From: Bradyrhizobium diazoefficiens
Lineage (GTDB): Bacteria > Pseudomonadota > Alphaproteobacteria > Rhizobiales > Xanthobacteraceae
Direction: 5' to 3'
NCBI RefSeq assembly: GCF_016612535.1
Contig: NZ_JAENXS010000007.1
Span: forward strand, 1 to 64,000
DNA: 64,000 nucleotides
Shown: in pieces, positions 1-64,000 of the stretch
How the letters are laid out: every line of letters starts with the position of its first letter
Position numbering within the stretch: position 1 is the stretch's first letter
Position numbers and translations under genes: made by a program
The notes under the pieces: generated by a model
Told to the model about the DNA's origin: nothing
Database searches by the model: none
The model's input: only the letters and a program-made list of their open reading frames with translations

Positions 1-1533
1 ACTCTCCAGCGTGGTGCTGCTTCCGGTGACGAGACCCGTGAGATTATTGACGTAGTTGCCGCTACTGTCGACGCTCCAGATGGTGTACTGGTCCGTCCCC
101 GGGGTTTTCCAGGCAATGTCATAACCCGTCGAGGTCTGCTCCGCTCCGATCGGTGCCCAGGGCGGAAACTGATTGGTGACGACGGCCGCGCCATCGCGCA
201 TCAACTCCGGTCCCGAGCCGGAATGATAGAGAAAGTAATTGTTGGCGATCTGCGTGAGGCTGGTGACGCCGGCGGACTCGATGACCGTCTTCACAACGCC
301 GATCGTACCGTCGCCATTGAGGTCCTGATGGAACGTGGTCTCGAGCGACTCCAGCGCGTAGCTCGTTCCTGAGACAGCGTCGTCGAGCGTCGACAGGTAG
401 TTGCCGGTGCCATCGACGCTCCACACCGTGTACTGATCGACGCCGGGCGCTTTCCAGGCAACGTCGTACCCGCTGCCGACCTGCTCGGCGCCGATCGGCG
501 CGAGCGGTGAGTATTGGCCGACGACAACCGATACGCCGCCGTATTTCAGCGACGGGCCAGCACCGCCCGCGGTCGGATTGAGGAAATAATTGCTTCCCGC
601 GCTCACCAAGCTGGTGAGGCCGAAGGCCTCGATCGTCGTCGGCGAGTTGACCGCGAGATGAAATCCGAGCGCATCGAGCTGCTGCAGATCAATCGACGTC
701 AACCCCTGAAGAGTGCTGCTGGTATAGTATTCGTTGAAGGGGTCGTTGGGCCCCTGCACGCCGCTGTTGAGGAAATCGCTCGGATCGGAACTCCGGCCGT
801 AATCGGCAAGCTTGGTGACACCCCCGTCCAGCGAGAAGTACGCCGCCGGTGCGGTCGCACCACCCGAGAACAGGCGGACGCCCGCGCTCGTGAAGCGGTA
901 GAAATCGAAAACGTCGGGTGCCGAACCATATGGCACCCGCCCCATCGCGTGCGTCAGTTCATGCAGGGCAACGCCGACCAGGAGGTTGGGATTGATGTCC
1001 GTGGAAAAATTCGCGCTGGCATCGTCGGTCGTGGTGTCGTTGGCAGCGATCACGCCCCATAGCTTCAATTGCGCATACCAGGCCGCGACGTTCGATTGTC
1101 CCTGGATGGTGGAACCGCTCGGCAGGCTGTTGAATGTGGTGTCGCCTGCACTCGCGTTGTTGAGCAGCTCCGAGCGGACCCACGAATAATTTTCATAGTA
1201 GCCATTGTCGGGGCCAGCCGACGCGCCGCCGCCGGTGCCGCTGTAGTCGATTTTGATGTTGACGGTGATCTTGTCGGTGATGTTGGCAGCCAGGATCGCA
1301 ACGGCCTGCTGCAGGCCGTTCTTGAAACTGGCGGGCGCCGCCTGCGCCGCCGCATCTAGGATCAGGTTGATCGTGATGCCGCCCGAGGTGACCGACATGA
1401 CTGAGCCGGTCGTCGAACCGTCGGTCGCGCCTCCCGAACCGGCCGGAACGTAGCTCCCTTGAATGGTGTTGCCGACGACCGTGTAAAAGGGATCGTCGGA
1501 GAGCAGGTCGTCCTGGGTAGATGTCGATGTCAT
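1..1533 (-). CDS. Secreted zinc metalloprotease with C-terminal tandem repeats (3' end outside window)
   Basis: The frame is open from an ATG at 1533-1531 to the window edge (511 codons seen, stop not reached). The only in-frame codons between that ATG and an upstream TGA contain no other start. Residues 191-195 are HELTH, followed by AMG, the HExxH zinc-binding helix of a gluzincin/metzincin-like protease; the zinc motif and general layout resemble the NF038122-type proteases common in Bradyrhizobium. No classical N-terminal signal peptide is visible, as in type I-secreted proteases (inference). After about residue 290 come repeated modules, each with an EA/SAGVTSL-type strand, an 'APIGAEQ' segment, a 'W-x-V-D-G-x-GNY' segment and a calcium-loop-like 'DLNGDGTIG'; one full copy and most of a second are visible. 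Substrate unknown. Confident about the protease domain, less about the secretion route. Confidence 0.8.
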   Translation of the reverse strand, partial: MTSTSTQDDLLSDDPFYTVVGNTIQGSYVPAGSGGATDGSTTGSVMSVTSGGITINLILDAAAQAAPASFKNGLQQAVAILAANITDKITVNIKIDYSGTGGGASAGPDNGYYENYSWVRSELLNNASAGDTTFNSLPSGSTIQGQSNVAAWYAQLKLWGVIAANDTTTDDASANFSTDINPNLLVGVALHELTHAMGRVPYGSAPDVFDFYRFTSAGVRLFSGGATAPAAYFSLDGGVTKLADYGRSSDPSDFLNSGVQGPNDPFNEYYTSSTLQGLTSIDLQQLDALGFHLAVNSPTTIEAFGLTSLVSAGSNYFLNPTAGGAGPSLKYGGVSVVVGQYSPLAPIGAEQVGSGYDVAWKAPGVDQYTVWSVDGTGNYLSTLDDAVSGTSYALESLETTFHQDLNGDGTIGVVKTVIESAGVTSLTQIANNYFLYHSGSGPELMRDGAAVVTNQFPPWAPIGAEQTSTGYDIAWKTPGTDQYTIWSVDSSGNYVNNLTGLVTGSSTTLES

Positions 1534-1880
1534 CTCGTCGTCTCGACTTGGGTTCCGACCCTCGGATCTGGCGCGAACGCGGCACGAAGCGCCGAGACTG
1601 GCCCGGTGCGGGGAACGTCATGCTCCGGATGCAGAGGATTGATCTTGCAGAGTTAATTTGCAGTTTCGATCGCGCCGGCACGGTGATGGCGACCCTTCAT
1701 CGACTCTACGCCGACAGTCAACCCCGGTTAACTCCCGGTATTTGCGGTGCCTTTCAGGCGAAAGCCCGCCATCGCCCAGCCCATGCGCCCGCCGTATACG
1801 CCGCCAAACCATTGAATTTCTGCTAAACTTGCCCGATCAGAAGATCCGTCAAAGCCCTGTCCTCCCGGAGCCACCCAAAG
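1534..1880. other. Divergent intergenic region without recognised gene
   Basis: This 347-base gap separates the divergent metalloprotease and CoA-transferase genes. Both promoters must lie here. I see no convincing sigma-70 pair, operator or conserved small ORF. A GGAG-like sequence just before 1881 can serve as the ribosome binding site of the CoA-transferase. Confidence 0.5.
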
Positions 1881-3074
1881 ATGCCCTTTCCGCCTGCCTC
1901 AGAAGCCCTGTCGCGCTTCACCGTGCTCGATCTGACCCGCGTCCGTTCCGGGCCCACCTGCGTACGCCAGCTCGCGGACTGGGGCGCCACGGTGATCAAG
2001 ATCGATGCGCTCACCGAGGATTCCGGCGGCGAGCAGCCGGGCGGCCCGCGGCGGGGCTCCGACTTCCAGAATTTGCACCGCAACAAGCGGGCGATGACGC
2101 TGAACCTGAAGGACGAGCGCGGACTTGCGGTGTTCAAGAGGCTTGCTGCCAAGGCCGACGTCGTGGTCGAGAATTTCCGCCCCGACGTGAAGAAGAAGCT
2201 CGGCATCGACTATGAGAGCCTCGCCAAGATCAATCCGCGCATCGTCTACGGCAGCATCTCCGGCTTCGGCCAGGACGGCCCCTATCACAAGCGCCCCGGC
2301 TTCGATCAGATCGCCCAGGGCATGGGCGGCCTAATGTCGATCACCGGCGCGCCGGGCGAAGGTCCGATGCGGGTCGGCATTCCCGTCGCCGACCTCACCG
2401 CTGGCCTGTTCTGCGCCATGGGCATCCTCACCGCACTGCTCGAGCGCGAGGTCTCCGGCAAGGGCCAGTGGGTGCAGACCTCGCTGCTCCAGGCCCAGAT
2501 CTTCATGCTCGACTTCCAGGCCGCCCGCTGGCTGATGGAGAAGGAGGTCGCCAAGCAAGCCGGCAACAACCATCCGACCAGCATCCCGACCGGCGTATTC
2601 AAGACCTCGGACGGCTACATCAACATTGCCACCACCGGCGGGCGGATCTGGGAGCGCTGTGCGCAGTCCATCGGCGCCCCCGAGCTTTACAGCCATCCCG
2701 ATTATGCGACGGCCCCTGCCCGCTCCAAGAACCGCGACGCGCTCAACGCCGAGATCGAGAAGCGCACCGTGACGAAGTCGACCGAGACCTGGGTCCGTGA
2801 GCTCAACGAGGCCGGCGTGCCCTGCGGACCGATTTATGCGATCGACCAGATGTTCGAGGACGCGCAGGTCAGGCATCTCGGCATCGCCCAGGACGTGCCC
2901 AACGACGAGGACCGCCACATCCGCCTGGTCGGCCAACCCGTGACGCTGTCGCGCACGCCGAGCAAGATGGTAGCGCGGCCGCCGGAATTCGGCGAGCAGA
3001 CCGACGAGGTGCTGAAGGAGTTCGGCTTCGGAGCCGACGAGATCGCAAAACTCAGGGACGCCAAGGTGGTGTGA
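1881..3074 (+). CDS. CaiB/BaiF (family III) CoA-transferase
   Basis: The 397-residue product has the usual length and sequence of family III CoA-transferases, which move CoA between carboxylic acids in the cytoplasm. Visible family features are the N-terminal 'VLDLTRVRSGP' region, 'VENFRP' near residue 97, and 'RPGFDQIAQ' around 138-145, where Asp142 matches the aspartate that forms the acyl-anhydride intermediate in formyl-CoA transferase. The C-terminal 'PGPI/CGPIY' loop is also present. It is a single-gene unit followed by a strong hairpin. The substrate cannot be deduced; no decarboxylase or partner lies next to it. A GTG or ATG further upstream is not needed because a GGAG-like site precedes this ATG. 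Confidence 0.85.
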   Translation: MPFPPASEALSRFTVLDLTRVRSGPTCVRQLADWGATVIKIDALTEDSGGEQPGGPRRGSDFQNLHRNKRAMTLNLKDERGLAVFKRLAAKADVVVENFRPDVKKKLGIDYESLAKINPRIVYGSISGFGQDGPYHKRPGFDQIAQGMGGLMSITGAPGEGPMRVGIPVADLTAGLFCAMGILTALLEREVSGKGQWVQTSLLQAQIFMLDFQAARWLMEKEVAKQAGNNHPTSIPTGVFKTSDGYINIATTGGRIWERCAQSIGAPELYSHPDYATAPARSKNRDALNAEIEKRTVTKSTETWVRELNEAGVPCGPIYAIDQMFEDAQVRHLGIAQDVPNDEDRHIRLVGQPVTLSRTPSKMVARPPEFGEQTDEVLKEFGFGADEIAKLRDAKVV

Positions 3075-3115
3075 GGCCCGCGCAACCCATCAGCAAAGGC
3101 AACCCATCAACGAAG

Positions 3116-3143
3116 AAAGGCTCGGCCTTTCGACCGAGCCTTT
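3116..3143. terminator. Bidirectional intrinsic terminator
   Basis: A perfect 10-bp stem (AAAGGCTCGG / CCGAGCCTTT) with an 8-base loop lies between two convergent genes. The A-run and T-run at its ends suit termination in both directions. Confidence 0.85.
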
Positions 3144-3167
3144 GAGCCGAACCGCGGACTCCGCTGG

Positions 3168-3584
3168 CTAGCGCGAGTAAATGCCGGGAGCGTGATAGCC
3201 GTTCGGATAGCACCGGCCATCGGAATAATTGTAATCATAGCCGTCGCCGCAGCCACGACGGCGGCGAGGCGGACCGGCGTCATACACCCCCGGCGCGTGA
3301 TAACCGTTCGGATAACAGCGACCGTTGGAATAATTGTAGTCATAGCCATCGCCGCAGCCACCGCGCGGCGGACCGCCACGGCCGTAGCCGTAGCCACCGC
3401 GATTGTCGTAGACGCCGGGCGCATGATGGCCGTTTGGATAGCAGCGACCATCGGAGTAGTTGAGATCATAACCGTCGCCGCAACGAATCTGGACCTGCTG
3501 CAAGGGCGGCCTTAACGCGGCCGTTGAACGCCCGGCCTCCTTCGTCGGAATCAACGCCAAAGCGACCAAGGCAACTGCGATCAT
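3168..3584 (-). CDS. Small secreted protein with three 25-residue Cys/Tyr/Gly repeats
   Basis: A 138-residue protein of unknown function. The ATG at 3584 is preceded by a strong GGGAGGAG site at good spacing. Residues 1-18 are hydrophobic and likely a signal peptide. The rest is three nearly identical units of 25 residues (about 35-59, 77-101, 112-136), each starting CGDGYD, with NYS(D/N)GRCYPNG in the middle and HAPG(V/I)Y at the end. Each unit has two cysteines, suggesting one disulfide per unit in the periplasm or outside the cell. The linkers are Gly/Arg/Tyr-rich. No known enzyme motif is visible. Similar short Cys-repeat proteins occur as hypotheticals in rhizobia, from memory; function is open. 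Confidence 0.75.
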   Translation of the reverse strand: MIAVALVALALIPTKEAGRSTAALRPPLQQVQIRCGDGYDLNYSDGRCYPNGHHAPGVYDNRGGYGYGRGGPPRGGCGDGYDYNYSNGRCYPNGYHAPGVYDAGPPRRRRGCGDGYDYNYSDGRCYPNGYHAPGIYSR

Positions 3585-3820
3585 CGATCACTCCTCCCAG
3601 CAATATCTACGCTCCAGCATGGTCAGATTTGCCCGGGCGTCAACAGAGAACAACGCGACGAAGCCGCACGCCATCCCGCGATTGAAACGCCCCGCCGATG
3701 TCATGACCGGATCGCCATTTCGCCTGCACCATGACGCGCCGCCTGTTGGTCGCGCCTCCCGCTACCCGGCGTCGATCTTTGCGATTGTCTCCCCAGCTGG
3801 CTTGAGCTAACCCAGACGAA

Positions 3821-5788
3821 ATGCAACTTCACATCAGCGAGAGCCTCGCCCACAAGTCGTGGTACCGGCCTGACATTGACGGGCTGCGCGCCATCGCGGT
3901 GGTCTCCGTCGTTCTGTTCCACTACGGAGCGCCGATCCGCGGCGGCTTCACCGGGGTCGATATCTTTTTCGTCATCAGCGGGTTCCTGATCACTCAAACC
4001 CTGGTGGCCGAGATCGCGGCCGGGACGTTTTCGATTGTCGGGTTTTACGACCGACGAATCCGCCGCATCCTGCCTGCACTCTTGGTGATGCTGGCAGCAA
4101 CGCTTGCTGCAGGCACGCTGCTTCTCACGCCGGGAGATTACGCATCTCTCGGCACCACGGCCGCGATGGCGACATTTGGCGCCTCGAACATCTTCTTTCT
4201 CGCTCACACCGGCTACTTCGACCGAACCTCCGACCTTCTGCCGCTTCTGCACACCTGGTCACTCGCGGTCGAAGAGCAGTTTTACCTGGTCTGGCCGTTG
4301 CTGTTGTACCTGCTGTCGCGGTGGGGTTCGCGGGTTTTCATGGCCAGGGTTCTGGCCGCCCTCGTCATCATCGTGTGCGCGGCCAGCATCGCCTACTTCC
4401 GCGTCGACCCCAAGGCCGCGTTCTTCCTTGCGCCTCCTCGCGCATGGGAACTCGGGATCGGCGCGCTGCTGGTGTTCCTTCCAGCGTTGAACCGCGCTGC
4501 CGGCGAGACCGCCGCGTTGATCGGCCTGACGCTGATCGCGATCGGGTTCACGATCTCGCCCACGAAGTTTCCGGGCGAATTTGCGCTCTACCCCTGTGTC
4601 GGCGCGGGATTGATCGTCTGGCCGCGGTCCGGAAAAGCCACATCGAGCGAGATGCTTGGCTTGCTCGCGCCGATCGGGCTGATCTCGTACAGTCTCTACC
4701 TTTGGCACTGGCCGATATGGGTGCTGTATCGGATCTACATCAACGGAGCTTCGCCGGGCGCGACAGAAGCTACCTGTCTCGCAATCATCTCTCTCATCGT
4801 CGCAACCCTTTCGTACCGCTATGTGGAGACGCCGTTTCGTCGCCGGCGACGGAAGCCGGTACGAACAATCGCCGCGGGCATCGCGGCCATGCTGACGATG
4901 TTCGTCGCTGGGCTCTCCATCAGTGCGGCCAACGGATTGCCGCAGCGCTTTCCCGCAGAAGCCCAGCCCTTGCGCGATCTTGCCACGATGTGGGATTGGC
5001 CGTGTCAGGAAACGACCGTCGACGGGGTAGGCCCTTATTGCGTTTTCGGCGCTGCCTGGGACACCGCCAAGCACAAATCGATGATCTGGGGCGACAGCCA
5101 TGCGCAGCATATTGCGCCGATCATAGAGGCGGTCGCGCGCGATCGAGATCGCTCCTTTCTCGTCTTTGCCGGATGCTCGGCCGTGCTCGGCGACGGCAAT
5201 TCGATCATATCGATCGGAGTACCGAATTATCCGCAACGTTGCGGGCGCCTTCATGCGCTTGCAATGAAGCTGCTCGCGGATACTGCGATCGATCAAGTCG
5301 TCCTGACATCGAGCTGGCTGGAGCTGCCGCGGCGGATAGGCAATGATGACGAGGCCCGCGGTGCCAGCGCCATGCGCGACGCCCTGATCAAGCTCGTCGG
5401 AGAAATCTCGGCGCCCGGTCGGCAAGTCGTTCTCATCGGCGGAGAGCCGGAATTGCCCTTGCAAGTCGTGGAATGCGCTCACGCCGAGATCGCAGGACTA
5501 TGGCGGGCGCCTTGCGAATCCGAACTCGGCTCGGCCGATGCACGCACGATCCTGCAGAGATCGGCCGTCGTCGACGACATTATCGCAGGGATCGCACAAA
5601 CGCACGCTAATGTCGCGACCGCATTCCCGGCCCGCAACCTATGCAACGACCAAGGTTGTGACATCAGGCTCGACGGCGAGTTTCTGTATCGCGATCCGAG
5701 CCATATCAGGCGCAATTTGAAGCCGCAGACCAGGCGCGACTTTGCCGACAAGATCGGTCTCACTGCTGCGTTAAGCCGGCCACGGTGA
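3821..5788 (+). CDS. OafA/YrhL-type acyltransferase with C-terminal SGNH domain
   Basis: The 655-residue protein has the two-part layout of O-antigen/peptidoglycan acetyltransferases. Residues 1-370 form the multi-span acyltransferase-3 domain, opening with 'YRPDIDGLRAIAV' and containing 'FFVISGFLI', 'RRIRRILPAL' and 'SLAVEEQFYLVWP'. The C-terminal periplasmic part carries the SGNH motif GDSH at 424-427 and a late 'DPSHIR' segment supplying the Asp-His pair. It should pass acetyl groups from the cytoplasm to a cell-surface glycan such as LPS or exopolysaccharide. It stands alone and ends in a strong terminator. The ribosome binding site is weak. The glycan target is unknown. Confidence 0.9.
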   Translation: MQLHISESLAHKSWYRPDIDGLRAIAVVSVVLFHYGAPIRGGFTGVDIFFVISGFLITQTLVAEIAAGTFSIVGFYDRRIRRILPALLVMLAATLAAGTLLLTPGDYASLGTTAAMATFGASNIFFLAHTGYFDRTSDLLPLLHTWSLAVEEQFYLVWPLLLYLLSRWGSRVFMARVLAALVIIVCAASIAYFRVDPKAAFFLAPPRAWELGIGALLVFLPALNRAAGETAALIGLTLIAIGFTISPTKFPGEFALYPCVGAGLIVWPRSGKATSSEMLGLLAPIGLISYSLYLWHWPIWVLYRIYINGASPGATEATCLAIISLIVATLSYRYVETPFRRRRRKPVRTIAAGIAAMLTMFVAGLSISAANGLPQRFPAEAQPLRDLATMWDWPCQETTVDGVGPYCVFGAAWDTAKHKSMIWGDSHAQHIAPIIEAVARDRDRSFLVFAGCSAVLGDGNSIISIGVPNYPQRCGRLHALAMKLLADTAIDQVVLTSSWLELPRRIGNDDEARGASAMRDALIKLVGEISAPGRQVVLIGGEPELPLQVVECAHAEIAGLWRAPCESELGSADARTILQRSAVVDDIIAGIAQTHANVATAFPARNLCNDQGCDIRLDGEFLYRDPSHIRRNLKPQTRRDFADKIGLTAALSRPR

Positions 5789-5845
5789 GATCCTCGAGGC
5801 CGCACGCAACGCGGACGATCTCGAAAATGCTGATTCGGAAACGAC

Positions 5846-5869
5846 AAAGCCCGGCGCGAGCCGGGCTTT
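5846..5869 (+). terminator. Intrinsic terminator after the acyltransferase
   Basis: A perfect 10-bp stem AAAGCCCGGC / GCCGGGCTTT closes a GCGA tetraloop and is followed by a T-rich stretch. Confidence 0.85.
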
Positions 5870-6005
5870 GCTTCTTGTTGGAGAGGCGCGCCAAGCGCTG
5901 TGCCGAGACAGCGATATTCAGCAACAATCGAGCACAAGCGGTATCCTGACCAAAATACCACCAACTCGCCATAGGATTGATTCCAAACGAGATTATCGGA
6001 TCGCT

Positions 6006-7523
6006 CTAACGCGATGTCGTCCCTGTCCGCTGCGTCCATCCAACGCGGACGAGCAACCCATCGATCGCCGGCCAGAACAGCAGCACGATCGCCAGCGTCG
6101 TGATCGAGCCGACCAGGCCGTTCGACCAGAACACTTTGAGGTCGCCGCCGGAGCCGATCATCGACAGGCGGAAGGCGTCCTCGGCGCGGTTGCCGAGCAC
6201 GAGAGCGAGGGTAAACGGCGCCAGGGGAATGCCGATCTTCTTGAAGACATAGCCGACGACACCGAAGCCCAGCATCAGCCAGATGTCGAACATCGCATTC
6301 TGGATCGCATAGGCGCCGATCGCGCAGGACACCACGATCATCGGCGCCACGGCGGCGAACGGTACGCGCAGGATCGAGGCGAAGATCGGCACCGTCGTCA
6401 GCACCAGCACGAGGCCGACGACATTGCCGAGATACATCGAGGCGATCAGGCCCCAGACGAAATCCTTGTGCTCGACGAACAGCAGCGGTCCGGGATTGAG
6501 GCCCCACACCATCAGGCCGCCGAGCAGGATCGCGGCGGTGCCGGAGCCGGGAATGCCGAGCGCCAGCATCGGCAGCAGCGCCGCGGTGCCGGAGGCATGC
6601 GCCGCCGTTTCCGGCGCGAACACGCCCTCGATGCGGCCCTTGCCAAAACTTTCGGGATCCTTCGAAAAGCGCTTGGCGAGATTGTAGCCCATGAAAGACG
6701 CCGCGATCGCGCCTCCCGGGGTAATGCCGAGCCAGCAGCCGATGAAGGAGGAGCGCAGCAGCGTCACCCAGTACTTCGGCAGGTCCTTCCACACGCTCAG
6801 CACCACGCGCAGCGAGATGCTCGCCGCGTGGCCGCGCAGCGCCAGCCGCTCCTCCATCGTCAAAAGGATCTCGCTGATGCCGAACAGGCCGATCACGGCG
6901 ACGAGGAAGTTGATGCCACGGAGCAGCTCGGACGAGCCGAAGGTCATGCGCAGCTGGCCGGACACCGTATCCATGCCAATACCGGCGAGCAGCAGGCCCA
7001 GCGACATCGAGATCACGGTCTTGTGCTTGGCTTCGCGGCCGAGGCCGACGAAGGAGCAGAAGGTCAAGAGATACACCGCGAAGAACTCGGGCGGACCGAA
7101 CTTCAACGCAAACGACGAGATCATCGGCGCAAGGAAGGTGATGAGCAGCACCGCGACCAGCGAGCCGATGAAGGAGGAGGTGAACGCCGCGGTCAGCGCC
7201 TCGGCCGCCCTGCCCTGCTGCGCCATCGGATATCCGTCGAAGGTGGTCGCAACCGACCAGGCTTCGCCGGGGATGTTGAACAGGATCGAGGTGATTGCGC
7301 CGCCGAACAACGCGCCCCAATAAATGCAGGACAGCATCACGATCGCCGAGGTCGGATCCATCGTGAAGGTCAGCGGCAACAGGATCGCAACGCCGTTGGG
7401 GCCGCCGAGCCCGGGTAGTACGCCGACGAAGATGCCGAGCACGAGCCCCACCATCATCAGCACGAGCGTCTTCCCCGTCAGCAGGACGGCGAAACCGTGG
7501 AGCAAGAGACCGAAAGCTTCCAT
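6006..7523 (-). CDS. tctA: Tripartite tricarboxylate transporter, large membrane subunit TctA
   Basis: The 505-residue protein has the length and glycine-rich first helices of TctA, with 'GVLPGLGG' near residue 35 and a second 'LGIPGSGTAA' motif about two thirds along; these mark the internal duplication of the family. It should have about 10-12 membrane spans and carry a carboxylate by ion symport with TctB and a periplasmic binding protein. A longer reading frame extends upstream to 7934, but it overlaps the tctB gene out of frame, so the ATG at 7523 is the start. The start lies 11 bases after the tctB stop. It is the last gene of the tctC-tctB-tctA operon. Confidence 0.92.
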   Translation of the reverse strand: MEAFGLLLHGFAVLLTGKTLVLMMVGLVLGIFVGVLPGLGGPNGVAILLPLTFTMDPTSAIVMLSCIYWGALFGGAITSILFNIPGEAWSVATTFDGYPMAQQGRAAEALTAAFTSSFIGSLVAVLLITFLAPMISSFALKFGPPEFFAVYLLTFCSFVGLGREAKHKTVISMSLGLLLAGIGMDTVSGQLRMTFGSSELLRGINFLVAVIGLFGISEILLTMEERLALRGHAASISLRVVLSVWKDLPKYWVTLLRSSFIGCWLGITPGGAIAASFMGYNLAKRFSKDPESFGKGRIEGVFAPETAAHASGTAALLPMLALGIPGSGTAAILLGGLMVWGLNPGPLLFVEHKDFVWGLIASMYLGNVVGLVLVLTTVPIFASILRVPFAAVAPMIVVSCAIGAYAIQNAMFDIWLMLGFGVVGYVFKKIGIPLAPFTLALVLGNRAEDAFRLSMIGSGGDLKVFWSNGLVGSITTLAIVLLFWPAIDGLLVRVGWTQRTGTTSR

Positions 7524-7534
7524 CGCGGATCCGC

Positions 7535-8077
7535 CTAGTAGCCGAAGGCCGCTTCGAGCGGCCCCTTCGGCATGATGACGTCGAAGGCGATATCGAAGGT
7601 GACGAACATGATCGCCGTGAACAGGAAGGCGGTGAGCAGCGACTTCCACAGCGCGATCTTGCCGATCGCCCGCATGAAGCCCGCGATCAGGAGGAAGCTC
7701 GCGACATAGAGGCCGAGGAACTGCGTCACCAGGCAGAACAGCAGCGTCGGCACGAACACCGCCATCACGCGGCGTGCCTGCGCGCGCGTGACGAAGGTCT
7801 CGGATACCGCGCGGCGTGCGAGCAATGCTGCGATCAGGCCATAGATGCTGCCGCAGCCGAGGACGATGGAGAGATAGAACGGGAAATAGCCGGGTTCGGG
7901 CCCGGTCGAATCCCAGGAGGCACCGGTGCGCCAATTGTCGAAGCCAAGCGCGACGGCGAGCGCGAGCAGCAGCAGGCAGACGATGATTTCGACCGTGCCG
8001 GAGCTCACGACGGCGGGCGAGTCGTCTTCAGGCGCAGTCGGATCCTCGACGGCGATTTCAAGATCGGTTTGGGACAT
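7535..8077 (-). CDS. tctB: Tripartite tricarboxylate transporter, small membrane subunit TctB
   Basis: The 180-residue protein has an acidic N-terminal tail of about 25 residues and four hydrophobic segments, the TctB plan. Position between tctC and tctA supports the call. It pairs with TctA in the inner membrane. The Shine-Dalgarno sequence is poor, and 180 bases of palindromic repeat separate it from tctC, so its translation may be set lower than that of the binding protein. Confidence 0.88.
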   Translation of the reverse strand: MSQTDLEIAVEDPTAPEDDSPAVVSSGTVEIIVCLLLLALAVALGFDNWRTGASWDSTGPEPGYFPFYLSIVLGCGSIYGLIAALLARRAVSETFVTRAQARRVMAVFVPTLLFCLVTQFLGLYVASFLLIAGFMRAIGKIALWKSLLTAFLFTAIMFVTFDIAFDVIMPKGPLEAAFGY

Positions 8078-8103
8078 GCTCTACAACAAACGCTGTGGCC
8101 AAT

Positions 8104-8245
8104 CCCCTCTCCGCGCTTGCCGGGAGAGGATTAGGGTGAGGGGGGAGTCTCCACGGGGACGGTGAAAGCTAGACTCGCGGAGAGTCCCCCTCACCCGAAT
8201 TCGATCTACGATCGAATTCGACCTCTCCCCGCAAGCGGGGCGAGG
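8104..8245. repeat. Mosaic of intergenic palindromes between tctC and tctB
   Basis: Four inverted repeats are packed here: CCTCTCC/GGAGAGG (8106-8129); a long imperfect pair 8134-8152 with 8179-8196 (GGGTGAGGGGG arms); a perfect 10-bp palindrome GAATTCGATC-TAC-GATCGAATTC split at 8197-8219; and an 11-bp stem with one mismatch at 8222-8245 around CCCCGCAAGCGGGG. The last unit resembles a dispersed repeat I associate with Bradyrhizobium intergenic regions. In the tct transcript it would form stable hairpins between the binding-protein and membrane-subunit genes. Confidence 0.8.
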
Positions 8246-8258
8246 TGAAGAAGACCGG

Positions 8259-9239
8259 CTACTTCGCGACGAAACCGGCTTCCGTCATCAGCGACTTGTT
8301 GACGGCATCGTCCTCCTCGAGGAATTGCACCATGTCCTTGCCGGTGAGGAAGATCGGTTTCAACGCCTGCTTTTCCATGTAGTCCTTGTATTCGGTGGTC
8401 TGCGTCACCTTGTGGAACAGCTCGACGTAGAAGGCCTGCTGCTCCGGCGTGACCTTGCCGGGCAGGAACACCGCGCGCAGCATCAGATACTGGACGTCGA
8501 CGCCCTCCTCCTTGCAGGTCGGGATGTCGGCCCAGGACTGCGTGTCCGTCACCTTGGCTGTGTAGGAGATGCGCTCCTTGTCGAACACACAGAGCGGCCG
8601 CACCTGGCCGGCGCGCCAGACTTCGAGATTTTCGGACGGGTTGTTGACGTTGGATTCGGTGTGGTTGCCGACCAGCTGGGTTGCGGCCTCGCCGCCGGAC
8701 TTGTAGGGCAAATAGGAGAATTTCGCGCCGGTCTTCTGCTCGAGGAAAACAGTGAGCACGTGATCCTCGCGCTTGGACCCGGTGCCGCCCATCTTGAACG
8801 GGGAGCTCGCGGCCTTCGCGGCCGCGACGAATTCCTTCAACGTCTTGGGGCCGGCGCTGTTGTCCCACAGCACGAACTGGTCGAGCGCGATCACCGAGAC
8901 CGGGGTCAGCTCACGCCAGTTGAACGGGATCTTGGCCGACAGCGGCAGCATGTAGATCAGCGAATAGGCGATCAGCACCTTGTTCGGATCGCCCTCGCTG
9001 GATTTCATGTACATCAGCGCTTCCGCGCCCGAGGCGCCGCCCTTGAGCGAGACCACCATCGGCTGCTTCATCAGATTGTTCTTCTGAATCGCGGCCTGCA
9101 TCATCCGCGCCATCTGGTCGGAGGCACCGCCCGCGCCCGCCGCCACCACGATCTCGACGGGTTTGGTCGGTTCCCAGCCGGCAAAGGCTGGCGCGCTCAA
9201 TAACAGGGCCGTCGCAGCGCCGACGGCCTTCACTGACAT
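8259..9239 (-). CDS. tctC: Periplasmic solute-binding protein of the tripartite tricarboxylate transporter
   Basis: The 326-residue product is a Bug/TctC-family binding protein. Residues 1-20 form a Sec signal peptide ending APAFA. The mature part opens 'WEPTKPVEIVVAAGAGGASDQ', the family's ligand-binding loop. The frame is open to 9329, but that extension lacks sense as a signal peptide. ATG 9239 is used here; a GTG at 9245, only two codons upstream, is better placed relative to an AGGGGA site and gives the same signal peptide. It heads the tctCBA operon. The ligand is probably a di- or tricarboxylate but cannot be named. Confidence 0.88.
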   Translation of the reverse strand: MSVKAVGAATALLLSAPAFAGWEPTKPVEIVVAAGAGGASDQMARMMQAAIQKNNLMKQPMVVSLKGGASGAEALMYMKSSEGDPNKVLIAYSLIYMLPLSAKIPFNWRELTPVSVIALDQFVLWDNSAGPKTLKEFVAAAKAASSPFKMGGTGSKREDHVLTVFLEQKTGAKFSYLPYKSGGEAATQLVGNHTESNVNNPSENLEVWRAGQVRPLCVFDKERISYTAKVTDTQSWADIPTCKEEGVDVQYLMLRAVFLPGKVTPEQQAFYVELFHKVTQTTEYKDYMEKQALKPIFLTGKDMVQFLEEDDAVNKSLMTEAGFVAK

Positions 9240-9355
9240 TCGCACGAGTTTCGTCCCCTGGTTCTTTTTTGGTTTTGTATTGTGCGGACTAAAGATCGCG
9301 AGTTCAAGCAGGCGAACATTCCGCCGCATATGACTTTCGGCTGACGAAGCGCGCG

Positions 9356-10153
9356 CTACTTGCCCTTCCAGTTCGGCGTGCGCTTGTTGAGGAAGGCGTC
9401 CATGCCCTCACGGAAATCTTCGCTCATATAGGCCTTGAGGATCAGATCCTCGCCTTCCTCGCGCGACAGCGTGCGGCGGATGCGGCGCACTGCTTCCTTG
9501 GTCGCCTCCAGCGTGAGCGGCGCGTGGCTCGCAACGAGCTTTGCAGTTTCATCCGCACGACGCTGCAGCGTCTCGACGTCGGGCACGATCTCGTTGAGCA
9601 GGCCAAGCGCCAATGCTTCCGGTGCCTCGACCAGGCGCGCCTTGAAGATCATGTCCTTGGCGCGCGCGGGCCCGACCAGCGAGACGACGCGGCTGATGTT
9701 CGACATCGACAGGCAATTGCCGAGCGTGCGCGCGATCGGGAAACCCATTCGCGTCGTCTCGGTGCCGATGCGGAGATCGCAGCAGGCCGCGATGCCGGCG
9801 CCGCCGCCGGTGCAGGCCCCCGCGATGGCCGCGATCACGGGCACGCGGCACTGTTCGAGCGTGCCGAGCACGCGGTCGATCCGCGCCTCGTAGTCGAGCG
9901 CATCCTGCGCCGTCTTGAACGCACGAAACTGGGAAATGTCGGTGCCTGACGCAAACGCCTTGTCGCCGGCGCCGGTGAGGATCAACGCCTTGATCGAACG
10001 GTCTGCGTTGATCTCGGTGCAGATCTCCGCCATGCGGTCATACATGGCGAAGGTCATGGCGTTGCGCGCCTGCGGGCGGTTGAAGGTGATCCGCGCGATG
10101 CCGTCCGTGACGGAGTAGAGCAGGTCTTCGTTGGTCGTCGTCGGTGCATTCAT
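9356..10153 (-). CDS. Enoyl-CoA hydratase/isomerase family protein lacking both catalytic glutamates
   Basis: The 265-residue crotonase-fold protein has the oxyanion-hole segments 'GDKAFASGTDI' near 61-71 and 'GACTGGGAGIA' near 110-120. In true hydratases the second segment reads GGG-x-E-L and a later loop reads P-E; here they are GGGAGI and FPIART, so both acid/base glutamates are replaced. It may be an isomerase, thioesterase, lyase or C-C bond enzyme on a CoA ester. It ends 117 bases upstream of tctC in the same direction and follows the aminotransferase gene closely, so it may belong to either unit. Confidence 0.8.
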   Translation of the reverse strand: MNAPTTTNEDLLYSVTDGIARITFNRPQARNAMTFAMYDRMAEICTEINADRSIKALILTGAGDKAFASGTDISQFRAFKTAQDALDYEARIDRVLGTLEQCRVPVIAAIAGACTGGGAGIAACCDLRIGTETTRMGFPIARTLGNCLSMSNISRVVSLVGPARAKDMIFKARLVEAPEALALGLLNEIVPDVETLQRRADETAKLVASHAPLTLEATKEAVRRIRRTLSREEGEDLILKAYMSEDFREGMDAFLNKRTPNWKGK

Positions 10154-10185
10154 CGCGCGCTCACTTCTTCTTCAAGTTAGATAGT

Positions 10186-11385
10186 TCAAGCCACCTGAGC
10201 TTTGGCAATCGGCACCACGTCGCGTCCCTTCAGGACGTCCATGGCCGCCAGCACGCCGCCGCTCCGGTGCGGAATCTTTGCAAGATCCAGGCCCATCTCG
10301 ACGCCGGCGAGCGTGCCCATCAGCATCAGATCGTTGAAATGACCGATATGGCCGATGCGGAACACCTTGCCCTTGATCTTGTTCAGGCCGGTGCCGAGCG
10401 ACATGTCGAAGTTTTCGAGCACCACCTTGCGGAAGGCGTCGGCGTCATGACCGTCCGGCACGCGCACGCCGGTCAGCGCCGGCGAGTGTGCGGCGGGATC
10501 GGCGCATTGCGTCTCCAGACCCCAGACCTTGACTGCTGCGCGCGTCGCTGCGCTGTGGCGCTTGTGACGGGTCCAGACGTTCTCCAGCCCTTCCTCTTCC
10601 AGCATCTTCACGGCTTCACGCAGGCCGTAGAGCAGATTGGTCGCCGGCGTATAGGGGAAGGTGCCGAGCTTGTTGAAGCTGATGACCTCCTGCCAATCCC
10701 AATAGGATCGCATGCCCGGATTGGTCTTGGCGACAGCGAGCGCCTTCTCCGAGACGGCGTTGAAGCCGAGGCCCGGCGGCAGCATCAGGCCCTTTTGCGA
10801 GCCCGCGACCGAAACGTCGATGCCCCAGGCATCGTGCTCGTACTCCATCGAGCCGAGGCCGGAGATGGTGTCGACCATCAAGAGTGCCGGATGCTTGACG
10901 CGATCGAGCAGCTTGCGCACCTCCGCGGGCGGCGTCACGCAGCCGGTCGAGGTTTCGTTGTGGACGACGCAGACCGCCTTGATCGCATGCTGCTTGTCGG
11001 CAGCGAGGCGCTTCTCGATCTCGACGAGATCGGCGCCATGGCGCCAGTCGCTCGGGATGAAGTCGACGTCGAGCTTGAACTTCTCGGCAATGCCGCGCCA
11101 CAGCACGGCGAACTGGCCGGTCTCGCACATCAGGATCTTGTCGCCGGGTGCGAGCACATTGACCATCGCCGCTTCCCAGGCGCCGGTGCCGGACGACGGG
11201 AAGATGATCACGGGCTGCTTGGTGCGGAACACGCGCTGCATTGCGGCGAGCACGCCGAAACCGAGCTCGGCGAACTCCGGACCACGATGGTCCAGCGTCG
11301 GCATGTCCATCGCCCGCAGCACGCGGTCGGGCACGTTGGTCGGTCCTGGAATCTGGAGAAAATGCCTTCCAGTATGCACGGTCAT
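10186..11385 (-). CDS. Class V PLP aminotransferase (serine/alanine-glyoxylate type), paralogue 1
   Basis: The 399-residue protein matches the alanine-/serine-glyoxylate aminotransferase family. Features are 'HFLQIPGPTNVP' at the N-terminus, 'SSGTGAWEA' (phosphate cup), 'VHNETSTG', 'VDTISGLGS' and 'GSQKGLMLPPG', whose lysine forms the Schiff base with PLP. The start is ATG 11385 with GGAAGGA upstream; a longer frame to 11478 lacks family sequence. A close paralogue lies at 12840-14042, with an MFS transporter between. Class V enzymes of this type also include ureidoglycine- and aminoethylphosphonate-transaminases, so the amino donor is uncertain. Confidence 0.88.
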   Translation of the reverse strand: MTVHTGRHFLQIPGPTNVPDRVLRAMDMPTLDHRGPEFAELGFGVLAAMQRVFRTKQPVIIFPSSGTGAWEAAMVNVLAPGDKILMCETGQFAVLWRGIAEKFKLDVDFIPSDWRHGADLVEIEKRLAADKQHAIKAVCVVHNETSTGCVTPPAEVRKLLDRVKHPALLMVDTISGLGSMEYEHDAWGIDVSVAGSQKGLMLPPGLGFNAVSEKALAVAKTNPGMRSYWDWQEVISFNKLGTFPYTPATNLLYGLREAVKMLEEEGLENVWTRHKRHSAATRAAVKVWGLETQCADPAAHSPALTGVRVPDGHDADAFRKVVLENFDMSLGTGLNKIKGKVFRIGHIGHFNDLMLMGTLAGVEMGLDLAKIPHRSGGVLAAMDVLKGRDVVPIAKAQVA

Positions 11386-11500
11386 CGGCGTCCTTCCCGG
11401 TCTAGCCTTATTTTGATGGCCGCCGAATAGCACCATTTGACCGGCTTGTCCCCTCTCCAAAGGGCTGCTCCCATGCATAACCGGTGGACCTCCGCCGCCC

Positions 11501-12784
11501 CTACTCCGCAGCCATCACCTTGCGGGACGGCACCAGTCCTTCGGCGTCCGTGAACGGGCGCTCCGGGTGCATCAGGAAGGCGGAGAAGCCGCCGAGCAAC
11601 AGCAGGCCCATCGACATCAGGAACGGCAGGTACCAATTCCCGGTCGCATCGATCACGAAGCCCGCGACCAGCGGGGAGACGATCGCGGCGAAGGCCGAGC
11701 CGGTGTTCATGAGTCCTGAGGCGGTGCCCGAGTATTTCGGGGCGATGTCCATCGGGATCGACCACATCGGGCCGATCACGAGCTCGGCGCAGAAGAAGCC
11801 GGCCGACAGACACAGCGCCACGATCGTGATGTCGTGGACGAACAGGATCGGAAACAGCGAGAGCAGCGCCCCCGCAAATCCCGCAACGGTGACGCTGAGC
11901 CGCGCCAGGCGGACATTGCCGGTGCGGTCAAGGATCTTGTCCGAGATCACGCCGCCGACGCTGTCGCCGATCACGCCGGCGAAGAACACACCCGAGGCGA
12001 ACAGGGCCGAGTTCTTGATGTCGAGATTGTAGTTGTTCTTGAAGAAGAGCGGCAGCCAGTTGAGATAGAGCCACAGGCTCCAGCCGTAGCAGAAATAGGT
12101 CAGCGTCACCGGCCACATCCGCCCGAACAGCGGACCCCACGGCACGCGCGGCCGCTCGCCGGTCGGGCGCGGCGGCAGCGTGGCGAGCTCGGCTTCCGTG
12201 ATCGAGGCGTGTTCTTTCGGCTCGTTGCGGAAGTACCAGACCCAGATCACGCCCCAAACGAGACTGACGAAACCGAGCGCGACGAAGGCGCCGCGCCAGG
12301 TCAGCCACAGGATCAAGAGCGCCACCACCGGCGGCGTAATCGCATTGCCGAGCCGGGCGAAGGAATGGGTCAGGCCTTGCGCGAAGCCGCGGCGGTTCGC
12401 CGGCGTCCAGTATTGCATCGCGCGCGTCGCGGTCGGGAACGTCGCACCTTCGCCGAAGCCGAGCGCGAACCGTGCGAGGAACAGCGCAGGGAGACTGTTG
12501 ACGAAGCCGGTCGAGATGGTGGCCGCGGCCCAGATGACGCCGCACCAGAACAGCGTCTTGCGCGGTCCGAAATGATCACCGACCCAGCCGCCGAACACCT
12601 GGAACAGGAGGTACGGATAGGCGAAAGCGGAGAAGACGAGACCGAGCTGGGTGTTCGACAGACCCAGCTCCTTCTGGATCTCGCCGGCGGCGGTGCCGAT
12701 GTTCACCCGGTCGACATAGGTGATGAAATACATCGCGCAGAGCATTGCCAGCACGATATGCGTGGCCCTGAACCGAATTTTCAT
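11501..12784 (-). CDS. MFS transporter, anion:cation symporter (ACS) type
   Basis: The 427-residue protein has 12 predicted membrane spans and ACS-family signatures: 'YVDRVNIGTAAGEIQKELGLS' after helix 1 (quoted in part), 'GDHFGPRKTL' in the loop 2-3 and 'GFGEGATFP' in helix 4. The ATG at 12784 has AGGAGG seven bases upstream; a GTG two codons earlier is less well placed. ACS carriers import organic anions such as hexuronates, glucarate or aromatic acids by proton symport. Location between two aminotransferase paralogues suggests it brings in their amino or hydroxy acid substrate. Confidence 0.88.
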   Translation of the reverse strand: MKIRFRATHIVLAMLCAMYFITYVDRVNIGTAAGEIQKELGLSNTQLGLVFSAFAYPYLLFQVFGGWVGDHFGPRKTLFWCGVIWAAATISTGFVNSLPALFLARFALGFGEGATFPTATRAMQYWTPANRRGFAQGLTHSFARLGNAITPPVVALLILWLTWRGAFVALGFVSLVWGVIWVWYFRNEPKEHASITEAELATLPPRPTGERPRVPWGPLFGRMWPVTLTYFCYGWSLWLYLNWLPLFFKNNYNLDIKNSALFASGVFFAGVIGDSVGGVISDKILDRTGNVRLARLSVTVAGFAGALLSLFPILFVHDITIVALCLSAGFFCAELVIGPMWSIPMDIAPKYSGTASGLMNTGSAFAAIVSPLVAGFVIDATGNWYLPFLMSMGLLLLGGFSAFLMHPERPFTDAEGLVPSRKVMAAE

Positions 12785-12839
12785 CTCCACCCCTCCTTGA
12801 TCGCTTCTTATGATTGCCGCTCGCGTGTCCCTGGGCGAT

Positions 12840-14042
12840 TTAAGTACCGACCACTTTCAGATGCGGCGAGGCATTGCCTTGCGGGCGCTGCTCCAGCAGC
12901 TTCATCGCGACGTCGACGCCGCCCGAGCGGTGCGGCACGCCGGCGACCGACAGACCCATCTCCACGCCGGTGAGCGCACCGAGCAGCGTCAGCGCATTGC
13001 ATTCGCCGAGATGGCCGATGCGGAAGACTTTTCCGGCGACCTTGGAGAGGCCCGAGCCGAGCGACATGTTGTAACTGTCGAGCACGATCTTGCGGAATTG
13101 ATCGGCGTCATGTCCCGGCGGCATCAGCACTGCGGTGAGCACCGGCGAGAATTCGGCCGGCTCCTGGCACAACACTTCGAGGCCCCAATGGTTGACGGCC
13201 GCGCGCGTCGCCGCCGCTAACCGCTGGTGGCGCGCAAACACGTTGTCGAGCCCCTCTTCGAGCAGCATCGCGATCGCCTCGCGCAGGCCATAGAGCAAAT
13301 TGGTGGCGGGCGTGTAGGGGAAGAAGCCCTTTGCGTTCGGCTTGAGCATCTCCTCCCAGTCGAAATAGGAGCGCGGCATCTTGTTGGTCTTGGCCGCAGC
13401 GCGCGCCTTCTCCGAGATCGCGTTGAAGCCGAGACCGGGCGGCAGCATGAAGCCTTTCTGCGAGCAGCTGACGCTGACATCGACCTTCCACTCCTCGTGG
13501 CGATAGTCGACCGAGCCGAGTGAGGAGATGGTGTCGACCATCAGCAGGGCCGGATGCGAGGCGCGGTCGATCGCAGCGCGGATCTCGGCGATGCGGCTGG
13601 TCGCACCCGTCGAGGTCTCGTTGTGCACGACCATGACGGCCTTGATCGTGTGCGCGGTATCCTCTGTGAGCTTCGCTTCGATCACGGCCGGATCGGCGCC
13701 GCGGCGCCAGTCGCCCGGCACGAAATCGACCTCGATGCCAAAGCGGCCCGCCATCTGCCGCCACAGCGTGGCGAAATGACCGGTCTCGACCATCAGCACC
13801 TTGTCGCCTGGCGACAGGGTGTTGACGATCGCGGCCTCCCAGGCGCCCGTCCCCGACGAGGGGAAGATGATGACAGGCCCCTTGGTCTGGAAAATTGTCT
13901 GGCTGCCTTCGAGCACGGTGCGGCCGAGATCGCCGAATTCGGCACTGCGGTGGTCGATCACCGGCATGTCCATGGCGCGCAACACGCGCTCAGGGACCGG
14001 GCTCGGCCCCGGAATCTGAAGGAAATGGCGTCCCTGATGCAT
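12840..14042 (-). CDS. Class V PLP aminotransferase (serine/alanine-glyoxylate type), paralogue 2
   Basis: The 400-residue protein is a clear paralogue of the gene product at 10186-11385, sharing 'HFLQIPGP', 'SSGTGAWEA', 'VHNETSTG', 'VDTISSLGS' and the Schiff-base segment 'CSQKGFMLPPG'. The start ATG 14042 has GGGAGG six bases upstream, which rules out the longer frame to 14093. Its promoter region is shared with the divergent gntR gene and holds a copy of a 13-base motif repeated downstream of gntR. It probably leads the aminotransferase-MFS-aminotransferase unit, although gaps of 55 and 115 bases leave room for internal promoters. Confidence 0.88.
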   Translation of the reverse strand: MHQGRHFLQIPGPSPVPERVLRAMDMPVIDHRSAEFGDLGRTVLEGSQTIFQTKGPVIIFPSSGTGAWEAAIVNTLSPGDKVLMVETGHFATLWRQMAGRFGIEVDFVPGDWRRGADPAVIEAKLTEDTAHTIKAVMVVHNETSTGATSRIAEIRAAIDRASHPALLMVDTISSLGSVDYRHEEWKVDVSVSCSQKGFMLPPGLGFNAISEKARAAAKTNKMPRSYFDWEEMLKPNAKGFFPYTPATNLLYGLREAIAMLLEEGLDNVFARHQRLAAATRAAVNHWGLEVLCQEPAEFSPVLTAVLMPPGHDADQFRKIVLDSYNMSLGSGLSKVAGKVFRIGHLGECNALTLLGALTGVEMGLSVAGVPHRSGGVDVAMKLLEQRPQGNASPHLKVVGT

Positions 14043-14084
14043 GAAAACCTCCCTGTCGGCGGGTTCTGACCGGCTCTGCCGGCT

Positions 14085-14097
14085 ATTTTGCATTCAT
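14085..14097. promoter_or_regulatory. Putative GntR operator, copy 1
   Basis: ATTTTGCATTCAT lies between the divergent aminotransferase and gntR genes. It differs by one base from ATTTTGAATTCAT at 14944-14956, in the other intergenic region flanking gntR. The core TG(C/A)ATTCA is a near-perfect palindrome. Confidence 0.5.
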
Positions 14098-14175
14098 TTT
14101 TTGTACTTTCAATCTAAATTTGGTATTCGATTGTGGACATCGACGCGACCCAACGGGCAAACTACTGTGCTGCAA

Positions 14176-14925
14176 ATGAAATCCACGATTCCCGACGCCG
14201 GGGTTCCAATCGCCCCACCGGCCGGCAATGGCGGCGACCGCCAAGAAGACCGTCAGGAGGCCTCGCTCCATGGCGAGATCCTGCTGCGGCTGCGCGACTA
14301 CGTCGTGGAAGGCAACATTCCCGACGGCGCGCGCGTTCCCGAGCGGCAACTCTGCGAGATGTTCGGCATCTCCCGCACGCCCTTGCGCGAAGCCCTGAAA
14401 GTGCTCGCCGCCGAGGGGCTCATCGAACTATTGCCGAACCGGGGCGCCCGAATCCGCCAGCTCAGCCAGCGCGATCTGGAAGAGCTGTTCGATATCATGG
14501 CGGGACTGGAGAGCCTGGCCGGACGCCTTGCCTGCGAGGCCATTACCGATGCGGAAATCCTCGCGATCGAGCAACTGCATTACGAGATGTACGGCCACTA
14601 TCTGCACCGCGACATGCACGGCTATTTCCAGACCAACCAGCGCATCCACGAGAGCATCGTCACGGCCGCGCGCAACGAGACGCTGAAGACCGCCTACGCC
14701 AATTTCGCGGGGAGAATCCGCCGAGTCCGTTACTCCGCCAATTTCGCCCGCAAGCGGAAGCGTTGGGCGGAAGCGATGCGCGAGCATGAGGCCATCCTCG
14801 ATGCGCTGCGCCGCCGCGCGGGCAGCGAGCTCAGCGACATCCTGTTCCAGCACCTGCGCAACAAGCGGGCGGCCGCGATCGAACACCTAACCGAGCCCCA
14901 GGACGAGGCGCCAGTCTCGCCTTGA
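14176..14925 (+). CDS. GntR-family regulator, FadR/FCD subfamily
   Basis: The 249-residue protein has an N-terminal winged helix-turn-helix around residues 30-95 ('GARVPERQLCEMFGISRTPLREAL' shown in part) and an all-helical FCD effector domain with metal-ligand-like histidines in 'HESIVTAARN' and 'REHEAILDAL'. The frame is open from 14041, but that extension overlaps the aminotransferase ribosome binding site; ATG 14176 is the likely start. It diverges from the aminotransferase unit and lies directly before the FAD/Fe-S dehydrogenase. It probably senses the pathway acid and controls both sides, given the shared 13-mer in both intergenic regions. Confidence 0.88.
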   Translation: MKSTIPDAGVPIAPPAGNGGDRQEDRQEASLHGEILLRLRDYVVEGNIPDGARVPERQLCEMFGISRTPLREALKVLAAEGLIELLPNRGARIRQLSQRDLEELFDIMAGLESLAGRLACEAITDAEILAIEQLHYEMYGHYLHRDMHGYFQTNQRIHESIVTAARNETLKTAYANFAGRIRRVRYSANFARKRKRWAEAMREHEAILDALRRRAGSELSDILFQHLRNKRAAAIEHLTEPQDEAPVSP

Positions 14926-14943
14926 GAGACGGCGGCCTTGCTC

Positions 14944-14956
14944 ATTTTGAATTCAT
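14944..14956. promoter_or_regulatory. Putative GntR operator, copy 2
   Basis: ATTTTGAATTCAT is centred on the perfect palindrome TGAATTCA, 24 bases before the start codon of the FAD/Fe-S dehydrogenase, where a bound repressor would block transcription or initiation. It is a 12/13 match to the copy at 14085-14097. Confidence 0.5.
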
Positions 14957-14979
14957 AATATAATCGGTCAGAAACAAGA

Positions 14980-17900
14980 ATGAATAATCCATCAGGGTCG
15001 GAGGCCCGTTGGATCGCTCCGGGATCAGGGATGACAAACGCCACCTCGCTCGAACGGCGCCTGCGCGCGGACGTGACCGGCGACGTCCTGTTCGATCGCT
15101 TCAGCCGCGGCCGCTACGCCACGGACGCCTCGTTCTACCAGATCGTGCCGTCAGGCGTGGTCGTGCCCAAGACCATGGACGAGGCCTTGCTGGCGCTGGC
15201 GATTGCCCGCGACGAGGGCGTGAAGGTCACTCCGCGCGGCGGCGGCACCTCGCAATGCGGCCAGACCGTCAATGACGGACTCGTGGTCGATCTCTCGAAG
15301 CATCTCAACCGCATCCTGTCGCTCGACGTCGAGGGCCGGAGCTGCGTGGTCGAGCCCGGCATCGTGCTCGACGACCTCAACCGCCAGCTCAAAAAGCACG
15401 GCCTGTGGTTTCCCGTCGACGTCTCCACGGCCTCGCGTGCCACCATCGGCGGCATGGCCGGCAACAATTCCTGCGGCGGCCGCTCTCTCCGTTACGGCAC
15501 CATGCGCGACAACACGCTATCGATGGAGGCTTCGCTAGCCGATGGCACGCTGAGCCGTTTTGGCGAGGTCTCGCGTGACCTCTCGGATAGCGACGCAGGC
15601 GACACCATGCGCGCCCTGTTTCGCGACATGCTCGATCTCGGCTCCCGCGAGGCCGACGAGATTGCGGCGCGCTTTCCCAAGGTGCAGCGCCGCGTCGGCG
15701 GCTACAATCTCGATGCGCTGGTGCCGCGCAACGCGCGCAACAACATGGCCCATCTGCTGGTGGGCTCGGAAGGCACGCTGGCCTTCACCACCAAAGTCGA
15801 GCTGAAGCTGTGGCCGGTGATCCGCAACAAGGTGCTCGGTGTCTGCCATTTCGGCAGCTTCTACGAGGCGATGGACGCGGCCCAGCACCTGGTCAAGCTG
15901 AAGCCGATTGCCGTCGAGCTGGTCGACCGCACCATGCTCGCGCTCGGCCGCGACATCGCGATGTTCAAGCCGATCATCCATGCCGCGATCAAGGGCGATC
16001 CGGACGCCGTGCTGGTGGTCGAATTCGCGGAGGAAGACCAGGCCGACAATCTGCAACGCCTGAAGCAGCTCGGCGTGCTGATGGACGATCTCGGCTTCGC
16101 CTGGGGCAACGACAAGCGCAAATGGGGCGGCGTGGTCGAGATATCAGAGCCTGCGCTCCAGAGCGGGATTGCGGATTTTCGTGCCGCCGGCCTCAACGTC
16201 ATGATGTCGATGAAGCAGGAGGGCAAACCGGTCTCCTTCGTCGAGGACTGCGCCGTGCCGCTGCCGCATCTGGCCGACTACACCCAGCGGCTGAACGAAA
16301 TCTTCGCAAAACACGGCACCAGCGGCACGATGTACGCGCACGCCTCCGAAGGCTGCCTGCATGTGCGCCCGGTGCTGAATCTCAAGCTCGAAAAAGACGT
16401 CAAGGCGATGCGCGCCATCGCCGAAGAGACCTTCGCGCTGGTGCGCGAATACAAAGGCTCGCATTCGGGCGAGCATGGCGACGGCCTGGTGCGTTCGGAA
16501 TTCCACGAAAGCATATTCGGCGAGCGCCTCGTCGCCGACTTCAGGGAGGTCAAGCACCGCTTCGATCCCGACGGCGTGCTCAACCCCGGCAAGATCGTCG
16601 ATGCGCCGAAGATGGACGACCGCTCGCTGTTCCGCTTCAAGCCCGACTATCGCGTCGCCGACCTCAAGACAAAACTCGACTGGTCCGCTTATCCCGGCGC
16701 CGGCGGCGGCTTCCAGGGCGCAGTCGAGATGTGCAACAACAACGGCGCCTGCCGCAAGCTCGAGGGCGGTGTGATGTGCCCGTCCTACCGCGCAACGCGC
16801 AACGAAAAGGACGTCACGCGCGGGCGCGCCAACACGCTACGGCTCGCGATCTCCGGCCAGCTCGGACCGGACGCACTCTCGTCCGACGAGATGATGGAAA
16901 CGCTCAAGCTTTGCGTCTCCTGCAAGGCCTGCCGCCATGAATGCCCGACCGGCGTCGACATGGCCAAGATGAAGATCGAGGTGCTGGCCGCGCGCGCAAC
17001 CTCCCACGGCCTGACGTTGCGTGATCGCCTGGTCGGCTACCTTCCGCGTTACGTCGGCCTCGCGTCGCGCTTCGCGCCGATCGTGAATCTGCGCAACAAC
17101 AGCCCGCTGCTGCGAAAGCTGTTCGAACGTTTCGCCGGTATCAGCGCGCGCCGCGCCCTGCCCGCCTTCCGCAGCGACGTGTTCGTGCCGCCGGCTGCCA
17201 GCGTCGGGCCGGAAACGGGCCGCGAGGTCGTGCTGTTCGCCGACACCTTCAACCGCATCTACGAGCGCGAAAATCTCGACGCCGCGTTGCGCGTGCTCAC
17301 GGCCGGTGGCTATCGCGTGCACATGCCGAAGCCTGCGAGCGGCGGCCGGCCGCTGTGCTGCGGGCGCACCTTCCTGTCAGCCGGCCTCGTCGATGAAGCC
17401 AGGACCGAGCTCGACCGGCTCGTGACCGCCTTCGCGCCCTTCGCCGCGCGTGGCGTGCCGATCGTCGGCCTCGAGCCGAGCTGCCTGTTGACGCTGCGCG
17501 ACGAGCTCGCATCGCTCCGCAAGGACGACGACGCCAAGGCCGTCGGCGCCCATGCGCTGACCTTCGAGGAATTTCTGGTGCGCGAGGCCGAGGCCGGCCG
17601 GCTGCAATTGCCGCTGGGTGCCGTCGCCGACAAGGCCATGGTGCACGGCCATTGCCACCAAAAATCCTTCGGCGCGTTCAAGCCGGTCGAGCAGGTGCTG
17701 CGCCTCGTCCCCGGCCTCGAGGTCGAGACCATCGAATCCAGCTGCTGCGGCATGGCCGGCGCCTTCGGCTACGGTGCCGACACCTATGATGCTTCGATCG
17801 AGATGGCCGAGCTGTCGCTGCTGCCCGCAGTGCGGCGCGCAGACCAGAATACGCTGGTCGTCGCCGATGGCACCTCCTGCCGCCACCAGATCCACGACGG

Positions 17901-18009
17901 CGCGCAGCGCGTAGCACTTCACGTCGCGCGCGTGCTGGCGATGAGCCTCGATCGCACCGAGACCCAATCCACGACCAATCCCATTGCAAAGGAACCCAGC
18001 CATGGCTGA
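14980..18009 (+). CDS. FAD- and Fe-S-containing 2-hydroxyacid dehydrogenase (YdiJ-like)
   Basis: The 1009-residue protein joins a GlcD-like FAD domain to a GlcF-like iron-sulfur domain. The N-terminal half has the PCMH-type FAD-binding segment 'PRGGGTSQCGQ' and 'GMAGNNSCGGRSLRYG'. The middle has 'HSGEHGDG', typical of D-lactate/glycolate/2-hydroxyglutarate dehydrogenases. The C-terminal half has 'CVSCKACRHECPTG' for a 4Fe-4S cluster, a preceding 'CNNNGACRK' segment, and two CCG motifs ('CCGRTF', 'SCCGMAGAFG'). E. coli YdiJ of similar length oxidises D-2-hydroxyglutarate. It likely oxidises a 2-hydroxyacid at the membrane with electrons to quinone. An ATG at 15031 is an alternative start. glcG-like gene overlaps its end. 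Confidence 0.88.
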   Translation: MNNPSGSEARWIAPGSGMTNATSLERRLRADVTGDVLFDRFSRGRYATDASFYQIVPSGVVVPKTMDEALLALAIARDEGVKVTPRGGGTSQCGQTVNDGLVVDLSKHLNRILSLDVEGRSCVVEPGIVLDDLNRQLKKHGLWFPVDVSTASRATIGGMAGNNSCGGRSLRYGTMRDNTLSMEASLADGTLSRFGEVSRDLSDSDAGDTMRALFRDMLDLGSREADEIAARFPKVQRRVGGYNLDALVPRNARNNMAHLLVGSEGTLAFTTKVELKLWPVIRNKVLGVCHFGSFYEAMDAAQHLVKLKPIAVELVDRTMLALGRDIAMFKPIIHAAIKGDPDAVLVVEFAEEDQADNLQRLKQLGVLMDDLGFAWGNDKRKWGGVVEISEPALQSGIADFRAAGLNVMMSMKQEGKPVSFVEDCAVPLPHLADYTQRLNEIFAKHGTSGTMYAHASEGCLHVRPVLNLKLEKDVKAMRAIAEETFALVREYKGSHSGEHGDGLVRSEFHESIFGERLVADFREVKHRFDPDGVLNPGKIVDAPKMDDRSLFRFKPDYRVADLKTKLDWSAYPGAGGGFQGAVEMCNNNGACRKLEGGVMCPSYRATRNEKDVTRGRANTLRLAISGQLGPDALSSDEMMETLKLCVSCKACRHECPTGVDMAKMKIEVLAARATSHGLTLRDRLVGYLPRYVGLASRFAPIVNLRNNSPLLRKLFERFAGISARRALPAFRSDVFVPPAASVGPETGREVVLFADTFNRIYERENLDAALRVLTAGGYRVHMPKPASGGRPLCCGRTFLSAGLVDEARTELDRLVTAFAPFAARGVPIVGLEPSCLLTLRDELASLRKDDDAKAVGAHALTFEEFLVREAEAGRLQLPLGAVADKAMVHGHCHQKSFGAFKPVEQVLRLVPGLEVETIESSCCGMAGAFGYGADTYDASIEMAELSLLPAVRRADQNTLVVADGTSCRHQIHDGAQRVALHVARVLAMSLDRTETQSTTNPIAKEPSHG

Positions 18010-18430
18010 CCTCACCCTCGACACCGCCCGAAAAATCCTCGACGCCGCTTTGGCAAAGTCCGGCGAGCTGAAGCTGAAGCCGCTGGTCGTCACCATCCTG
18101 GACGCGCGCGGCGTGCTCAAGATCGCAGCGGCGCAGGACGGCACCAGCCTGATGCGCGCCGAGATCGCGCACGGCAAGGCCTATGGCGCGCTCGCCATGG
18201 GCATGGGCTCGCGCGCGCTGTACCAGCGGGCGCAGGAGCAGGCCTATTTCATCGACGCCGTGAACACCATCGCCAAGGGCGCGCTGGTGCCGGTCCCCGG
18301 CGGCGTGCTGATCCTGGACGGCACGACCTTGCTCGGCGCCGTCGGCGTCTCCGGCGACACCTCCGACAATGACGAGGCTTGCGCGGTGGCCGGCATCCAG
18401 GCGGCAGGCCTGAAGGCCAACGCCGGGTAG
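18002..18430 (+). CDS. GlcG/HbpS-family protein
   Basis: A 142-residue protein of the GlcG/HbpS (heme-degrading/cobalamin-type binding) family, recognised from 'LTLDTARKILDAAL', 'VVTILDARG', 'SLMRAEIAHGKAYGAL' and 'VPVPGGVLI...GAVGVSG'. It has no signal peptide, unlike extracellular HbpS. The ATG lies inside the end of the dehydrogenase gene (8-base overlap) with AAAGGAA upstream, so translation is probably coupled. GlcG proteins accompany glycolate-type oxidases (glcDEFG), and the pairing here repeats that. The exact role is unknown. Confidence 0.88.
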   Translation: MADLTLDTARKILDAALAKSGELKLKPLVVTILDARGVLKIAAAQDGTSLMRAEIAHGKAYGALAMGMGSRALYQRAQEQAYFIDAVNTIAKGALVPVPGGVLILDGTTLLGAVGVSGDTSDNDEACAVAGIQAAGLKANAG

Positions 18431-18566
18431 CTCGTCTTCCGGAACGCACCACCTGGCGCGCGCCGACGAATGACGTCAGGCGAGAAACCCGATTCTGCCT
18501 TGATACAGCTGTTTTGCCCGACGGAGCAAGCCATTTTCGGTAAGACCGAAAATTCTTAGGGCGTTT

Positions 18567-18600
18567 CAACCCCATCTCTACTGTGCATGGGGTTGTTTTT
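18567..18600 (+). terminator. Intrinsic terminator after the GlcG-like gene
   Basis: A perfect 9-bp stem CAACCCCAT / ATGGGGTTG with an 11-base loop is followed directly by TTTTT. Confidence 0.85.
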
Positions 18601-18605
18601 CGATT

Positions 18606-19388
18606 TCACTTTCCCGTCCAGATCGGCTTCCGCTTCTCGCCGAACGCCTTCAGCCCCTCCTTGGCGTCTTCGGTCATCGCGAGCAGTGCGATCTGGCTTT
18701 CGGTGTAGGCGATGCTCTCGTCGAACGACATCGCGGCGATGGCACGCATGGCGTATTTGCCGCGGCGGATCGCGGTCGGGGATTTGTCGACGATGCGGCC
18801 GATCAGCCAGTCGACCTTGGCATCGAGCTCGGCCGTGGACACGACGTAGTTGAGCAGGCCTGCGCCGAGCGCGGCTTGCGCGTCGAAGGGTTCACCGGTG
18901 AGCGCCCATTCGTTGACGAGACGCGGCGGCGCGATTCTCTGCAACAGGCTCAGCACCTGCATCGGAAACACGCCGACCTTCACCTCCGGCAGGCCGAAGA
19001 TGACGTGATCGGCCGCAACCGCCATGTCGGTCATGCACAACAGACCCATGCCGCCGGCCATGCAGACGCCGCCGACGCGCGCGATCGCAGGCTTCGTCGC
19101 GTTCTGCGACAGGCGCAACAGATCGGCATAGTCGACATTCGGCCTGGAATGATCCATCGCGAAAGCCGCACCGGAATTCTGCAAATCGGCGCCGGCGCAG
19201 AACGCCTTGTCGCCCGCGCCGGTCAGCACGATCACGCGGACATCCTTGTCCTCATGCGCCTCGCGATAGCCGCGTGTGATGCCGGCGATCACATCGCCGT
19301 TCAGCGCGTTGCGTTTCTCGGGCCGGTTGATGGTGATCCAGAACGCCTGCCCGCGCTTCTCGGTGATGACGCCTGTGGTGTCGGTCAT
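18606..19388 (-). CDS. Enoyl-CoA hydratase/isomerase family protein
   Basis: A 260-residue crotonase-fold protein with 'RPEKRNAL' at the N-terminus and oxyanion-hole segments 'GDKAFCAGADLQ' and 'GVCMAGGMGLL'. One catalytic glutamate is replaced (GGMGL instead of GG-x-E-L) but the 'LPEVKVG' glutamate is retained, a pattern seen in isomerases and hydratases with altered specificity. ATG 19388 has GGAAG upstream; the open frame to 19547 lacks a better start. It faces the dehydrogenase operon across a terminator and stands alone. Confidence 0.85.
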   Translation of the reverse strand: MTDTTGVITEKRGQAFWITINRPEKRNALNGDVIAGITRGYREAHEDKDVRVIVLTGAGDKAFCAGADLQNSGAAFAMDHSRPNVDYADLLRLSQNATKPAIARVGGVCMAGGMGLLCMTDMAVAADHVIFGLPEVKVGVFPMQVLSLLQRIAPPRLVNEWALTGEPFDAQAALGAGLLNYVVSTAELDAKVDWLIGRIVDKSPTAIRRGKYAMRAIAAMSFDESIAYTESQIALLAMTEDAKEGLKAFGEKRKPIWTGK

Positions 19389-19519
19389 GACGCAGCTTCC
19401 TTGCTCCCGGTTTGCAGCCATTTGCGGCAGCCGGGGTGCGAGGTGCAAGGGCAATCTGCCAGGAGGCGACGCTTTAGCGCATCGACGCAAATTTGCGCGC
19501 GATCGAGCGCGGGCGCGGC

Positions 19520-21610
19520 TCAGGCCGCGACCGCTTTCCGGATCCATACCTTGTTGTCGTGGAACGCAGCCCCGCCGATCGGCGCGACGGCCTCGGCCCC
19601 CGTCAACATGTTGATGCCGCGGCCACCGATATGATTCTTGTTCGGGTGCACGGACTCCGCGATCAGCACACCCCGTCGCACGCCCTCGAACAACACAGCA
19701 ATCAGCGTAGTCTCACCGCGGGTGTTGCCGAGCGTCACGGCGTCGCCGTCGGCAATGTCGAGGGCGGCCGCATCCAGCGGATGGATCATCACGCTCGCCT
19801 TGCCCTCGCGCGCCTGCGAAGACGGGGTCTCGTTGAAGGTGGTGTTGAGGAAGCTGCGCGACGGGCTGGTCGCAAGCCGGAATGGATGGGCCTTGTTGGT
19901 GCGCTCAATCACGGCCCAGTGGTCCGGCAGCGACGGCATCTTGTCGAACTCGCCCATCATCAAGCCGAACGGTGGATTTGCCCAGTCGGCCTTGAAGTGG
20001 AATTTCTTGTCGGCGTGGGCAAAGCCGTCGAGATAATGCGCGGTGCGAAAGTCAGGCTGGAGGTCGCGCCAGATGTCGGCCTCGAGGCTCGCGATGTCGC
20101 CATGGTCGCTCAGCTTCAGCGTCGCGTCGATCAATTCGCGCGGCGTCATCTCGAAACCCCGGTGTTTCGCGCCAAGCCGCGGCGCCAGCGCCTGCAACAC
20201 CTCGTGATTGGAACGGCACTCGCCCGGAGGGTCGATCAGCTTCGGCCCGACCGAGATGTGCTGGTGTCCGCCACCGTAATAGAGGTCGTCATGCTCCATG
20301 AACATGGTGGCCGGCAGCACGATGTCGGCCATCTGCGCCGTCTCGGTCATGAACTGCTCGTGCACCGCGACGAACAGATCCTCACGCGCAAACCCCTGCC
20401 GGACCAGCGCCTGCTGCGGCGCGACCGTCATCGGGTTGGTGTTCTGGATCAGCATCGCCTTCACCGGGCCCTTGCCTTGCAGGGCCTCGGCATCGCCGGT
20501 GAGGATGCGTCCGATCTGCGACTGGTCGAGCGCGCGCGTGGTCTTGTCGATCGCGTCGTGGCCTTCGATGATGGATTCGTTGAAGTGCCACAGCGCGTAA
20601 TTGTTGAAGAAGGCACCACCGCCCTCGTACTGCCAGGCGCCGGTCACCGCCGGAATGCAGTTCGCCGCATGCATCTGTGTCGCGCCGTTGCGCGAGCGCG
20701 TGAAACCGTAGCCGAGACGAAGGAAGGTCCGCTTGGTCTCGCCGACGGCCTTGGCAAAGGCCTCGATCTCCGCCACCGGTACGCCAGAGATCGCCGAAGC
20801 CCATTCCGGCGTGCGCGTCTTCAGATGCGCCTCGAGCTCATCCGGGCAATCGGTGTACTTGTCCATATAGGCGCGATCGGCATGGCCGTCGCGAAACAGG
20901 ACATGCATCACGCCGCAGGCAAACGCACCGTCAGTGCCGGGCCGCAGCAGGATCTTGATGTCAGCCTGCTTCATCGTCTCGTTGTCGTAGATGTCGATAG
21001 CCGCGATCTTGGCGCCACGCTCCTTGCGGGCCCGCGCGGCGTGCGTCATTACGTTGACCTGGGTGTTGACGGGATTGGTGCCCCAGATCACGACGAGATC
21101 CGACAGCGCCATCTCGCGCGGATCAACGCCGGCGATCCTGCCGGTGCCGACGGCATAACCGACGCGCGCAATGTTGGCGCAGATGGTCGAATAGAAGCGC
21201 GAATATCTCTTCACATGCGTCAGCCGGTTGAGACCGTCACGCATCACCAGCCCCATCGTGCCGGCGTAATAGTAAGGCCAGATCGATTCCGCGCCGAACT
21301 CGCGCTCGGCCTGATTGAAGCGATGCCCGATCTCGTCGAGCGCCTCGTCCCAGGAAATCCGCGCGAACTGGCCGGAGCCCTTCGCACCGGTGCGGCGCAT
21401 CGGAAACATCACCCGCTCCGGATGATGGATGCGCTCGGCGTAGCGCGCGACCTTGGCGCAGACCACGCCGGCCGTATAGGTCTGCTTTTTCGAGCCGCGG
21501 ACACGCCCGATGCTGCGGCCTTCGACCACCTCGATATCGAGCGCGCAAGCCGACGGGCAGTCGTGCGGACAGGTGGAGTGGCGGATCTCGATCTTGGCGT
21601 GCTGGTTCAT
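19520..21610 (-). CDS. Molybdopterin oxidoreductase, DMSO reductase superfamily
   Basis: The 696-residue protein carries an N-terminal 4Fe-4S motif with Cys14, Cys18, Cys22 and Cys51 (CPHDCPSAC...VVCAK), followed by the bis-MGD domains: 'RISWDEALDEI', 'VIWGTNPVNTQ', 'QNTNPMTVAP' and a C-terminal dinucleotide-binding domain ('VHPNKNHIGG'). It has no twin-arginine signal, so it is likely cytoplasmic. The Mo ligand may be the cysteine in 'YSTICANIARVG' near residue 130-145 (inference). No small subunit is adjacent. The start is uncertain: ATG 21610 has no Shine-Dalgarno sequence and ATG 21652 is also in frame. Substrate unknown. Confidence 0.85.
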   Translation of the reverse strand: MNQHAKIEIRHSTCPHDCPSACALDIEVVEGRSIGRVRGSKKQTYTAGVVCAKVARYAERIHHPERVMFPMRRTGAKGSGQFARISWDEALDEIGHRFNQAEREFGAESIWPYYYAGTMGLVMRDGLNRLTHVKRYSRFYSTICANIARVGYAVGTGRIAGVDPREMALSDLVVIWGTNPVNTQVNVMTHAARARKERGAKIAAIDIYDNETMKQADIKILLRPGTDGAFACGVMHVLFRDGHADRAYMDKYTDCPDELEAHLKTRTPEWASAISGVPVAEIEAFAKAVGETKRTFLRLGYGFTRSRNGATQMHAANCIPAVTGAWQYEGGGAFFNNYALWHFNESIIEGHDAIDKTTRALDQSQIGRILTGDAEALQGKGPVKAMLIQNTNPMTVAPQQALVRQGFAREDLFVAVHEQFMTETAQMADIVLPATMFMEHDDLYYGGGHQHISVGPKLIDPPGECRSNHEVLQALAPRLGAKHRGFEMTPRELIDATLKLSDHGDIASLEADIWRDLQPDFRTAHYLDGFAHADKKFHFKADWANPPFGLMMGEFDKMPSLPDHWAVIERTNKAHPFRLATSPSRSFLNTTFNETPSSQAREGKASVMIHPLDAAALDIADGDAVTLGNTRGETTLIAVLFEGVRRGVLIAESVHPNKNHIGGRGINMLTGAEAVAPIGGAAFHDNKVWIRKAVAA

Positions 21611-21845
21611 GACCAATTTCGTAACACCAAAATACCGGGCAGCCGAGGGCATTTATCCGGCAATGCCCATGCAAAATGCTCAAACCATGCGCGCGACCTG
21701 GTTCCTGCCGCGACTGCGAAATGCCCCTCGGTCACACCGAAACCAGCCCGGTATTCCGGCCGGAATCGACTTTCTGAGGCGTCGACAGCCCGCGTGCGCT
21801 GCCGCTACAGTGCCGGCCAATAAGAACGACATGAGGGAGGTGGGC

Positions 21846-22820
21846 GTGACGGCTCGACGATTGATGCTGGCGCTGGCCGCCAGCCTGCTCACGATAGTCT
21901 CCGCAAGCCCCTCCCTCGCACAGGATTACCCCGCGCACGCGGTCCGGATCGTCGTGCCGTTCGGCGCCGGCGGGCCGGCCGATGTCGCGGCTCGCCTGAT
22001 CGGCAATGCGCTCCAGGAGCGATTTGGCCAGCCCTTCGTGGTCGAGAACCGCAGTGGCGCTGGCGGCGTCATCGGCACGGTCGAGGCGGCGAAGTCGCCG
22101 GCCGACGGCTACACATTGCTGATGATGTCCAACACCCAGACTGCAAATGAATCGCTGCTGACGCCGGAGCAGCGCAAATACGATCTGATGCGCGACCTCG
22201 CGCCGATCACGCCGGTGAACTATTCCGATCTCGTCATCGTGGTGAACCCACAGGTCGCCGCGAAGACATTGCAGGAGTTCATCGCGCTCGCCAAGGCGCA
22301 GCCGGGCAAACTGAACTACGCCTCCTCCGGCCAGGGCACGCCGTACCACATGGCCGGCGAGCTGTTCAAAGCCATGGCCGGGATCGACATCGTCCACGTC
22401 CCCTACCGCAACAGCGGCGAGGCGCGCAGCGGCGTGATCGGCGGCCAGGTGCAGATGATGATCGACGCGGTGCCGGCGATGGCGCCGAACATCGGAGAGA
22501 ACCAGGTCCGCGCGCTCGCGACCACCGGCAAGCAGCGCTCGGCGGTGCTGCCGAACGTGCCGACTGCCGGCGAGGCCGGTGTGGCAGGCTATGAGGCGAC
22601 GATCTGGCTTGGCTTGATGGCGCCGGCGGGCACGCCGAAGCCTGTCATCGACAAGCTCAACGCTGCCGTGAACGCGATGGTGAAGCGGCCCGACATCGTC
22701 AAGCTCTGGACCGACCAGGGTGCCGTACCCATGTCGATGTCGCCCGAGGAGTTCGAAAAGTTCCTGCGCGGCGACATCGCGAAATGGGCCGATGTCGTCA
22801 AGAAGTTCGACAAGTCCTGA
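21846..22820 (+). CDS. Orphan Bug/TctC-family periplasmic binding protein
   Basis: A 324-residue binding protein with a signal peptide ('LMLALAASLLTIVSASPSLAQ' in part, cleavage after residue about 24) and the family segments 'YPAHAVRIVVPFGAGGPAD' (in part) and 'VENRSGAGG'. GTG 21846 is chosen because GAGGGAGG lies five bases upstream; an ATG at 21831 overlaps that site. No TctAB membrane pair is nearby. It leads an apparent operon with the molybdenum hydroxylase genes, suggesting it captures that enzyme's substrate, perhaps an N-heteroaromatic acid (inference). Confidence 0.87.
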   Translation: MTARRLMLALAASLLTIVSASPSLAQDYPAHAVRIVVPFGAGGPADVAARLIGNALQERFGQPFVVENRSGAGGVIGTVEAAKSPADGYTLLMMSNTQTANESLLTPEQRKYDLMRDLAPITPVNYSDLVIVVNPQVAAKTLQEFIALAKAQPGKLNYASSGQGTPYHMAGELFKAMAGIDIVHVPYRNSGEARSGVIGGQVQMMIDAVPAMAPNIGENQVRALATTGKQRSAVLPNVPTAGEAGVAGYEATIWLGLMAPAGTPKPVIDKLNAAVNAMVKRPDIVKLWTDQGAVPMSMSPEEFEKFLRGDIAKWADVVKKFDKS

Positions 22821-22828
22821 GGCCGGGC

Positions 22829-23299
22829 ATGGCCACCATCCAATTCCAGCTCAACGGCGTAGCGGCTTCCGTGGATACCGACCCCGATCAGGCGCTACTC
22901 GATGTACTGCGCGGCCGGCTCGGCATCACCAGTCCGCATTTCGGTTGCGGAGCCGGTGAATGCGGGGCCTGTTACGTGATGGTCGGCGACCGCGCAATGG
23001 CCTCCTGCGACATGCCGATGTGGTCGGTGGCAACCAAGGACGTCGTCACGGTGGAGGGCCTCGGGGCAGTCGAGCATCCGCATCCGCTGCAACGCGCTTT
23101 CATCTCCGAACAGGCGATGCAATGCGGCTATTGCGTCTCGGGGATCCTGATCAGCGCGGCGGCGCTGCTCAGGCGCAATCCCTCGCCGACGGAAGCCGAT
23201 GTCAGAACCGCACTCGATCGCAATCTGTGCCGCTGCGGATCGCACAATCGCATGGTCCGCGCCGTGCTCCGGGCGGCATCGGAGATGGCAATGTCATGA
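22829..23299 (+). CDS. Molybdenum hydroxylase small subunit, two [2Fe-2S] clusters
   Basis: The 156-residue protein is a full-length small subunit of the xanthine oxidase family. The N-terminal plant-ferredoxin-type cluster uses Cys40, Cys45, Cys48 and Cys60 (GCGAGECGAC...C); the helical domain holds the second cluster with Cys99, Cys102, Cys134 and Cys136 (CGYC...CRC). It passes electrons from the Mo site of the next gene's product. ATG starts nine bases after the binding-protein stop, and the stop overlaps the next start (ATGA). Confidence 0.93.
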   Translation: MATIQFQLNGVAASVDTDPDQALLDVLRGRLGITSPHFGCGAGECGACYVMVGDRAMASCDMPMWSVATKDVVTVEGLGAVEHPHPLQRAFISEQAMQCGYCVSGILISAAALLRRNPSPTEADVRTALDRNLCRCGSHNRMVRAVLRAASEMAMS

Positions 23300-25428
23300 G
23301 TGCGCCGTCCCCTGCCCCGAAACTGCCGGTCAGCCTGGCAGCCAATCCAAGACTGTCGTCCTGGGTGAGGTTCACCGGCGAAGGCCGTGTGGCGATCTCG
23401 CCCGGCAAGGTCGAGATTGGCCAGGGCATCGTCACGGCGCTGGCGCAGATCGCGGCGGACGAGCTCGACGTCGAGATCAGCCGCATCGAGATGATCCGCG
23501 CCTCGACCGCGGCAAGCCCGAACGAGGGCGTCACCTCCGGCAGCCTGTCCGTCCAGCAATCCGGCCGCGCGTTGCGCCACGCCTGCGCCGAGGTGCGCCA
23601 ACGCTTCCTCACAGCAGCATCGGAACGTCTTGGCGTCGATGCATCCCTGCTCGGCGTCGATGACGGCACGATCTCGGGCCCGGGTAACGTCAGGACCAGC
23701 TATTGGGAACTGTCGGATGACGTCTCGCTCGATCAGGAAGCCACAGCGGGCACCGTGGCGAAGTCCGCCATCGCACGCAGCGTGGCCGGGCGTTCGATCC
23801 AGCGCGTCGACATTCCCGACAAGGTGTTCGCGCGGCCGCGCTTCATCCATGATCATGCCCTGCCAGGCGTGCTGCATGGGCGCATGCTGCGGCCGGACGT
23901 CTCTGGCGCGAAGCTGATCGCGCTCGACGAAGGAACCGCGCGCGTTGTTTCCGGGCTCGTCGCGATCGTCCGCGACGGCGGCTTTGCGGGCGTCGTTGCC
24001 GACAGCGAGGTCGCGGCGGAAGCCGCACTGAATGCCTTGCGCAAGGGCGCGACCTGGTCAGCTGGCGCGCCGCTGCCCGATCAGGACGATCTGGCTGGCT
24101 TCCTGAGAAGCCAGCCAGTCGAAACCACCGTCATCGACACTCGGCCGGCGGTAGTTTCAGCGAAATCTGCGCGCACCCTGCGCCGGCAATACACCCGTCC
24201 CTATATCGCACACGCCTCGATCGCGCCGTCCTGCGCGATGGCACAATGGGATGGTGATCGTGTTCATGTCTGGACACACAGCCAGGGCGTCTATCTGCTG
24301 CGGGCCGATCTCGCGATCGTGCTGAAGCTGCCGACTGAAAGCATCGTCGTCGAGCACATGGAGGGTGCCGGCTGCTACGGACACAATGCGGCCGATGATG
24401 TCGCGCTCGATGCGGTGTTGCTGGCCAAAGCCGCCGGCGGCCGCCCCGTGCGGGTGCAATGGTCGCGCCACGACGAGATGTCCCATGCGCCATTCGGGGC
24501 GGCCATGGCCATCGAGATCGAGGCTGATCTCGACGCGGACAACGAGATCGTCGGCTGGCGTCATGGGATCTGGAGCAACGGCCATGCGGCGCGGCCGGGA
24601 CGCGCGACGCAGCCCGCACTGCTCGCGGCGACCGAAATCGCAAATCCCTACCCGCGCATGATCTCGACGAATCCGCCGGCGGCCAATGGCGGCGGAGGAG
24701 ATCGCAACTCCGTTCCGCTCTACGACTTCCCGGCTTGGACGATCACGAGCCATCGCTTGCTGACCATGCCGGTGCGCACCTCGGCGCTGCGGACGCTGGG
24801 CGCGCAGGGCAATGTGTTCGCCATCGAGTCCCTGCTCGACGAGATCGCCGTTCTGCGCGGCGAGGACCCGATCGCGTTCCGCCTGCGTCATCTGCGAGAC
24901 GAGCGTGCAAAGGAAGTTATCCGCGCCGCCGCGCGACGCGCCGCGTGGAAGCCGCAGAAGCAAACCGGCATCGGCCACGGTGTGGGCTTTGCGCGCTACA
25001 AGAACACGGGCGCCTATTGCGCCGCAATTGCCGAGATCGAAGGCGCCGACGATATCCGGGTGAAGCGGCTGACGCTCGCGGTCGATGTCGGCGAGGCCAT
25101 CAACCCGGACGGCGTCGTCAACCAGATCGAGGGTGGCACCATCCAGGCGACGAGCTGGGTCCTGAAGGAGTGCGTCCGCTTCGATCGGACGCACATCACA
25201 TCGACCTCCTGGACCGACTATCCAATCCTGACATTCAGCGAGGTTCCGGCGGTTGACGTCGAGATTATCCAGCAGCCGGAGATCGAACCGGTCGGCGCCG
25301 GCGAAGCCGCGCACGGCCCGGTGACGGCGGCCATCGCGAATGCGGTTTACGATAGCCTCGGCGTGCGTGTGCGCGACCTGCCGATCACGCGTGACAAAAT
25401 CATCGCAGCCATGGAGCTCGCATCGTGA
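23296..25428 (+). CDS. Molybdenum hydroxylase large subunit (isoquinoline/nicotinate-type)
   Basis: The 710-residue protein is the Mo-cofactor subunit of an aldehyde oxidase/IorB/NicB-type hydroxylase. The late 'PVGAGEAAHGPVTAAIANA' segment (quoted in part) carries the conserved catalytic glutamate. 'GCYGHNAADD' and 'RTLGAQGNVFAIES' correspond to the two cofactor-binding loops. No FAD subunit is in the operon, so electrons probably leave to a cytochrome or other acceptor, as in nicotinate dehydrogenase-type two-subunit enzymes. There is no Tat signal. ATGA overlap at both ends of the gene indicates coupled translation. Substrate is unknown; N-heterocycles or aldehydes are typical. Confidence 0.87.
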   Translation: MSAPSPAPKLPVSLAANPRLSSWVRFTGEGRVAISPGKVEIGQGIVTALAQIAADELDVEISRIEMIRASTAASPNEGVTSGSLSVQQSGRALRHACAEVRQRFLTAASERLGVDASLLGVDDGTISGPGNVRTSYWELSDDVSLDQEATAGTVAKSAIARSVAGRSIQRVDIPDKVFARPRFIHDHALPGVLHGRMLRPDVSGAKLIALDEGTARVVSGLVAIVRDGGFAGVVADSEVAAEAALNALRKGATWSAGAPLPDQDDLAGFLRSQPVETTVIDTRPAVVSAKSARTLRRQYTRPYIAHASIAPSCAMAQWDGDRVHVWTHSQGVYLLRADLAIVLKLPTESIVVEHMEGAGCYGHNAADDVALDAVLLAKAAGGRPVRVQWSRHDEMSHAPFGAAMAIEIEADLDADNEIVGWRHGIWSNGHAARPGRATQPALLAATEIANPYPRMISTNPPAANGGGGDRNSVPLYDFPAWTITSHRLLTMPVRTSALRTLGAQGNVFAIESLLDEIAVLRGEDPIAFRLRHLRDERAKEVIRAAARRAAWKPQKQTGIGHGVGFARYKNTGAYCAAIAEIEGADDIRVKRLTLAVDVGEAINPDGVVNQIEGGTIQATSWVLKECVRFDRTHITSTSWTDYPILTFSEVPAVDVEIIQQPEIEPVGAGEAAHGPVTAAIANAVYDSLGVRVRDLPITRDKIIAAMELAS

Positions 25429-26123
25429 CCACAGTGAACATCCTGAGCGGCGGCGCGGCGCAAGGCCTGGTGCGCGGCCTCAGCGAGGTCTTCGAGGCGA
25501 AGACCGGATTCGGCATCGACGGCGAATTCGGTGCGGTCGGTGTGATGGCGGACAAGCTGCGCACAAGCACGCCAGCCGATCTCGTGATCCTGACGCACGC
25601 TCTCCTCGCAAAGCTTGCCGCGGAGAAGCTTGTCGTCCCCTCCTCGATCGCCGATGTCGGCCGGGTCGAAACCGCGCTGGCGGTGCGCAGCCGCGATCCC
25701 AGGGTGACCGTGAAGACCGAAACCGATCTGCGCGAGGTCCTGCGCTCCGCGGATGCCATCTACGTTCCCGACACCAAGGCTTCGACGGCAGGCCAGCACG
25801 TTGCAAAAATCCTGGATCAACTCGGCATCGCCTACGAGGTCGCCTCGCGCCTGAAGATCTTTCCGAGCGGCGCAACAGCGATGCGCGAGCTGGCGACGTC
25901 CACCGCTACGAGGCCGATTGGATGCACGCAGGCGACCGAGATCATCGCGACCGACGGCATCGCGCTGTCCGGTTCGTTGCCGCCGGGACGCGAGCTCGTG
26001 ACGATGTACACGGCCGGCGTCGCGGCGCGGGCCGCACATCCGAAGGAAGCGGCGGCGCTGATCGCGCTGCTGACCGGCGCAGATCACAAGGAGCTGCGCC
26101 AGCGCGTGGGCTTCACGAGCTAG
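25425..26123 (+). CDS. ModA-like substrate-binding domain protein without signal peptide
   Basis: The 232-residue protein belongs to the molybdate-binding-protein-like fold (type 2 periplasmic binding domain): 'VNILSGGAAQGLVRGLSEVFE' (in part) and 'GEFGAVGVMADKL' parallel the first ligand loops of ModA. It begins directly with the first beta strand at a GTG that overlaps the previous stop (GTGA), so no export signal is present. Such cytoplasmic forms may bind molybdate, the enzyme's substrate, or act during cofactor insertion; none of these is shown. It ends the four-gene operon and converges with the SDR gene. Confidence 0.75.
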   Translation: MTTVNILSGGAAQGLVRGLSEVFEAKTGFGIDGEFGAVGVMADKLRTSTPADLVILTHALLAKLAAEKLVVPSSIADVGRVETALAVRSRDPRVTVKTETDLREVLRSADAIYVPDTKASTAGQHVAKILDQLGIAYEVASRLKIFPSGATAMRELATSTATRPIGCTQATEIIATDGIALSGSLPPGRELVTMYTAGVAARAAHPKEAAALIALLTGADHKELRQRVGFTS

Positions 26124-26135
26124 ATGCGGATGGTT

Positions 26136-26942
26136 CTACTTGTTCAACTGAGTGAGACCGGTCGGCGGACCATCGACGGCAGTCCAGCCGCCGTCCACGA
26201 ACAGCGTGCTGCCGCTGACATAGCTCGCGGCATCCGAGGCGAGATAGGCCACGGCCGTTGCGACCTCGTCTGCGCTGCTCCAGCGGTTGAACACGGTGTG
26301 GCCGGCGTAGAGATTGTAGATGTCGGGGCGCTGCTTGAACGGGTCGGTCAGCGCCGTCTCGGCAATGCTGGGCGCGATAGCGTTGACGCGGACGCCGGCA
26401 TGGCCGACCTCGGAGGCAAAGCCCTTCACCAGCAGGCCGATCGCGGCCTTGGTCGAGCCATACACGGCCAGGCCGGGCTCGATCGTGACGGCGCGGACCG
26501 ACGAACAGGCGATGATGCTGCCGCCCTTCTGCTCGACCATGATGCGGCCGAAGGCCTGGAAGAACCAGACGGTGCCTTTCACATTCAACGTGATGACGCG
26601 ATCGAGATCCTCCTCGGTGTAGTCGAGGATGGTTTTCCGGATGTTGAGCCCCGGCGTCGTCACCGCGATATCGAGCCGCGAAAATTTCTGCATCACGGTT
26701 TTGGCCAGCACATTAACGTCGGCTGCGCTCGCGGCGTCGCAGGCGGCGGCCTCGGCCCAGCCGCCCTTGTCGCGGATGCCAGCGGCCGTCGCCTCTGCCG
26801 CGTCAAGCGCGCGATCGGCGCAGACGACACGGGCGCCGAGCCCGGCCAGCGCCTCAGCCGACGATTTGCCGATGCCCGATGCAGCGCCGAGCACCACGGC
26901 CGTCTTGCCGGTGAGGTCGAAGAGCTTGCGATAGTCCGTCAC
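26136..26942 (-). CDS. SDR-family oxidoreductase
   Basis: A 268-residue classical short-chain dehydrogenase: Rossmann motif GAASGIG at 19-25, 'CADRA' after beta 2, catalytic Ser in 'ACSSVRA', and the YxxxK motif in 'AVYGSTKAA'. The GTG at 26942 is chosen because GGAAGGAT lies at proper spacing; a GTG two codons upstream is too close to it. It diverges from a gntR-TRAP operon, with a perfect 16-base palindrome in the shared region. Probably NAD(P)-dependent oxidation of an alcohol or hydroxyacid brought in by that transporter (inference). Confidence 0.88.
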   Translation of the reverse strand: MTDYRKLFDLTGKTAVVLGAASGIGKSSAEALAGLGARVVCADRALDAAEATAAGIRDKGGWAEAAACDAASAADVNVLAKTVMQKFSRLDIAVTTPGLNIRKTILDYTEEDLDRVITLNVKGTVWFFQAFGRIMVEQKGGSIIACSSVRAVTIEPGLAVYGSTKAAIGLLVKGFASEVGHAGVRVNAIAPSIAETALTDPFKQRPDIYNLYAGHTVFNRWSSADEVATAVAYLASDAASYVSGSTLFVDGGWTAVDGPPTGLTQLNK

Positions 26943-27056
26943 GGTCACATCCTTCCGGTGTTTTCGAAGTCGGGTCGTAGCGCACCCATCCTCGCCTGCG
27001 AAGAGAGAGCACTTGGTGTGTTGGCGCCCTCGCGATCGCCTGATCGATCCAAAATC

Positions 27057-27072
27057 GGTATCGATCGATACC
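27057..27072. promoter_or_regulatory. Perfect 16-base palindrome, candidate operator
   Basis: GGTATCGATCGATACC is self-complementary over 16 bases and lies about 115 bases upstream of the SDR gene, in its divergent region with gntR. Its GGTA...TACC ends resemble GntR/LacI-type operators. No second copy was seen. Confidence 0.45.
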
Positions 27073-27145
27073 CCCTTCAACTTGGACTCGCCACTCCACG
27101 CGACCCTAGGAAAGCTCCAGGGGAAATGGATCTAGGGAGGGACGC

Positions 27146-27235
27146 ATGAGCGCGGAGCTGTCCGCTGAACGCGACGAAAGCTGGTATCCGACCATTCGCC
27201 GTGACCTTGCAAATCCTGCTGCAGCGCACCAATAG
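27146..27235 (+). CDS. Possible 29-residue leader peptide or gene remnant
   Basis: ATG 27146 is preceded by TAGGGAGGGACGC, a near-ideal ribosome binding site, and opens a 30-codon frame ending TAG at 27235. The peptide is polar and has no membrane segment. It lies upstream of the gntR promoter and could be a regulatory leader, a genuine small protein or the relic of a longer gene. The strong site is the only support. Confidence 0.3.
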   Translation: MSAELSAERDESWYPTIRRDLANPAAAHQ

Positions 27236-27249
27236 GCCAATCTGCCTAG

Positions 27250-27279
27250 TTGATCTCCGCTCAGTTTGCCTCGTATACT
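27250..27279 (+). promoter_or_regulatory. Sigma-70-type promoter for gntR-TRAP operon
   Basis: TTGATC (27250-27255) and TATACT (27274-27279) are separated by 18 bases and end 25 bases before the gntR ATG. The -10 region also contains CGTATACT, which fits the GT-N2-AC core seen in GntR operators, so autoregulation is plausible. Confidence 0.5.
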
Positions 27280-27304
27280 AATATATCAATTTTCAACCAT
27301 AAGC

Positions 27305-28048
27305 ATGCCCGCACGCACAACGAGGAAACCCCAGGCCGCGCCAGCCCCGGCCGCCATCAGCCCGCGCCGCGGCAAGCCGCCGCAGCGGGCGACGGCGTCG
27401 TCGCGCATCTATGGCGAGTTGCGCGGCGAGCTGGTGTCGATGCGCCGCCGGCCGGGCGAAGTAGTCTCGGAGGCCGACATCGCGCTCACCTATGGCGTCA
27501 GCCGGACGCCTGTGCGCGAAGCGATCCTCAAGCTCGCCGATGAGGGCTTGCTCGACGTTTTCCCGCAATCCGGCATCTTCGTGTCCCGCATCCCGCTCGC
27601 CGCCCTGCCCGAGGCCATCATCATCCGCAAGGCGCTGGAAGAGACCACCGCACGGCTCGCGGCCGAACGCGCCACCACAAGCCAGATCCTGCAATTGCGG
27701 TCGATCGTGGAACGCCAGCGCGAGGCGGATGAGGCCGGCGACCGCGTTGCCTTTCACCAGGCCGACGAGCTGTTCCACGCCACCGTCGCCGACGTCGCCC
27801 GACATCCCGGGATCTGGACGCTGATCATGCATGTGAAGGTGCACGTCGATCGCTATCGCCAATTGACGCTGCCGGTCGCCGGGCGCATGACGCAGGTGAT
27901 CGCCGAGCACGAGCCGATCCTCGCGGCGATCGAGGCACGCGATCCGCAACGTGCCGGGATTGCGATGGAGCGGCATCTCGACCGGCTGCTCCGCGACATC
28001 TCGGAGACCCAACATACCAATCCGGAGTTTTTCGCCAGCACGGAATGA
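27305..28048 (+). CDS. GntR-family regulator, FCD subfamily
   Basis: The 247-residue protein has a basic, proline-rich N-terminal tail of about 30 residues, a winged helix-turn-helix ('SEADIALTYGVSRTPVREAI' in part) and an FCD domain with 'FHQADELFHATVADVARH' (in part) and 'EHEPILAAIEARD', matching the metal-binding histidines of FCD proteins. The ATG lies close to the predicted transcription start and has no Shine-Dalgarno sequence, so translation may be weak or leaderless-like. It is the first gene of the gntR-dctPQM-cyclase unit and likely its local regulator. Confidence 0.87.
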   Translation: MPARTTRKPQAAPAPAAISPRRGKPPQRATASSRIYGELRGELVSMRRRPGEVVSEADIALTYGVSRTPVREAILKLADEGLLDVFPQSGIFVSRIPLAALPEAIIIRKALEETTARLAAERATTSQILQLRSIVERQREADEAGDRVAFHQADELFHATVADVARHPGIWTLIMHVKVHVDRYRQLTLPVAGRMTQVIAEHEPILAAIEARDPQRAGIAMERHLDRLLRDISETQHTNPEFFASTE

Positions 28049-28104
28049 CCGGAGCACCGGTCAACGACGACACACGCCTGAAGAAGCAACGAGGGAGGAC
28101 TACC

Positions 28105-29097
28105 ATGAGACGCCGTGATTTCATCAAATTGAGTGCCGGGCTTGGAGCAGCAACGTTGGCTCCGATCTCGTCGGGCAACGCCCAGACCAAGACCGTGTTC
28201 AAGGCCGCCGACGTGCAGCCGGTCGGTTATCCGACGGTTGCCGCCGTCGAGAGCATGGGCAAGAAGCTTGCGGAGGCAACCCAGGGCCGGCTTTCGATCC
28301 AGACCTATCCCTCCGCGCAACTCGGCGCCGAGAAGGAGACGATCGAGCAGACCCAGATCGGCGCAATCCAGATGCTGCGCGTCAGCGCCGGCGCAGTCGG
28401 CCCGATCATCGACGATATCAACGTCGTCAACATGCCGTTCCTGTTCAAGAACGTGGCGCAATCCTGGAAGATGATGGACGGCGACGTCGGCCAGGAGCTG
28501 CTCGACAAGATCACCGCGAGCCCGAACGCCAATCTGGTCGGTCTATGCTGGATGGATTCCGGCGCGCGCAGCTTCTACAACACCAAGCATCCGATCAAGT
28601 CGATCGCCGACGTTCATGGCCTGAAGCTTCGCGTGATCGGCAATCCGATCTTCATCGACATGGTCAACGCGCTCGGCGGCAACGGCATCGCCATGGGCTA
28701 CGACCAGGTCTTCTCCTCGCTCCAGACCGGCGTGATCGACGGCGCGGAGAACAACCCGCCGAGCTACGTGTTCAGCAACCACTACACCGCGGCGAAATAC
28801 TATTCGCTGACCGAGCACCTGATCATTCCCGAGATCCTCTGCTTCTCCAAGCGGTCCTGGACCGCGCTGTCGGCAGACGACCAGGCGCTGATCAAGAAGT
28901 TCGCGCGCGAAGCCCAACTCGAGGAACGCGAACTCTGGAAGAAGTACGAGACGACGGCGATGGAGAAGGCCAAGGCCGCCGGCTGCGAGATCGTGGAGAT
29001 CGCCGACAAGAAGCCATTCCAGGATGCGGTCAAGCCGGTCTGGGACAAGTATGGTCCGAAATACCAGGCCATGATCAAGCGCATCCAGGCGCTCTGA
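28105..29097 (+). CDS. dctP: TRAP transporter solute-binding protein (DctP family)
   Basis: A 330-residue periplasmic binding protein. The N-terminus MRRRDFIKLSAG is a twin-arginine signal, giving export of a folded protein. Family features are 'PSAQLGAEKETIEQTQIG' in the N lobe, the arginine-containing 'GLKLRVIGNPIF' loop that binds the ligand carboxylate, and 'GVIDGAENNPPSY'. ATG 28105 has GAGGGAGG upstream, so the frame start at 28045 is rejected. A strong hairpin follows before dctQ. Ligand: an organic acid, otherwise unknown. Confidence 0.9.
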   Translation: MRRRDFIKLSAGLGAATLAPISSGNAQTKTVFKAADVQPVGYPTVAAVESMGKKLAEATQGRLSIQTYPSAQLGAEKETIEQTQIGAIQMLRVSAGAVGPIIDDINVVNMPFLFKNVAQSWKMMDGDVGQELLDKITASPNANLVGLCWMDSGARSFYNTKHPIKSIADVHGLKLRVIGNPIFIDMVNALGGNGIAMGYDQVFSSLQTGVIDGAENNPPSYVFSNHYTAAKYYSLTEHLIIPEILCFSKRSWTALSADDQALIKKFAREAQLEERELWKKYETTAMEKAKAAGCEIVEIADKKPFQDAVKPVWDKYGPKYQAMIKRIQAL

Positions 29098-29119
29098 GCC
29101 CGATCCGGCTCCAACCAAA

Positions 29120-29151
29120 GCCAGGCGCGATGGTCCCTCATCGCGCTTGGC
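29120..29151 (+). other. mRNA hairpin between dctP and dctQ
   Basis: A 13-bp stem (GCCAGGCGCGATG with CATCGCGCTTGGC, one G-U pair) and a 6-base loop fill the 92-base dctP-dctQ gap. There is no T-run, so it more likely stabilises the upstream mRNA or attenuates than terminates fully. Confidence 0.65.
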
Positions 29152-29189
29152 CTCGACAATCTGAACCACTGACAGAGCAGGAAACGCGG

Positions 29190-29705
29190 ATGGCCGCACT
29201 GTTTCGCCGAGCGATGGACTTCCTCTACCTGTTGTGCGTGATCGTCGGTTGCATCGCACTGGTCTTGATCTCCGCGGTGATCCCGTGGGCGGTGTTTACG
29301 CGATACGTGCTCAACAGCGCGGCTTCCTGGCCGGAGCCGATGGCGGTGCTGCTGACGATCGTGCTGACTTTCATCGGTGCCGCCGCCGGCTACCGGCTTA
29401 ACCTGCACATGAGCATCACCTATTTCGCCAAGAAGCTTCCACTGCCCCTGCAACGGGCAACCGACATCCTGGTTCAGCTGCTGATGGCGCTGATCGCGCT
29501 GTTCATGGTGATCTGGGGCGAGCGTCTTGTCGAGGTCACCTGGTACAACACCATCCCCGATTTCCCCTCACTGTCAGTCGGCGTCACCTATCTGCCGATT
29601 CCGATCGGCGGCCTCTGTCTGCTGCTGTTCGTGATCGAGCGGATCTTCCTCGGCGTGCCGCCCGACCCGCTCGGCAAGCATCCCGAAACCGCCCCCTTCG
29701 AGTGA
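29190..29705 (+). CDS. dctQ: TRAP transporter small membrane subunit (DctQ family)
   Basis: A 171-residue protein with four membrane spans and the DctQ segments 'RYVLNSAASWPEP' near residues 38-50 and 'GAAAGYRLNLHMSITY'. It joins DctM in the inner membrane. The gene sits between dctP and dctM; the long open frame upstream of the ATG is antisense-like noise in another frame of dctP. Confidence 0.9.
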   Translation: MAALFRRAMDFLYLLCVIVGCIALVLISAVIPWAVFTRYVLNSAASWPEPMAVLLTIVLTFIGAAAGYRLNLHMSITYFAKKLPLPLQRATDILVQLLMALIALFMVIWGERLVEVTWYNTIPDFPSLSVGVTYLPIPIGGLCLLLFVIERIFLGVPPDPLGKHPETAPFE

Positions 29706-29721
29706 GCCGGGAGTCATCACA

Positions 29722-31011
29722 ATGGACATCTTCATCCTCCTCGGCACGATGATCGCGTGCTTCCTGATCGGCATGCCGATCGCCTATTCGCTGGCCATGG
29801 CGGCGATCGCCGGCGCGCTGTCGGTCGGCATTCCGCTGGAAGCCCTGATGCTGAAGATCTCGGACGGCGTCAGCAAGGTTGCGATGCTGACGATCCCGTT
29901 CTTCGTGCTCGCCGGCGCCATCATGGCGGAAGGCGGCATGGCGCGGCGGCTCGTCGCCTTTGCCGACGTGCTGGTCGGCTTGACCCGGCTGCGTGGTGGG
30001 CTCTCGATCGTCAACGTGCTGGCGACGACCTTCCTCAGCGGCATCTCCGGCTCCGCGGTGGCCGACACCTCGGCGATCGGCTCGGTGATGATCCCGCAGA
30101 TGGAGAAGAACGGCTATCCGCGCGTGTTCGCGACCAACCTGACGATCTCGTCTTCGGTGCAGGCGCTGCTGGTGCCACCAAGCCACAACGCCGTGCTCTA
30201 TTCGCTCGCGACCGGCGGCACCATCTCGATCAGCGCGCTATTCATGGCGGGCGTTTTCCCGGGGCTGTTGATCGGATTCTCGCTGATCATCCTGTGCCTG
30301 GTGATTGCCTATCGCGAAGGCCACCCGCACGGCCGCACCGTGCCGGCCAAGGATGCGATCAAGATCACGATCGACGCGGCCTGGGGCCTGATCACGCTCG
30401 TCATCATCCTCGGCGGCATCCTGGGCGGTATCTTCACCGCGATCGAAGCCGGCGCAGTTGCCTGCATCTGGGCGTTCTTCGTCACCATGTTCGTCTACCG
30501 CGACTACAAATGGCGCGATCTGCCGGTGCTGCTGCACCGGACGTTGCGCACCGTTGCAATGGTGATGACGCTGATCGCTTGCGCCTCCGCAGTCGGCTAC
30601 ATCATGGCGCTGACGCAGATGCCGGCGAAGATGACGGCGTTCTTCCTGTCGATCTCCAGCAACAAATACGTCATCCTGCTGCTGCTCAATGTCCTGCTGC
30701 TGCTGCTCGGCACGCTCCTGGACATGGCGCCATCGATCCTGATCGCCACGCCGATCCTGCTGCCGGTGATGCAGAATTTCGGCGTCGACCCCGTCCACTT
30801 CGGCATGATCATGCTGCTCAACCTCGGCATCGGCCTATGCCATCCGCCGGTCGGCGCGATCCTGTTCGTCGGCTGCGCCGTCGGCAAGGTTTCGCTCGAA
30901 GAGGTCATGCGCAAGATCTGGCCGTTCTACGGCGTCATGCTGTTCGTGCTGATGCTCGTCACCTTCCTGCCGGAGATCTCGCTCTGGCTGCCGCGACATA
31001 TTCTGCATTGA
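29722..31011 (+). CDS. dctM: TRAP transporter large membrane subunit (DctM family)
   Basis: The 429-residue protein has about 12 membrane spans and the family motifs 'GMPIAYSLAMAA', 'FFVLAGAIMAEGGMARRL', 'FLSGISGSAVADTSAIG' and 'LLLGTLLDMAPSILIATPI', characteristic of the sodium-coupled TRAP translocation subunit. A GGGAG site precedes the ATG 16 bases after dctQ. Works with the adjacent DctP and DctQ to import a carboxylate. Confidence 0.92.
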   Translation: MDIFILLGTMIACFLIGMPIAYSLAMAAIAGALSVGIPLEALMLKISDGVSKVAMLTIPFFVLAGAIMAEGGMARRLVAFADVLVGLTRLRGGLSIVNVLATTFLSGISGSAVADTSAIGSVMIPQMEKNGYPRVFATNLTISSSVQALLVPPSHNAVLYSLATGGTISISALFMAGVFPGLLIGFSLIILCLVIAYREGHPHGRTVPAKDAIKITIDAAWGLITLVIILGGILGGIFTAIEAGAVACIWAFFVTMFVYRDYKWRDLPVLLHRTLRTVAMVMTLIACASAVGYIMALTQMPAKMTAFFLSISSNKYVILLLLNVLLLLLGTLLDMAPSILIATPILLPVMQNFGVDPVHFGMIMLLNLGIGLCHPPVGAILFVGCAVGKVSLEEVMRKIWPFYGVMLFVLMLVTFLPEISLWLPRHILH

Positions 31012-31018
31012 GCTGATC

Positions 31019-31049
31019 GCGCCGGCGCGTCTCTTGACGCAGCCGGCGC
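31019..31049 (+). other. Long GC hairpin between dctM and the cyclase gene
   Basis: GCGCCGGC-GCGTC pairs with GACGC-A-GCCGGCGC around a TCTT tetraloop, a 13-bp stem with one bulged A. It starts eight bases after the dctM stop and lacks a T-run. It may be an attenuator or an RNA-stability element. Confidence 0.55.
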
Positions 31050-31089
31050 GGCGCCCTCAAGATGACGGAACATCTCGAGGGAAACGCCC

Positions 31090-31866
31090 ATGCCGCGGAA
31101 GCTGATCGATATCTCCGTGCCGTTGCAGAACGACGTGCCAGCCGATCCGCCGGGCAATCACCCGACAATTCAATATATCGATCATCAGCAGGGACTGCCG
31201 CGCATGCTGCAGTTCTTCGACGGTCTCAAGGCACAGGACCTGCCGGACGGCCAGGGCTGGGCCGTCGAGCAAGTTTCGCTGTCTACGCACAACGGCACGC
31301 ATCTCGACGCACCCTGGCGCTTCCATCCGACGATGAATCGTGGCGAGCGGTCATGGACCATCGACGAGGTTCCGCTGGAGTGGTGCTTGCAGCCCGGGCT
31401 GAAGCTCGACTTCCGGCATCTTCCAGATGGCTATGTCGCCGCCGCCGACGACGTCGAGAACGAGCTCAAACGCATCGGGCATACGCTCTCGCCGCTCGAG
31501 ATTGTCGTCGTCAACACCAGCGCCGGCGCAAAATTCGGCCTGGCTGATTACGTCAACTCCGGCTGCGGCATGGGTTATGACGCCACCATATACCTGCTCG
31601 AACGTGGCGTGCGCCTGACCGGCACCGATGGCTGGAGCTGGGACGCACCATTCGTCTTCACCGCCAGGAAATATGCAGAGACAAAAGACGCGAGCCTGAT
31701 CTGGGAGGGCCACAAGGCGGGGCGGCACATCGGCTATTGCCATCTCGAGAAGCTGCACAATCTCGAGCAATTGCCCTCGACGGGATTCACGGTGTCATGC
31801 TTCCCGGTGAAGATCGAACGCGCCTCCGCGGGCTGGACGCGCGCGGTCGCCATCATCGACAATTAA
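31090..31866 (+). CDS. Cyclase-family (kynurenine formamidase-like) metal hydrolase
   Basis: A 258-residue member of the cyclase superfamily (Pfam Cyclase), whose members hydrolyse amides, lactones or imides using a metal. The signature 'STHNGTHLDAPWRFHP' supplies His67, His71, Asp73 and His79. A GAGGG site precedes the ATG. It follows the TRAP transporter on the same strand, 78 bases after dctM, so it likely acts on the imported compound. Known relatives include kynurenine formamidase and isatin hydrolase; which reaction applies here is unknown. Confidence 0.87.
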   Translation: MPRKLIDISVPLQNDVPADPPGNHPTIQYIDHQQGLPRMLQFFDGLKAQDLPDGQGWAVEQVSLSTHNGTHLDAPWRFHPTMNRGERSWTIDEVPLEWCLQPGLKLDFRHLPDGYVAAADDVENELKRIGHTLSPLEIVVVNTSAGAKFGLADYVNSGCGMGYDATIYLLERGVRLTGTDGWSWDAPFVFTARKYAETKDASLIWEGHKAGRHIGYCHLEKLHNLEQLPSTGFTVSCFPVKIERASAGWTRAVAIIDN

Positions 31867-31877
31867 GTGCGAGACGT

Positions 31878-32606
31878 CTACTCGCCGTCGAGGCCGCTTT
31901 CGGCGAGTTCGCGCAGCGCATCGGTATCGAGCACGACGATGGCGCCGTGCTCGAGGCGGACCCAATTGCGCCCGGACCATGCGCGCAGTTGCTTGTTGAT
32001 GCTCTCGCGCGTCATCCCCACCATCTCGCTGATCTCCTGTTGGGTGATCGCGAGTGTGCCGCTGCCGGAGTCGAATTTGCGCTCCTCGGTGAGGCCGAGC
32101 AGTGCACTGGCAAGACGGCCCGGCAGATTCTGCAAGATGACCTGCTCGACCTGCTGGCTGGTCCAGCGCAGCCGCGCGCAGAGCAATTCGATGAATTTCA
32201 TCGCCAGCGCTGGCTGACTCTTCACGAACGGAAGGAAGTCGCGGCGGTCGATGATGTAGAGCTCGCAATTGGTGTTGGCGGTCGCATCCGCCGACCGCGG
32301 TGCACCATCAAGCACGGCGATCTCGCCGAATATCTCTCCGGGACCGATCAGATTGAGAATGGCATTCCGGCCATCCGGCGACGAGGAGGAAATCTTCACT
32401 GTTCCGGTGATCACCGCGAACAGATTGTTGCCGGGGTCCCCCTTGGCGGCAATCGTCGCACCGCGCTTGACCGTGGTGTGCTTGGCGTAGCGGCAGAGCT
32501 GATCGAGCGCTTCCGGATCCAGATCTGCAAAGATCGGATGCTTGCGCAGAACCGATAGTTTGTTGCCCGACGACTGCCGGGGGTCGCCGGTCTTGTCCTG
32601 AGGCAC
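31878..32606 (-). CDS. Crp/Fnr-family regulator without Fe-S cysteines
   Basis: The 242-residue protein has a cyclic-nucleotide-binding domain with the phosphate-cassette-like 'PGEIFGEIAVLDGAPRSADA' (in part) and a C-terminal winged helix 'ITQQEISEMVGMTRESINKQL' (in part). The cassette resembles functional cAMP-binding sites, so it may bind a nucleotide. The GTG at 32606 has TTAGGAGT six bases upstream; the open frame to 32807 upstream is not supported. No N-terminal cysteine cluster exists, unlike the second regulator at 33112. About 270 bases upstream (32607-32877) hold no gene. Confidence 0.85.
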   Translation of the reverse strand: MPQDKTGDPRQSSGNKLSVLRKHPIFADLDPEALDQLCRYAKHTTVKRGATIAAKGDPGNNLFAVITGTVKISSSSPDGRNAILNLIGPGEIFGEIAVLDGAPRSADATANTNCELYIIDRRDFLPFVKSQPALAMKFIELLCARLRWTSQQVEQVILQNLPGRLASALLGLTEERKFDSGSGTLAITQQEISEMVGMTRESINKQLRAWSGRNWVRLEHGAIVVLDTDALRELAESGLDGE

Positions 32607-32877
32607 GCCGGGACTCCTAAGACTGCGAGGCACTGGAGTTCCTGCGTAGTCAGTGTTGCCGGGCTTTTCAACCGGAAAGCACGGACACAGTTTGAGCCAA
32701 GTGTAGTTAAAATGCCGCGCTCGCCCACGGAAGCGCATCCGCAGGGTGCGTCGATGCATTTTGGCCCATGCAGAGTTGCAGAGACAGCACGTCGCAGTTG
32801 AACTCAAGGCCCCTGCGGAACGGCTGAACTGGCCGAGGAAGAATCTACGGCAGTCGCGCCAAAATGCGATAGCGATC

Positions 32878-33012
32878 TCAGGAACTTCGGGGCTTAGTAT
32901 GTGAATCGAGCCGACCGGCGCCGGTCTGTCGGTCCGCCCAAGCCAAAGCCAGGCCGAACGTCACAAACATGGCTACAACGGCGATGGTCACCAGCAGCGC
33001 GTCGATCGGCAT
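32878..33012 (-). CDS. 44-residue single-span membrane protein under an FNR box
   Basis: ATG 33012 is preceded by GGGAGGG at good spacing. The frame runs 44 codons to TGA at 32880-32878. Residues 4-25 are a continuous hydrophobic stretch (ALLVTIAVVAMFVTFGLALAW region), followed by a short polar tail: a typical one-pass small membrane protein. Upstream, a perfect FNR box (33067-33080) and a -10-like AATAAT (33045-33040 on this strand) are spaced as in FNR-activated promoters. Small proteins of this kind often sit in respiratory or stress complexes. No homologue can be named from sequence alone. Confidence 0.65.
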   Translation of the reverse strand: MPIDALLVTIAVVAMFVTFGLALAWADRQTGAGRLDSHTKPRSS

Positions 33013-33066
33013 CGTGCCCTCCCAAGCTTTGTTTCGGGCATTATTCGCGACGCATAACCGCTGTCA

Positions 33067-33080
33067 TTGATCGGGATCAA
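33067..33080 (-). promoter_or_regulatory. FNR box, perfect palindrome
   Basis: TTGATCGGGATCAA matches TTGAT-N4-ATCAA exactly. Its centre is about 41 bases from the transcription start expected from AATAAT at 33045-33040, and it ends 55 bases before the small membrane protein's ATG. Confidence 0.8.
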
Positions 33081-33111
33081 AAATCAGCGAGCACTCCGGC
33101 CGGCCCAGGAT

Positions 33112-33825
33112 TCAGGCCGCAGCCAGTGCCTCGACCCGCGCGGGATCGCGCAGGCCGATTCCGCCGTGAACGATCTCGATCGCTCCATGCCGTTCCAGCT
33201 TGGTGAAGGTACGGCTGACGGTCTCGATCGTCAGCCCGAGATAATCTGCGATGTCCTGCCGGCTCATCGGAAGTGGAACCGCGTTCGACGGTCCCTTGAG
33301 CAAGGACAGCCGCTCGCGCCAGCCGAGCAGAAACGTCGCGACCTTTTCATCCGCCGAGCGACGGCCGAGCAGAACCATGTGGTCGCGCGCCTGGCTCAAT
33401 TCGCGGATTGCCAGCTCGTTAATCCGTTTCAGCAGATGCGGCCGGTCCTCGATGAAGCGACCGAACGGTATCTTGGAGAACTGGCACACGGTCACCGCGC
33501 CAATCGCATCGGCCGAAAAATTGTGGCGGCCGGACATATTCATCCCCAGGAAATCGCCGGGGAGCGCAAAGCCCACAATCTGCCGCCGTCCGTCCGGCAG
33601 CAGTTTGTAGAGCCGCATCACCCCTTCAAGGAGATTGTAGAACGAGGTCGTGATGTCCTCTTCGGAGAACGCGGTCTCTCCCGCAGCGAAATGGACGCGA
33701 CGCCCGAGATGCTCGAACTCCCTGAGCTCGGCCGGGTCCAACGACGCACAAACCGCAAAGCCGCGGACCGCACAATCGCTGCAAAAATGGCCATTCGGCT
33801 CAATCATCGTCACCGAAGTTCTCAT
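33112..33825 (-). CDS. fnrN: FnrN/AadR-type oxygen-sensing transcription regulator
   Basis: A 237-residue FNR protein. Cys15, Cys18 and Cys26 at the N-terminus plus Cys114 reproduce the four-cysteine set that holds the oxygen-labile [4Fe-4S] cluster of FNR. The C-terminal recognition helix reads 'LTIETVSRTFTKLE', with the E-x2-S-R pattern that reads TTGA half sites. ATG 33825 has GGGAG seven bases upstream. The divergent region to the cytochrome c gene holds an FNR box at 33910-33923, with TAAAAT at 33889-33884 as a possible -10 for this gene, so it is probably autoregulated. It is the likely master of the eight FNR boxes between 33 and 46.6 kb. Confidence 0.9.
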   Translation of the reverse strand: MRTSVTMIEPNGHFCSDCAVRGFAVCASLDPAELREFEHLGRRVHFAAGETAFSEEDITTSFYNLLEGVMRLYKLLPDGRRQIVGFALPGDFLGMNMSGRHNFSADAIGAVTVCQFSKIPFGRFIEDRPHLLKRINELAIRELSQARDHMVLLGRRSADEKVATFLLGWRERLSLLKGPSNAVPLPMSRQDIADYLGLTIETVSRTFTKLERHGAIEIVHGGIGLRDPARVEALAAA

Positions 33826-33909
33826 CCACCGCTCCCGGCGCCGCCGGATCTCCGTACCTGACGGTACCCACCGCGCGGAGTGCATTTTACTGCATCACGC
33901 CAAAGTCGA

Positions 33910-33923
33910 TTGACCCAGATCAA
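33910..33923. promoter_or_regulatory. FNR box between fnrN and cytochrome c gene
   Basis: TTGACCCAGATCAA. For the cytochrome gene the -10-like TATTCT at 33945-33950 puts the box centre at about -41, the class II activator position. The same box can act on fnrN through TAAAAT at 33889-33884. Confidence 0.75.
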
Positions 33924-33979
33924 ATTTGACGCCCATCCCCGCCCTATTCTGCTTCGAGAATTCGACGGGACCGATTTCC

Positions 33980-34296
33980 ATGCTGCAAAACACGTTGTGC
34001 CACACCCTGATTGGGCTGCTTCTGATCACCCCGCGCTCGCTGCGCCGACCGCCGAACAACGCGGCAAGGCTTATGCGCGGGCCAATTGTGCGCACTGCCA
34101 TGCAATCGACCGTCGTTCCGAAAGCCCGCTCAAGATTCCTCAGCCGTTCAGGACCCTGCATCAACGCTACCCGATCGATACCCTCAAGGAAGCGCTCGCC
34201 GAAGGCATCTATACCGGCCACGCCGACATGCCCGCCTTCGAGCTCGATCCGGACCGGATCCACGACCTTCTGTCCTATTTCAAAACGCTCGAATAG
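33980..34296 (+). pseudogene. Class I cytochrome c interrupted by a one-base frameshift
   Basis: Frame A starts at ATG 33980 and encodes a signal-peptide-like segment (MLQNTLCHTLIGLLLIT). Frame B, entered after the C-run at 34029-34032, encodes PALAAPTAEQRGKAY, then the heme motif CAHCH and a later 'HADMPAF' with the axial Met, ending at 34296. Adding one base in the CCCC run joins both into one secreted c-type cytochrome of about 105 residues with an ALAA cleavage site. As it stands, frame A runs on into nonsense sequence to 34435. Either this is a real inactivating deletion or a homopolymer sequencing error. It has an FNR-type promoter and likely serves microaerobic electron transfer. Confidence 0.75.
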
Positions 34297-34309
34297 GCCG
34301 TTGGCGGCC

Positions 34310-35413
34310 CTACACCGCCTGCACCGTCCAACCGATCAGTTCTTTTGCGATGCGTGCGAAGGCCGCGTCGAACGCCGCGACCGCGGCAGCCGGCTCGACC
34401 TTGTCGAGCTTCTCGCTGGTCTCGACCAGACGTGACGCGATCACCTTGCCATTCTTGTCGACGATCCGCGCCGACAGTCCGATCTCGACCCGGGTCTCAC
34501 CGTCCGTGGCGATCCGGAAGCGCCTGATGTCGATCAGGAGCTGGCAGTCCGCCTGCCCGAGGTCGGCCGAGCGCAGCGGGGCGTGGGCGATATCGTAGTT
34601 CTCGAAACTGTCGATCAGCCGCGCCTGCATCAGTTTTGGAATGCTGTCCGCCCACATGAAGTCCGCAAAGCCAGAATTGTCACCAACTGGCGAGAATAGC
34701 ATGCGCTGCGTCTGGAGCATCGCGACAGCGGTCGGCTCGGGAATGGCCAGCGAAGCCGTTAGCGTCTTGCCGGCCGGCCCGAGATTTTGCGGGCTGCGGA
34801 GATCATAGGTGATCTTCTGCGTGGGCGTCCCACCGCCGGTCATCTTCTCGAGGCCCGCCAGAATGCCGTCGAGCTTGCCGGTGTTGCGCGCGAGGCCGTC
34901 GGAGAACGTCTTGAAATTCGCAATCGTATCCTTCAGAGGGCCGGAATTGTCCTCCAGCACGGTGTCGACGCGCCGCAGTGCATCGCGCGCCGCCTGTGTC
35001 ATGCTCTGGCCCGCGCCGGCTTCCGCGATCAAGGTCAGGGGCTCGCCCGACCTGGCGACAATCATGCCGCCCTCCAGTGTTACCACCGGCACGCCGGTCA
35101 GACCCTGGAAATCGAGGCCAACCTTGGTGTCGGTGCGCACCGGCGTCGCAGAGGCGACCGAGATCGTCGCGTTGACGAAGCGCGGATTGTCCAGCGCAAG
35201 GCCAAGCTGCGTCACCTCACCGACACGGATGCCGTTGAACAGCACGCCGGCGCCGACCAGAAGACCCGGCACCGGCCCCTGGAACTGCACGTGGTAATTC
35301 GTGCGCGGCCCGATGCCGCCAGTGTTGTTCAGCCAATAGACGAAGCCGAACACCGCAAGGATCGCGGCCAGCACGAAAGTGCCGATCAGCACATAGGGAG
35401 CGCGGGTTTCCAT
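34310..35413 (-). CDS. MCE (MlaD-like) protein fused to a PqiC-like auxiliary domain
   Basis: The 367-residue protein has an N-terminal membrane anchor (about 8-28), an MCE/MlaD domain (about 35-115, with 'VLFNGIRVGEV' and 'GLTGVPVVTLEGG'), a helical linker, and from about residue 200 a second domain resembling the ABC-type transport auxiliary component (PqiC/DUF330: 'YDLRSPQNLG', 'IPEPTAVAMLQTQRM', 'LIDIRRFRI'). In most bacteria the latter is a separate outer-membrane lipoprotein. Here there is no lipobox, so the domain is tethered to the inner membrane through the MCE part. It is the third gene of a phospholipid-transport-type ABC operon, three bases after the ATPase gene. Confidence 0.85.
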   Translation of the reverse strand: METRAPYVLIGTFVLAAILAVFGFVYWLNNTGGIGPRTNYHVQFQGPVPGLLVGAGVLFNGIRVGEVTQLGLALDNPRFVNATISVASATPVRTDTKVGLDFQGLTGVPVVTLEGGMIVARSGEPLTLIAEAGAGQSMTQAARDALRRVDTVLEDNSGPLKDTIANFKTFSDGLARNTGKLDGILAGLEKMTGGGTPTQKITYDLRSPQNLGPAGKTLTASLAIPEPTAVAMLQTQRMLFSPVGDNSGFADFMWADSIPKLMQARLIDSFENYDIAHAPLRSADLGQADCQLLIDIRRFRIATDGETRVEIGLSARIVDKNGKVIASRLVETSEKLDKVEPAAAVAAFDAAFARIAKELIGWTVQAV

Positions 35414-35416
35414 GTC

Positions 35417-36193
35417 TCATCTCATCTGTGGTTGCAACATCTGCGAGCGCTTGCCGTGGAAATAGGCGCGCACCCAGGGATGCTCGGACTGCAGCAGTTC
35501 GCGCATCGGACCGATCGCCACGATCCTGCCGTCGGCGAGCGCGGCGACCCGGTCGCAGACAGTGGTGAGGCTCGCGAGATCATGGGTGACCATGAAGACG
35601 GTGAGGCCCAAAGTCTTCTGCAGCGTCCTGATCAACGCGTCGAAATCTCCGGCGGCGATCGGATCAAGGCCGGAGGTCGGCTCGTCGAGGAAGAGGATCG
35701 GCGGATCGAGCGCGAGTGCGCGCGCCAGCGCCACGCGCTTGGTCATGCCGCCGGAGAGTTCCGACGGATATTTGTCGCCATCCTGCGGACGCAACCCGAC
35801 CATCTCGAGCTTGGCGATCGCCATCTCGTTCATCAGCTCCTGTGACAGCACGAGATTTTCGCGAAGCGGAAATTGTATGTTCTGCCGGACCGTCAATGAG
35901 GAGAACAGCGCCCCCTGCTGGAACAGGATGCCCCAAGTCGCAGCCGTGCCGCGGTCATGCGGGCCACCGATCGGCTGCCCCATGATTTCGATGGTGCCGC
36001 CGCGGCGCGGGATGAGGCCGATGATGGTGCGCATCAGCACCGACTTGCCGCCGCCGGATGCGCCGACGAGCCCGAGGATTTCACCGCGACGGACGTCGAG
36101 CGACAGATGGTCAAGCACGGTCTGGCGACCGAAACCGACCACAAGGTCACTGACGCGGATCGCGAGCTCGTCCTTCGGTTCGGGCATCTTCAC
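35417..36193 (-). CDS. MCE/Mla-type ABC transporter ATPase
   Basis: A 258-residue ATPase with Walker A 'GASGGGKS' near 44-51, Q-loop 'LFQQGALF', signature 'LSGGMTKR', Walker B 'ILFLDEPTSGLD' and switch 'VTHD', all typical of MlaF-like proteins. The GTG at 36193 overlaps the permease stop (GTGA), suggesting coupling; an ATG two codons in is an alternative. With the permease and MCE protein it should move lipids between inner membrane and periplasm. Confidence 0.9.
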   Translation of the reverse strand: MKMPEPKDELAIRVSDLVVGFGRQTVLDHLSLDVRRGEILGLVGASGGGKSVLMRTIIGLIPRRGGTIEIMGQPIGGPHDRGTAATWGILFQQGALFSSLTVRQNIQFPLRENLVLSQELMNEMAIAKLEMVGLRPQDGDKYPSELSGGMTKRVALARALALDPPILFLDEPTSGLDPIAAGDFDALIRTLQKTLGLTVFMVTHDLASLTTVCDRVAALADGRIVAIGPMRELLQSEHPWVRAYFHGKRSQMLQPQMR

Positions 36194-37332
36194 ATTCCGA
36201 TTGAGGCGAAGAAGATCGCGAACAAGCCATCGAGCACGATCACCAGGAAGATCGACTTGACCACCGATGTGGTGGTCTGCCGCCCTAGCGACTCCGCGCT
36301 GCCCTTGACGCGCAATCCCTCGCTGCAGGCAACGATCCCGATCACCAGCGCCATGAACGGCGCCTTCAGGATCCCGACCTCGAAATGAGTGACGGAGACG
36401 GCTTCATGGAGTCGCGCGATGTAGATCGCAGGCCCCATGTCGCCGTAGAATTGCGCGACCAGGCCGCCGCCGTAGAGCGCGGCAATCGATCCGATGAAGG
36501 AGAGAATTGGCAGAGCGATGACCAGAGCGGCAACCCGCGGCAGGATCAGGACGTCGACGGGATCGAGCCCCATGGTCGTGAGCGCATCAATCTCCTCGCG
36601 CATTTTCATCGAGCCGAGCTCGGCGGTATAGGCGCTCCCTGACCGGCCGGCGACCATGATGGCGACAATCAGCAGGCCGAGCTCGCGCAGGACGAGGATG
36701 CCGACCATGTCGACGGTGTAGGACTCCGCGCCGAACCTGCGGAAGTGGAAAAACCCTTGCTGGGCGATGATGGCGCCGATCAGGAACGTGATCAGCATGA
36801 CGATGGGAATCGCCTGCAATCCGATCCGGTTGAGCTGATAGACCAGCGATGTCAGCCGCAACGAGCGGGGCCGTCGCACGACACCGGTCACGGCCATGAA
36901 CAGAGCGCCGAGCATTTGCAAAAAGATCGCGACGTCTTCGCGGGCACCGAGCGTGGCCTTGCCGAGCTCGTGCAGCCTGAGCAGGACCGGGTTGGGTGCG
37001 GACGCCGGCGGCGGCGTGTGGCGATTGACCTGGCGCACTTCCTCCAGCAAGCCGCTGAAATGATCGGCCACGCCAACGATCTCAGCTGATCGCTCCGACG
37101 ATGCCACCTTGCGGGACAGCTTCTCCAAAATCCAAGCGCCGAGCGTATCGAGCGCGCTGATGCCGGACATGTCCAGTGTCACGGCTCTCGATCGATCGAC
37201 ATCCGCGCCGACCGATCGGGACAACATTTCGAGCGCCGACACGTTGGCTGCGATCCACTGCCCCTCGGGTCGCAGTTCAAGCGTATCGCCAGACGGCGTT
37301 GCCAGCAGCAGCGGTTCCGAATTCACGCGCAT
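36190..37332 (-). CDS. STAS-MlaE fusion permease of MCE-type ABC transporter
   Basis: The 380-residue protein combines an N-terminal STAS-like domain (about 1-95, 'VTLDMSGISALDTLGAWIL' in part) with a MlaE permease domain (about 130-380, 'FLIGAIIAQQGFFHFRRFG', 'VAGRSGSAYTAELGSMKMREEIDAL' in part). In E. coli the STAS part is a separate protein, MlaB; fusion forms are known. It leads the three-gene operon. An FNR box at 37393-37406 with TAGAAA at 37371-37366 sits upstream, so lipid traffic is predicted to respond to low oxygen. AGAGGA is very close to the start codon. Confidence 0.88.
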   Translation of the reverse strand: MRVNSEPLLLATPSGDTLELRPEGQWIAANVSALEMLSRSVGADVDRSRAVTLDMSGISALDTLGAWILEKLSRKVASSERSAEIVGVADHFSGLLEEVRQVNRHTPPPASAPNPVLLRLHELGKATLGAREDVAIFLQMLGALFMAVTGVVRRPRSLRLTSLVYQLNRIGLQAIPIVMLITFLIGAIIAQQGFFHFRRFGAESYTVDMVGILVLRELGLLIVAIMVAGRSGSAYTAELGSMKMREEIDALTTMGLDPVDVLILPRVAALVIALPILSFIGSIAALYGGGLVAQFYGDMGPAIYIARLHEAVSVTHFEVGILKAPFMALVIGIVACSEGLRVKGSAESLGRQTTTSVVKSIFLVIVLDGLFAIFFASIGM

Positions 37333-37392
37333 ATCCTCTTGAGACGACTGGTCCCGGATCGTTTGTTTCTAGGCCGACATAGGGTTGGTCGA

Positions 37393-37406
37393 TTGACCTG
37401 CGTCAA
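37393..37406 (-). promoter_or_regulatory. FNR box for the MCE operon
   Basis: TTGACCTGCGTCAA, with -10-like TAGAAA at 37371-37366 placing it at about -41. The identical 14-mer recurs at 46543-46556. Confidence 0.7.
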
Positions 37407-37424
37407 ACACGAACACCCGTCCGC

Positions 37425-37438
37425 TTGATGCAAATCAA
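37425..37438 (+). promoter_or_regulatory. FNR box for the YqjD-like operon, perfect palindrome
   Basis: TTGATGCAAATCAA matches TTGAT-N4-ATCAA. CATAGT at 37459-37464 is the -10 candidate; the ATG follows 52 bases after the box. Confidence 0.75.
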
Positions 37439-37489
37439 TGGTTGTTGGTTTCGCGTGCATAGTCTCTCGCCATTCGATGGAGACCACCA

Positions 37490-37765
37490 ATGTTCGACAC
37501 CGGCAGAATGAGCGACGAGTTGAGGGCGCTGAAGGTCGACGTCACGCGCCTCTTGAGCGCGGCCGGCGAGGATATGTTCGAGAACTCAAAGGACCGTGCC
37601 GAGGCCCTCGCTGATCAGATCAGCGCGGCGCTGGCCGAACTCGGCGAAACCGTCAGCGAGGAGCAGGACCAGTTGCATGATCTCATCGCGGAGCGCCCTG
37701 TCGCCTCGCTCGCTTCCGCCTTTGCGCTCGGCGTGGTGGTCGGCTTCATGCTGAGGAGGCATTAG
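37490..37765 (+). CDS. ElaB/YqjD (DUF883)-like membrane-anchored protein
   Basis: A 91-residue protein with a charged helical N-terminal region (about 1-65) and a C-terminal glycine-containing membrane helix 'ASAFALGVVVGFMLRR', the plan of YqjD/ElaB proteins that bind ribosomes or tether to the inner membrane in stationary phase. A GGAG site precedes the ATG. It directly precedes the holin-X-like gene and is preceded by a perfect FNR box, linking it to low-oxygen growth arrest. Confidence 0.82.
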   Translation: MFDTGRMSDELRALKVDVTRLLSAAGEDMFENSKDRAEALADQISAALAELGETVSEEQDQLHDLIAERPVASLASAFALGVVVGFMLRRH

Positions 37766-38254
37766 GTGAATACGGAGAACGTGGTCAAACATCTGCGCGC
37801 TCTGTGGCGTACGGACAGGATCATCGCGGATATTCGGCTGCGTCACCTGCTGATCGGCCTCGGCCTGCAGGCCTTCGCGGCGCTGATCGCCGCATTCGGG
37901 CTCCTGATGCTGGAACTGTCCGCTTATTTTGCCCTGGTCCAGATCTGGAGCGCGATCGCCGCAGCCTCGGTCCTTGGAGCGATCAATTTCGTCATCGCGA
38001 CGGTTTTGTTCATGGTCGCCGGCAGCTCGCCCTCAGGCCGCGACATCGAGCTCGCCAATGAGATCCATCGTACGTCGATCGAGGCTCTCCAAGTCGAAGC
38101 CCGGGCGTTTCAGGCCCAATTGACCGGCGCGGTTCATCATCCGCTCAGCACGATCGTGCCGGTGCTGGTGCCGCTGATCGCGATCATCGTCAAGAACATG
38201 CGGAAGACGGCCAGGGAGAGTGCCGCAGACGCATCGTCCGAAGCGCGCTCGTAG
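37766..38254 (+). CDS. Holin-X/DUF1469-like two-span membrane protein
   Basis: A 162-residue protein starting at GTG immediately after the previous stop. It has two hydrophobic hairpin segments (about 27-85: 'LLIGLGLQAFAALIAAFGLLML' in part and 'VLGAINFVIATVLFMVAG'), a helical loop and a third hydrophobic stretch near 127-143. This resembles the YqjE/holin-X proteins that accompany YqjD genes. Role likely envelope-related; not a phage holin, as no phage genes are nearby. Confidence 0.75.
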   Translation: MNTENVVKHLRALWRTDRIIADIRLRHLLIGLGLQAFAALIAAFGLLMLELSAYFALVQIWSAIAAASVLGAINFVIATVLFMVAGSSPSGRDIELANEIHRTSIEALQVEARAFQAQLTGAVHHPLSTIVPVLVPLIAIIVKNMRKTARESAADASSEARS

Positions 38255-38264
38255 CCGGCGCGCG

Positions 38265-40955
38265 TCAGAGCTTCAGCCGGACTTCACAGATGTCCGGCTC
38301 GGTCGAATCCGGCTTGATCTCGAAACCAAGTTGCCGGCACATATCGAGCATCACGACGTTCTCCTTGAGCACGTCGCCCGAGATGGTCTTCAGACCTTCC
38401 GATTTTGCATAGTCGATGATCAACTGCATCAAGGCCCAGCCGAGCCCCCTGCCCTTGAGGTCGGACCGCAGCAGGATCGCGTACTCACCGCTCTCGTAGA
38501 TCGAGTCCGAGTGAAGGCGCACCACTCCGACCATCTCGTTCTTGTCATCGAACGCAATGAACGCCATCGCGCGCGCATAATCGAGCTGAGTCAGGCGCGC
38601 GATGAACTCGTGGGTAAATTCCTTCATCGGCGCGAAGAAGCGCAGGCGAAGATCGTGGGCCGTGACGTGACGCAGGAACTCGTGAATGGTCGGCTCGTCC
38701 TCGGGACGGAGGGGCCGCACGGAGATGCGCCAGCCGTCCTTGAGCGCGAGGCGGCGCTCCCATTGCGACGGATAGGCTCGGACGGCGAAATTGGCGGGGC
38801 CGGAGCCTGCAAATTTCCTCTGCAGCAGTCCCACCGCGACGCGGGCATCGACGGCCGTCACGCCGGTTTCGTCCGCCAGCAGCGGATTAATATCAAGTTC
38901 GCGGACTTCGGGGATGTCAGTCGCCATTTGCGCCAGCTTGACGAGAACCATGGCGACAGCGTCCTGCTTGACGGCCGGCACATCCCGGTACGCGGGCAAC
39001 AATCGCGACACACGTGTGCGCTCGATCAGGTCGCGGGCGAGCTGCAAATCGAGCGGCGGCAGCCCCAAGGCCTTGTCGTTGATGATCTCTACCGCCGTCC
39101 CGCCACGGCCGAACACGACAACGGTGCCGAAAGTCGGATCGTCGGCCAAGCCCAGGATCAGTTCGCGCGCCTTCGGCTTGACGACCATTGCCTGGACGAT
39201 GAGGCCGGAGATGCGGGCTTCGGGCCACAACTTCTTCGCCCGCGCGAGAATATCAGCGGCCGCCGTGCGTACCGCAACCGGCGTGGTCAGATTGAGCACG
39301 ACACCGCCGACATCGGATTTGTGCACGATGTCGCGCGACATGATCTTGAGCACGACTGTGGCGCCTTGCGCGAATATCTCGTCCGCGTAGGCGACGGCCT
39401 GCTCGATATCTGCCGCCGCGTAGGTTGGCACGATTGCGATGTCATAGCAGCCAAGCAGATGCTTGATCTCGACGGGTTCGAGCCATTTTCGGCCATCGGC
39501 GATAGCCGCCGCGACGATCTGTCTCGCAGCCGCAACATCCGGTACGAAGGTGTCCGGCATCGCCGGCGGAACCTGGCTGAGTTCGTCGACCACTTCGCGA
39601 TGCCGGACCAGATGCATGAAGCCACGCACCGCGTCATCTTCAGTCGGATAGTTCGGAATGCCGGCGTCGGACAGCGTCGCAATGATTCCCTGATCGGCTC
39701 CGATCCAGGCCGCAAGCACAGGCTTGGCCCAACTGCGGTGCTTCTGGCGGTACTTGCCGACAAGCTCCGTCACGGTCGTCGCGATCGCGGTGGCCGAAGC
39801 GATCGCGGTCTGGACGTTGAGCACGAGGACCGCATCATTCTCGGAGTCGTCGAGCAGCACTTCCAGCGCCGCGGCATAGCGCGACGCATCGGCGTCGCCG
39901 ACGATATCGATAGGATTTGCGCCGGACCAGGTCGGCGGCAGCACCGCGTCGAGCTTCTGACGCGTGTCTGGTGTCATGGGTGCGGGAACTCCGCCAAGGT
40001 CCGCCAGCCGATCGACCGCCAGAACGCCGATACCGCCACCATTGGTCAGAATGGCGAGGCGCTTTCCCGCCGGCGATCCGATCCGGCCAAGCGTCTCGGC
40101 ACAATCGAACAGCTCGCGCAGATCGGATACTCGGAGAACGCCGGCGCGGCGGAAGGCCGCATCATAGACGGCGTCCGCGCCAGCGAGCGCGCCCGTGTGC
40201 GTGGCGGCAGCCTTCGCACCTTGCGCCATGCGACCGGACTTCACCACGACGACGGGCTTCACGCGTGCTGCAGCGCGCGCCGCCGACATGAATTTCCGCG
40301 CGTCCTTGATGGCCTCGATATAGAGCAGGATCGCGCGGGTCTTGTGGTCCATCGCGAAATGGTCGAGCAGGTCCGCGATGTCGACGTCGATCTGATCGCC
40401 GATAGTGACGATGCCGGAAAAGCCGACGCCGCGCTGGGCGGCCCAGTCCACCATACCCGCCGCGATCGCACCCGACTGCGAGATCAGCGCGAGGTTTCCC
40501 GCCGCGGGCATGTGCGCTGCGAAACTTGCGTTGAGGCTTGCGCCGGGCATCATGATGCCGAGGCAGTTGGGGCCTATCAGCCGCATGCCATGTTTGCGGG
40601 CAGCAGCGGTGGCGGCTTCCTGCAGCGAGCCCGGTCCATGACCAAGCCCCGCCGAAACGATCAAGGCGCCGGCCGAGCCGCGACGGCCGGCCCGGTCGAT
40701 GATGTCAGGCACCGCGTGCGCCGGCGCGGTGATGACGACGAGTTCGGGCACGAATGGCAGTTGCTCCAGGCTACTTACTGCCGCGACGCCGCCGATTTCG
40801 GCATGGCGTGGGTTCACCAAACCGAACAGCCCCTTGAATTCCGCCTTGCGAATGTTCTCCAGCACCGCGCGTCCGACGGAGACCGGCCGGGAGCTTGCGC
40901 CGACCAGCGCGACCGACCGGGGCGACAACAGGTTTTTCAGGCGGTAGGTCGACAT
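38265..40955 (-). CDS. Acyl-CoA synthetase (NDP-forming)-GNAT fusion, Pat-like protein acetyltransferase
   Basis: The 896-residue protein has the layout of bacterial lysine acetyltransferase Pat/PatZ: CoA-binding domain (about 1-130, 'ALVGAS'), succinyl-CoA-ligase-like domains with 'ISQSGAIA' and 'AAATHTGALAG', an ATP-grasp domain (about 480-700), and a C-terminal GNAT domain (about 735-896) with 'RSDLKGRGLGWALM', the acetyl-CoA pyrophosphate loop. His253 in the THTGALAG motif corresponds, as I recall the family, to the phosphohistidine of ADP-forming acetyl-CoA synthetases, a residue reported lost in Salmonella Pat. It follows the universal stress gene by 70 bases, so it is probably FNR-controlled. 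Confidence 0.87.
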   Translation of the reverse strand: MSTYRLKNLLSPRSVALVGASSRPVSVGRAVLENIRKAEFKGLFGLVNPRHAEIGGVAAVSSLEQLPFVPELVVITAPAHAVPDIIDRAGRRGSAGALIVSAGLGHGPGSLQEAATAAARKHGMRLIGPNCLGIMMPGASLNASFAAHMPAAGNLALISQSGAIAAGMVDWAAQRGVGFSGIVTIGDQIDVDIADLLDHFAMDHKTRAILLYIEAIKDARKFMSAARAAARVKPVVVVKSGRMAQGAKAAATHTGALAGADAVYDAAFRRAGVLRVSDLRELFDCAETLGRIGSPAGKRLAILTNGGGIGVLAVDRLADLGGVPAPMTPDTRQKLDAVLPPTWSGANPIDIVGDADASRYAAALEVLLDDSENDAVLVLNVQTAIASATAIATTVTELVGKYRQKHRSWAKPVLAAWIGADQGIIATLSDAGIPNYPTEDDAVRGFMHLVRHREVVDELSQVPPAMPDTFVPDVAAARQIVAAAIADGRKWLEPVEIKHLLGCYDIAIVPTYAAADIEQAVAYADEIFAQGATVVLKIMSRDIVHKSDVGGVVLNLTTPVAVRTAAADILARAKKLWPEARISGLIVQAMVVKPKARELILGLADDPTFGTVVVFGRGGTAVEIINDKALGLPPLDLQLARDLIERTRVSRLLPAYRDVPAVKQDAVAMVLVKLAQMATDIPEVRELDINPLLADETGVTAVDARVAVGLLQRKFAGSGPANFAVRAYPSQWERRLALKDGWRISVRPLRPEDEPTIHEFLRHVTAHDLRLRFFAPMKEFTHEFIARLTQLDYARAMAFIAFDDKNEMVGVVRLHSDSIYESGEYAILLRSDLKGRGLGWALMQLIIDYAKSEGLKTISGDVLKENVVMLDMCRQLGFEIKPDSTEPDICEVRLKL

Positions 40956-41025
40956 GACTGCATTCGTCCGTTCGGGCGACGGGTCCGATGGCTGGACACC
41001 TGGCTTTGGCGCGTAGAGAACGCCC

Positions 41026-41865
41026 CTAGTGCGACATCATTACCCAGCACGGTGGCTGGCCGATGACCGTCTTGGTCACGCCGCCCCAAACGGTCTCGTT
41101 CAGACGCGAATGGTGGTAGGCGCCCATGACGATGGCGTCGATGCTGTGGGATTGCGCCCAGCTCCCCAGCACCTTGCCGATCGAGCTGCCACCGCCCTTC
41201 ACGGTTTCGAAGGACGCATAGACCCCGTGTTCCCTAAGATGATCGACGAGACTTGTGCCGGATTGCGTGGTGGAGTCGCCCTTGTCGTCCGCCACCGTGA
41301 TCACGCGCACCACGGCGGCGGCCTGCAGGATCGGCAATGCATCGCCGACTGCACGCGCGGCACGCGCCGAGTTGTCCCAGGCAATCACGACATTCTCGAA
41401 CTCCGGCCGCAGCGCCTCCACATGCTGCTCCGGACAGAGCAGCAGCGGCCGGCCGGATTGGAACAGGAAGGTTTCAACGATATTTTCGGTTCGACTATCG
41501 TGCGGCTTCACGGGGATCAGCGTAAGATCGCTGAAGCGCGCGTGCTCAGCCAAAGTTGATGCAATCTGGTCCGCCGGCACCCTGCCTGATCGGCTTTGAG
41601 CGCGAATGCCGATACGCGAAGTCGCATTGGTGAATGCGTTCAGGAGCTGCTGCGTGTCGCCCGCCTCGCGCACGAGGCTGAGTTCGGCGGCCTCCGGGTC
41701 ATCAGGGAATACCACCTTCGGCCGCACGAAGACATCTTCCTCGAGCGCAAGCCCAGTCACCCTAGCACCGAGGTCGGCCGCAACGGCCACGCACTTCTCA
41801 ATCGCGGCCAGCGTGGGGGCACGCGGCTGGCCAATGAGCGGCAGAAAGACGTCCTTGATGGGCAT
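41026..41865 (-). CDS. Tandem universal stress protein (two UspA domains)
   Basis: The 279-residue protein has two UspA folds; the second ends with 'MGAYHHSRLNETVWGGVTKTVI' (quoted in part), close to the G-x2-G-x9-G(S/T) ATP-binding motif with the first glycine changed. AGGAG lies eight bases before ATG 41865. It leads an operon with the Pat-like gene. The FNR box at 41913-41926 and TATTTT at 41891-41886 form a class II promoter. Tandem Usp proteins are typical of hypoxia stimulons. Confidence 0.88.
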   Translation of the reverse strand: MPIKDVFLPLIGQPRAPTLAAIEKCVAVAADLGARVTGLALEEDVFVRPKVVFPDDPEAAELSLVREAGDTQQLLNAFTNATSRIGIRAQSRSGRVPADQIASTLAEHARFSDLTLIPVKPHDSRTENIVETFLFQSGRPLLLCPEQHVEALRPEFENVVIAWDNSARAARAVGDALPILQAAAVVRVITVADDKGDSTTQSGTSLVDHLREHGVYASFETVKGGGSSIGKVLGSWAQSHSIDAIVMGAYHHSRLNETVWGGVTKTVIGQPPCWVMMSH

Positions 41866-41912
41866 CGGGATTCTCCTTGCCGGCCAAAATAGGCCGTCTT
41901 TGGTCCGGACGC

Positions 41913-41926
41913 TTGATCCTCCTCAA
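41913..41926 (-). promoter_or_regulatory. FNR box for the usp-pat operon
   Basis: TTGATCCTCCTCAA. -10-like TATTTT at 41891-41886 places its centre near -41; the ATG is 48 bases away. Confidence 0.75.
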
Positions 41927-41963
41927 GCCGGGAAAACTCCGCACCGCCAGCCGACGACAAGCC

Positions 41964-41977
41964 TTGACGGAAGTCAA
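41964..41977 (+). promoter_or_regulatory. FNR box for the kinase-CHAD operon
   Basis: TTGACGGAAGTCAA, inside a longer CCTTGAC-N4-GTCAAGG inverted repeat. The expected -10 position holds only a weak TAAGGG (41999-42004). Confidence 0.65.
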
Positions 41978-42061
41978 GGACTGGTCGTGATCCCGCGCTA
42001 AGGGTTACCCTGGTTCGCGGCAGGGCCGCCTGGCGCCCCATCTGCATGGATACCGGCAGAG

Positions 42062-43594
42062 ATGACAGACAATTCTGCGACCCAGGAACGGATCTTCGCG
42101 GCATTGACGGCGCATGCCGGCGTGAAGCGGATCGACACGCACGCAGCTTCGGTCTTCCTTGACGGGACGCGCGCGCTGAAGATCAAGCGGGCGGTCAAGT
42201 TTCCATTCCTCGACTATTCGACGCTCGAGAAACGCAAGGCCGCCTGCGAGGAGGAGGTGCGGATCAACCGGCCGCACGCACCACAAATCTATCATCGCGT
42301 CGTGGCCATCACAGAAGAGCCAGACGGATCAGTGAAGGTCGACGGCCGCGGCCATCCGATCGAATACGCAGTCGACATGTCGCGTTTCGACGAAGGCCGG
42401 ACGCTGGATCATCTGGCGAAGGCGCTACAGTTCGACGTTGACCTTGCGTCAGCCATCGCCGACGCGATCGTGGCGTCGCACGCGGCAGCGACGCCTGCCG
42501 ATGGCAGGGCATGGGTTTCCTCGATCCCTGCCCTGATCGACGGCAACAGCAATGGGCTGCGGAACGGCAATCATCTTCAGGGCGCGGAGATCGAACAGCT
42601 GACGCAAGCTTCCCACGAGGCATTCCTGCGCGCCCGCCCCCTGCTGGAGGAGCGCGGTCGCCGGGGATTCGTGCGCCGTTGCCACGGCGACCTGCATTTG
42701 GCGAATATCGTGCTGATCGAGCGGCAGCCCGTCCTGTTCGACGCCATCGAATTCGACGCGAAGATGGCGACTGTCGACGTGCTCTACGACCTCGCATTCA
42801 CACTGATGGATCTGTTGCGCCACGATCAGTCGCTTGCCGCAAACATCGTCCTGAATCGCTATCTTGCTGCGACGTGGGCCGAAAATCTCGACGCGCTCGG
42901 CGTGCTGCCGCTGTTCATGTCCGTACGGGCGGCGATCCGCGCCCAGGTGGCGCTGGCACGGCTGAAGCCGCCCCATTCCGACGATGCCGGCATCCTCGAC
43001 GAAGCACGCTGCTATTTTGACCTTACCCGGGCGCTGATCCACCCTCCCTCCCCGCGTCTGATCGGGGTGGGCGGACTGTCGGGTACCGGCAAGACGGTTT
43101 TGGCGCGCGCGCTCGCGCCGACTGTGGCGCCGCAGCCGGGCGCCGTGGTCTTGCGCAGCGACGTCATTCGCAAGCAGATGTTCGGGCTCGTCGACACGGA
43201 GCGGTTGCCGCCATCCGCATACACGCCCGAGCTTGCGGAACGGGTCTACGAGACGTTGGCCCAATGCGCCCGCCGTGTGCTCGCCCAGGGCCATTCGGCG
43301 ATCGTCGATGGCGTATTCGCGCGCGATTTCGAGCGAGATGCCTTCGCCACGCTAGCCCGGGATTGCAACGTGCCTCTCACCGGCCTCTTCCTGGTCGCGG
43401 ATCTGGAGACCCGGCAGGCCCGAATCGGTAGCCGCCGAGGCGACGCATCCGACGCCACGCAAGAGGTTGCTGCGTTGCAAGAGCACTATAATATCGGGCA
43501 TATCGGTTGGGCGACCATCGACGCATCCGGGACACAAGCGCAGACGCTCCAGAGCTGCCTGGACGCGATCGCCGAGAGCAGTAAGGCAATCTGA
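42062..43594 (+). CDS. Bifunctional APH-like kinase and P-loop ATP-binding protein
   Basis: The 510-residue protein has an N-terminal aminoglycoside-phosphotransferase-like fold with the Brenner motif HGDLHLANI starting at His208 and 'LFDAIEFD', and a C-terminal P-loop kinase domain with Walker A 'GLSGTGKT' near 338-345 and a zeta-toxin/gluconate-kinase-like 'LRSDVIRK'. Such two-kinase proteins of unknown substrate recur in proteobacterial stress clusters. It is not expected to confer resistance by itself. It forms an operon with the CHAD gene. Confidence 0.85.
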   Translation: MTDNSATQERIFAALTAHAGVKRIDTHAASVFLDGTRALKIKRAVKFPFLDYSTLEKRKAACEEEVRINRPHAPQIYHRVVAITEEPDGSVKVDGRGHPIEYAVDMSRFDEGRTLDHLAKALQFDVDLASAIADAIVASHAAATPADGRAWVSSIPALIDGNSNGLRNGNHLQGAEIEQLTQASHEAFLRARPLLEERGRRGFVRRCHGDLHLANIVLIERQPVLFDAIEFDAKMATVDVLYDLAFTLMDLLRHDQSLAANIVLNRYLAATWAENLDALGVLPLFMSVRAAIRAQVALARLKPPHSDDAGILDEARCYFDLTRALIHPPSPRLIGVGGLSGTGKTVLARALAPTVAPQPGAVVLRSDVIRKQMFGLVDTERLPPSAYTPELAERVYETLAQCARRVLAQGHSAIVDGVFARDFERDAFATLARDCNVPLTGLFLVADLETRQARIGSRRGDASDATQEVAALQEHYNIGHIGWATIDASGTQAQTLQSCLDAIAESSKAI

Positions 43595-43609
43595 TTGGCG
43601 CGGACCAGG

Positions 43610-44584
43610 ATGGCGCGACCCACCAAGAGTTCGACGGCGACCGCTCGCGTCAGGCCGGCCCCAGGCCGCGCTACGCTGCCGGGCCGCCTCAGCCCCGGCA
43701 TGGCCTGCGACACGGCCTTTCGAATCATCGCCCGCCGTCACCTCGCCGCCGTCCTCGCCCAGCACGAGGGCACCTGCCGTGGCGATCCGGGCGCGCTGCA
43801 CCAGATCCGAATCGCGCTGACCCATCTGCGCACCGCCATTCGCTTCTTTTCGCCCATGGTCGACGATGCGCTGCGCCCCAAAGTCTGGGCCGAGTTGAGG
43901 TGGCTGAATAGCCAGCTTGGCATGGTGCGCGATCTCGACGTGGCGATTGAACGCATCGTGGCCGAGACCGGCGACGAGCTCGCCGTGATCGCCGAGCTGC
44001 AGCACTGGGACGAAAAGCGCGCCGAGAGCCATCGCCTGCTGGCTCGCGCGCTGCAATCCGCGCGATATCGCCGCCTGGTCGAACAGATATCGAGCTGGAT
44101 CGAGAGCGGCCCGTGGTCAACCCGGCGCAGCAAGGAGGCCATCAGACTACGCCGCGGCCCGCTTGCCGATCACGCGACAGCGCAGCTGATCGAATGGGAA
44201 AGGACGCTACTCAGGAAAGCCCGAAAGTTGCGCAAGCTCGACGTCGAGAAACGGCACAAGCTGCGGATTCTCAACAAACGACTGACCTATTCGATCGAGT
44301 CGCTGGAGGATTTGTTCGCCGAAAAGTCGCTGACGAAGCAGAAGTCGATCCTCAAGCAATTGCGCAAGGCGCAAAAGTCCCTCGGGCGGTTGAACGACGA
44401 TGCGCGCGGTCAGACGCTGGCCGCATCACTGAACGAGGCCATACCCGCGGCTAGTATTCGCTTTCTCGACCGCAAGCGGGAAAAGAAGCTGTTGCGAACC
44501 GCTTCGACGGCATATCGCAAACTGGACAAGGCCAAGCCCTTCCGCTCTTCCGACCTGACGCCGGATTCGGAGCCGGAGGACTAA
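43610..44584 (+). CDS. CHAD-domain protein
   Basis: A protein of about 324 residues with a CHAD domain from about residue 25: 'ALHQIRIALTHLRTAIRFF' (in part), 'LGMVRDLDVAIER', 'KLRKLDVEKRHKLRILNKRL' (in part) and 'LGRLNDDARG' carry its conserved histidines and basic residues, which bind polyphosphate. CHAD proteins localise to polyphosphate granules. The start is uncertain: ATG 43610 is used; a TTG at 43595, just after the kinase stop, gives five more residues. Its stop overlaps that of the convergent PHB synthase gene within CTAA at 44581-44584. Confidence 0.88.
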   Translation: MARPTKSSTATARVRPAPGRATLPGRLSPGMACDTAFRIIARRHLAAVLAQHEGTCRGDPGALHQIRIALTHLRTAIRFFSPMVDDALRPKVWAELRWLNSQLGMVRDLDVAIERIVAETGDELAVIAELQHWDEKRAESHRLLARALQSARYRRLVEQISSWIESGPWSTRRSKEAIRLRRGPLADHATAQLIEWERTLLRKARKLRKLDVEKRHKLRILNKRLTYSIESLEDLFAEKSLTKQKSILKQLRKAQKSLGRLNDDARGQTLAASLNEAIPAASIRFLDRKREKKLLRTASTAYRKLDKAKPFRSSDLTPDSEPED

Positions 44585-46413
44585 ATGTGGATGTAGTCGC
44601 CGGGTGCATCCGGCAGGCTATCGATGTCTCCATACCCGATCGGCGGCGGATCACAGGGCTCGCCGGACCTCGCGATGAGCCAGCGGGTCCATTCCGGCCA
44701 CCACGATCCCTCGACATGGGGCGCCAGCTTCAGCCATTCATCCGGACCGACATAGGGCCCGTCAGCGGCCTTGGTCATCACCTGATAGTTGTGTCCAGGC
44801 TCGTCGGGCGGCGCGACGACACCGGCATTGTGGCCACCGCTGGTCAACAGGAAGGTCAGGTCGGCATCGACCTGATAGTGGAGTTTGTGCACGGACCGCC
44901 ACGGCGCGACGTGATCGCCGAGCGTGCCGACCACGAACATCGGCACATGAATGTCGGAAAGCGAAATGCTTTGGCCCTCGACACGGTAACGTCCTTCGGC
45001 GAGATCATTGTCAAGGAACAATTTGCGCAGATATTCCGAATGCATGCGATAGGGCAGTCGCGTCGCATCGGCGTTCCAGGCCATCAGATCGCTGAGCGGT
45101 GCCGCCTCGCCCATCAAATAATCGTGCGACAAATGCGACCAGATCAGATCGTTCGAACGCAGCAGCGCGAACGCGCCGGACATCTGTGCCGTGTCGAGGT
45201 AGCCTCGTTGCCACATCATGTCTTCGAGGAAGGCAACCTGGCTTTCGTTGATAAAGAGCGTCAGCTCGCCGGCCTCGGTGAAGTCGGTCTGCGCGGCAAG
45301 GAGAGTGACGGTGCCGAGACGCTCGTCGCCGTCGCGCGCCATCGCGGCGGCAGCGATCGACAGCAAGGTGCCGCCCAGACAATAGCCGAGCGCATGGATC
45401 TTCTGCCCGGGCAGGATTCGGCCGATCGCATCCAGCGCGGCCATTACGCCGAGCCTGCGATAGTCGTCGAACGCAACATCCCGATCCCTGGCATCCGCGT
45501 TGCGCCATGAGACCGCAAACACGGTAAAGCCCTGATCGGTGAGATATTTGACCAGCGAATTTTGCGGCGACAGATCGAGAATATAGTATTTCATGATCCA
45601 GGCCGGCACGATCAGGATCGGCTCGGCCTGCACTTTCGCGGTCGTCGGATAGTACTGGATCAGTTCGATCAGCTCGTTGCGGTAGACGACCTTGCCAGGA
45701 GAGGCCGCAACCGTTTTGCCGACGACAAACTGCTCGTTGCCGACGGGTTTGGCAGCCGAGAGCATCCGCATCAGGTCGCCGCACCAGTTCTGCCAACCGA
45801 AGACAAAATTCTCTCCTCCACTCTGAAACGTCTTCTCCAGCACCTCCGGGTTGGTCATTACGAAATTCGACGGCGCCAGCATATCGAGCATCTGGCGCAC
45901 CGAGAATTCGACGATGGCTTCGTTCGCCCGCGAGACGCCGCGAACGCCGGTCGCGGCGTCGTGCCACCAGCGCTCTCCGAGCAGGAACGCTTGCGCAAGC
46001 AGATTAAAGGGCGGAGCCTCCCATTGCGGCTGCTTGAAACGGCGGTCTTGTCCCTCCGGTCGGATCACGGACCAGGGCGTTTGCCCCGGTGACGTCGCGT
46101 GCGCGACGGCTTTCAAAAAACGGCTGGTGTCACGAAGGACGTTGCCAGCGAGGTCCATCCGTCGCTGCGGCGCCGCGGCAAGATGGGAGCTCCAATCGAG
46201 CCAGGCGAGCAGCAAGGCCGACGGCGAAATCCCGCCCGTGAACCGCGCCAACATCGCATGGAACGTGCGGTCGAAAAGGTAGGGTTCTGATGCGGATTTG
46301 GTGGCTGAGGTCGGGGCAGTCGTCGCAGATGGAGCGACGCCCGCAAGGGGGGCAACGGAAGGCGCCGGCAACACCGGCTCTTCGGTCCGAGGAAGGATTT
46401 TCACAACGCTCAT
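44581..46413 (-). CDS. phaC: Poly(3-hydroxybutyrate) polymerase, class I PhaC
   Basis: The 610-residue protein matches class I PHA synthases in length and motifs. The lipase-like box GYCLGG contains the catalytic Cys345; downstream are 'PLSDLMAWNADATRLP' and 'SGGHNAGVV', supplying the catalytic Asp-His region. N-terminal about 55 residues are Pro/Ala-rich. ATG 46413 has AGGA upstream; a TTG at 46422 is in frame. It has its own FNR-type promoter (box 46479-46492, TATCCT at 46456-46451). No phaAB or phasin lies next to it, suggesting a second synthase used when oxygen is low and reducing power accumulates. Confidence 0.9.
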   Translation of the reverse strand: MSVVKILPRTEEPVLPAPSVAPLAGVAPSATTAPTSATKSASEPYLFDRTFHAMLARFTGGISPSALLLAWLDWSSHLAAAPQRRMDLAGNVLRDTSRFLKAVAHATSPGQTPWSVIRPEGQDRRFKQPQWEAPPFNLLAQAFLLGERWWHDAATGVRGVSRANEAIVEFSVRQMLDMLAPSNFVMTNPEVLEKTFQSGGENFVFGWQNWCGDLMRMLSAAKPVGNEQFVVGKTVAASPGKVVYRNELIELIQYYPTTAKVQAEPILIVPAWIMKYYILDLSPQNSLVKYLTDQGFTVFAVSWRNADARDRDVAFDDYRRLGVMAALDAIGRILPGQKIHALGYCLGGTLLSIAAAAMARDGDERLGTVTLLAAQTDFTEAGELTLFINESQVAFLEDMMWQRGYLDTAQMSGAFALLRSNDLIWSHLSHDYLMGEAAPLSDLMAWNADATRLPYRMHSEYLRKLFLDNDLAEGRYRVEGQSISLSDIHVPMFVVGTLGDHVAPWRSVHKLHYQVDADLTFLLTSGGHNAGVVAPPDEPGHNYQVMTKAADGPYVGPDEWLKLAPHVEGSWWPEWTRWLIARSGEPCDPPPIGYGDIDSLPDAPGDYIHI

Positions 46414-46478
46414 GGCCAGCAATTCCTGCGCGCTTCGGTCTGTGAGCGGCAGGATATGGCCGCCCGCTCGGAAGAGCG

Positions 46479-46492
46479 TTGAGCTGCATCAA
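46479..46492 (-). promoter_or_regulatory. FNR box for phaC
   Basis: TTGAGCTGCATCAA. TATCCT at 46456-46451 on the same strand is exactly at the -10 position expected for a box at -41.5. An imperfect second site TTGATCACAATCGC lies at 46502-46515. Confidence 0.72.
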
Positions 46493-46542
46493 TTCCAGAG
46501 ATTGATCACAATCGCTTAACCAGGAAGGACTGGCCCGTCGGC

Positions 46543-46556
46543 TTGACCTGCGTCAA
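46543..46556 (+). promoter_or_regulatory. FNR box for the CBS-BON gene
   Basis: TTGACCTGCGTCAA, identical to 37393-37406. TAGATT at 46578-46583 is the -10 candidate; the ATG lies 65 bases after the box. Confidence 0.72.
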
Positions 46557-46620
46557 GTCCCACCGCGGGGCCTGATCTAGATTTTGTCTATCGCAGTTTG
46601 ATAATCAAGCGGAGCATTCC

Positions 46621-47349
46621 ATGCGCGCCCACCAGATCATGACCCGGTCGGTCATCTCGGTCACGCCCGATACCAGCATCGTCGATGCGGCGAACATCAT
46701 GCTGAAGCGTCACGTCAGCGGCCTCACCGTGGTCGACGACAGCGGCAAGCTGGTCGGCGTGGTCTCGGAGGGCGACTTCATCCGCCGTAGCGAAATCGGC
46801 ACCGGGCGCAAGCGCGGCCGCTGGCTGCGGTTCATTCTCGGCTCGGGCAAGACGGCCAGCGATTTTGTCCACGAACACGGCCGCAAGGTATCGGAAGTCA
46901 TGACCGCATCGCCTGTCACCATTACCGAAGATACTGCGCTTGCAGAGATCGTCGATCTCATGGAACGGAACAACGTGAAGCGGCTACCGGTGGTTCGCGG
47001 CGACAAGGTCGTCGGCATCGTGTCGCGCGCCAACCTTCTGCAGACCGTCGCGGGCCTCGCCCGCGAGGTTCCGGATCCGACCGCCGACGACGATCACATC
47101 CGCGGCCACATTATTGATGCCATGGAGAAGCACGAGTGGTGCCCGTTCGGGCTGAACGTCATTGTGCGTGACGGCGTCGTTCACTTGAGCGGCGTCATTA
47201 CCGAGGAGCGTGCGCGGCAGGCAGCGGTCGTTGCCGCGGAGAATGTCGATGGTGTCAAGAAAGTGCACGACCATCTCTGCTGGGTCGACACGATGTCAGG
47301 CGTCTATCTGAATTCACCCGAAGACGACGACCTCGCCAAGGCAAGTTGA
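46621..47349 (+). CDS. CBS-pair and BON domain protein
   Basis: The 242-residue protein has two CBS motifs (about 5-60, 'TVVDDSGKLVGVVSEGD' in part; about 88-145, 'RLPVVRGDKVVGIVSRANL' in part) and a BON domain (about 160-225). CBS pairs bind adenosyl nucleotides; BON domains bind lipid or membranes. Together they suggest an energy-state sensor near the membrane. GGAG precedes the ATG. FNR box upstream. Confidence 0.88.
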   Translation: MRAHQIMTRSVISVTPDTSIVDAANIMLKRHVSGLTVVDDSGKLVGVVSEGDFIRRSEIGTGRKRGRWLRFILGSGKTASDFVHEHGRKVSEVMTASPVTITEDTALAEIVDLMERNNVKRLPVVRGDKVVGIVSRANLLQTVAGLAREVPDPTADDDHIRGHIIDAMEKHEWCPFGLNVIVRDGVVHLSGVITEERARQAAVVAAENVDGVKKVHDHLCWVDTMSGVYLNSPEDDDLAKAS

Positions 47350-47374
47350 AGAGGCTGGATGACCGGCAGCGCGA

Positions 47375-47839
47375 TCAGCGGGGAATGACGGCGGTGGCTT
47401 CGATCTCGACGCGGGCCGCCTTCTCGACGAGACGGACGACCTGAATCAGCGCCATCGCGGGATAGTGCGCGCCGAAGATCGTGCGATAGATCTTGCCGAG
47501 TTCCCTCAGGTTTGCGAGGTACTCGTCCATGTCGACGACGTACCAAGTCAGGCGAACGAGGTGCTCGGGCCGCGCACCGGCCTCGGCAAGGATATCGGCG
47601 ATGTTGCTCAGGGTCTGGCGCACCTGCGCGACGAAGCCATCCGCGAGACGTTCCTCGGCATCCCAGCCAATCACACCACCAGTGACGACGATGCGCCCCT
47701 CGGCGGCCATGCCATTGGCATAGCCTTTCGGCATCGGCCAGCCGGACGGCTGGAGCACCTGCGCCCTCGGGCCGGTGTGATCCTCGGCTGCAGTGGGCAG
47801 CACCGCAAGCTGTGGGCCTTTCGGCGTCGTTCCGGACAA
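47375..47839 (-). CDS. RidA/YjgF-family enamine/imine deaminase
   Basis: A 154-residue RidA-family protein ('GRIVVTGGVIGWD', 'QVRQTLSNIADILAEAGA' and a C-terminal 'VRLVEKAARVEIEATAVIP' region, quoted in part) with a somewhat long N-terminus. The TTG at 47839 has GAGGA upstream, and the gene follows the CoA ligase stop by 15 bases, so the two are co-transcribed. RidA proteins hydrolyse enamines/imines to ketones and ammonia. In a 2-aminobenzoyl-CoA pathway the dearomatised product is an enamine, a natural substrate (inference). Confidence 0.87.
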   Translation of the reverse strand: MSGTTPKGPQLAVLPTAAEDHTGPRAQVLQPSGWPMPKGYANGMAAEGRIVVTGGVIGWDAEERLADGFVAQVRQTLSNIADILAEAGARPEHLVRLTWYVVDMDEYLANLRELGKIYRTIFGAHYPAMALIQVVRLVEKAARVEIEATAVIPR

Positions 47840-47854
47840 TTTTCGATCCTCATC

Positions 47855-49546
47855 TCATTCTGTGGCAGCGCCGGAAGACGTTGCAGCCGCCTGCGCCAGT
47901 AGTCGCAAGGCAAAGCGCTTCAATTTGCCGGTCTCGGTCTTCGGCAGCTGCGTCACGAACTCGATCGCACGCGGATATTTGTACGGAGCGATCTCGCGTT
48001 TGACATGCTCCTGCAACTCGGCCGCGAGCTGAGCATCGGGCCTCACGCCGGGCGCGGCAATGACGTAGGCCTTCACGATCATCCCGCGCGCCTCGTCCGG
48101 CGCACCGACGACGCCGCATTCGGCAACCGCCGCATGAGTCAGCAACGCCGCTTCGACGTCCGTGCCAGCGATGTTGTAGCCGGCCGACACGATCATGTCG
48201 TCGGAGCGCGACTGATACCAGAAGTAACCGTCGGTATCCATGAGATAGGTGTCACCGGTGATGTTCCAGCCGTTCTGGACGTATTTCCGCTGCCGCTCGT
48301 CAGCGAGATAACGACAGCCGGTCGGCCCCCGCACCGCGAGCTTCCCCATCGTGCCCGGCGGCAAATCATTGCCGTCATCGTCGACGATCTTGGCCTCATA
48401 GCCGGGCACGGGCTTGCCGGTCGCGCCCGGACGGATTTCGTCCTCGGTCGCGCTGATGAAGATGTGCAGCATCTCGGTCGAGCCAATACCGTCCATCAGC
48501 TTTATGCCGGTGGCCTTCAGCCAGGCATCAAATGTCGGCTTGGGCAGCGTCTCGCCCGCTGAGACGCATTTCCGCAGCGAAGAAATGTCGCGGCCCGGAA
48601 GCTTGCCGATCATGGCACGATAAGCGGTCGGCGCAGTGAAGCAGACCGTGGTCTTGTATCGTTCGATTGCCGTCAAGATGTCGTCGGTCGTCGTCTTCTC
48701 GAGAACAACGAACGACGCGCCGATATGCATCGGAAACAATACGCCACCGAAGCCGAACGTGAAGGCAAGCGGCGCCGAGCCGACGAAGCGATCTTTCGGC
48801 CCGGCCCGCAAGATGTTGCGCGCGTAGCCGTCGCACACTGCCAGCATGTCCCGGTGGAAGTGCATGGTGCCCTTCGGATCGCCGGTGGTACCCGAGGTGA
48901 AGGCGATCAAGCAGACGTCATCGGAAGCCGTATCGACCGCCGTGAACTCCGGATTCGCATCCGCAATCAGCGCCTCGAGCGATTCGCCCCCGCCATTGCC
49001 CCAATAAACCACGTGTTTGAGGCCGGGCGCCGCAGTCTTCGCCTTCTCCATCTCCTCGGAGAGCTTTCCATCGCAGAGCGCGAGCGTGATCTCCGCCTTC
49101 TGGATCGGATAGGAAAGCTCCTTGGCGCGCAACAGAGGCATCGTCGCCACGCAAATGCCGCCGGCCTTGATCACCGCGAGATAGGTCGCAACCATCATCG
49201 GGCTGTTGGCAGAGCGCAACAGCACGCGCCCCCCGGTGACGAGACCAAGCTTGCCGACCAGCACATTGGCGATGCGGTTCACCAGTGCTTGCAGCTCACG
49301 ATAAGTATAGCTGACGGCAGGACTGATGACGCAAGACGCGTCACCGTGGCCCTGTTCAACCCAGCGATCGAGGAAGTAGCTGACGCAGTTCAGACGCGAC
49401 GGATAATTCAGCTCCGGCCGTGTGAAGATGAACTCCGGCCAGAGCTCGGGCGGCGGCAGATGCGCCCGCGCAAACGTATCGACATGGGCCGTCGCGGCAT
49501 TGCCGTCATGCGAGCCCGAGAGTTGAACCTTGGCGGCGTTGGCCAT
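47855..49546 (-). CDS. Benzoate-CoA ligase family enzyme (probable 2-aminobenzoate-CoA ligase)
   Basis: The 563-residue AMP-forming ligase has the P-loop TSGTTGDPKG at 217-226, 'GSTEMLHIF' and 'GWNITGDTY' motifs and the C-terminal lysine in 'PKTETGKLKRF'. Sequence style matches benzoate/aminobenzoate-CoA ligases. ATG 49546 has GGAG upstream; the longer frame to 49645 would run across the operator. It activates an aromatic acid to its CoA ester in the cytoplasm as the first step of the pathway. A MarR-type operator copy lies at 49597-49611. Confidence 0.87.
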   Translation of the reverse strand: MANAAKVQLSGSHDGNAATAHVDTFARAHLPPPELWPEFIFTRPELNYPSRLNCVSYFLDRWVEQGHGDASCVISPAVSYTYRELQALVNRIANVLVGKLGLVTGGRVLLRSANSPMMVATYLAVIKAGGICVATMPLLRAKELSYPIQKAEITLALCDGKLSEEMEKAKTAAPGLKHVVYWGNGGGESLEALIADANPEFTAVDTASDDVCLIAFTSGTTGDPKGTMHFHRDMLAVCDGYARNILRAGPKDRFVGSAPLAFTFGFGGVLFPMHIGASFVVLEKTTTDDILTAIERYKTTVCFTAPTAYRAMIGKLPGRDISSLRKCVSAGETLPKPTFDAWLKATGIKLMDGIGSTEMLHIFISATEDEIRPGATGKPVPGYEAKIVDDDGNDLPPGTMGKLAVRGPTGCRYLADERQRKYVQNGWNITGDTYLMDTDGYFWYQSRSDDMIVSAGYNIAGTDVEAALLTHAAVAECGVVGAPDEARGMIVKAYVIAAPGVRPDAQLAAELQEHVKREIAPYKYPRAIEFVTQLPKTETGKLKRFALRLLAQAAATSSGAATE

Positions 49547-49596
49547 CGCACGCTCCTTTGCGCATGGAAAGCACCCGGCAGCACTATCTGGAAAAC

Positions 49597-49611
49597 ATTT
49601 TAGGCTTAAAG
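49597..49611 (-). promoter_or_regulatory. Putative MarR operator, site A
   Basis: On the minus strand this reads CTTTAAGCCTAAAAT, sharing CCTAAAAT and TTTAAG with site C. It lies 50 bases upstream of the CoA ligase gene. Confidence 0.6.
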
Positions 49612-49693
49612 CAATTCGGCGCAATAGCGGATTTTGGGCATCCATGCACTTTCCTGCAGCAAAATGGGTCTGGTGGCTGGTCGGCCCGTGGAC

Positions 49694-50185
49694 TTAAGGC
49701 TTGCGTCGCGCGGCCGATTTCTGCGCCGACGCCTTGGTCTTGGCCAGGAGCCGCATCAACTCGCGCACGTCCTTCGGCGTCAAATCGGCGAAGAGATCGG
49801 CGATCCAGGTCTCGTGTTCCGAGGCCATCCTGCGAAACTCGGCACGCCCGAGTTTCGTGAGGCGGATCACCTGGACACGGCGGTCCGTCTCCGAAGTGCG
49901 GCGGTCGAGATGGCCGGATTCCACCAGGCGCTCGACGAGGCCGGTGACGTTGCCGTTGGACACCATCATGCGCTTGGAGACGTCCGACAGCGTCATGCCA
50001 TCAGGCGCCTTGTCGAGCTGCGCCATCAGATCGAAACGGGGAAGCGTGACATCGAAACGCTGCCGCAGCCGGCCGCGAACCTCGCCCTCGATCAGGGTCG
50101 TGCAGGTCAGAAGGCGCAGCCACAACCGAAGCTCTTCGGCATGGTCCTCCGGCGTTTCGACGGCTTTGGTCTCGGAATCGAGCAT
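49694..50185 (-). CDS. MarR-family regulator of the aromatic pathway
   Basis: A 163-residue MarR protein with a winged helix ('TLSDVSKRMMVSNGNVTGLVERL' in part; wing 'RRTSETDRRVQVIRLT' in part). ATG 50185 lacks a good Shine-Dalgarno sequence; upstream non-ATG starts up to 50272 are in frame. It resembles BadR/aminobenzoate-type MarR regulators, which respond to aromatic acyl-CoAs (family knowledge). It lies between the ligase and the binding-protein gene and five matching dyads occur in the promoters around it. Confidence 0.85.
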   Translation of the reverse strand: MLDSETKAVETPEDHAEELRLWLRLLTCTTLIEGEVRGRLRQRFDVTLPRFDLMAQLDKAPDGMTLSDVSKRMMVSNGNVTGLVERLVESGHLDRRTSETDRRVQVIRLTKLGRAEFRRMASEHETWIADLFADLTPKDVRELMRLLAKTKASAQKSAARRKP

Positions 50186-50306
50186 CTTGATGCAGTCACT
50201 GACAGTTGGCAGGAGCGGAGGCCACGGATTCCCCAACGTTTTGAGCTTCAAATAAATCGGCACCGGCCGCAAGCCTAAAGCTGCAACAATCGCCGCACGC
50301 TGTTTT

Positions 50307-50321
50307 CTTTAAGTTTCAAGC
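50307..50321 (+). promoter_or_regulatory. Putative MarR operator, site B
   Basis: CTTTAAGTTTCAAGC in the 279-base gap between the marR gene and the binding-protein gene. A further core match AAGCCTAAAG is at 50271-50280. Apart from these the gap shows nothing recognisable. Confidence 0.5.
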
Positions 50322-50464
50322 AATTGGCGCGCCGCTTGCATGCATTCGTCTGCACGAGGGCACAACGCCTTCGGCCCTTCCTTGCCGCGGCAGCCATCAT
50401 CGGAATAAGCTTCGATCGGAGTACGCGGCTTGCGACGCAAGCCGATAGTCACGGGGGACGGATC

Positions 50465-51640
50465 ATGAAGACGCAATTGACCTTGGCCGCAGCCGCCTTG
50501 CTGCTCGGCATCTCGCTGAGCCCCACCCTCGCCGAGGACAAGATCAAGCTGGGCATGATCGTGACCCTGTCGGGACCTGCTGCTGCGCTGGGTCAACAGG
50601 TCCGCGACGGCTTCGCGCTCGCGGTGAAGGATCTCGGCGGCAAGATGGGGGGCCGCGATGTCGAGCTTGTCGTGGTCGATGACGAGCTCAAACCGGACGC
50701 AGCGGTTACCAAGGTCAAGGGCCTTCTTGAGCGCGACAAGGTGGACTTCGTGGTCGGCCCGATCTTCTCCAACGTCCTGCAGGCCATTCATCGGCCGGTC
50801 ACGGAATCGAAGACCTTCCTGATAAGCCCCAACGCCGGCCCGTCGACCTTCGCCGGCAAGGACTGCAACCCGTTCTTCTATGTGACGTCGTACCAGAACG
50901 ATCAGGTCCACGAGATCCTCGGCAAGGTCGCGCAGGACCGCGGTTACAAGCGGATGTATCTGATGGTGCCGAACTATCAGGCCGGCAAGGATTCGGTGGC
51001 CGGCTTCAGGCTCGACTACAAGGGCGAGATTGTCGAAGAATCCTACATGCCGCTGAACACGCTGGACTTCCAGCCGGAGCTGTCCAAGATCTCGTCGCAG
51101 AAGCCCGATGCGCTGTTCACGTTCATGCCGGGCGGTCTCGGCGTCAATCTCGTCAAGCAGTACAAGCAAGCCGGGCTCGCCGACAGCATTCCGGTGCTCT
51201 CCGCCTTCACGGTGGATGAATCGACGCTACCGGCGCAGCAGGATGCCGCCGTCGGCATGTTCGGCGGCGCGAACTGGGCGCCCAATCTCGACAACCCCCA
51301 GAACAAGAAGTTCGTCGCCGCCTATGAGGCCGCCTATAATAGCGTGCCCGGGACGTATGCCATGCAGGGGTACGACGCAGCGATGCTGATCGGCAGCGCG
51401 GTCAAAGGCGTGAAAGGTGATCTCTCGAACAAGGACGCCGTTGGGGCCGCGCTGAAGAAGGCCGACTTCACCTCGCTGCGTGGCGCATTCAAATTCAACA
51501 CCAACGGCTATCCGATTCAGGATTTCTACCTTACGAAAGTCGCCAAGCGTTCGGACGGAAAGTTCCAGACCGAGATCGTCCAGAAGGTTTTTGAGAATTA
51601 CGGCGACCGCTATGCCAAGGACTGCAAGGCGGCGAACTAA
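50465..51640 (+). CDS. LivK-type ABC transporter substrate-binding protein
   Basis: A 391-residue type I periplasmic binding protein with signal peptide (1-23, ending TLAE) and family segments 'IKLGMIVTLSGPAAALGQQ' and 'KVKGLLERDKVDFVVGPIFS' (in part). Members near aromatic gene clusters bind benzoate-type acids. A GGGGGA site precedes the ATG. No permease or ATPase genes are in the window, so it must share membrane components elsewhere. Confidence 0.88.
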   Translation: MKTQLTLAAAALLLGISLSPTLAEDKIKLGMIVTLSGPAAALGQQVRDGFALAVKDLGGKMGGRDVELVVVDDELKPDAAVTKVKGLLERDKVDFVVGPIFSNVLQAIHRPVTESKTFLISPNAGPSTFAGKDCNPFFYVTSYQNDQVHEILGKVAQDRGYKRMYLMVPNYQAGKDSVAGFRLDYKGEIVEESYMPLNTLDFQPELSKISSQKPDALFTFMPGGLGVNLVKQYKQAGLADSIPVLSAFTVDESTLPAQQDAAVGMFGGANWAPNLDNPQNKKFVAAYEAAYNSVPGTYAMQGYDAAMLIGSAVKGVKGDLSNKDAVGAALKKADFTSLRGAFKFNTNGYPIQDFYLTKVAKRSDGKFQTEIVQKVFENYGDRYAKDCKAAN

Positions 51641-51670
51641 AGCCGCGCGTCGCGTTAAGGGAGGACTACA

Positions 51671-52129
51671 ATGAAGAGCGAAATCACCGGCATCACACGG
51701 GCCAACGAGGGAATCCAGGGCATTTCCTGGAACATCCTCGGCCAGACCTATGTGCCGAAGAGCAATACCGAGAACAGCTTCTCCTGGCACGCGACATTGC
51801 CACCGGGCACGTTCGTGCCGCCGCACATCCATCCCGACCAGGATGAGTATCTCTACATGCTGGAGGGTAAGCTCGACTTCATGCTCGGTAACTCCGAGGC
51901 GCAGGCAACGCCGGGAGACCTTATCCGGCTCGGCATGGGCGTGCCGCACGGCATCTTCAACAAGTCGGACCAGACCGCAAAGGTGCTGTTCTGGGTTTCA
52001 CCGACCCGCAAGCTGTTCGATCTGTTCTGGGGCCTTCACAACATGAAGGAACAGAAACCAGAGGATGTGGTGGCGATGGCCGCCGAGTTCAACATCCACT
52101 TCCTGCCGCCGCCTCCGGGCGCCGGCTAG
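51671..52129 (+). CDS. Cupin-domain protein
   Basis: A 152-residue single-cupin protein: metal ligands in motif 1 are His52, His54 and Glu59 (HIHPDQDEY) and motif 2 ends with His93 ('GVPHGIFN'). GGGAGG precedes the ATG 30 bases after the binding-protein gene, so it is in the same operon. Could be a small dioxygenase or isomerase in the aromatic route; not proven. Confidence 0.85.
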   Translation: MKSEITGITRANEGIQGISWNILGQTYVPKSNTENSFSWHATLPPGTFVPPHIHPDQDEYLYMLEGKLDFMLGNSEAQATPGDLIRLGMGVPHGIFNKSDQTAKVLFWVSPTRKLFDLFWGLHNMKEQKPEDVVAMAAEFNIHFLPPPPGAG

Positions 52130-52138
52130 CGGCTCAGA

Positions 52139-53389
52139 TCAAGCGCGCACCGCTGCAAGTCCCGGCACTGCGGCGAAGCCGGCTTTGGTGGCATAGCCGC
52201 GCACGATGGCCTCACGTTGGGAATAGCTCAAGACGTTGTCGACATTGTCGAAGCCGTCGGGCGCAAGCTGCTCGACGGCATCGATGACCCCCTCGGGGCC
52301 TCCCCGGCGATTGGAGCGGACGATGTCCGCGGTCATCGGCAGGCGCTTTTTCTCGTATTCCATCAGCGCCTGACGCGGATGCTCGGCACGCACCAATGCG
52401 TCGGCGAGACAGCGCGCATCGAGGATCGCTTGCGAGGCGCCGTTCGAGCCGACCGGATACATGGGATGCGCGGCATCGCCCAGCAGCGTGACGCGCCCAG
52501 ACGACCAATAGGGCAATGGATCGCGGTCGCAGGTCGGGTACTCATAAAACTCCGGCGTTGCCGAGATCAGGCTCTTGACGTCGATGTAGGGCACGGAGAA
52601 GCGCGCCACGTGGGGCATCAGCTCCTCGCGCCGGCCCGGCCGCGACCAATCTTCCTTACGCGGCGGCGGCGCATTGCCCTCGCCCACTTTCACCAGCACC
52701 GCCCAATTGGTGAGACGGCTTGCAGGGCTCGATCCCTCCGCGATCGGATAGATCACCACCTTGGCATTGAGGCCACCGGCCACGATCATCGATTTGCCAG
52801 TGAGGAACACCGGCCAGTCGCGCGCGCCGCGCCACAGCATCAGGCCGTTCCAGCACGGCGGTCCTTCGTTCGGGAACAGTGTGTCGCGGACACGTGAATG
52901 GATGCCGTCCGCGCCGATCAGGATATCGCCGCGCGCGGTGTGGATGTGTGCGCCAGTGCGATCGAAGAAATAGGCGGTGACACCGCTCTCGTCCTGCGTG
53001 AAGGCGCCAAGCCGGCAGCCGGTGTGGATTGCTTCTAGCCCAAGCCGCTCCTCGACAGCGCGATGGATGACGCCCTGAAGCCGGCCACGGTGGATTGAGA
53101 ATTGCGGCACGTCGTGACCGGCGTCGACGCCACGGGCTTCGCGCCAGACCTCCTGGCCGTGACGATTGAGGTAGTAGAGCTGGTCGGTTCGGATCGCGAC
53201 GTCGTCGAGTTTTTGCAGCAAGCCAAGGCTGGCAAGCTCACGCATGGCGTGCGGAAGCGTGTTGATGCCGACGCCGAGCTCGCGGATGGTGTCGGCCTGT
53301 TCGAAAATCTCGCACGCAATGCCGCGGGCCCGCAGCATCAACGCCGTGCTGAGACCACCGATACCGCCTCCGACGATAATCGCCTTCAT
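52139..53389 (-). CDS. FAD-dependent aromatic monooxygenase
   Basis: A 416-residue class A flavoprotein hydroxylase: GGGIGG at 7-12, 'DILIGADGIHSRVR' and 'VTLLGDAAHPMYPVGSNGASQAI' (in part), the three FAD/NADPH fingerprints. Resembles salicylate/3-hydroxybenzoate hydroxylases. ATG 53389 is preceded by GAGGG; a GTG at 53404 is alternative. It follows the monooxygenase/reductase gene by 55 bases on the same strand. Confidence 0.87.
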   Translation of the reverse strand: MKAIIVGGGIGGLSTALMLRARGIACEIFEQADTIRELGVGINTLPHAMRELASLGLLQKLDDVAIRTDQLYYLNRHGQEVWREARGVDAGHDVPQFSIHRGRLQGVIHRAVEERLGLEAIHTGCRLGAFTQDESGVTAYFFDRTGAHIHTARGDILIGADGIHSRVRDTLFPNEGPPCWNGLMLWRGARDWPVFLTGKSMIVAGGLNAKVVIYPIAEGSSPASRLTNWAVLVKVGEGNAPPPRKEDWSRPGRREELMPHVARFSVPYIDVKSLISATPEFYEYPTCDRDPLPYWSSGRVTLLGDAAHPMYPVGSNGASQAILDARCLADALVRAEHPRQALMEYEKKRLPMTADIVRSNRRGGPEGVIDAVEQLAPDGFDNVDNVLSYSQREAIVRGYATKAGFAAVPGLAAVRA

Positions 53390-53444
53390 CGCCCTCAACT
53401 CCACTCAAGACACGCCAGGCAATGGGTCAAATTCGCACGGGCGG

Positions 53445-55796
53445 TCACTCCGCCGCAAGCGGCTTTGTCGCCTCCGCCTTGAGCTCGGCCCGGATCTTGG
53501 GCTTAGCCTTAATTCGGAGCTCCTCCAGATCCTGTCTGTCCCGCACGCTGTTGCGGAAAATCTGGTCTTTTCCGGGCAGGTACTGCGGCGGACAGAACGC
53601 GTCGTTTGCCCCATACCAGGCCGCCGCCTTCATGGTGAAGAACGGGTCGACCAGATGCGGCCGCCCGAGCGCGACGAGGTCAGCCCGGCCGGCGGCCAGG
53701 ATGGTGTTAGCCTGGTCCGCGGTCGTGATGTTGCCGACGCACATGGTGGCAACACGCGCCTCGTTGCGGACTTGATCGGAGAACGGCGTCTGGAACATGC
53801 GCGCGTAGATAGGCTGCGCATCGCGCACGGTCTGCCCGGTCGAAACGTCGACGAGATCGACACCGGCTTCGGCGAAGGCGCGCGCAATCGCCACCGCATC
53901 GTCACCAGTGATGCCGCCATCAGCCCAGTCGGTCGCAGAAATGCGGACCGACATCGGCTTGTGCGATGGCCATACCGCGCGCAGCGCCTCGAAGACCTCG
54001 ATCGGGAAGCGCAGCCGGTTTTCGAGCGAGCCGCCATATTCGTCCGTGCGGGTGTTCGTCAGCGGCGAGATGAAGCTCGCGAGCAGATAGCCGTGAGCGC
54101 AGTGCAGCTCGAGCATATCGAAGCCGCAGCGCTCGCCGCGCTCGGCCGCAGCGACGAAAGAGTCCCTCACTGTGTTCATGCCGGCGCGATCGAGCTCGCG
54201 CGGCACCTGGCTGTCGGGGAAATAGGGCAGCGGCGATGCCGAGAACACTTCCCAGCCGCCCTCATCGAGCGGCCGGTCGATACCGTCCCACATCAGCTTG
54301 GTCGCGCCCTTGCGGCCGGCGTGTCCCAGTTGCAGGCAGATTTTTGCGGCCGAGTTACCGTGGATGAAAGCGACGATGCGCCGCCAGACGGCCTCCTGCT
54401 CGTCGTTCCAGAGACCCGTGCAACCCGGCGTGATTCGGGCGTCACGGCTGACACAGGTCATCTCGGTGAAGATCAAGCCGGCGCCGCCGATGGCGCGAGA
54501 TCCGTAGTGCACCAGATGGAAATCGGTCGGCACGCCTTCCTTCGCCGAATACATGCACATCGGCGACACCACAGCGCGGTTGGCGATCTCCATCTGGCGC
54601 AGCCGGAAAGGCTGGAACAGCGGCACTACCGGCGTTTTGACATCGACGTCGAAGCCGCCGTCGCGAACCTGTTTCGCAAACGACTTCTCGACCTCCGCGA
54701 CGAAATCCGGCGCGCGCAATTTTAGATTATCATAGGTGATCGCCTTCGAGCGCGTCATCACGCCGAAGGCGAACTGGACGGGGTCGAAATCCCAGAAGCG
54801 GTCGACGTGCTCGAACCAGACCAGCGAGACGTCGGCGGCGTGCTGCGTCTTTTCGACCTCCTCGCGACGGCCGTGCTCGTAGATCTCCAGCGCAGCCTTG
54901 AAGTCGGGCGCCTTCTGCATGGCCTCGGCCAACGCGATCGCGTCTTCCATCGCGAGCTTGGTGCCCGAGCCGATCGAGAAATGCGCGCTCGCCTTGGCGT
55001 CGCCCAGCAGTACCATGTTGCCTCTGACCCAGCGCTTGCTGCGGATCATCGGAAAATTGCGCCACATCGAGCGGTTGGTCAGCAGCTTGTGGCCGTCGAG
55101 GAACCAGCCGAAAATCTCGGCCATCCGCGCGGCGGACTGGGTTTCGTTCAGCCCCGTCAGGCTCGCCCGCTCGAACGTCTGCGGATCGGTCTCGAAGATC
55201 CAAGTCGAGTGCCCGGCTTCGTATTGGTAGGCATGGGCGATGAACGGCCCCCACTCCGTCTCCTGGAAGATGAAAGTGAAGGCATCGAGCGGTCTGGTCG
55301 ACCCCATCCACGCGAACTTGTTGGTGCGGACATCGACCTCCGGCTGAAAGTGATCGACATATTTCTCACGGAAACGGCTGTTGACACCATCAGCGATCAG
55401 GACGAGATCGGCGTCAGCGAAGCGGGATTCGTCGTCGATATCCGCTTCGAACCGCAGCGTAACCCCAAGCTCGCGCGCCCGCTCCTGCAAGATTAGAAGC
55501 AGCTTCTGACGCGAACAGCCGCAAAAGCCGTTGCCGCCGACCCGATGGATCGTGCCGCGAAAGTGCACGGCGATGTCGTCCCAATACGCGAATTCCTGGG
55601 TGATGCGGCGGTAGCTCGGAAGATCGTGCTTCTCGAAATTGTCCAGCGTCGCATCAGAGAACACCACGCCGAAGCCGAACGTGTCGTCGGAGCGGTTCCG
55701 CTCATATACAGTGATGTCGGCGCTCGGCCGCTGCTTCTTGAGCAGGATCGCTGCGTAGAGACCCGCAGGTCCACCACCGATGATCGCGACCTTCAT
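53445..55796 (-). CDS. Fused FAD monooxygenase / old yellow enzyme reductase (2-aminobenzoyl-CoA monooxygenase/reductase or salicylyl-CoA 5-hydroxylase type)
   Basis: The 783-residue protein has an N-terminal FAD monooxygenase (GGGPAG at 7-12, '[21 protein letters not shown]' in part) and, from about residue 395, an FMN TIM-barrel of the old yellow enzyme family ('[21 protein letters not shown]' in part; '[19 protein letters not shown]' in part). This fusion is characteristic of the Azoarcus evansii enzyme that hydroxylates and then reduces 2-aminobenzoyl-CoA, and of salicylyl-CoA 5-hydroxylase. Site C operator lies 34 bases upstream of its ATG. Central ring-attacking enzyme of the cluster. 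Confidence 0.88.
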
Positions 55797-55829
55797 GGGA
55801 GCCTCGCCAATTCACCCGGCCATGAAACT

Positions 55830-55845
55830 ATTTTAAGCCTAAAAT
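55830..55845 (-). promoter_or_regulatory. Putative MarR operator, site C
   Basis: ATTTTAAGCCTAAAAT is a 14/16 perfect dyad, the best of the five copies, between the fused monooxygenase gene and the upstream hydratase gene. Confidence 0.65.
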
Positions 55846-55892
55846 AATTTCGCGCAAGTCCCCGTTGCGGACCTTCCCGCAAGAAAGGTCGC

Positions 55893-56729
55893 TCAGTCGC
55901 CCCTAAAGACCGGCTTGACCTTGTTGGCAAACGCCTCGAAGGCGCGCTCGAAATCAGCCGTCGTCATGCACAGCGCTTGAGCAATGGCCTCCGCCTCGAT
56001 CGCCTCTTCTATCGACATCGCCCATTCCATGGCCAGCATCCGCTTGGTCATGGTGTTGCCGAAGGTCGGTCCTTCAGCGATCTGCTTGGCCAGCACTTGC
56101 GCCTGCGGCAGCACCTGCTCCGGCGTGACGATGCGACTGAAAAAGCCCCAGCGTTCGCCCTCTTCGGCAGTCATGAACCGGCCCGTGTACAGAAGCTCTG
56201 AGGCACGGGACTGGCCAATGATTCGCGGCAGGATCGCGCAGGCACCCATGTCGCAGCCGGCAAGGCCGACCTTGTTGAACAGGAACGCCACCTTGGCGCC
56301 GCTTGCGGCCAGCCGCATGTCAGATGCCATGGCAATGATTGCGCCGGCGCCGGCACAGATGCCCTCGACCGCGGCCACGATCGGTTGCGGACACGCCCGC
56401 ATCGCCTTGACGAGGTCACCGGTCATCCGCGTGAACGCGGTCAGCCCCTTGGTGTCCATCTTCACGAGCGGGCCGATGATCTCGAATACGTCGCCGCCGG
56501 ACGAGAAATTGCCGCCGGCACCGGTGACGACGATGGACTTGACCGCCTCGTCGAACGCGCAGGCGCGAAAGAAATCGGTAAGTTCCCTGTAGCTCTCAAA
56601 CGTCAGCGGATTCTTCCGCTCAGGGCGGTTGAGCGTCACAGTCGCCACACCGTCGACCACCGTCAGCAGGAAATGTTGCGGCGAATAGTCCGCGAGCGGC
56701 ACGGTGACGGGATTGGCTGGTCTGCTCAT
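55893..56729 (-). CDS. Enoyl-CoA hydratase family protein lacking both usual glutamates
   Basis: A 278-residue crotonase-fold protein with 'RPERKNPL', oxyanion segments '[10 protein letters not shown]' and '[11 protein letters not shown]'. Both positions of the hydratase glutamates differ (GAGAII; FLFNKVG), whereas 'GLAGCDMGA' is strongly conserved among homologues in aromatic clusters. It probably acts on an alicyclic CoA ester by hydration, ring cleavage or isomerisation with other residues. It follows the SDR gene by 43 bases. Confidence 0.83.
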
Positions 56730-56772
56730 GCGATCTCCTTAGCTTCCTTGTTCCGCGCCTGCGCCACGCACG

Positions 56773-57534
56773 CTAGACTTCGCCACCGGCGACCACAATC
56801 GCCTGCCCTGTGATCGCACCGGCGTCCTCGCCGCACAACCAAAGCACGGCATTGGACACTTCCTGAGGTGTGATCAGGCGCCCCTGCGGATTGTGCTTTG
56901 CGAGCTCGGCGATCGCCTGCTCGCGATTCCGGCCGGTCTTCTTCATGATGTTTTCGATGCTGCCGGCAACCAGATCGGTGTCGGTGAAGCCAGGGCAAAC
57001 CGCGTTCACAGTTACGTTGCTGCCGGCCATTTCCAGCGCAAGCGAACGCACAAGACCGACCACGGCGTGCTTTGCCGCCGTGTACGCGCTCACGTAAGCA
57101 TAGCCCTTGAGCCCGGCCGTCGACGCAACCGCAACGATGCGGCCGTAGGGGCGATCCTTCATCCCGGGCAACACAGCGCGGACGGCATGGACCACGCCCA
57201 TGAAATTGACATCCATCATGCGCGCGAAGAGGGCGCTGTCCGACTTCGCAAACGGCGCCGACTCGGCGCTTCCGGCATTGGCAATCAGGATATCGACCGG
57301 CTTTCGCGCATGCGCCTCCGCAACGGCCGCCTTTAGGGCAGCTTCGTCGGAAACGTCGGCGACGACTGCAAAGTGCGCAGCTCCTGCGTTCACCGCCTGC
57401 TCGAGCGTTGCCGCATTTCTGCCGAGCACGGTCACCGTCGCGCCGGTCTCGACAAGCGCCGCCGCAATCGCGCGGCCGATGCCGCGACTGCCACCTGTTA
57501 CCAACGCGTGCGGCGAATGCGGCAATCCGGACAT
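56773..57534 (-). CDS. SDR-family 3-hydroxyacyl-type dehydrogenase
   Basis: A 253-residue classical SDR: 'VTGGSRGIGRA' near residues 13-23, NAG in 'LIANAGSAES', catalytic 'VASTAGLKGYAYVSAYTAAK' (in part) with YxxxK. ATG 57534 has GGGAG eight bases upstream; the upstream ATG 57552 has none. Same strand as the hydratase and behind operator site D. Expected to oxidise a hydroxy-alicyclic CoA intermediate. Confidence 0.87.
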   Translation of the reverse strand: MSGLPHSPHALVTGGSRGIGRAIAAALVETGATVTVLGRNAATLEQAVNAGAAHFAVVADVSDEAALKAAVAEAHARKPVDILIANAGSAESAPFAKSDSALFARMMDVNFMGVVHAVRAVLPGMKDRPYGRIVAVASTAGLKGYAYVSAYTAAKHAVVGLVRSLALEMAGSNVTVNAVCPGFTDTDLVAGSIENIMKKTGRNREQAIAELAKHNPQGRLITPQEVSNAVLWLCGEDAGAITGQAIVVAGGEV

Positions 57535-57576
57535 GCACTGGCTCCCTGACATGGCTGCTGGCCTACGCGTGGATAT

Positions 57577-57592
57577 ATTTTAACCTTCAAGC
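57577..57592 (-). promoter_or_regulatory. Putative MarR operator, site D
   Basis: ATTTTAACCTTCAAGC, 43 bases upstream of the SDR start, in the divergent region with the hydrolase operon. Confidence 0.5.
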
Positions 57593-57655
57593 TTTTGCAA
57601 CGAAGCCTGCTTTTGCACCGGGTACCGACGCGGGGAGCAACCGGCCTGAAAATTG

Positions 57656-57670
57656 CTTTAAGTATAAAAT
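57656..57670 (+). promoter_or_regulatory. Putative MarR operator, site E
   Basis: CTTTAAGTATAAAAT, 60 bases upstream of the hydrolase start, controlling the rightward five-gene operon. Confidence 0.6.
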
Positions 57671-57730
57671 TATCTCTTCCCATCGTCCGCAGGCCTGTTA
57701 GCATCGCCGGGCCAAGCAGAAGGATGTCGC

Positions 57731-58546
57731 GTGCCGCAGCCTGCGCCAATGATAACAAAGGACGGACGCTTCGCCTACGAAGCTGCGGGCGATCCGAACG
57801 CAATACCTTTGATTTTCCTGCATGGCATTGGCGGCGCGGCGCGGGCCTGGCGGCAGCAGCTCGCCAACTTTGGCGATCGCTTCCGCGCCATCGCATGGGA
57901 CATGCCGGGTTACGGCGGCTCTGCGCCGCTCGCCAGCGTCAGCATCACTGCCCTGGCGGATGCTCTCCAGCAATTCGTCGAACAGCTCGGCGCAACACGC
58001 CCCGTTCTGGTCGGCCATTCGATCGGCGGCATGATCGTCCAGAAGCGGCTCGCGCAATCTCCGAAATCAGCGCGCGCCGTCGTTCTCGCGCAAACCAGCC
58101 CGGCCTTCGGCAAGGCCGATGGCGACTGGCAGGCATCGTTCATAGCGGCGCGATTGGGGCCGCTCGATCGCGGCGAGACGATGAGGGCGCTGGCGCCGTC
58201 GCTGGTGAAGGAGCTCGTCGGCGACGACCCCGATCCCGAGGGGATGGAACTTGCGCGCGAGTGCATGGCAAGCGTTCCCGAGGCGAGCTATCGCGCCATG
58301 ATGCTGGCCTTGATCGGATTCGATCAGCGCAGCACGCTCAAGGACATTTCCGTGCCGACGCTGCTGCTGTCCGGCTCGAAGGACAACAACGCGCCCGCGC
58401 CGATGATGGCCAAGACGGCGACCTACATTCCTTCTTCCGAGTATATCGAGCTCGCCGGGGTCGGCCATCTCGCGAACCTCGAGCGCCCTGATGCCTTTGA
58501 CGCGGCTCTCGGCCCATTCCTGAATTCCGTCGCGACCAGAACGTAG
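57731..58546 (+). CDS. Alpha/beta hydrolase
   Basis: A 271-residue alpha/beta hydrolase with 'LHGIGGAARAW' (oxyanion region), nucleophile elbow 'GHSIGG', acid in 'SGSKDNNAP' and late His in 'GVGHLANLE'. The GTG at 57731 has AAGGA seven bases upstream. First gene of a five-gene rightward operon. May open a ring C-C bond or release CoA; the aromatic context favours a ring-fission or thioester hydrolase (inference). Confidence 0.87.
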   Translation: MPQPAPMITKDGRFAYEAAGDPNAIPLIFLHGIGGAARAWRQQLANFGDRFRAIAWDMPGYGGSAPLASVSITALADALQQFVEQLGATRPVLVGHSIGGMIVQKRLAQSPKSARAVVLAQTSPAFGKADGDWQASFIAARLGPLDRGETMRALAPSLVKELVGDDPDPEGMELARECMASVPEASYRAMMLALIGFDQRSTLKDISVPTLLLSGSKDNNAPAPMMAKTATYIPSSEYIELAGVGHLANLERPDAFDAALGPFLNSVATRT

Positions 58547-58558
58547 GGTGACTGCGCA

Positions 58559-59848
58559 ATGACCATGCAAGTCAGCAAGACTATCGGCATCAGCGACAAG
58601 GTCGCGCTGGATGCTCCGATCTTCGATCCCGTTGCATTCCGCCTGAGCGACGAGCAAGCAAGGATAATCGCGCGGGCGCGGGAGATCGGCCAGAGCGTAT
58701 TCGCCGGTCGCGCCGCGAGCTACGATCGCGAGGCAATCTTCCCGAGCGAGAATTATCGCGACCTGCATCGCGTCGGCCTGCTCGGCATTGCGGTCCCCAA
58801 AAAGCATGGAGGGCTCGGCGCGAACTATCAGACTTATGCCCTTGCAGCGGCCGAGATCGGCCGCTATTGCGGCGCGACAGCGCTGACCTGGAATATGCAT
58901 GTCTGCTCGACCCTGTGGTCGGGTCCGCTCGCCGACGATCTCGACATGGATGCGGAGACCCGCGCCGAGCACGAGCGCCGGCGCGCAGTTCACTACAAGC
59001 GAATCGTCGAGGACGGCGCGATCTATTCGCAGCCCTTCTCCGAGGGCGGTGCGGCCGCCGCGGGCGGGGTCGCCTTCGGTACGGAAGCAAAGCCGGTGGA
59101 CGGTGGCTGGATCGTCAACGGCAAGAAGATCTTTGCATCGCTCTCCGGACACGCAGACTACTATGGCGTGCTCTGCACCGAGATCGAGGAGGGTGAGAAG
59201 GCCTCGCGCCGCAATACGCTTTACCTCGCTATTCCTGCGAAGTCGCAAGGCGTTTCTGTCGTCGGCGACTGGGATCCGCTCGGCATGCGCGGCACGGTCT
59301 CGCGAACGCTGCTGTTCAAGGACGTGTTCGTGCCGGAAGATTCCGCATTGATGCCGCGCGGCGTCTATTTCCAGGCGGCGATGCGCTGGCCACACATGTT
59401 CCTGACGCTGTCGCCGACCTATATGGGCCTCGCGCAAGCCTCTTACGATTTCACGGTATGTTATCTGCGTGGCGAGGTCCCGGGCATGCCGCCGGTCAAG
59501 CGCCGGATGTACCCGACCAAGCAGATTGCAGTCGCGCAAATGCAGATCAAGCTCGAGCAGATCAAGACGATCTGGTTCCAGGCCGTCACAGAAGCCTGCG
59601 CCAATCCAAGCAAGGAGCAGGTGCTGCGCGCCTATGCCGCGCAATATTCGGTGATGGAAGGCGTCAATGAGCTCGCCGCGCTTGCGATCCGCACCTGCGG
59701 TGGCCAAGCCATGCTCCGGTCGCTGCCACTGGAACGTATCTATCGCGATAGCCGCTGCGGCTCGCTGATGCTGCCCTGGACGGCCGAGCTCTGCCTCGAC
59801 CGGATCGGTCGCGAGGCGCTGTACGAGGCCGGCGAAACGGACGACTGA
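58559..59848 (+). CDS. Acyl-CoA dehydrogenase family flavoprotein
   Basis: The 429-residue protein has the acyl-CoA dehydrogenase fold: 'GLLGIAVPKKHGGLGANY' near 77-95, 'YSQPFSEGG' and 'GWIVNGKKIFAS' in the middle domain, and a C-terminal helical domain ending 'CGSLMLPWTAELCLDRIG' (in part). It probably forms a double bond in an alicyclic or ring-opened CoA ester and passes electrons to ETF. Next gene begins two bases after its stop. Confidence 0.9.
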   Translation: MTMQVSKTIGISDKVALDAPIFDPVAFRLSDEQARIIARAREIGQSVFAGRAASYDREAIFPSENYRDLHRVGLLGIAVPKKHGGLGANYQTYALAAAEIGRYCGATALTWNMHVCSTLWSGPLADDLDMDAETRAEHERRRAVHYKRIVEDGAIYSQPFSEGGAAAAGGVAFGTEAKPVDGGWIVNGKKIFASLSGHADYYGVLCTEIEEGEKASRRNTLYLAIPAKSQGVSVVGDWDPLGMRGTVSRTLLFKDVFVPEDSALMPRGVYFQAAMRWPHMFLTLSPTYMGLAQASYDFTVCYLRGEVPGMPPVKRRMYPTKQIAVAQMQIKLEQIKTIWFQAVTEACANPSKEQVLRAYAAQYSVMEGVNELAALAIRTCGGQAMLRSLPLERIYRDSRCGSLMLPWTAELCLDRIGREALYEAGETDD

Positions 59849-59850
59849 CG

Positions 59851-61377
59851 GTGGACCTCTGCAGTCTGATCGAGCGCAACGCGGCGTTCGCGCCAGATAA
59901 GACGGCCATCGCCTTCGAAGGCGAGCGGCTAAGCTATGCGGCGTTTGCCGACCGCATCGAACGGACCGCAACAGCCCTAAAGCAGGAGTTCAGTGTCGGG
60001 CGCGGTGATCGCGTTGCGATCCTGAGCCTGAATCGGCCGGACTATCTGGTCCTGCTCTACGCATGTGCGCGGCTTGGCGCGATGCTGGTGCCACTGAACT
60101 GGCGGTTGGCGGTCGCCGAGCAACTCTTCATCCTCACTGATGCCGGCGCCAAGGTGCTGGCGCTCGAGCAAGCGTTTGAGGGCGTTCTCCCCGAGCTCGC
60201 ACCCGGAACTGCTGTCGTCGGCCTCGATTTTTTGCCACCGCGCGGCACGACATTCGAAAGCCTGCTGACGCGCAGCGATGGTAATGGCCGCAACCCGCAC
60301 ACTGATCTCTCCAGCCCGCTGCTCATCGTGTACACGTCAGGGACGACTGGACGGCCGAAGGGCGCGGTGCTGCGCCAGGAGGCGCTGTTCTGGAACGGCG
60401 CTATGAGCCAGCACATGCACAACATGACGTCGGACGATCACGTGCTGACGGTGTTGCCCTTCTTCCATGTCGGCGGCCTCAACATCCAGACGACGGCGGC
60501 GCTCCAGCTTGGCGCGACCGTCACGATCCACGCCCGCTTCACGCCGGACACGGCGCTTGGGGCCATCGAACGGGAAAGACCGACCCTGACGGTGATGGTG
60601 CCGGCAATCATCCAGGCAGTGAGCGATCATCCTGCCTGGGCCGCGACGGATCTCTCGTCGCTGAAGGCCGTCGCCACCGGCTCGACCATCGTGCCGCCGC
60701 ATCTGATTGATCGCTTTGTCGCGCGCGGCGTGCCGGTGCTGCAAGTTTACGGCTCGACGGAAACCTGCCCCATCGCAGTCTATACCCGCCTCGGCGGCGA
60801 CCTGTCGCGCACGGGATCGACCGGACTTGCCGGCTTGTGCTGCGAGGCGAAAGTGATCGACCAGGCCGGCAATGAGGTGCCGCCGGGCACGCCGGGTGAG
60901 ATCGCCGTTCGCGGCCCCAACGTCTTCTTCGAATATTGGGGGAATGCGGACGCCACACGCGATGCGCTGCACGACGGCTGGTATCGCACCGGCGATATCG
61001 GCCTGTGCGACCCGGACGGCTACTTCTCGGTCCGCGACCGCAAGAAGAACATGATCATTTCCGGCGGCGAGAACGTCTATCCGGCCGAGGTCGAACGGGT
61101 GCTGCTCGAACATCCGGACGTCAGCGAATGCGCTGTGATCGGCAGACCGGACCCACGCTGGGACGAAGTGCCCATCGCTTATGTCATCCCGCGATCCGGC
61201 CGCCGGCCCGAAGCGGACGCGCTCAGAGTACACGTTCAGGCCCAGCTCGCCCGCTACAAGGTTCCGCGCGACATCGTCTTCGTCACCGATCTGCCACGCA
61301 CAGCGCTTGGCAAGGTCCAGCATTTCCTGCTGAAACAGCTTGATACGCAGTCGCGCGCGCAAGGAGAAGCGTCTTGA
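59851..61377 (+). CDS. AMP-forming acyl-CoA ligase
   Basis: A 508-residue ligase with TSGTTGRPKG near 161-170, 'YGSTETCPIAVY', 'WYRTGDIG' and the catalytic lysine in 'LPRTALGKVQHF'. GTG start two bases after the dehydrogenase stop. Resembles medium/long-chain fatty-acid-type ligases rather than the benzoate ligase at 47855. It may re-activate a released ring-cleavage acid. Confidence 0.88.
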   Translation: MDLCSLIERNAAFAPDKTAIAFEGERLSYAAFADRIERTATALKQEFSVGRGDRVAILSLNRPDYLVLLYACARLGAMLVPLNWRLAVAEQLFILTDAGAKVLALEQAFEGVLPELAPGTAVVGLDFLPPRGTTFESLLTRSDGNGRNPHTDLSSPLLIVYTSGTTGRPKGAVLRQEALFWNGAMSQHMHNMTSDDHVLTVLPFFHVGGLNIQTTAALQLGATVTIHARFTPDTALGAIERERPTLTVMVPAIIQAVSDHPAWAATDLSSLKAVATGSTIVPPHLIDRFVARGVPVLQVYGSTETCPIAVYTRLGGDLSRTGSTGLAGLCCEAKVIDQAGNEVPPGTPGEIAVRGPNVFFEYWGNADATRDALHDGWYRTGDIGLCDPDGYFSVRDRKKNMIISGGENVYPAEVERVLLEHPDVSECAVIGRPDPRWDEVPIAYVIPRSGRRPEADALRVHVQAQLARYKVPRDIVFVTDLPRTALGKVQHFLLKQLDTQSRAQGEAS

Positions 61378-62462
61378 AGGTTGCAGTTCTGGGCGGGGGA
61401 AACGGCTCTTTCGCGGCCGCGGGCGACTTCTCGCTGTCGGGGCACGAGGTCCGGCTTTGGCGCCGTGACGCCGAGCAGGTCGAAGCACATCGTGCCACCG
61501 GCTCACGCATCCTCGTGAAGGACCACAACGGCCGCCACGACGTGAAGCTGGCGCTCGTGACCACCGATATCGCCGAAGCCGTCAGCGGTGCCGAGCTGAT
61601 CCTGTGCCCGGCCCCGGCCTTCGCACAACGGGACATCGCGCGGTTGCTTGCTCCGCACCTTCGCGACGGGCAAGTCGTGTTTCTGCCGCCCGCAACATTT
61701 GGCTCGGTGATCTTCGCCCAAGCGGCCCGAGACGCCGGCAACCGCGCCAAGGCGAGCTTTGCCGAAACCGGGACGTTGCCCTGGCTCACCCGCAAGCACG
61801 GACCGTTCGAGGTCGCGATCACCATCCGCGCCAAGCGGCTGCCCGTCGGCGTCTTTCCTCTCGATCAGGCGCCGCATGCGCTTGAAGTGATTGGACGCGC
61901 CTTCCCGGGCGTGATCGAGCCGTGCGGTGACGCGCTGTCCGGCGCGCTGATGAACGCAGGCTGCATCATCCATCCTCCACTGATCGTGATGAACGCGGGC
62001 CCCATCGAGCATTTCGAGCGGTGGGACATCCACAAGGAAGGAACGCAAGCCGTGATCCGGCGGGTAACCGACGCCCTCGACGCCGAGCGGATCGCCGTGC
62101 GCGAGGCGCTCGGATATGGCGCGCCGCATTTTCCGCTCGCCCATCACTACGCCAAGGGGGGCGAAATCTGGATGTATGGTCGTGACTCGCATGACCGCTT
62201 GACGGAGTCCGGCGACTGGCGCGAGCGGATCGTGCTGACCGAGCACCGCTACATGCGCGAGGATCTGCAGCTTGGGTTGTCGTTGCTGGTATCCGCCGCC
62301 GGACTGGCGGGCGTGGCCACACCGCTCGCCAAGGCTTTCCTGGCCATCGGCGGCGCAATCTGTGGCGAGGATTTTTCGCAAGGCGGCCGGACGTTGCAGA
62401 CGCTAGGGCTTGGCAAGCTTCACAAGGCCGAATTGCAGATGCTGCTCCGTGAGGGATTCTGA
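61374..62462 (+). CDS. Octopine/nopaline dehydrogenase-family NAD(P) enzyme
   Basis: A 362-residue protein with an N-terminal Rossmann motif GGGNGSFA near 7-14 and a C-terminal opine-dehydrogenase domain ('LSGALMNAGCIIHPPLIVMNAG' in part; 'HHYAKGGEIWMYG'). The TTG start overlaps the ligase stop (TTGA) and has AAGGAG seven bases upstream. Opine-type enzymes reductively join, or oxidatively split, amino and oxo acids. Its place in a CoA pathway for an amino-aromatic is unexpected and may mark an amino-group step. Confidence 0.85.
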   Translation: MKVAVLGGGNGSFAAAGDFSLSGHEVRLWRRDAEQVEAHRATGSRILVKDHNGRHDVKLALVTTDIAEAVSGAELILCPAPAFAQRDIARLLAPHLRDGQVVFLPPATFGSVIFAQAARDAGNRAKASFAETGTLPWLTRKHGPFEVAITIRAKRLPVGVFPLDQAPHALEVIGRAFPGVIEPCGDALSGALMNAGCIIHPPLIVMNAGPIEHFERWDIHKEGTQAVIRRVTDALDAERIAVREALGYGAPHFPLAHHYAKGGEIWMYGRDSHDRLTESGDWRERIVLTEHRYMREDLQLGLSLLVSAAGLAGVATPLAKAFLAIGGAICGEDFSQGGRTLQTLGLGKLHKAELQMLLREGF

Positions 62463-62465
62463 CCG

Positions 62466-63458
62466 ATGAGCCGTCGCGCCAACATTGCCTGTCTCGGCGC
62501 CGGTCGCATGGGTCGAGGCATCGCCGTCGCGTTCGCTTATGCGGGGCACACGGTGACGATGATCGACATCAAGGCCCGCTCGGCGGAGGACTTCGCCAGG
62601 CTGGAGGCGGACGCGCTTGGCGAGGTCAGGACGACCTTTGCCAGCCTGTCGAAGCTGGGGCTGCTCACCGAGAACGATGTTGATCCGCTCATCGCGCGGG
62701 TCTCGGTGGTACCCGCGCGTCAGAGCAGCATTGTGCTGGCTGGTGCCGGAATGGTTTTCGAGGGCGTTCCTGAGGTCGTTGAGCTTAAGCGTGAGGTGCT
62801 GGAGGCTGCTTCAAAACAGGTCGGCCCGGACACGATCATTGCGTCGACAACATCGACCATCCTCGTCGACGATCTCTCCGGAGTGATCGTGAACCCACAC
62901 CGCTTCCTCAACGTGCACTGGCTCAATCCGGCCTATCTGATCCCGCTCGTGGAAGTATCGCCCGGCAAAGCCACCGATCCCGCCATCATCGACGAGGTCA
63001 AGGCGCTGCTCGAAGGCATCGGCAAGGTCCCGGTGGTCTGCGCTGCGACACCAGGCTTCATCGTCCCCCGCATCCAGGCGCTCGCGATGAATGAGGCCGC
63101 GCGCATGGTCGAGGAAGGCGTCGCCAGTGCCGAGGAGATCGACAAGGCGATTCGCTACGGATTCGGCTTCCGTTATGCCGTGCTCGGGCTGCTCGAGTTC
63201 ATCGATTGGGGTGGCGGGGATATTCTGTACTACGCCAGCCGCTATCTCGAAAGCGCGCTCGGCAGCGACCGCTATCGGGCGCCAGACGTCGTTTCGCGCA
63301 ACATGCACGAGGGCCGGATCGGCCTTCGCACAGGCGCGGGCTTCCTCGATTATTCAGAGATGGACGTCGATGCCTATCGCGCGAAGCGGCTTCAAGCCAT
63401 GGTCGATCTGCTCCGGCACTTCGACCTAGCTCGCCCGCCGGTGCTTGACCCTCACTAG
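62466..63458 (+). CDS. 3-Hydroxyacyl-CoA dehydrogenase
   Basis: The 330-residue protein has Rossmann motif 'LGAGRMGRGIA' near 10-20, 'STTSTILVDDLS', and the HAD signature 'PHRFLNVHWLNPAYLIPLVEV' (in part) with the catalytic His, then the C-terminal helical domain. Last gene of the rightward operon; GAGGGA precedes the ATG four bases after the previous stop. Its TAG overlaps the convergent gene's TAG within CTAG at 63455-63458. Confidence 0.9.
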   Translation: MSRRANIACLGAGRMGRGIAVAFAYAGHTVTMIDIKARSAEDFARLEADALGEVRTTFASLSKLGLLTENDVDPLIARVSVVPARQSSIVLAGAGMVFEGVPEVVELKREVLEAASKQVGPDTIIASTTSTILVDDLSGVIVNPHRFLNVHWLNPAYLIPLVEVSPGKATDPAIIDEVKALLEGIGKVPVVCAATPGFIVPRIQALAMNEAARMVEEGVASAEEIDKAIRYGFGFRYAVLGLLEFIDWGGGDILYYASRYLESALGSDRYRAPDVVSRNMHEGRIGLRTGAGFLDYSEMDVDAYRAKRLQAMVDLLRHFDLARPPVLDPH

Positions 63459-64000
63459 TCGAAGACGTCCTGAAGCACGCCTTCCCGGACCACCGCGACC
63501 CCATCGAGCTCGATGGTAGTTCCCATCATCGGCAGATCGAAATGTCCCGCGGTGTAACGGCCGGCGAATTCATTGGCACCGGTCGAGAACAGGAAGTTAC
63601 CGGAGACGGCGCGAATTTCGGTACCGTTTGTGTCGCGCTGATCGTACATCGACAGCGCCTCGTAGCGTGCACCCGGGTTCATGCCGAAGCCGACATGCGA
63701 GACCGCATAAGCTTCCCGATCGCCCCAAGCGGCGAGATAGGCGCGCATCATCGCGGCATCCGTACCCTCGCCGTCCAACTCGACGACATAGTCGTCCTTC
63801 AAAATCATCTTCACCGGCGACGTCAGGTACCGCTTGAACGTGAGATTGATGTCGCCGGGCGCCATCACCAACGTGCCGTTGATCGTTCCGCTCTTGGGAA
63901 AGCTGACGACGATGCCGCCCGGCCAATGCGCCAGCGTGCCGGGCTTGTCGGTCCAGCCCCACACGCCGACCGTCGAGGCTCCGATCATGTCCACATCGAG
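63455..64000 (-). CDS. M29 aminopeptidase / NicX-like protein, C-terminal part (5' end outside window)
   Basis: The frame is open to the window edge (182 codons, start not reached). Sequence includes 'VGVWGWTDKPG', 'DYVVELDGEG', 'SHVGFGMNPGA' and 'AGHFDLPMMG', a pattern shared by M29 aminopeptidases and by 2,5-dihydroxypyridine 5,6-dioxygenase (NicX), whose metal ligands include a His-x-Asp like that in HFD. The glutamate ligands that separate the peptidases from the dioxygenase cannot be judged with half the protein. Convergent with the 3-hydroxyacyl-CoA dehydrogenase gene. Confidence 0.7.
   Translation of the reverse strand, partial: LDVDMIGASTVGVWGWTDKPGTLAHWPGGIVVSFPKSGTINGTLVMAPGDINLTFKRYLTSPVKMILKDDYVVELDGEGTDAAMMRAYLAAWGDREAYAVSHVGFGMNPGARYEALSMYDQRDTNGTEIRAVSGNFLFSTGANEFAGRYTAGHFDLPMMGTTIELDGVAVVREGVLQDVFD

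Follow-up and report, generated by a model that had tools for sequence, protein, structure and literature searches.

The fixK1 cluster of a Bradyrhizobium genome: a dense set of FNR/FixK boxes probably belonging to the known microoxic regulon, with a candidate small membrane protein behind one box

The closest described counterpart of the locus studied here is the fixK1 locus of Bradyrhizobium diazoefficiens USDA110/110spc4 (blr6059-blr6074), where microoxic induction of counterparts of the cluster genes has been published (PMC6515984, Table 2; further data on counterparts are in PMC10888616 and PMC6710368). Deletion of fixK2 in B. diazoefficiens changed expression of bsr6066 by -92.6 fold, blr6067 by -20.9, phaC2 by -27.9 and blr6074 by -90.9 (PMC9104804 Table 2, quoting Mesa 2008), and that paper lists phaC2 as confirmed by in vitro transcription with FixK2. 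In the portion available of PMC6515984, bll6060, bll6063-6065 and bll6068 carry no mark as direct FixK2 targets. Possible FnrN/FixK control of phbC has also been noted (PMC4999443). A second close description is the extended FixK regulon of Bradyrhizobiaceae in Dufour 2010, where a CBS protein, a cytochrome c, a kinase and an ABC transporter were predicted as targets, and RPA4235, 4236, 4238, 4239 and an id printed as RSP4237 were stated to be FixK dependent (PMC2908626).

The window is a 64 kb stretch of DNA, and its cluster comprises the following genes.

31878..32807, minus strand: CRP/FNR-like regulator that lacks an FNR-type recognition helix and corresponds to bll6060; coordinates are those of its longest frame, with an uncertain start; gene order as in the table of PMC6515984
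33112..33885, minus strand: FixK1/FnrN-type regulator with C35-x2-C38-x7-C46, C134 and the helix IETVSR; it probably starts near 33825
33980..34296, plus strand: cycS-like cytochrome c gene, with a frameshift between signal peptide and haem domain in this genome
34310..37332, minus strand: MCE/Mla-type lipid transporter operon of MlaE, ATPase and MCE protein (Pfam)
37490..38254, plus strand: 91-aa 'YqjD-like' protein (no Pfam family) and 162-aa holin-like membrane protein, which correspond to bsr6066-blr6067 (PMC9104804 Table 2)
38265..40955, minus strand: Pat-like acyl-CoA ligase/GNAT fusion, counterpart of bll6068
41026..41865, minus strand: universal stress protein (Usp), counterpart of bll6069
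42062..44584, plus strand: APH/AAA kinase fusion and CHAD protein
44581..46413, minus strand: PHB synthase corresponding to phaC2 (bll6073); the NCBIfam model that it matches best is class I, with a score under the cut-off of that model
46621..47349, plus strand: CBS-BON protein, counterpart of blr6074

An earlier note on this DNA had named Usp, a Pat-like acetyltransferase, CHAD, PHB synthase, MCE lipid transport and YqjD-like proteins as the targets. The usp and Pat-like genes probably form one operon, since the gap between them is 70 bp.

All counterparts that could be placed have the same order and direction as in USDA110/110spc4, and the phaC2 box is identical to the published one in every letter. 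The differences are few: cycS is frameshifted here, nothing between usp and the kinase gene corresponds to blr6070 (an alcohol dehydrogenase according to the id pairing in PMC2908626), and the CHAD protein was not placed. Given this synteny with blr6059-blr6074, where several genes are published as microoxia-induced and FixK2-dependent, and the presence of FixL, FixJ and FixK2 in the genome, the locus is very probably (about 0.92) the fixK1 cluster of Bradyrhizobium, in which the microoxic regulon already known for FixLJ-FixK2(-FixK1) is densely represented. The earlier note was right in reading a low-oxygen FNR-type regulon. With this compact regulon identified as the FixK2 cluster already described, there is no new stimulon to explain. 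Nor is the gene set new: the CBS protein, cytochrome c, kinase and ABC transporter, the last presumably the MCE operon, are already in the FixK regulon of Dufour 2010, although the portion available of that FixK list (PMC2908626) lacks Usp, the Pat-like protein and the PHB synthase, and has one Usp in its FNR list. What is added here is a small protein behind the box at 33067, and box assignments for bsr6066 and blr6074.

By analogy with the published counterparts, low oxygen would activate FixLJ and so induce fixK2, and FixK2 would then act on fixK1, cycS, the MCE operon, bsr6066-blr6067, usp-pat, kinase-CHAD, phaC2 and the CBS gene. The genes fixL, fixJ and fixK2 are encoded elsewhere in the genome, with FixL and FixJ beside the FixK2 gene, and FixK2 scores 461 bits to 4i2o. 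Among 22 CRP-type hits above cut-off in the genome, an FNR-type helix occurs in three: the fnrN of the window, L113 and L120. The box is common to FNR, FixK and DNR proteins, so the DNA does not tell which of them acts.

The earlier note had assumed that the FnrN/FixK1 protein within the cluster governs its genes, so that this protein, and not FixK2, would be their main direct activator. Its regulator does carry the four cysteines described (C35, C38, C46 and C134, a putative Fe-S site), together with the TTGA-recognising helix IETVSR, and its gene lies among the presumed targets. The E..SR recognition helix of FNR is similar, and four cysteines are found also in FNR of E. coli and Aliivibrio and in the FnrN/AadR group. 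The cluster regulator differs in its C-x2-C-x7-C spacing, and in close relatives the gene is under FixK2. It corresponds to FixK1 (bll6061), and Mesa and co-workers reportedly found in 2008 that intact fixK1 is needed for cycS activation. Nevertheless, the assumption is unlikely to hold for the cluster as a whole: the box is common to FNR and FixK proteins (PMC2908626), but in the relative the deletion of fixK2 alone lowers four cluster genes 21-93 fold, fixK1 is itself under FixK2, and Dufour 2010 places several of the cluster genes under FixK and not FNR (PMC2908626). Within the FixLJ-FixK2(-FixK1) reading, FixK1 may still act on the box common to fixK1 and cycS.

It was also proposed that the cluster is a dormancy programme akin to the hypoxia stimulons of other bacteria, and here the gene content (Usp, CBS, PHB synthase and the 'YqjD-like' protein) could be called upon. 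This is quite improbable and found no support, as it is in microoxic cells that the counterparts are induced, and some of them also in soybean bacteroids (PMC6515984).

The motif TTGA-N6-TCAA occurs exactly eight times in the 64 kb, precisely where the earlier note had put it.

33067..33080, minus strand: box A, facing the small ORF, with AATAAT at 33045-33040 and a start predicted near 33033
33910..33923, shared: box B; -10 TAAAAT towards fnrN and TATTCT towards the cytochrome gene
37393..37406, minus strand: box C1, facing mlaE; TAGAAA at 37371-37366
37425..37438, plus strand: box C2, facing the YqjD-like gene; TAGTCT at 37460-37465
41913..41926, minus strand: box D1, facing usp; TATTTT at 41891-41886
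41964..41977, plus strand: box D2, facing the kinase gene; weak -10, TAAGGG or TACCCT
46479..46492, minus strand: box E1, facing phaC2; TATCCT at 46456-46451
46543..46556, plus strand: box E2, facing the CBS gene; TAGATT at 46578-46583

Shuffled 64 kb sequences hold 0.54 boxes on average and none of 100 reaches eight; the whole genome has 104, against 28 for the backward control. The eight boxes in the 13.5 kb of the cluster are the densest group in the genome, no other 13.5 kb having more than three. A chance origin, which the backward control would suggest for about 28 of the 104 genome matches, is not credible and was rejected on the shuffles, the genome-wide density and the conservation relative to control words, and the conserved footprints and hexamer spacing also speak against it.

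The boxes lie between genes, and do so above chance, as expected of FixK2/FNR class II sites. All eight are intergenic, as had been claimed, provided that fnrN and the cytochrome gene begin downstream of the first codons of their longest frames (33885 and 33880); these later starts are probably the true ones because the longest frames run into the predicted promoter. The arrangement is not mostly one box per divergent promoter, as previously described: two outward-facing boxes are present in three regions, a fourth uses its single box both ways, and in the fifth the single box faces the small gene. In the three two-box regions each divergent gene would have its own outward-facing box, which matters for anyone mutating these promoters.

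The -10-like hexamers lie 28-35 bases from the box centre and not about 41 as first stated, 41 being approximately where transcription is predicted to start; the class II geometry itself stands. It is predicted in eight of nine gene-facing directions in the window, the kinase-facing direction at 41964 having a weak -10. A box with TANNNT at class II distance occurs 17 times in the genome, six of them here, and never in the control. In relatives, TAnnnT is found at 28-31 bases facing the gene in 86-100% of loci for six of the nine promoters (box C2, 52/52 two-box loci; box E2, 96% of 47), and in the wrong direction in 0-3%. At the other three it is rare (kinase, 12% of 58 loci; mlaE, 6% of 52; small ORF, 0 of 50), so a weighted -10 score was used beside the strict rule, which misses them. 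The mlaE and small-ORF promoters of relatives keep other A/T-rich hexamers instead. The boxes published for bsr6066 and blr6074 in B. diazoefficiens correspond to those that are distal in relatives, but nearer, better-placed boxes exist.

Conservation in orthologous regions, also expected of FixK2/FNR class II sites, was followed in 80 relatives, mostly of one genus (Bradyrhizobium) and so not independent, with 47-61 comparable loci per region. Boxes were retained in 89-100% of loci across the five regions: one box in 50/56 loci for region A and 59/59 for B, and two boxes in 52/56 for C (three in one more), 58/61 for D and 47/47 for E. Control words (528 positions) had a median retention of 0.018 and none equalled its box, although some in region B reached 68%. 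Outside the five regions as they could be defined, relatives had 81 of 512 boxes.

The gene behind box A was absent from the gene list of the earlier note:

32878..33012, minus strand: 44-aa small protein with a single helix, predicted to be in the membrane

Over 27 codons in 46 sequences, its pN/pS is 0.19 in frame, against 1.4-1.9 when the other frames are read. None of the curated families of Pfam and NCBIfam matched the protein of the window, and across nine aligned members two families matched one member each (best E 0.031). A fixed text pattern found the ORF in 45 of 69 loci, 12 of the other 24 being empty stretches; tblastn over all 80 relatives matched 58. Within the family, 96 of 248 genomes gave a match to a related protein, with a perfect box upstream in 36 of 40 inspected places. 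In a class-wide search only 7 of 385 genomes had matches, the present one included, and outside its own family a readable relative was seen only in L189, with a box one letter off.

The small ORF is absent from the accessible B. diazoefficiens tables (PMC6515984 Table 2, PMC9104804 Table 2), and no description of the protein was found in the main texts searched, which included passages of PMC5082802, PMC4842269 and PMC6515984; the main text of PMC5082802 mentions neither bll6060 nor bll6061. It may be among the unnamed hypothetical proteins in the lists of Dufour 2010. The probable target of box 33067 is a small membrane protein that is apparently undescribed. It is likely that this represents an undescribed family of single-helix membrane proteins of about 33-47 aa and a core low-oxygen target in the family of Bradyrhizobium, each copy being a unit by itself that consists of box, -10, short leader and tiny gene, and box and gene having stayed together though the neighbours differ between genera. 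Such a small low-oxygen membrane protein would be widespread, and standard annotation can miss it.

Across 19 loci the genes around the small ORF were diverse, and in four of these loci response-regulator genes that by eye appear FixJ-like lie nearby.

The earlier note had read eight TTGA-N6-TCAA boxes as a compact low-oxygen FNR regulon. A search of the whole 64-kb window located the motif at 33067, 33910, 37393, 37425, 41913, 41964, 46479 and 46543, as the note had said, and nowhere else; 100 shuffles of the window gave a mean of 0.54 boxes, none reaching 8. The genome (7.99 Mb, 14 contigs) carries 104 boxes against 28 for the backward-read control, and the densest other 13.5-kb stretch in the genome-wide box lists has 3.

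The regulon is real, but it is already known. Its gene order matches that of B. diazoefficiens blr6059 (cyclase), bll6060 (CRP-like), bll6061 (FnrN-like, which we take to be fixK1) and blr6062 (cytochrome c), then bll6063–6065 (MCE protein, ATPase and MlaE) and the two small proteins bsr6066 and blr6067, followed by bll6068 (GNAT fusion), bll6069 (Usp), bll6073 (PhaC) and blr6074 (CBS) as counterparts. Mesa 2008 reportedly described one FixK2 box, read both ways, common to fixK1 and cycS, and fixK1 is said there to be needed for cycS; this common box would presumably be that between fnrN and the cytochrome gene (region B). The counterpart names come from PMC6515984, PMC9104804 and PMC5017801. 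By the id pairing in PMC2908626, the window's kinase fits blr6071, and blr6070, an alcohol dehydrogenase, is without counterpart in the window; no B. diazoefficiens gene was assigned to the CHAD protein.

Proteome data (PMC6515984) give microoxic log2 changes of 1.3 for bll6060, 2.2, 2.8 and 3.4 for bll6063, bll6064 and bll6065, 4.3 for bll6068, 2.7 for bll6069, 3.3 for bll6073 and 2.6 for blr6074; bll6069, bll6073 and blr6074 are marked as direct FixK2 targets, and bll6060, bll6063–6065 and bll6068 are not so marked. Deletion of fixK2 gave fold changes of −92.6 (bsr6066), −20.9 (blr6067), −27.9 (bll6073) and −90.9 (blr6074) in PMC9104804, which quotes Mesa 2008. The FixK regulon of Dufour 2010 (PMC2908626) takes in an ABC transporter with its ATPase, permease and binding protein, together with a CBS protein, a kinase and a cytochrome c; FixK2 dependence is stated for blr6070, blr6071 and blr6074, and FixK dependence in R. 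palustris for RPA4235, RPA4236, RPA4238, RPA4239 and an id printed RSP4237. Other papers describe fixK1 as a direct FixK2 target (PMC10888616) and CycS as a soluble cytochrome of nitrate-grown cells (PMC6710368). The published phaC box is identical in its letters to that of the window. The dormancy programme proposed in the earlier note is unsupported.

Conservation was assessed in the best 80 of 197 Pat-like protein matches, mostly Bradyrhizobium, taken with their flanks; a region was counted only with both flanking genes in place, and loci that were cut off, rearranged or unmatched were dropped. One box was found in 50 of 56 loci before the small ORF (region A, none in 6) and in 59/59 for region B. 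Two boxes were found in 52 of 56 loci for mlaE/yqjD (region C; one in 3, three in 1), in 58 of 61 for usp/kinase (region D; one in 2, none in 1) and in 47/47 for phaC2/CBS (region E). The 80 loci hold 512 boxes, 431 within the five regions and 81 outside them (29 loci); several of the latter that were displayed resemble the five-region boxes in their letters, and lie in loci whose flanking genes could not be placed. Among 528 control 4+4 words in the same regions, median conservation was 0.018 and none equalled its own region's box, with single words at 0.68 in region B, 0.54 in D and 0.46 in A. One relative's record (L033), titled Frankia sp. RB7, holds the Bradyrhizobium cluster at 93% protein identity and is probably mislabelled. 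Another observation concerns the cytochrome gene:

33980-34296: cycS-like cytochrome gene with a frameshift between signal peptide and haem domain

The CxxCH frame is present in 54 of the 59 relatives read, with a signal-like stretch in the same frame (by eye), and CxxCH is absent from the stretch in 5; the frameshift is either a real change or an assembly error.

The class II geometry was rightly named in the earlier note, but the wrong element had been measured: counted from the box centre, the −10-like hexamer lies at 28–35 bases, not at about 41. It occurs so in eight gene-facing directions (AATAAT, TAAAAT, TATTCT, TAGAAA, TAGTCT, TATTTT, TATCCT and TAGATT); the ninth, kinase-facing from 41964, has only TAAGGG, or TACCCT further out. 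None of 100,000 draws from these regions reached the summed hexamer score at 28–30, and scores were 5–9 in gene-facing directions versus 1–4 in seven directions without a facing gene. The combination of box and TANNNT is seen 17 times genome-wide, with 6 cases in the window (control 0). Among relatives, gene-facing TAnnnT at 28–31 is kept at fnrN (98%), cytochrome (86%), yqjD (100%), usp (95%), phaC (96%) and cbs (96%), with 6% at mlaE, 12% at the kinase, 0% at the small ORF and 0–3% in wrong directions; other A/T-rich hexamers, CTAGAA and AATAAT-like, are kept there at mlaE and the small ORF. From this spacing, the predicted transcription start is some 41 bases away from the centre of the box. 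At 33825-33885, the longest fnrN frame begins within the predicted −10, so its true start is probably near 33825.

Box assignment is one addition to the known regulon. Published boxes lie at −105 for bsr6066 (TTGACCTGTCTCAA) and −143 for blr6074 (TTGAGCTGCATCAA), positions that, compared with relatives rather than the USDA110 sequence, are those of the distal boxes (median first base −106 and −142). The published letters occur in 34 loci for bsr6066 (22 without) and 41 for blr6074 (6 without), as the first of exactly two boxes in 33/34 and 41/41; the remaining locus has three. The well-placed hexamer belongs to the second, nearer box (medians −71 and −78), and we infer that each gene would use this near box; the published table may list just one box per gene.

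The window's regulator, which aligns with structures of FixK2 and FNR, has C35, C38, C46 and C134 as well as the helix IETVSR. FixK2 itself is encoded elsewhere in the genome (L146, 10400-11107; 461 bits to 4i2o), preceded by FixL and FixJ. An IETVSR-type helix was found in 3 of this genome's 22 CRP-type matches above the cut-off, namely the window's protein, FixK2 and a FixK-like protein at another locus (L113). Because the box is common to these proteins, the acting regulator is not readable from the DNA. The end of fixJ is overlapped by a box (L146, 9836-9849), upstream of fixK2, and three boxes and a FixK-like regulator lie near a second ccoN-type oxidase gene (L147, G000:C1:3243516-3259785).

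The other addition is the small protein, whose 44-codon frame starts 61 bases past the centre of box 33067. By tblastn it was matched in 58 of 80 relatives (no match in 22), and in 54 of the 58 a perfect box lies no more than 250 bases upstream. L033 and L034, two of the closest relatives, keep both adjoining regulators and lack the small gene and box, as do L054 and L064; in L051 and L062 no perfect box accompanies the gene. Across 27 codons in 46 sequences, pN/pS is 0.19 in frame versus 1.4–1.9 in shifted frames. The window's protein has no family match in NCBIfam or Pfam; its database relatives are hypothetical proteins, 19 for the single sequence and 219 for the alignment (120 listed).

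Across the family, 96 of 248 genomes and 20 of 47 genera were matched, own genome included (E up to 0.001), many matches being weak and some containing a stop codon; within the own genus, 7 of the 16 further genomes gave no match. Forty of the 100 listed places, mostly the better scoring, were fetched; 36 carry a perfect box in the 250 bases upstream, as do 7.5% of 250-base stretches drawn at random from these loci. Thirty-five of the forty lie outside the window's genus; 31 of these have the box, and each of 15 genera supplies one or more. For 34 of the 36 places the box centre lies 57–71 bases 5' of the start; of all 36, 23 have A at 31 and 29 have T at 35. The neighbouring genes vary. As a guess, the protein, with its single helix, could be accessory to a low-oxygen membrane complex. 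One copy (P0052) is named a sulfate transport permease subunit in a public record, probably a misannotation.
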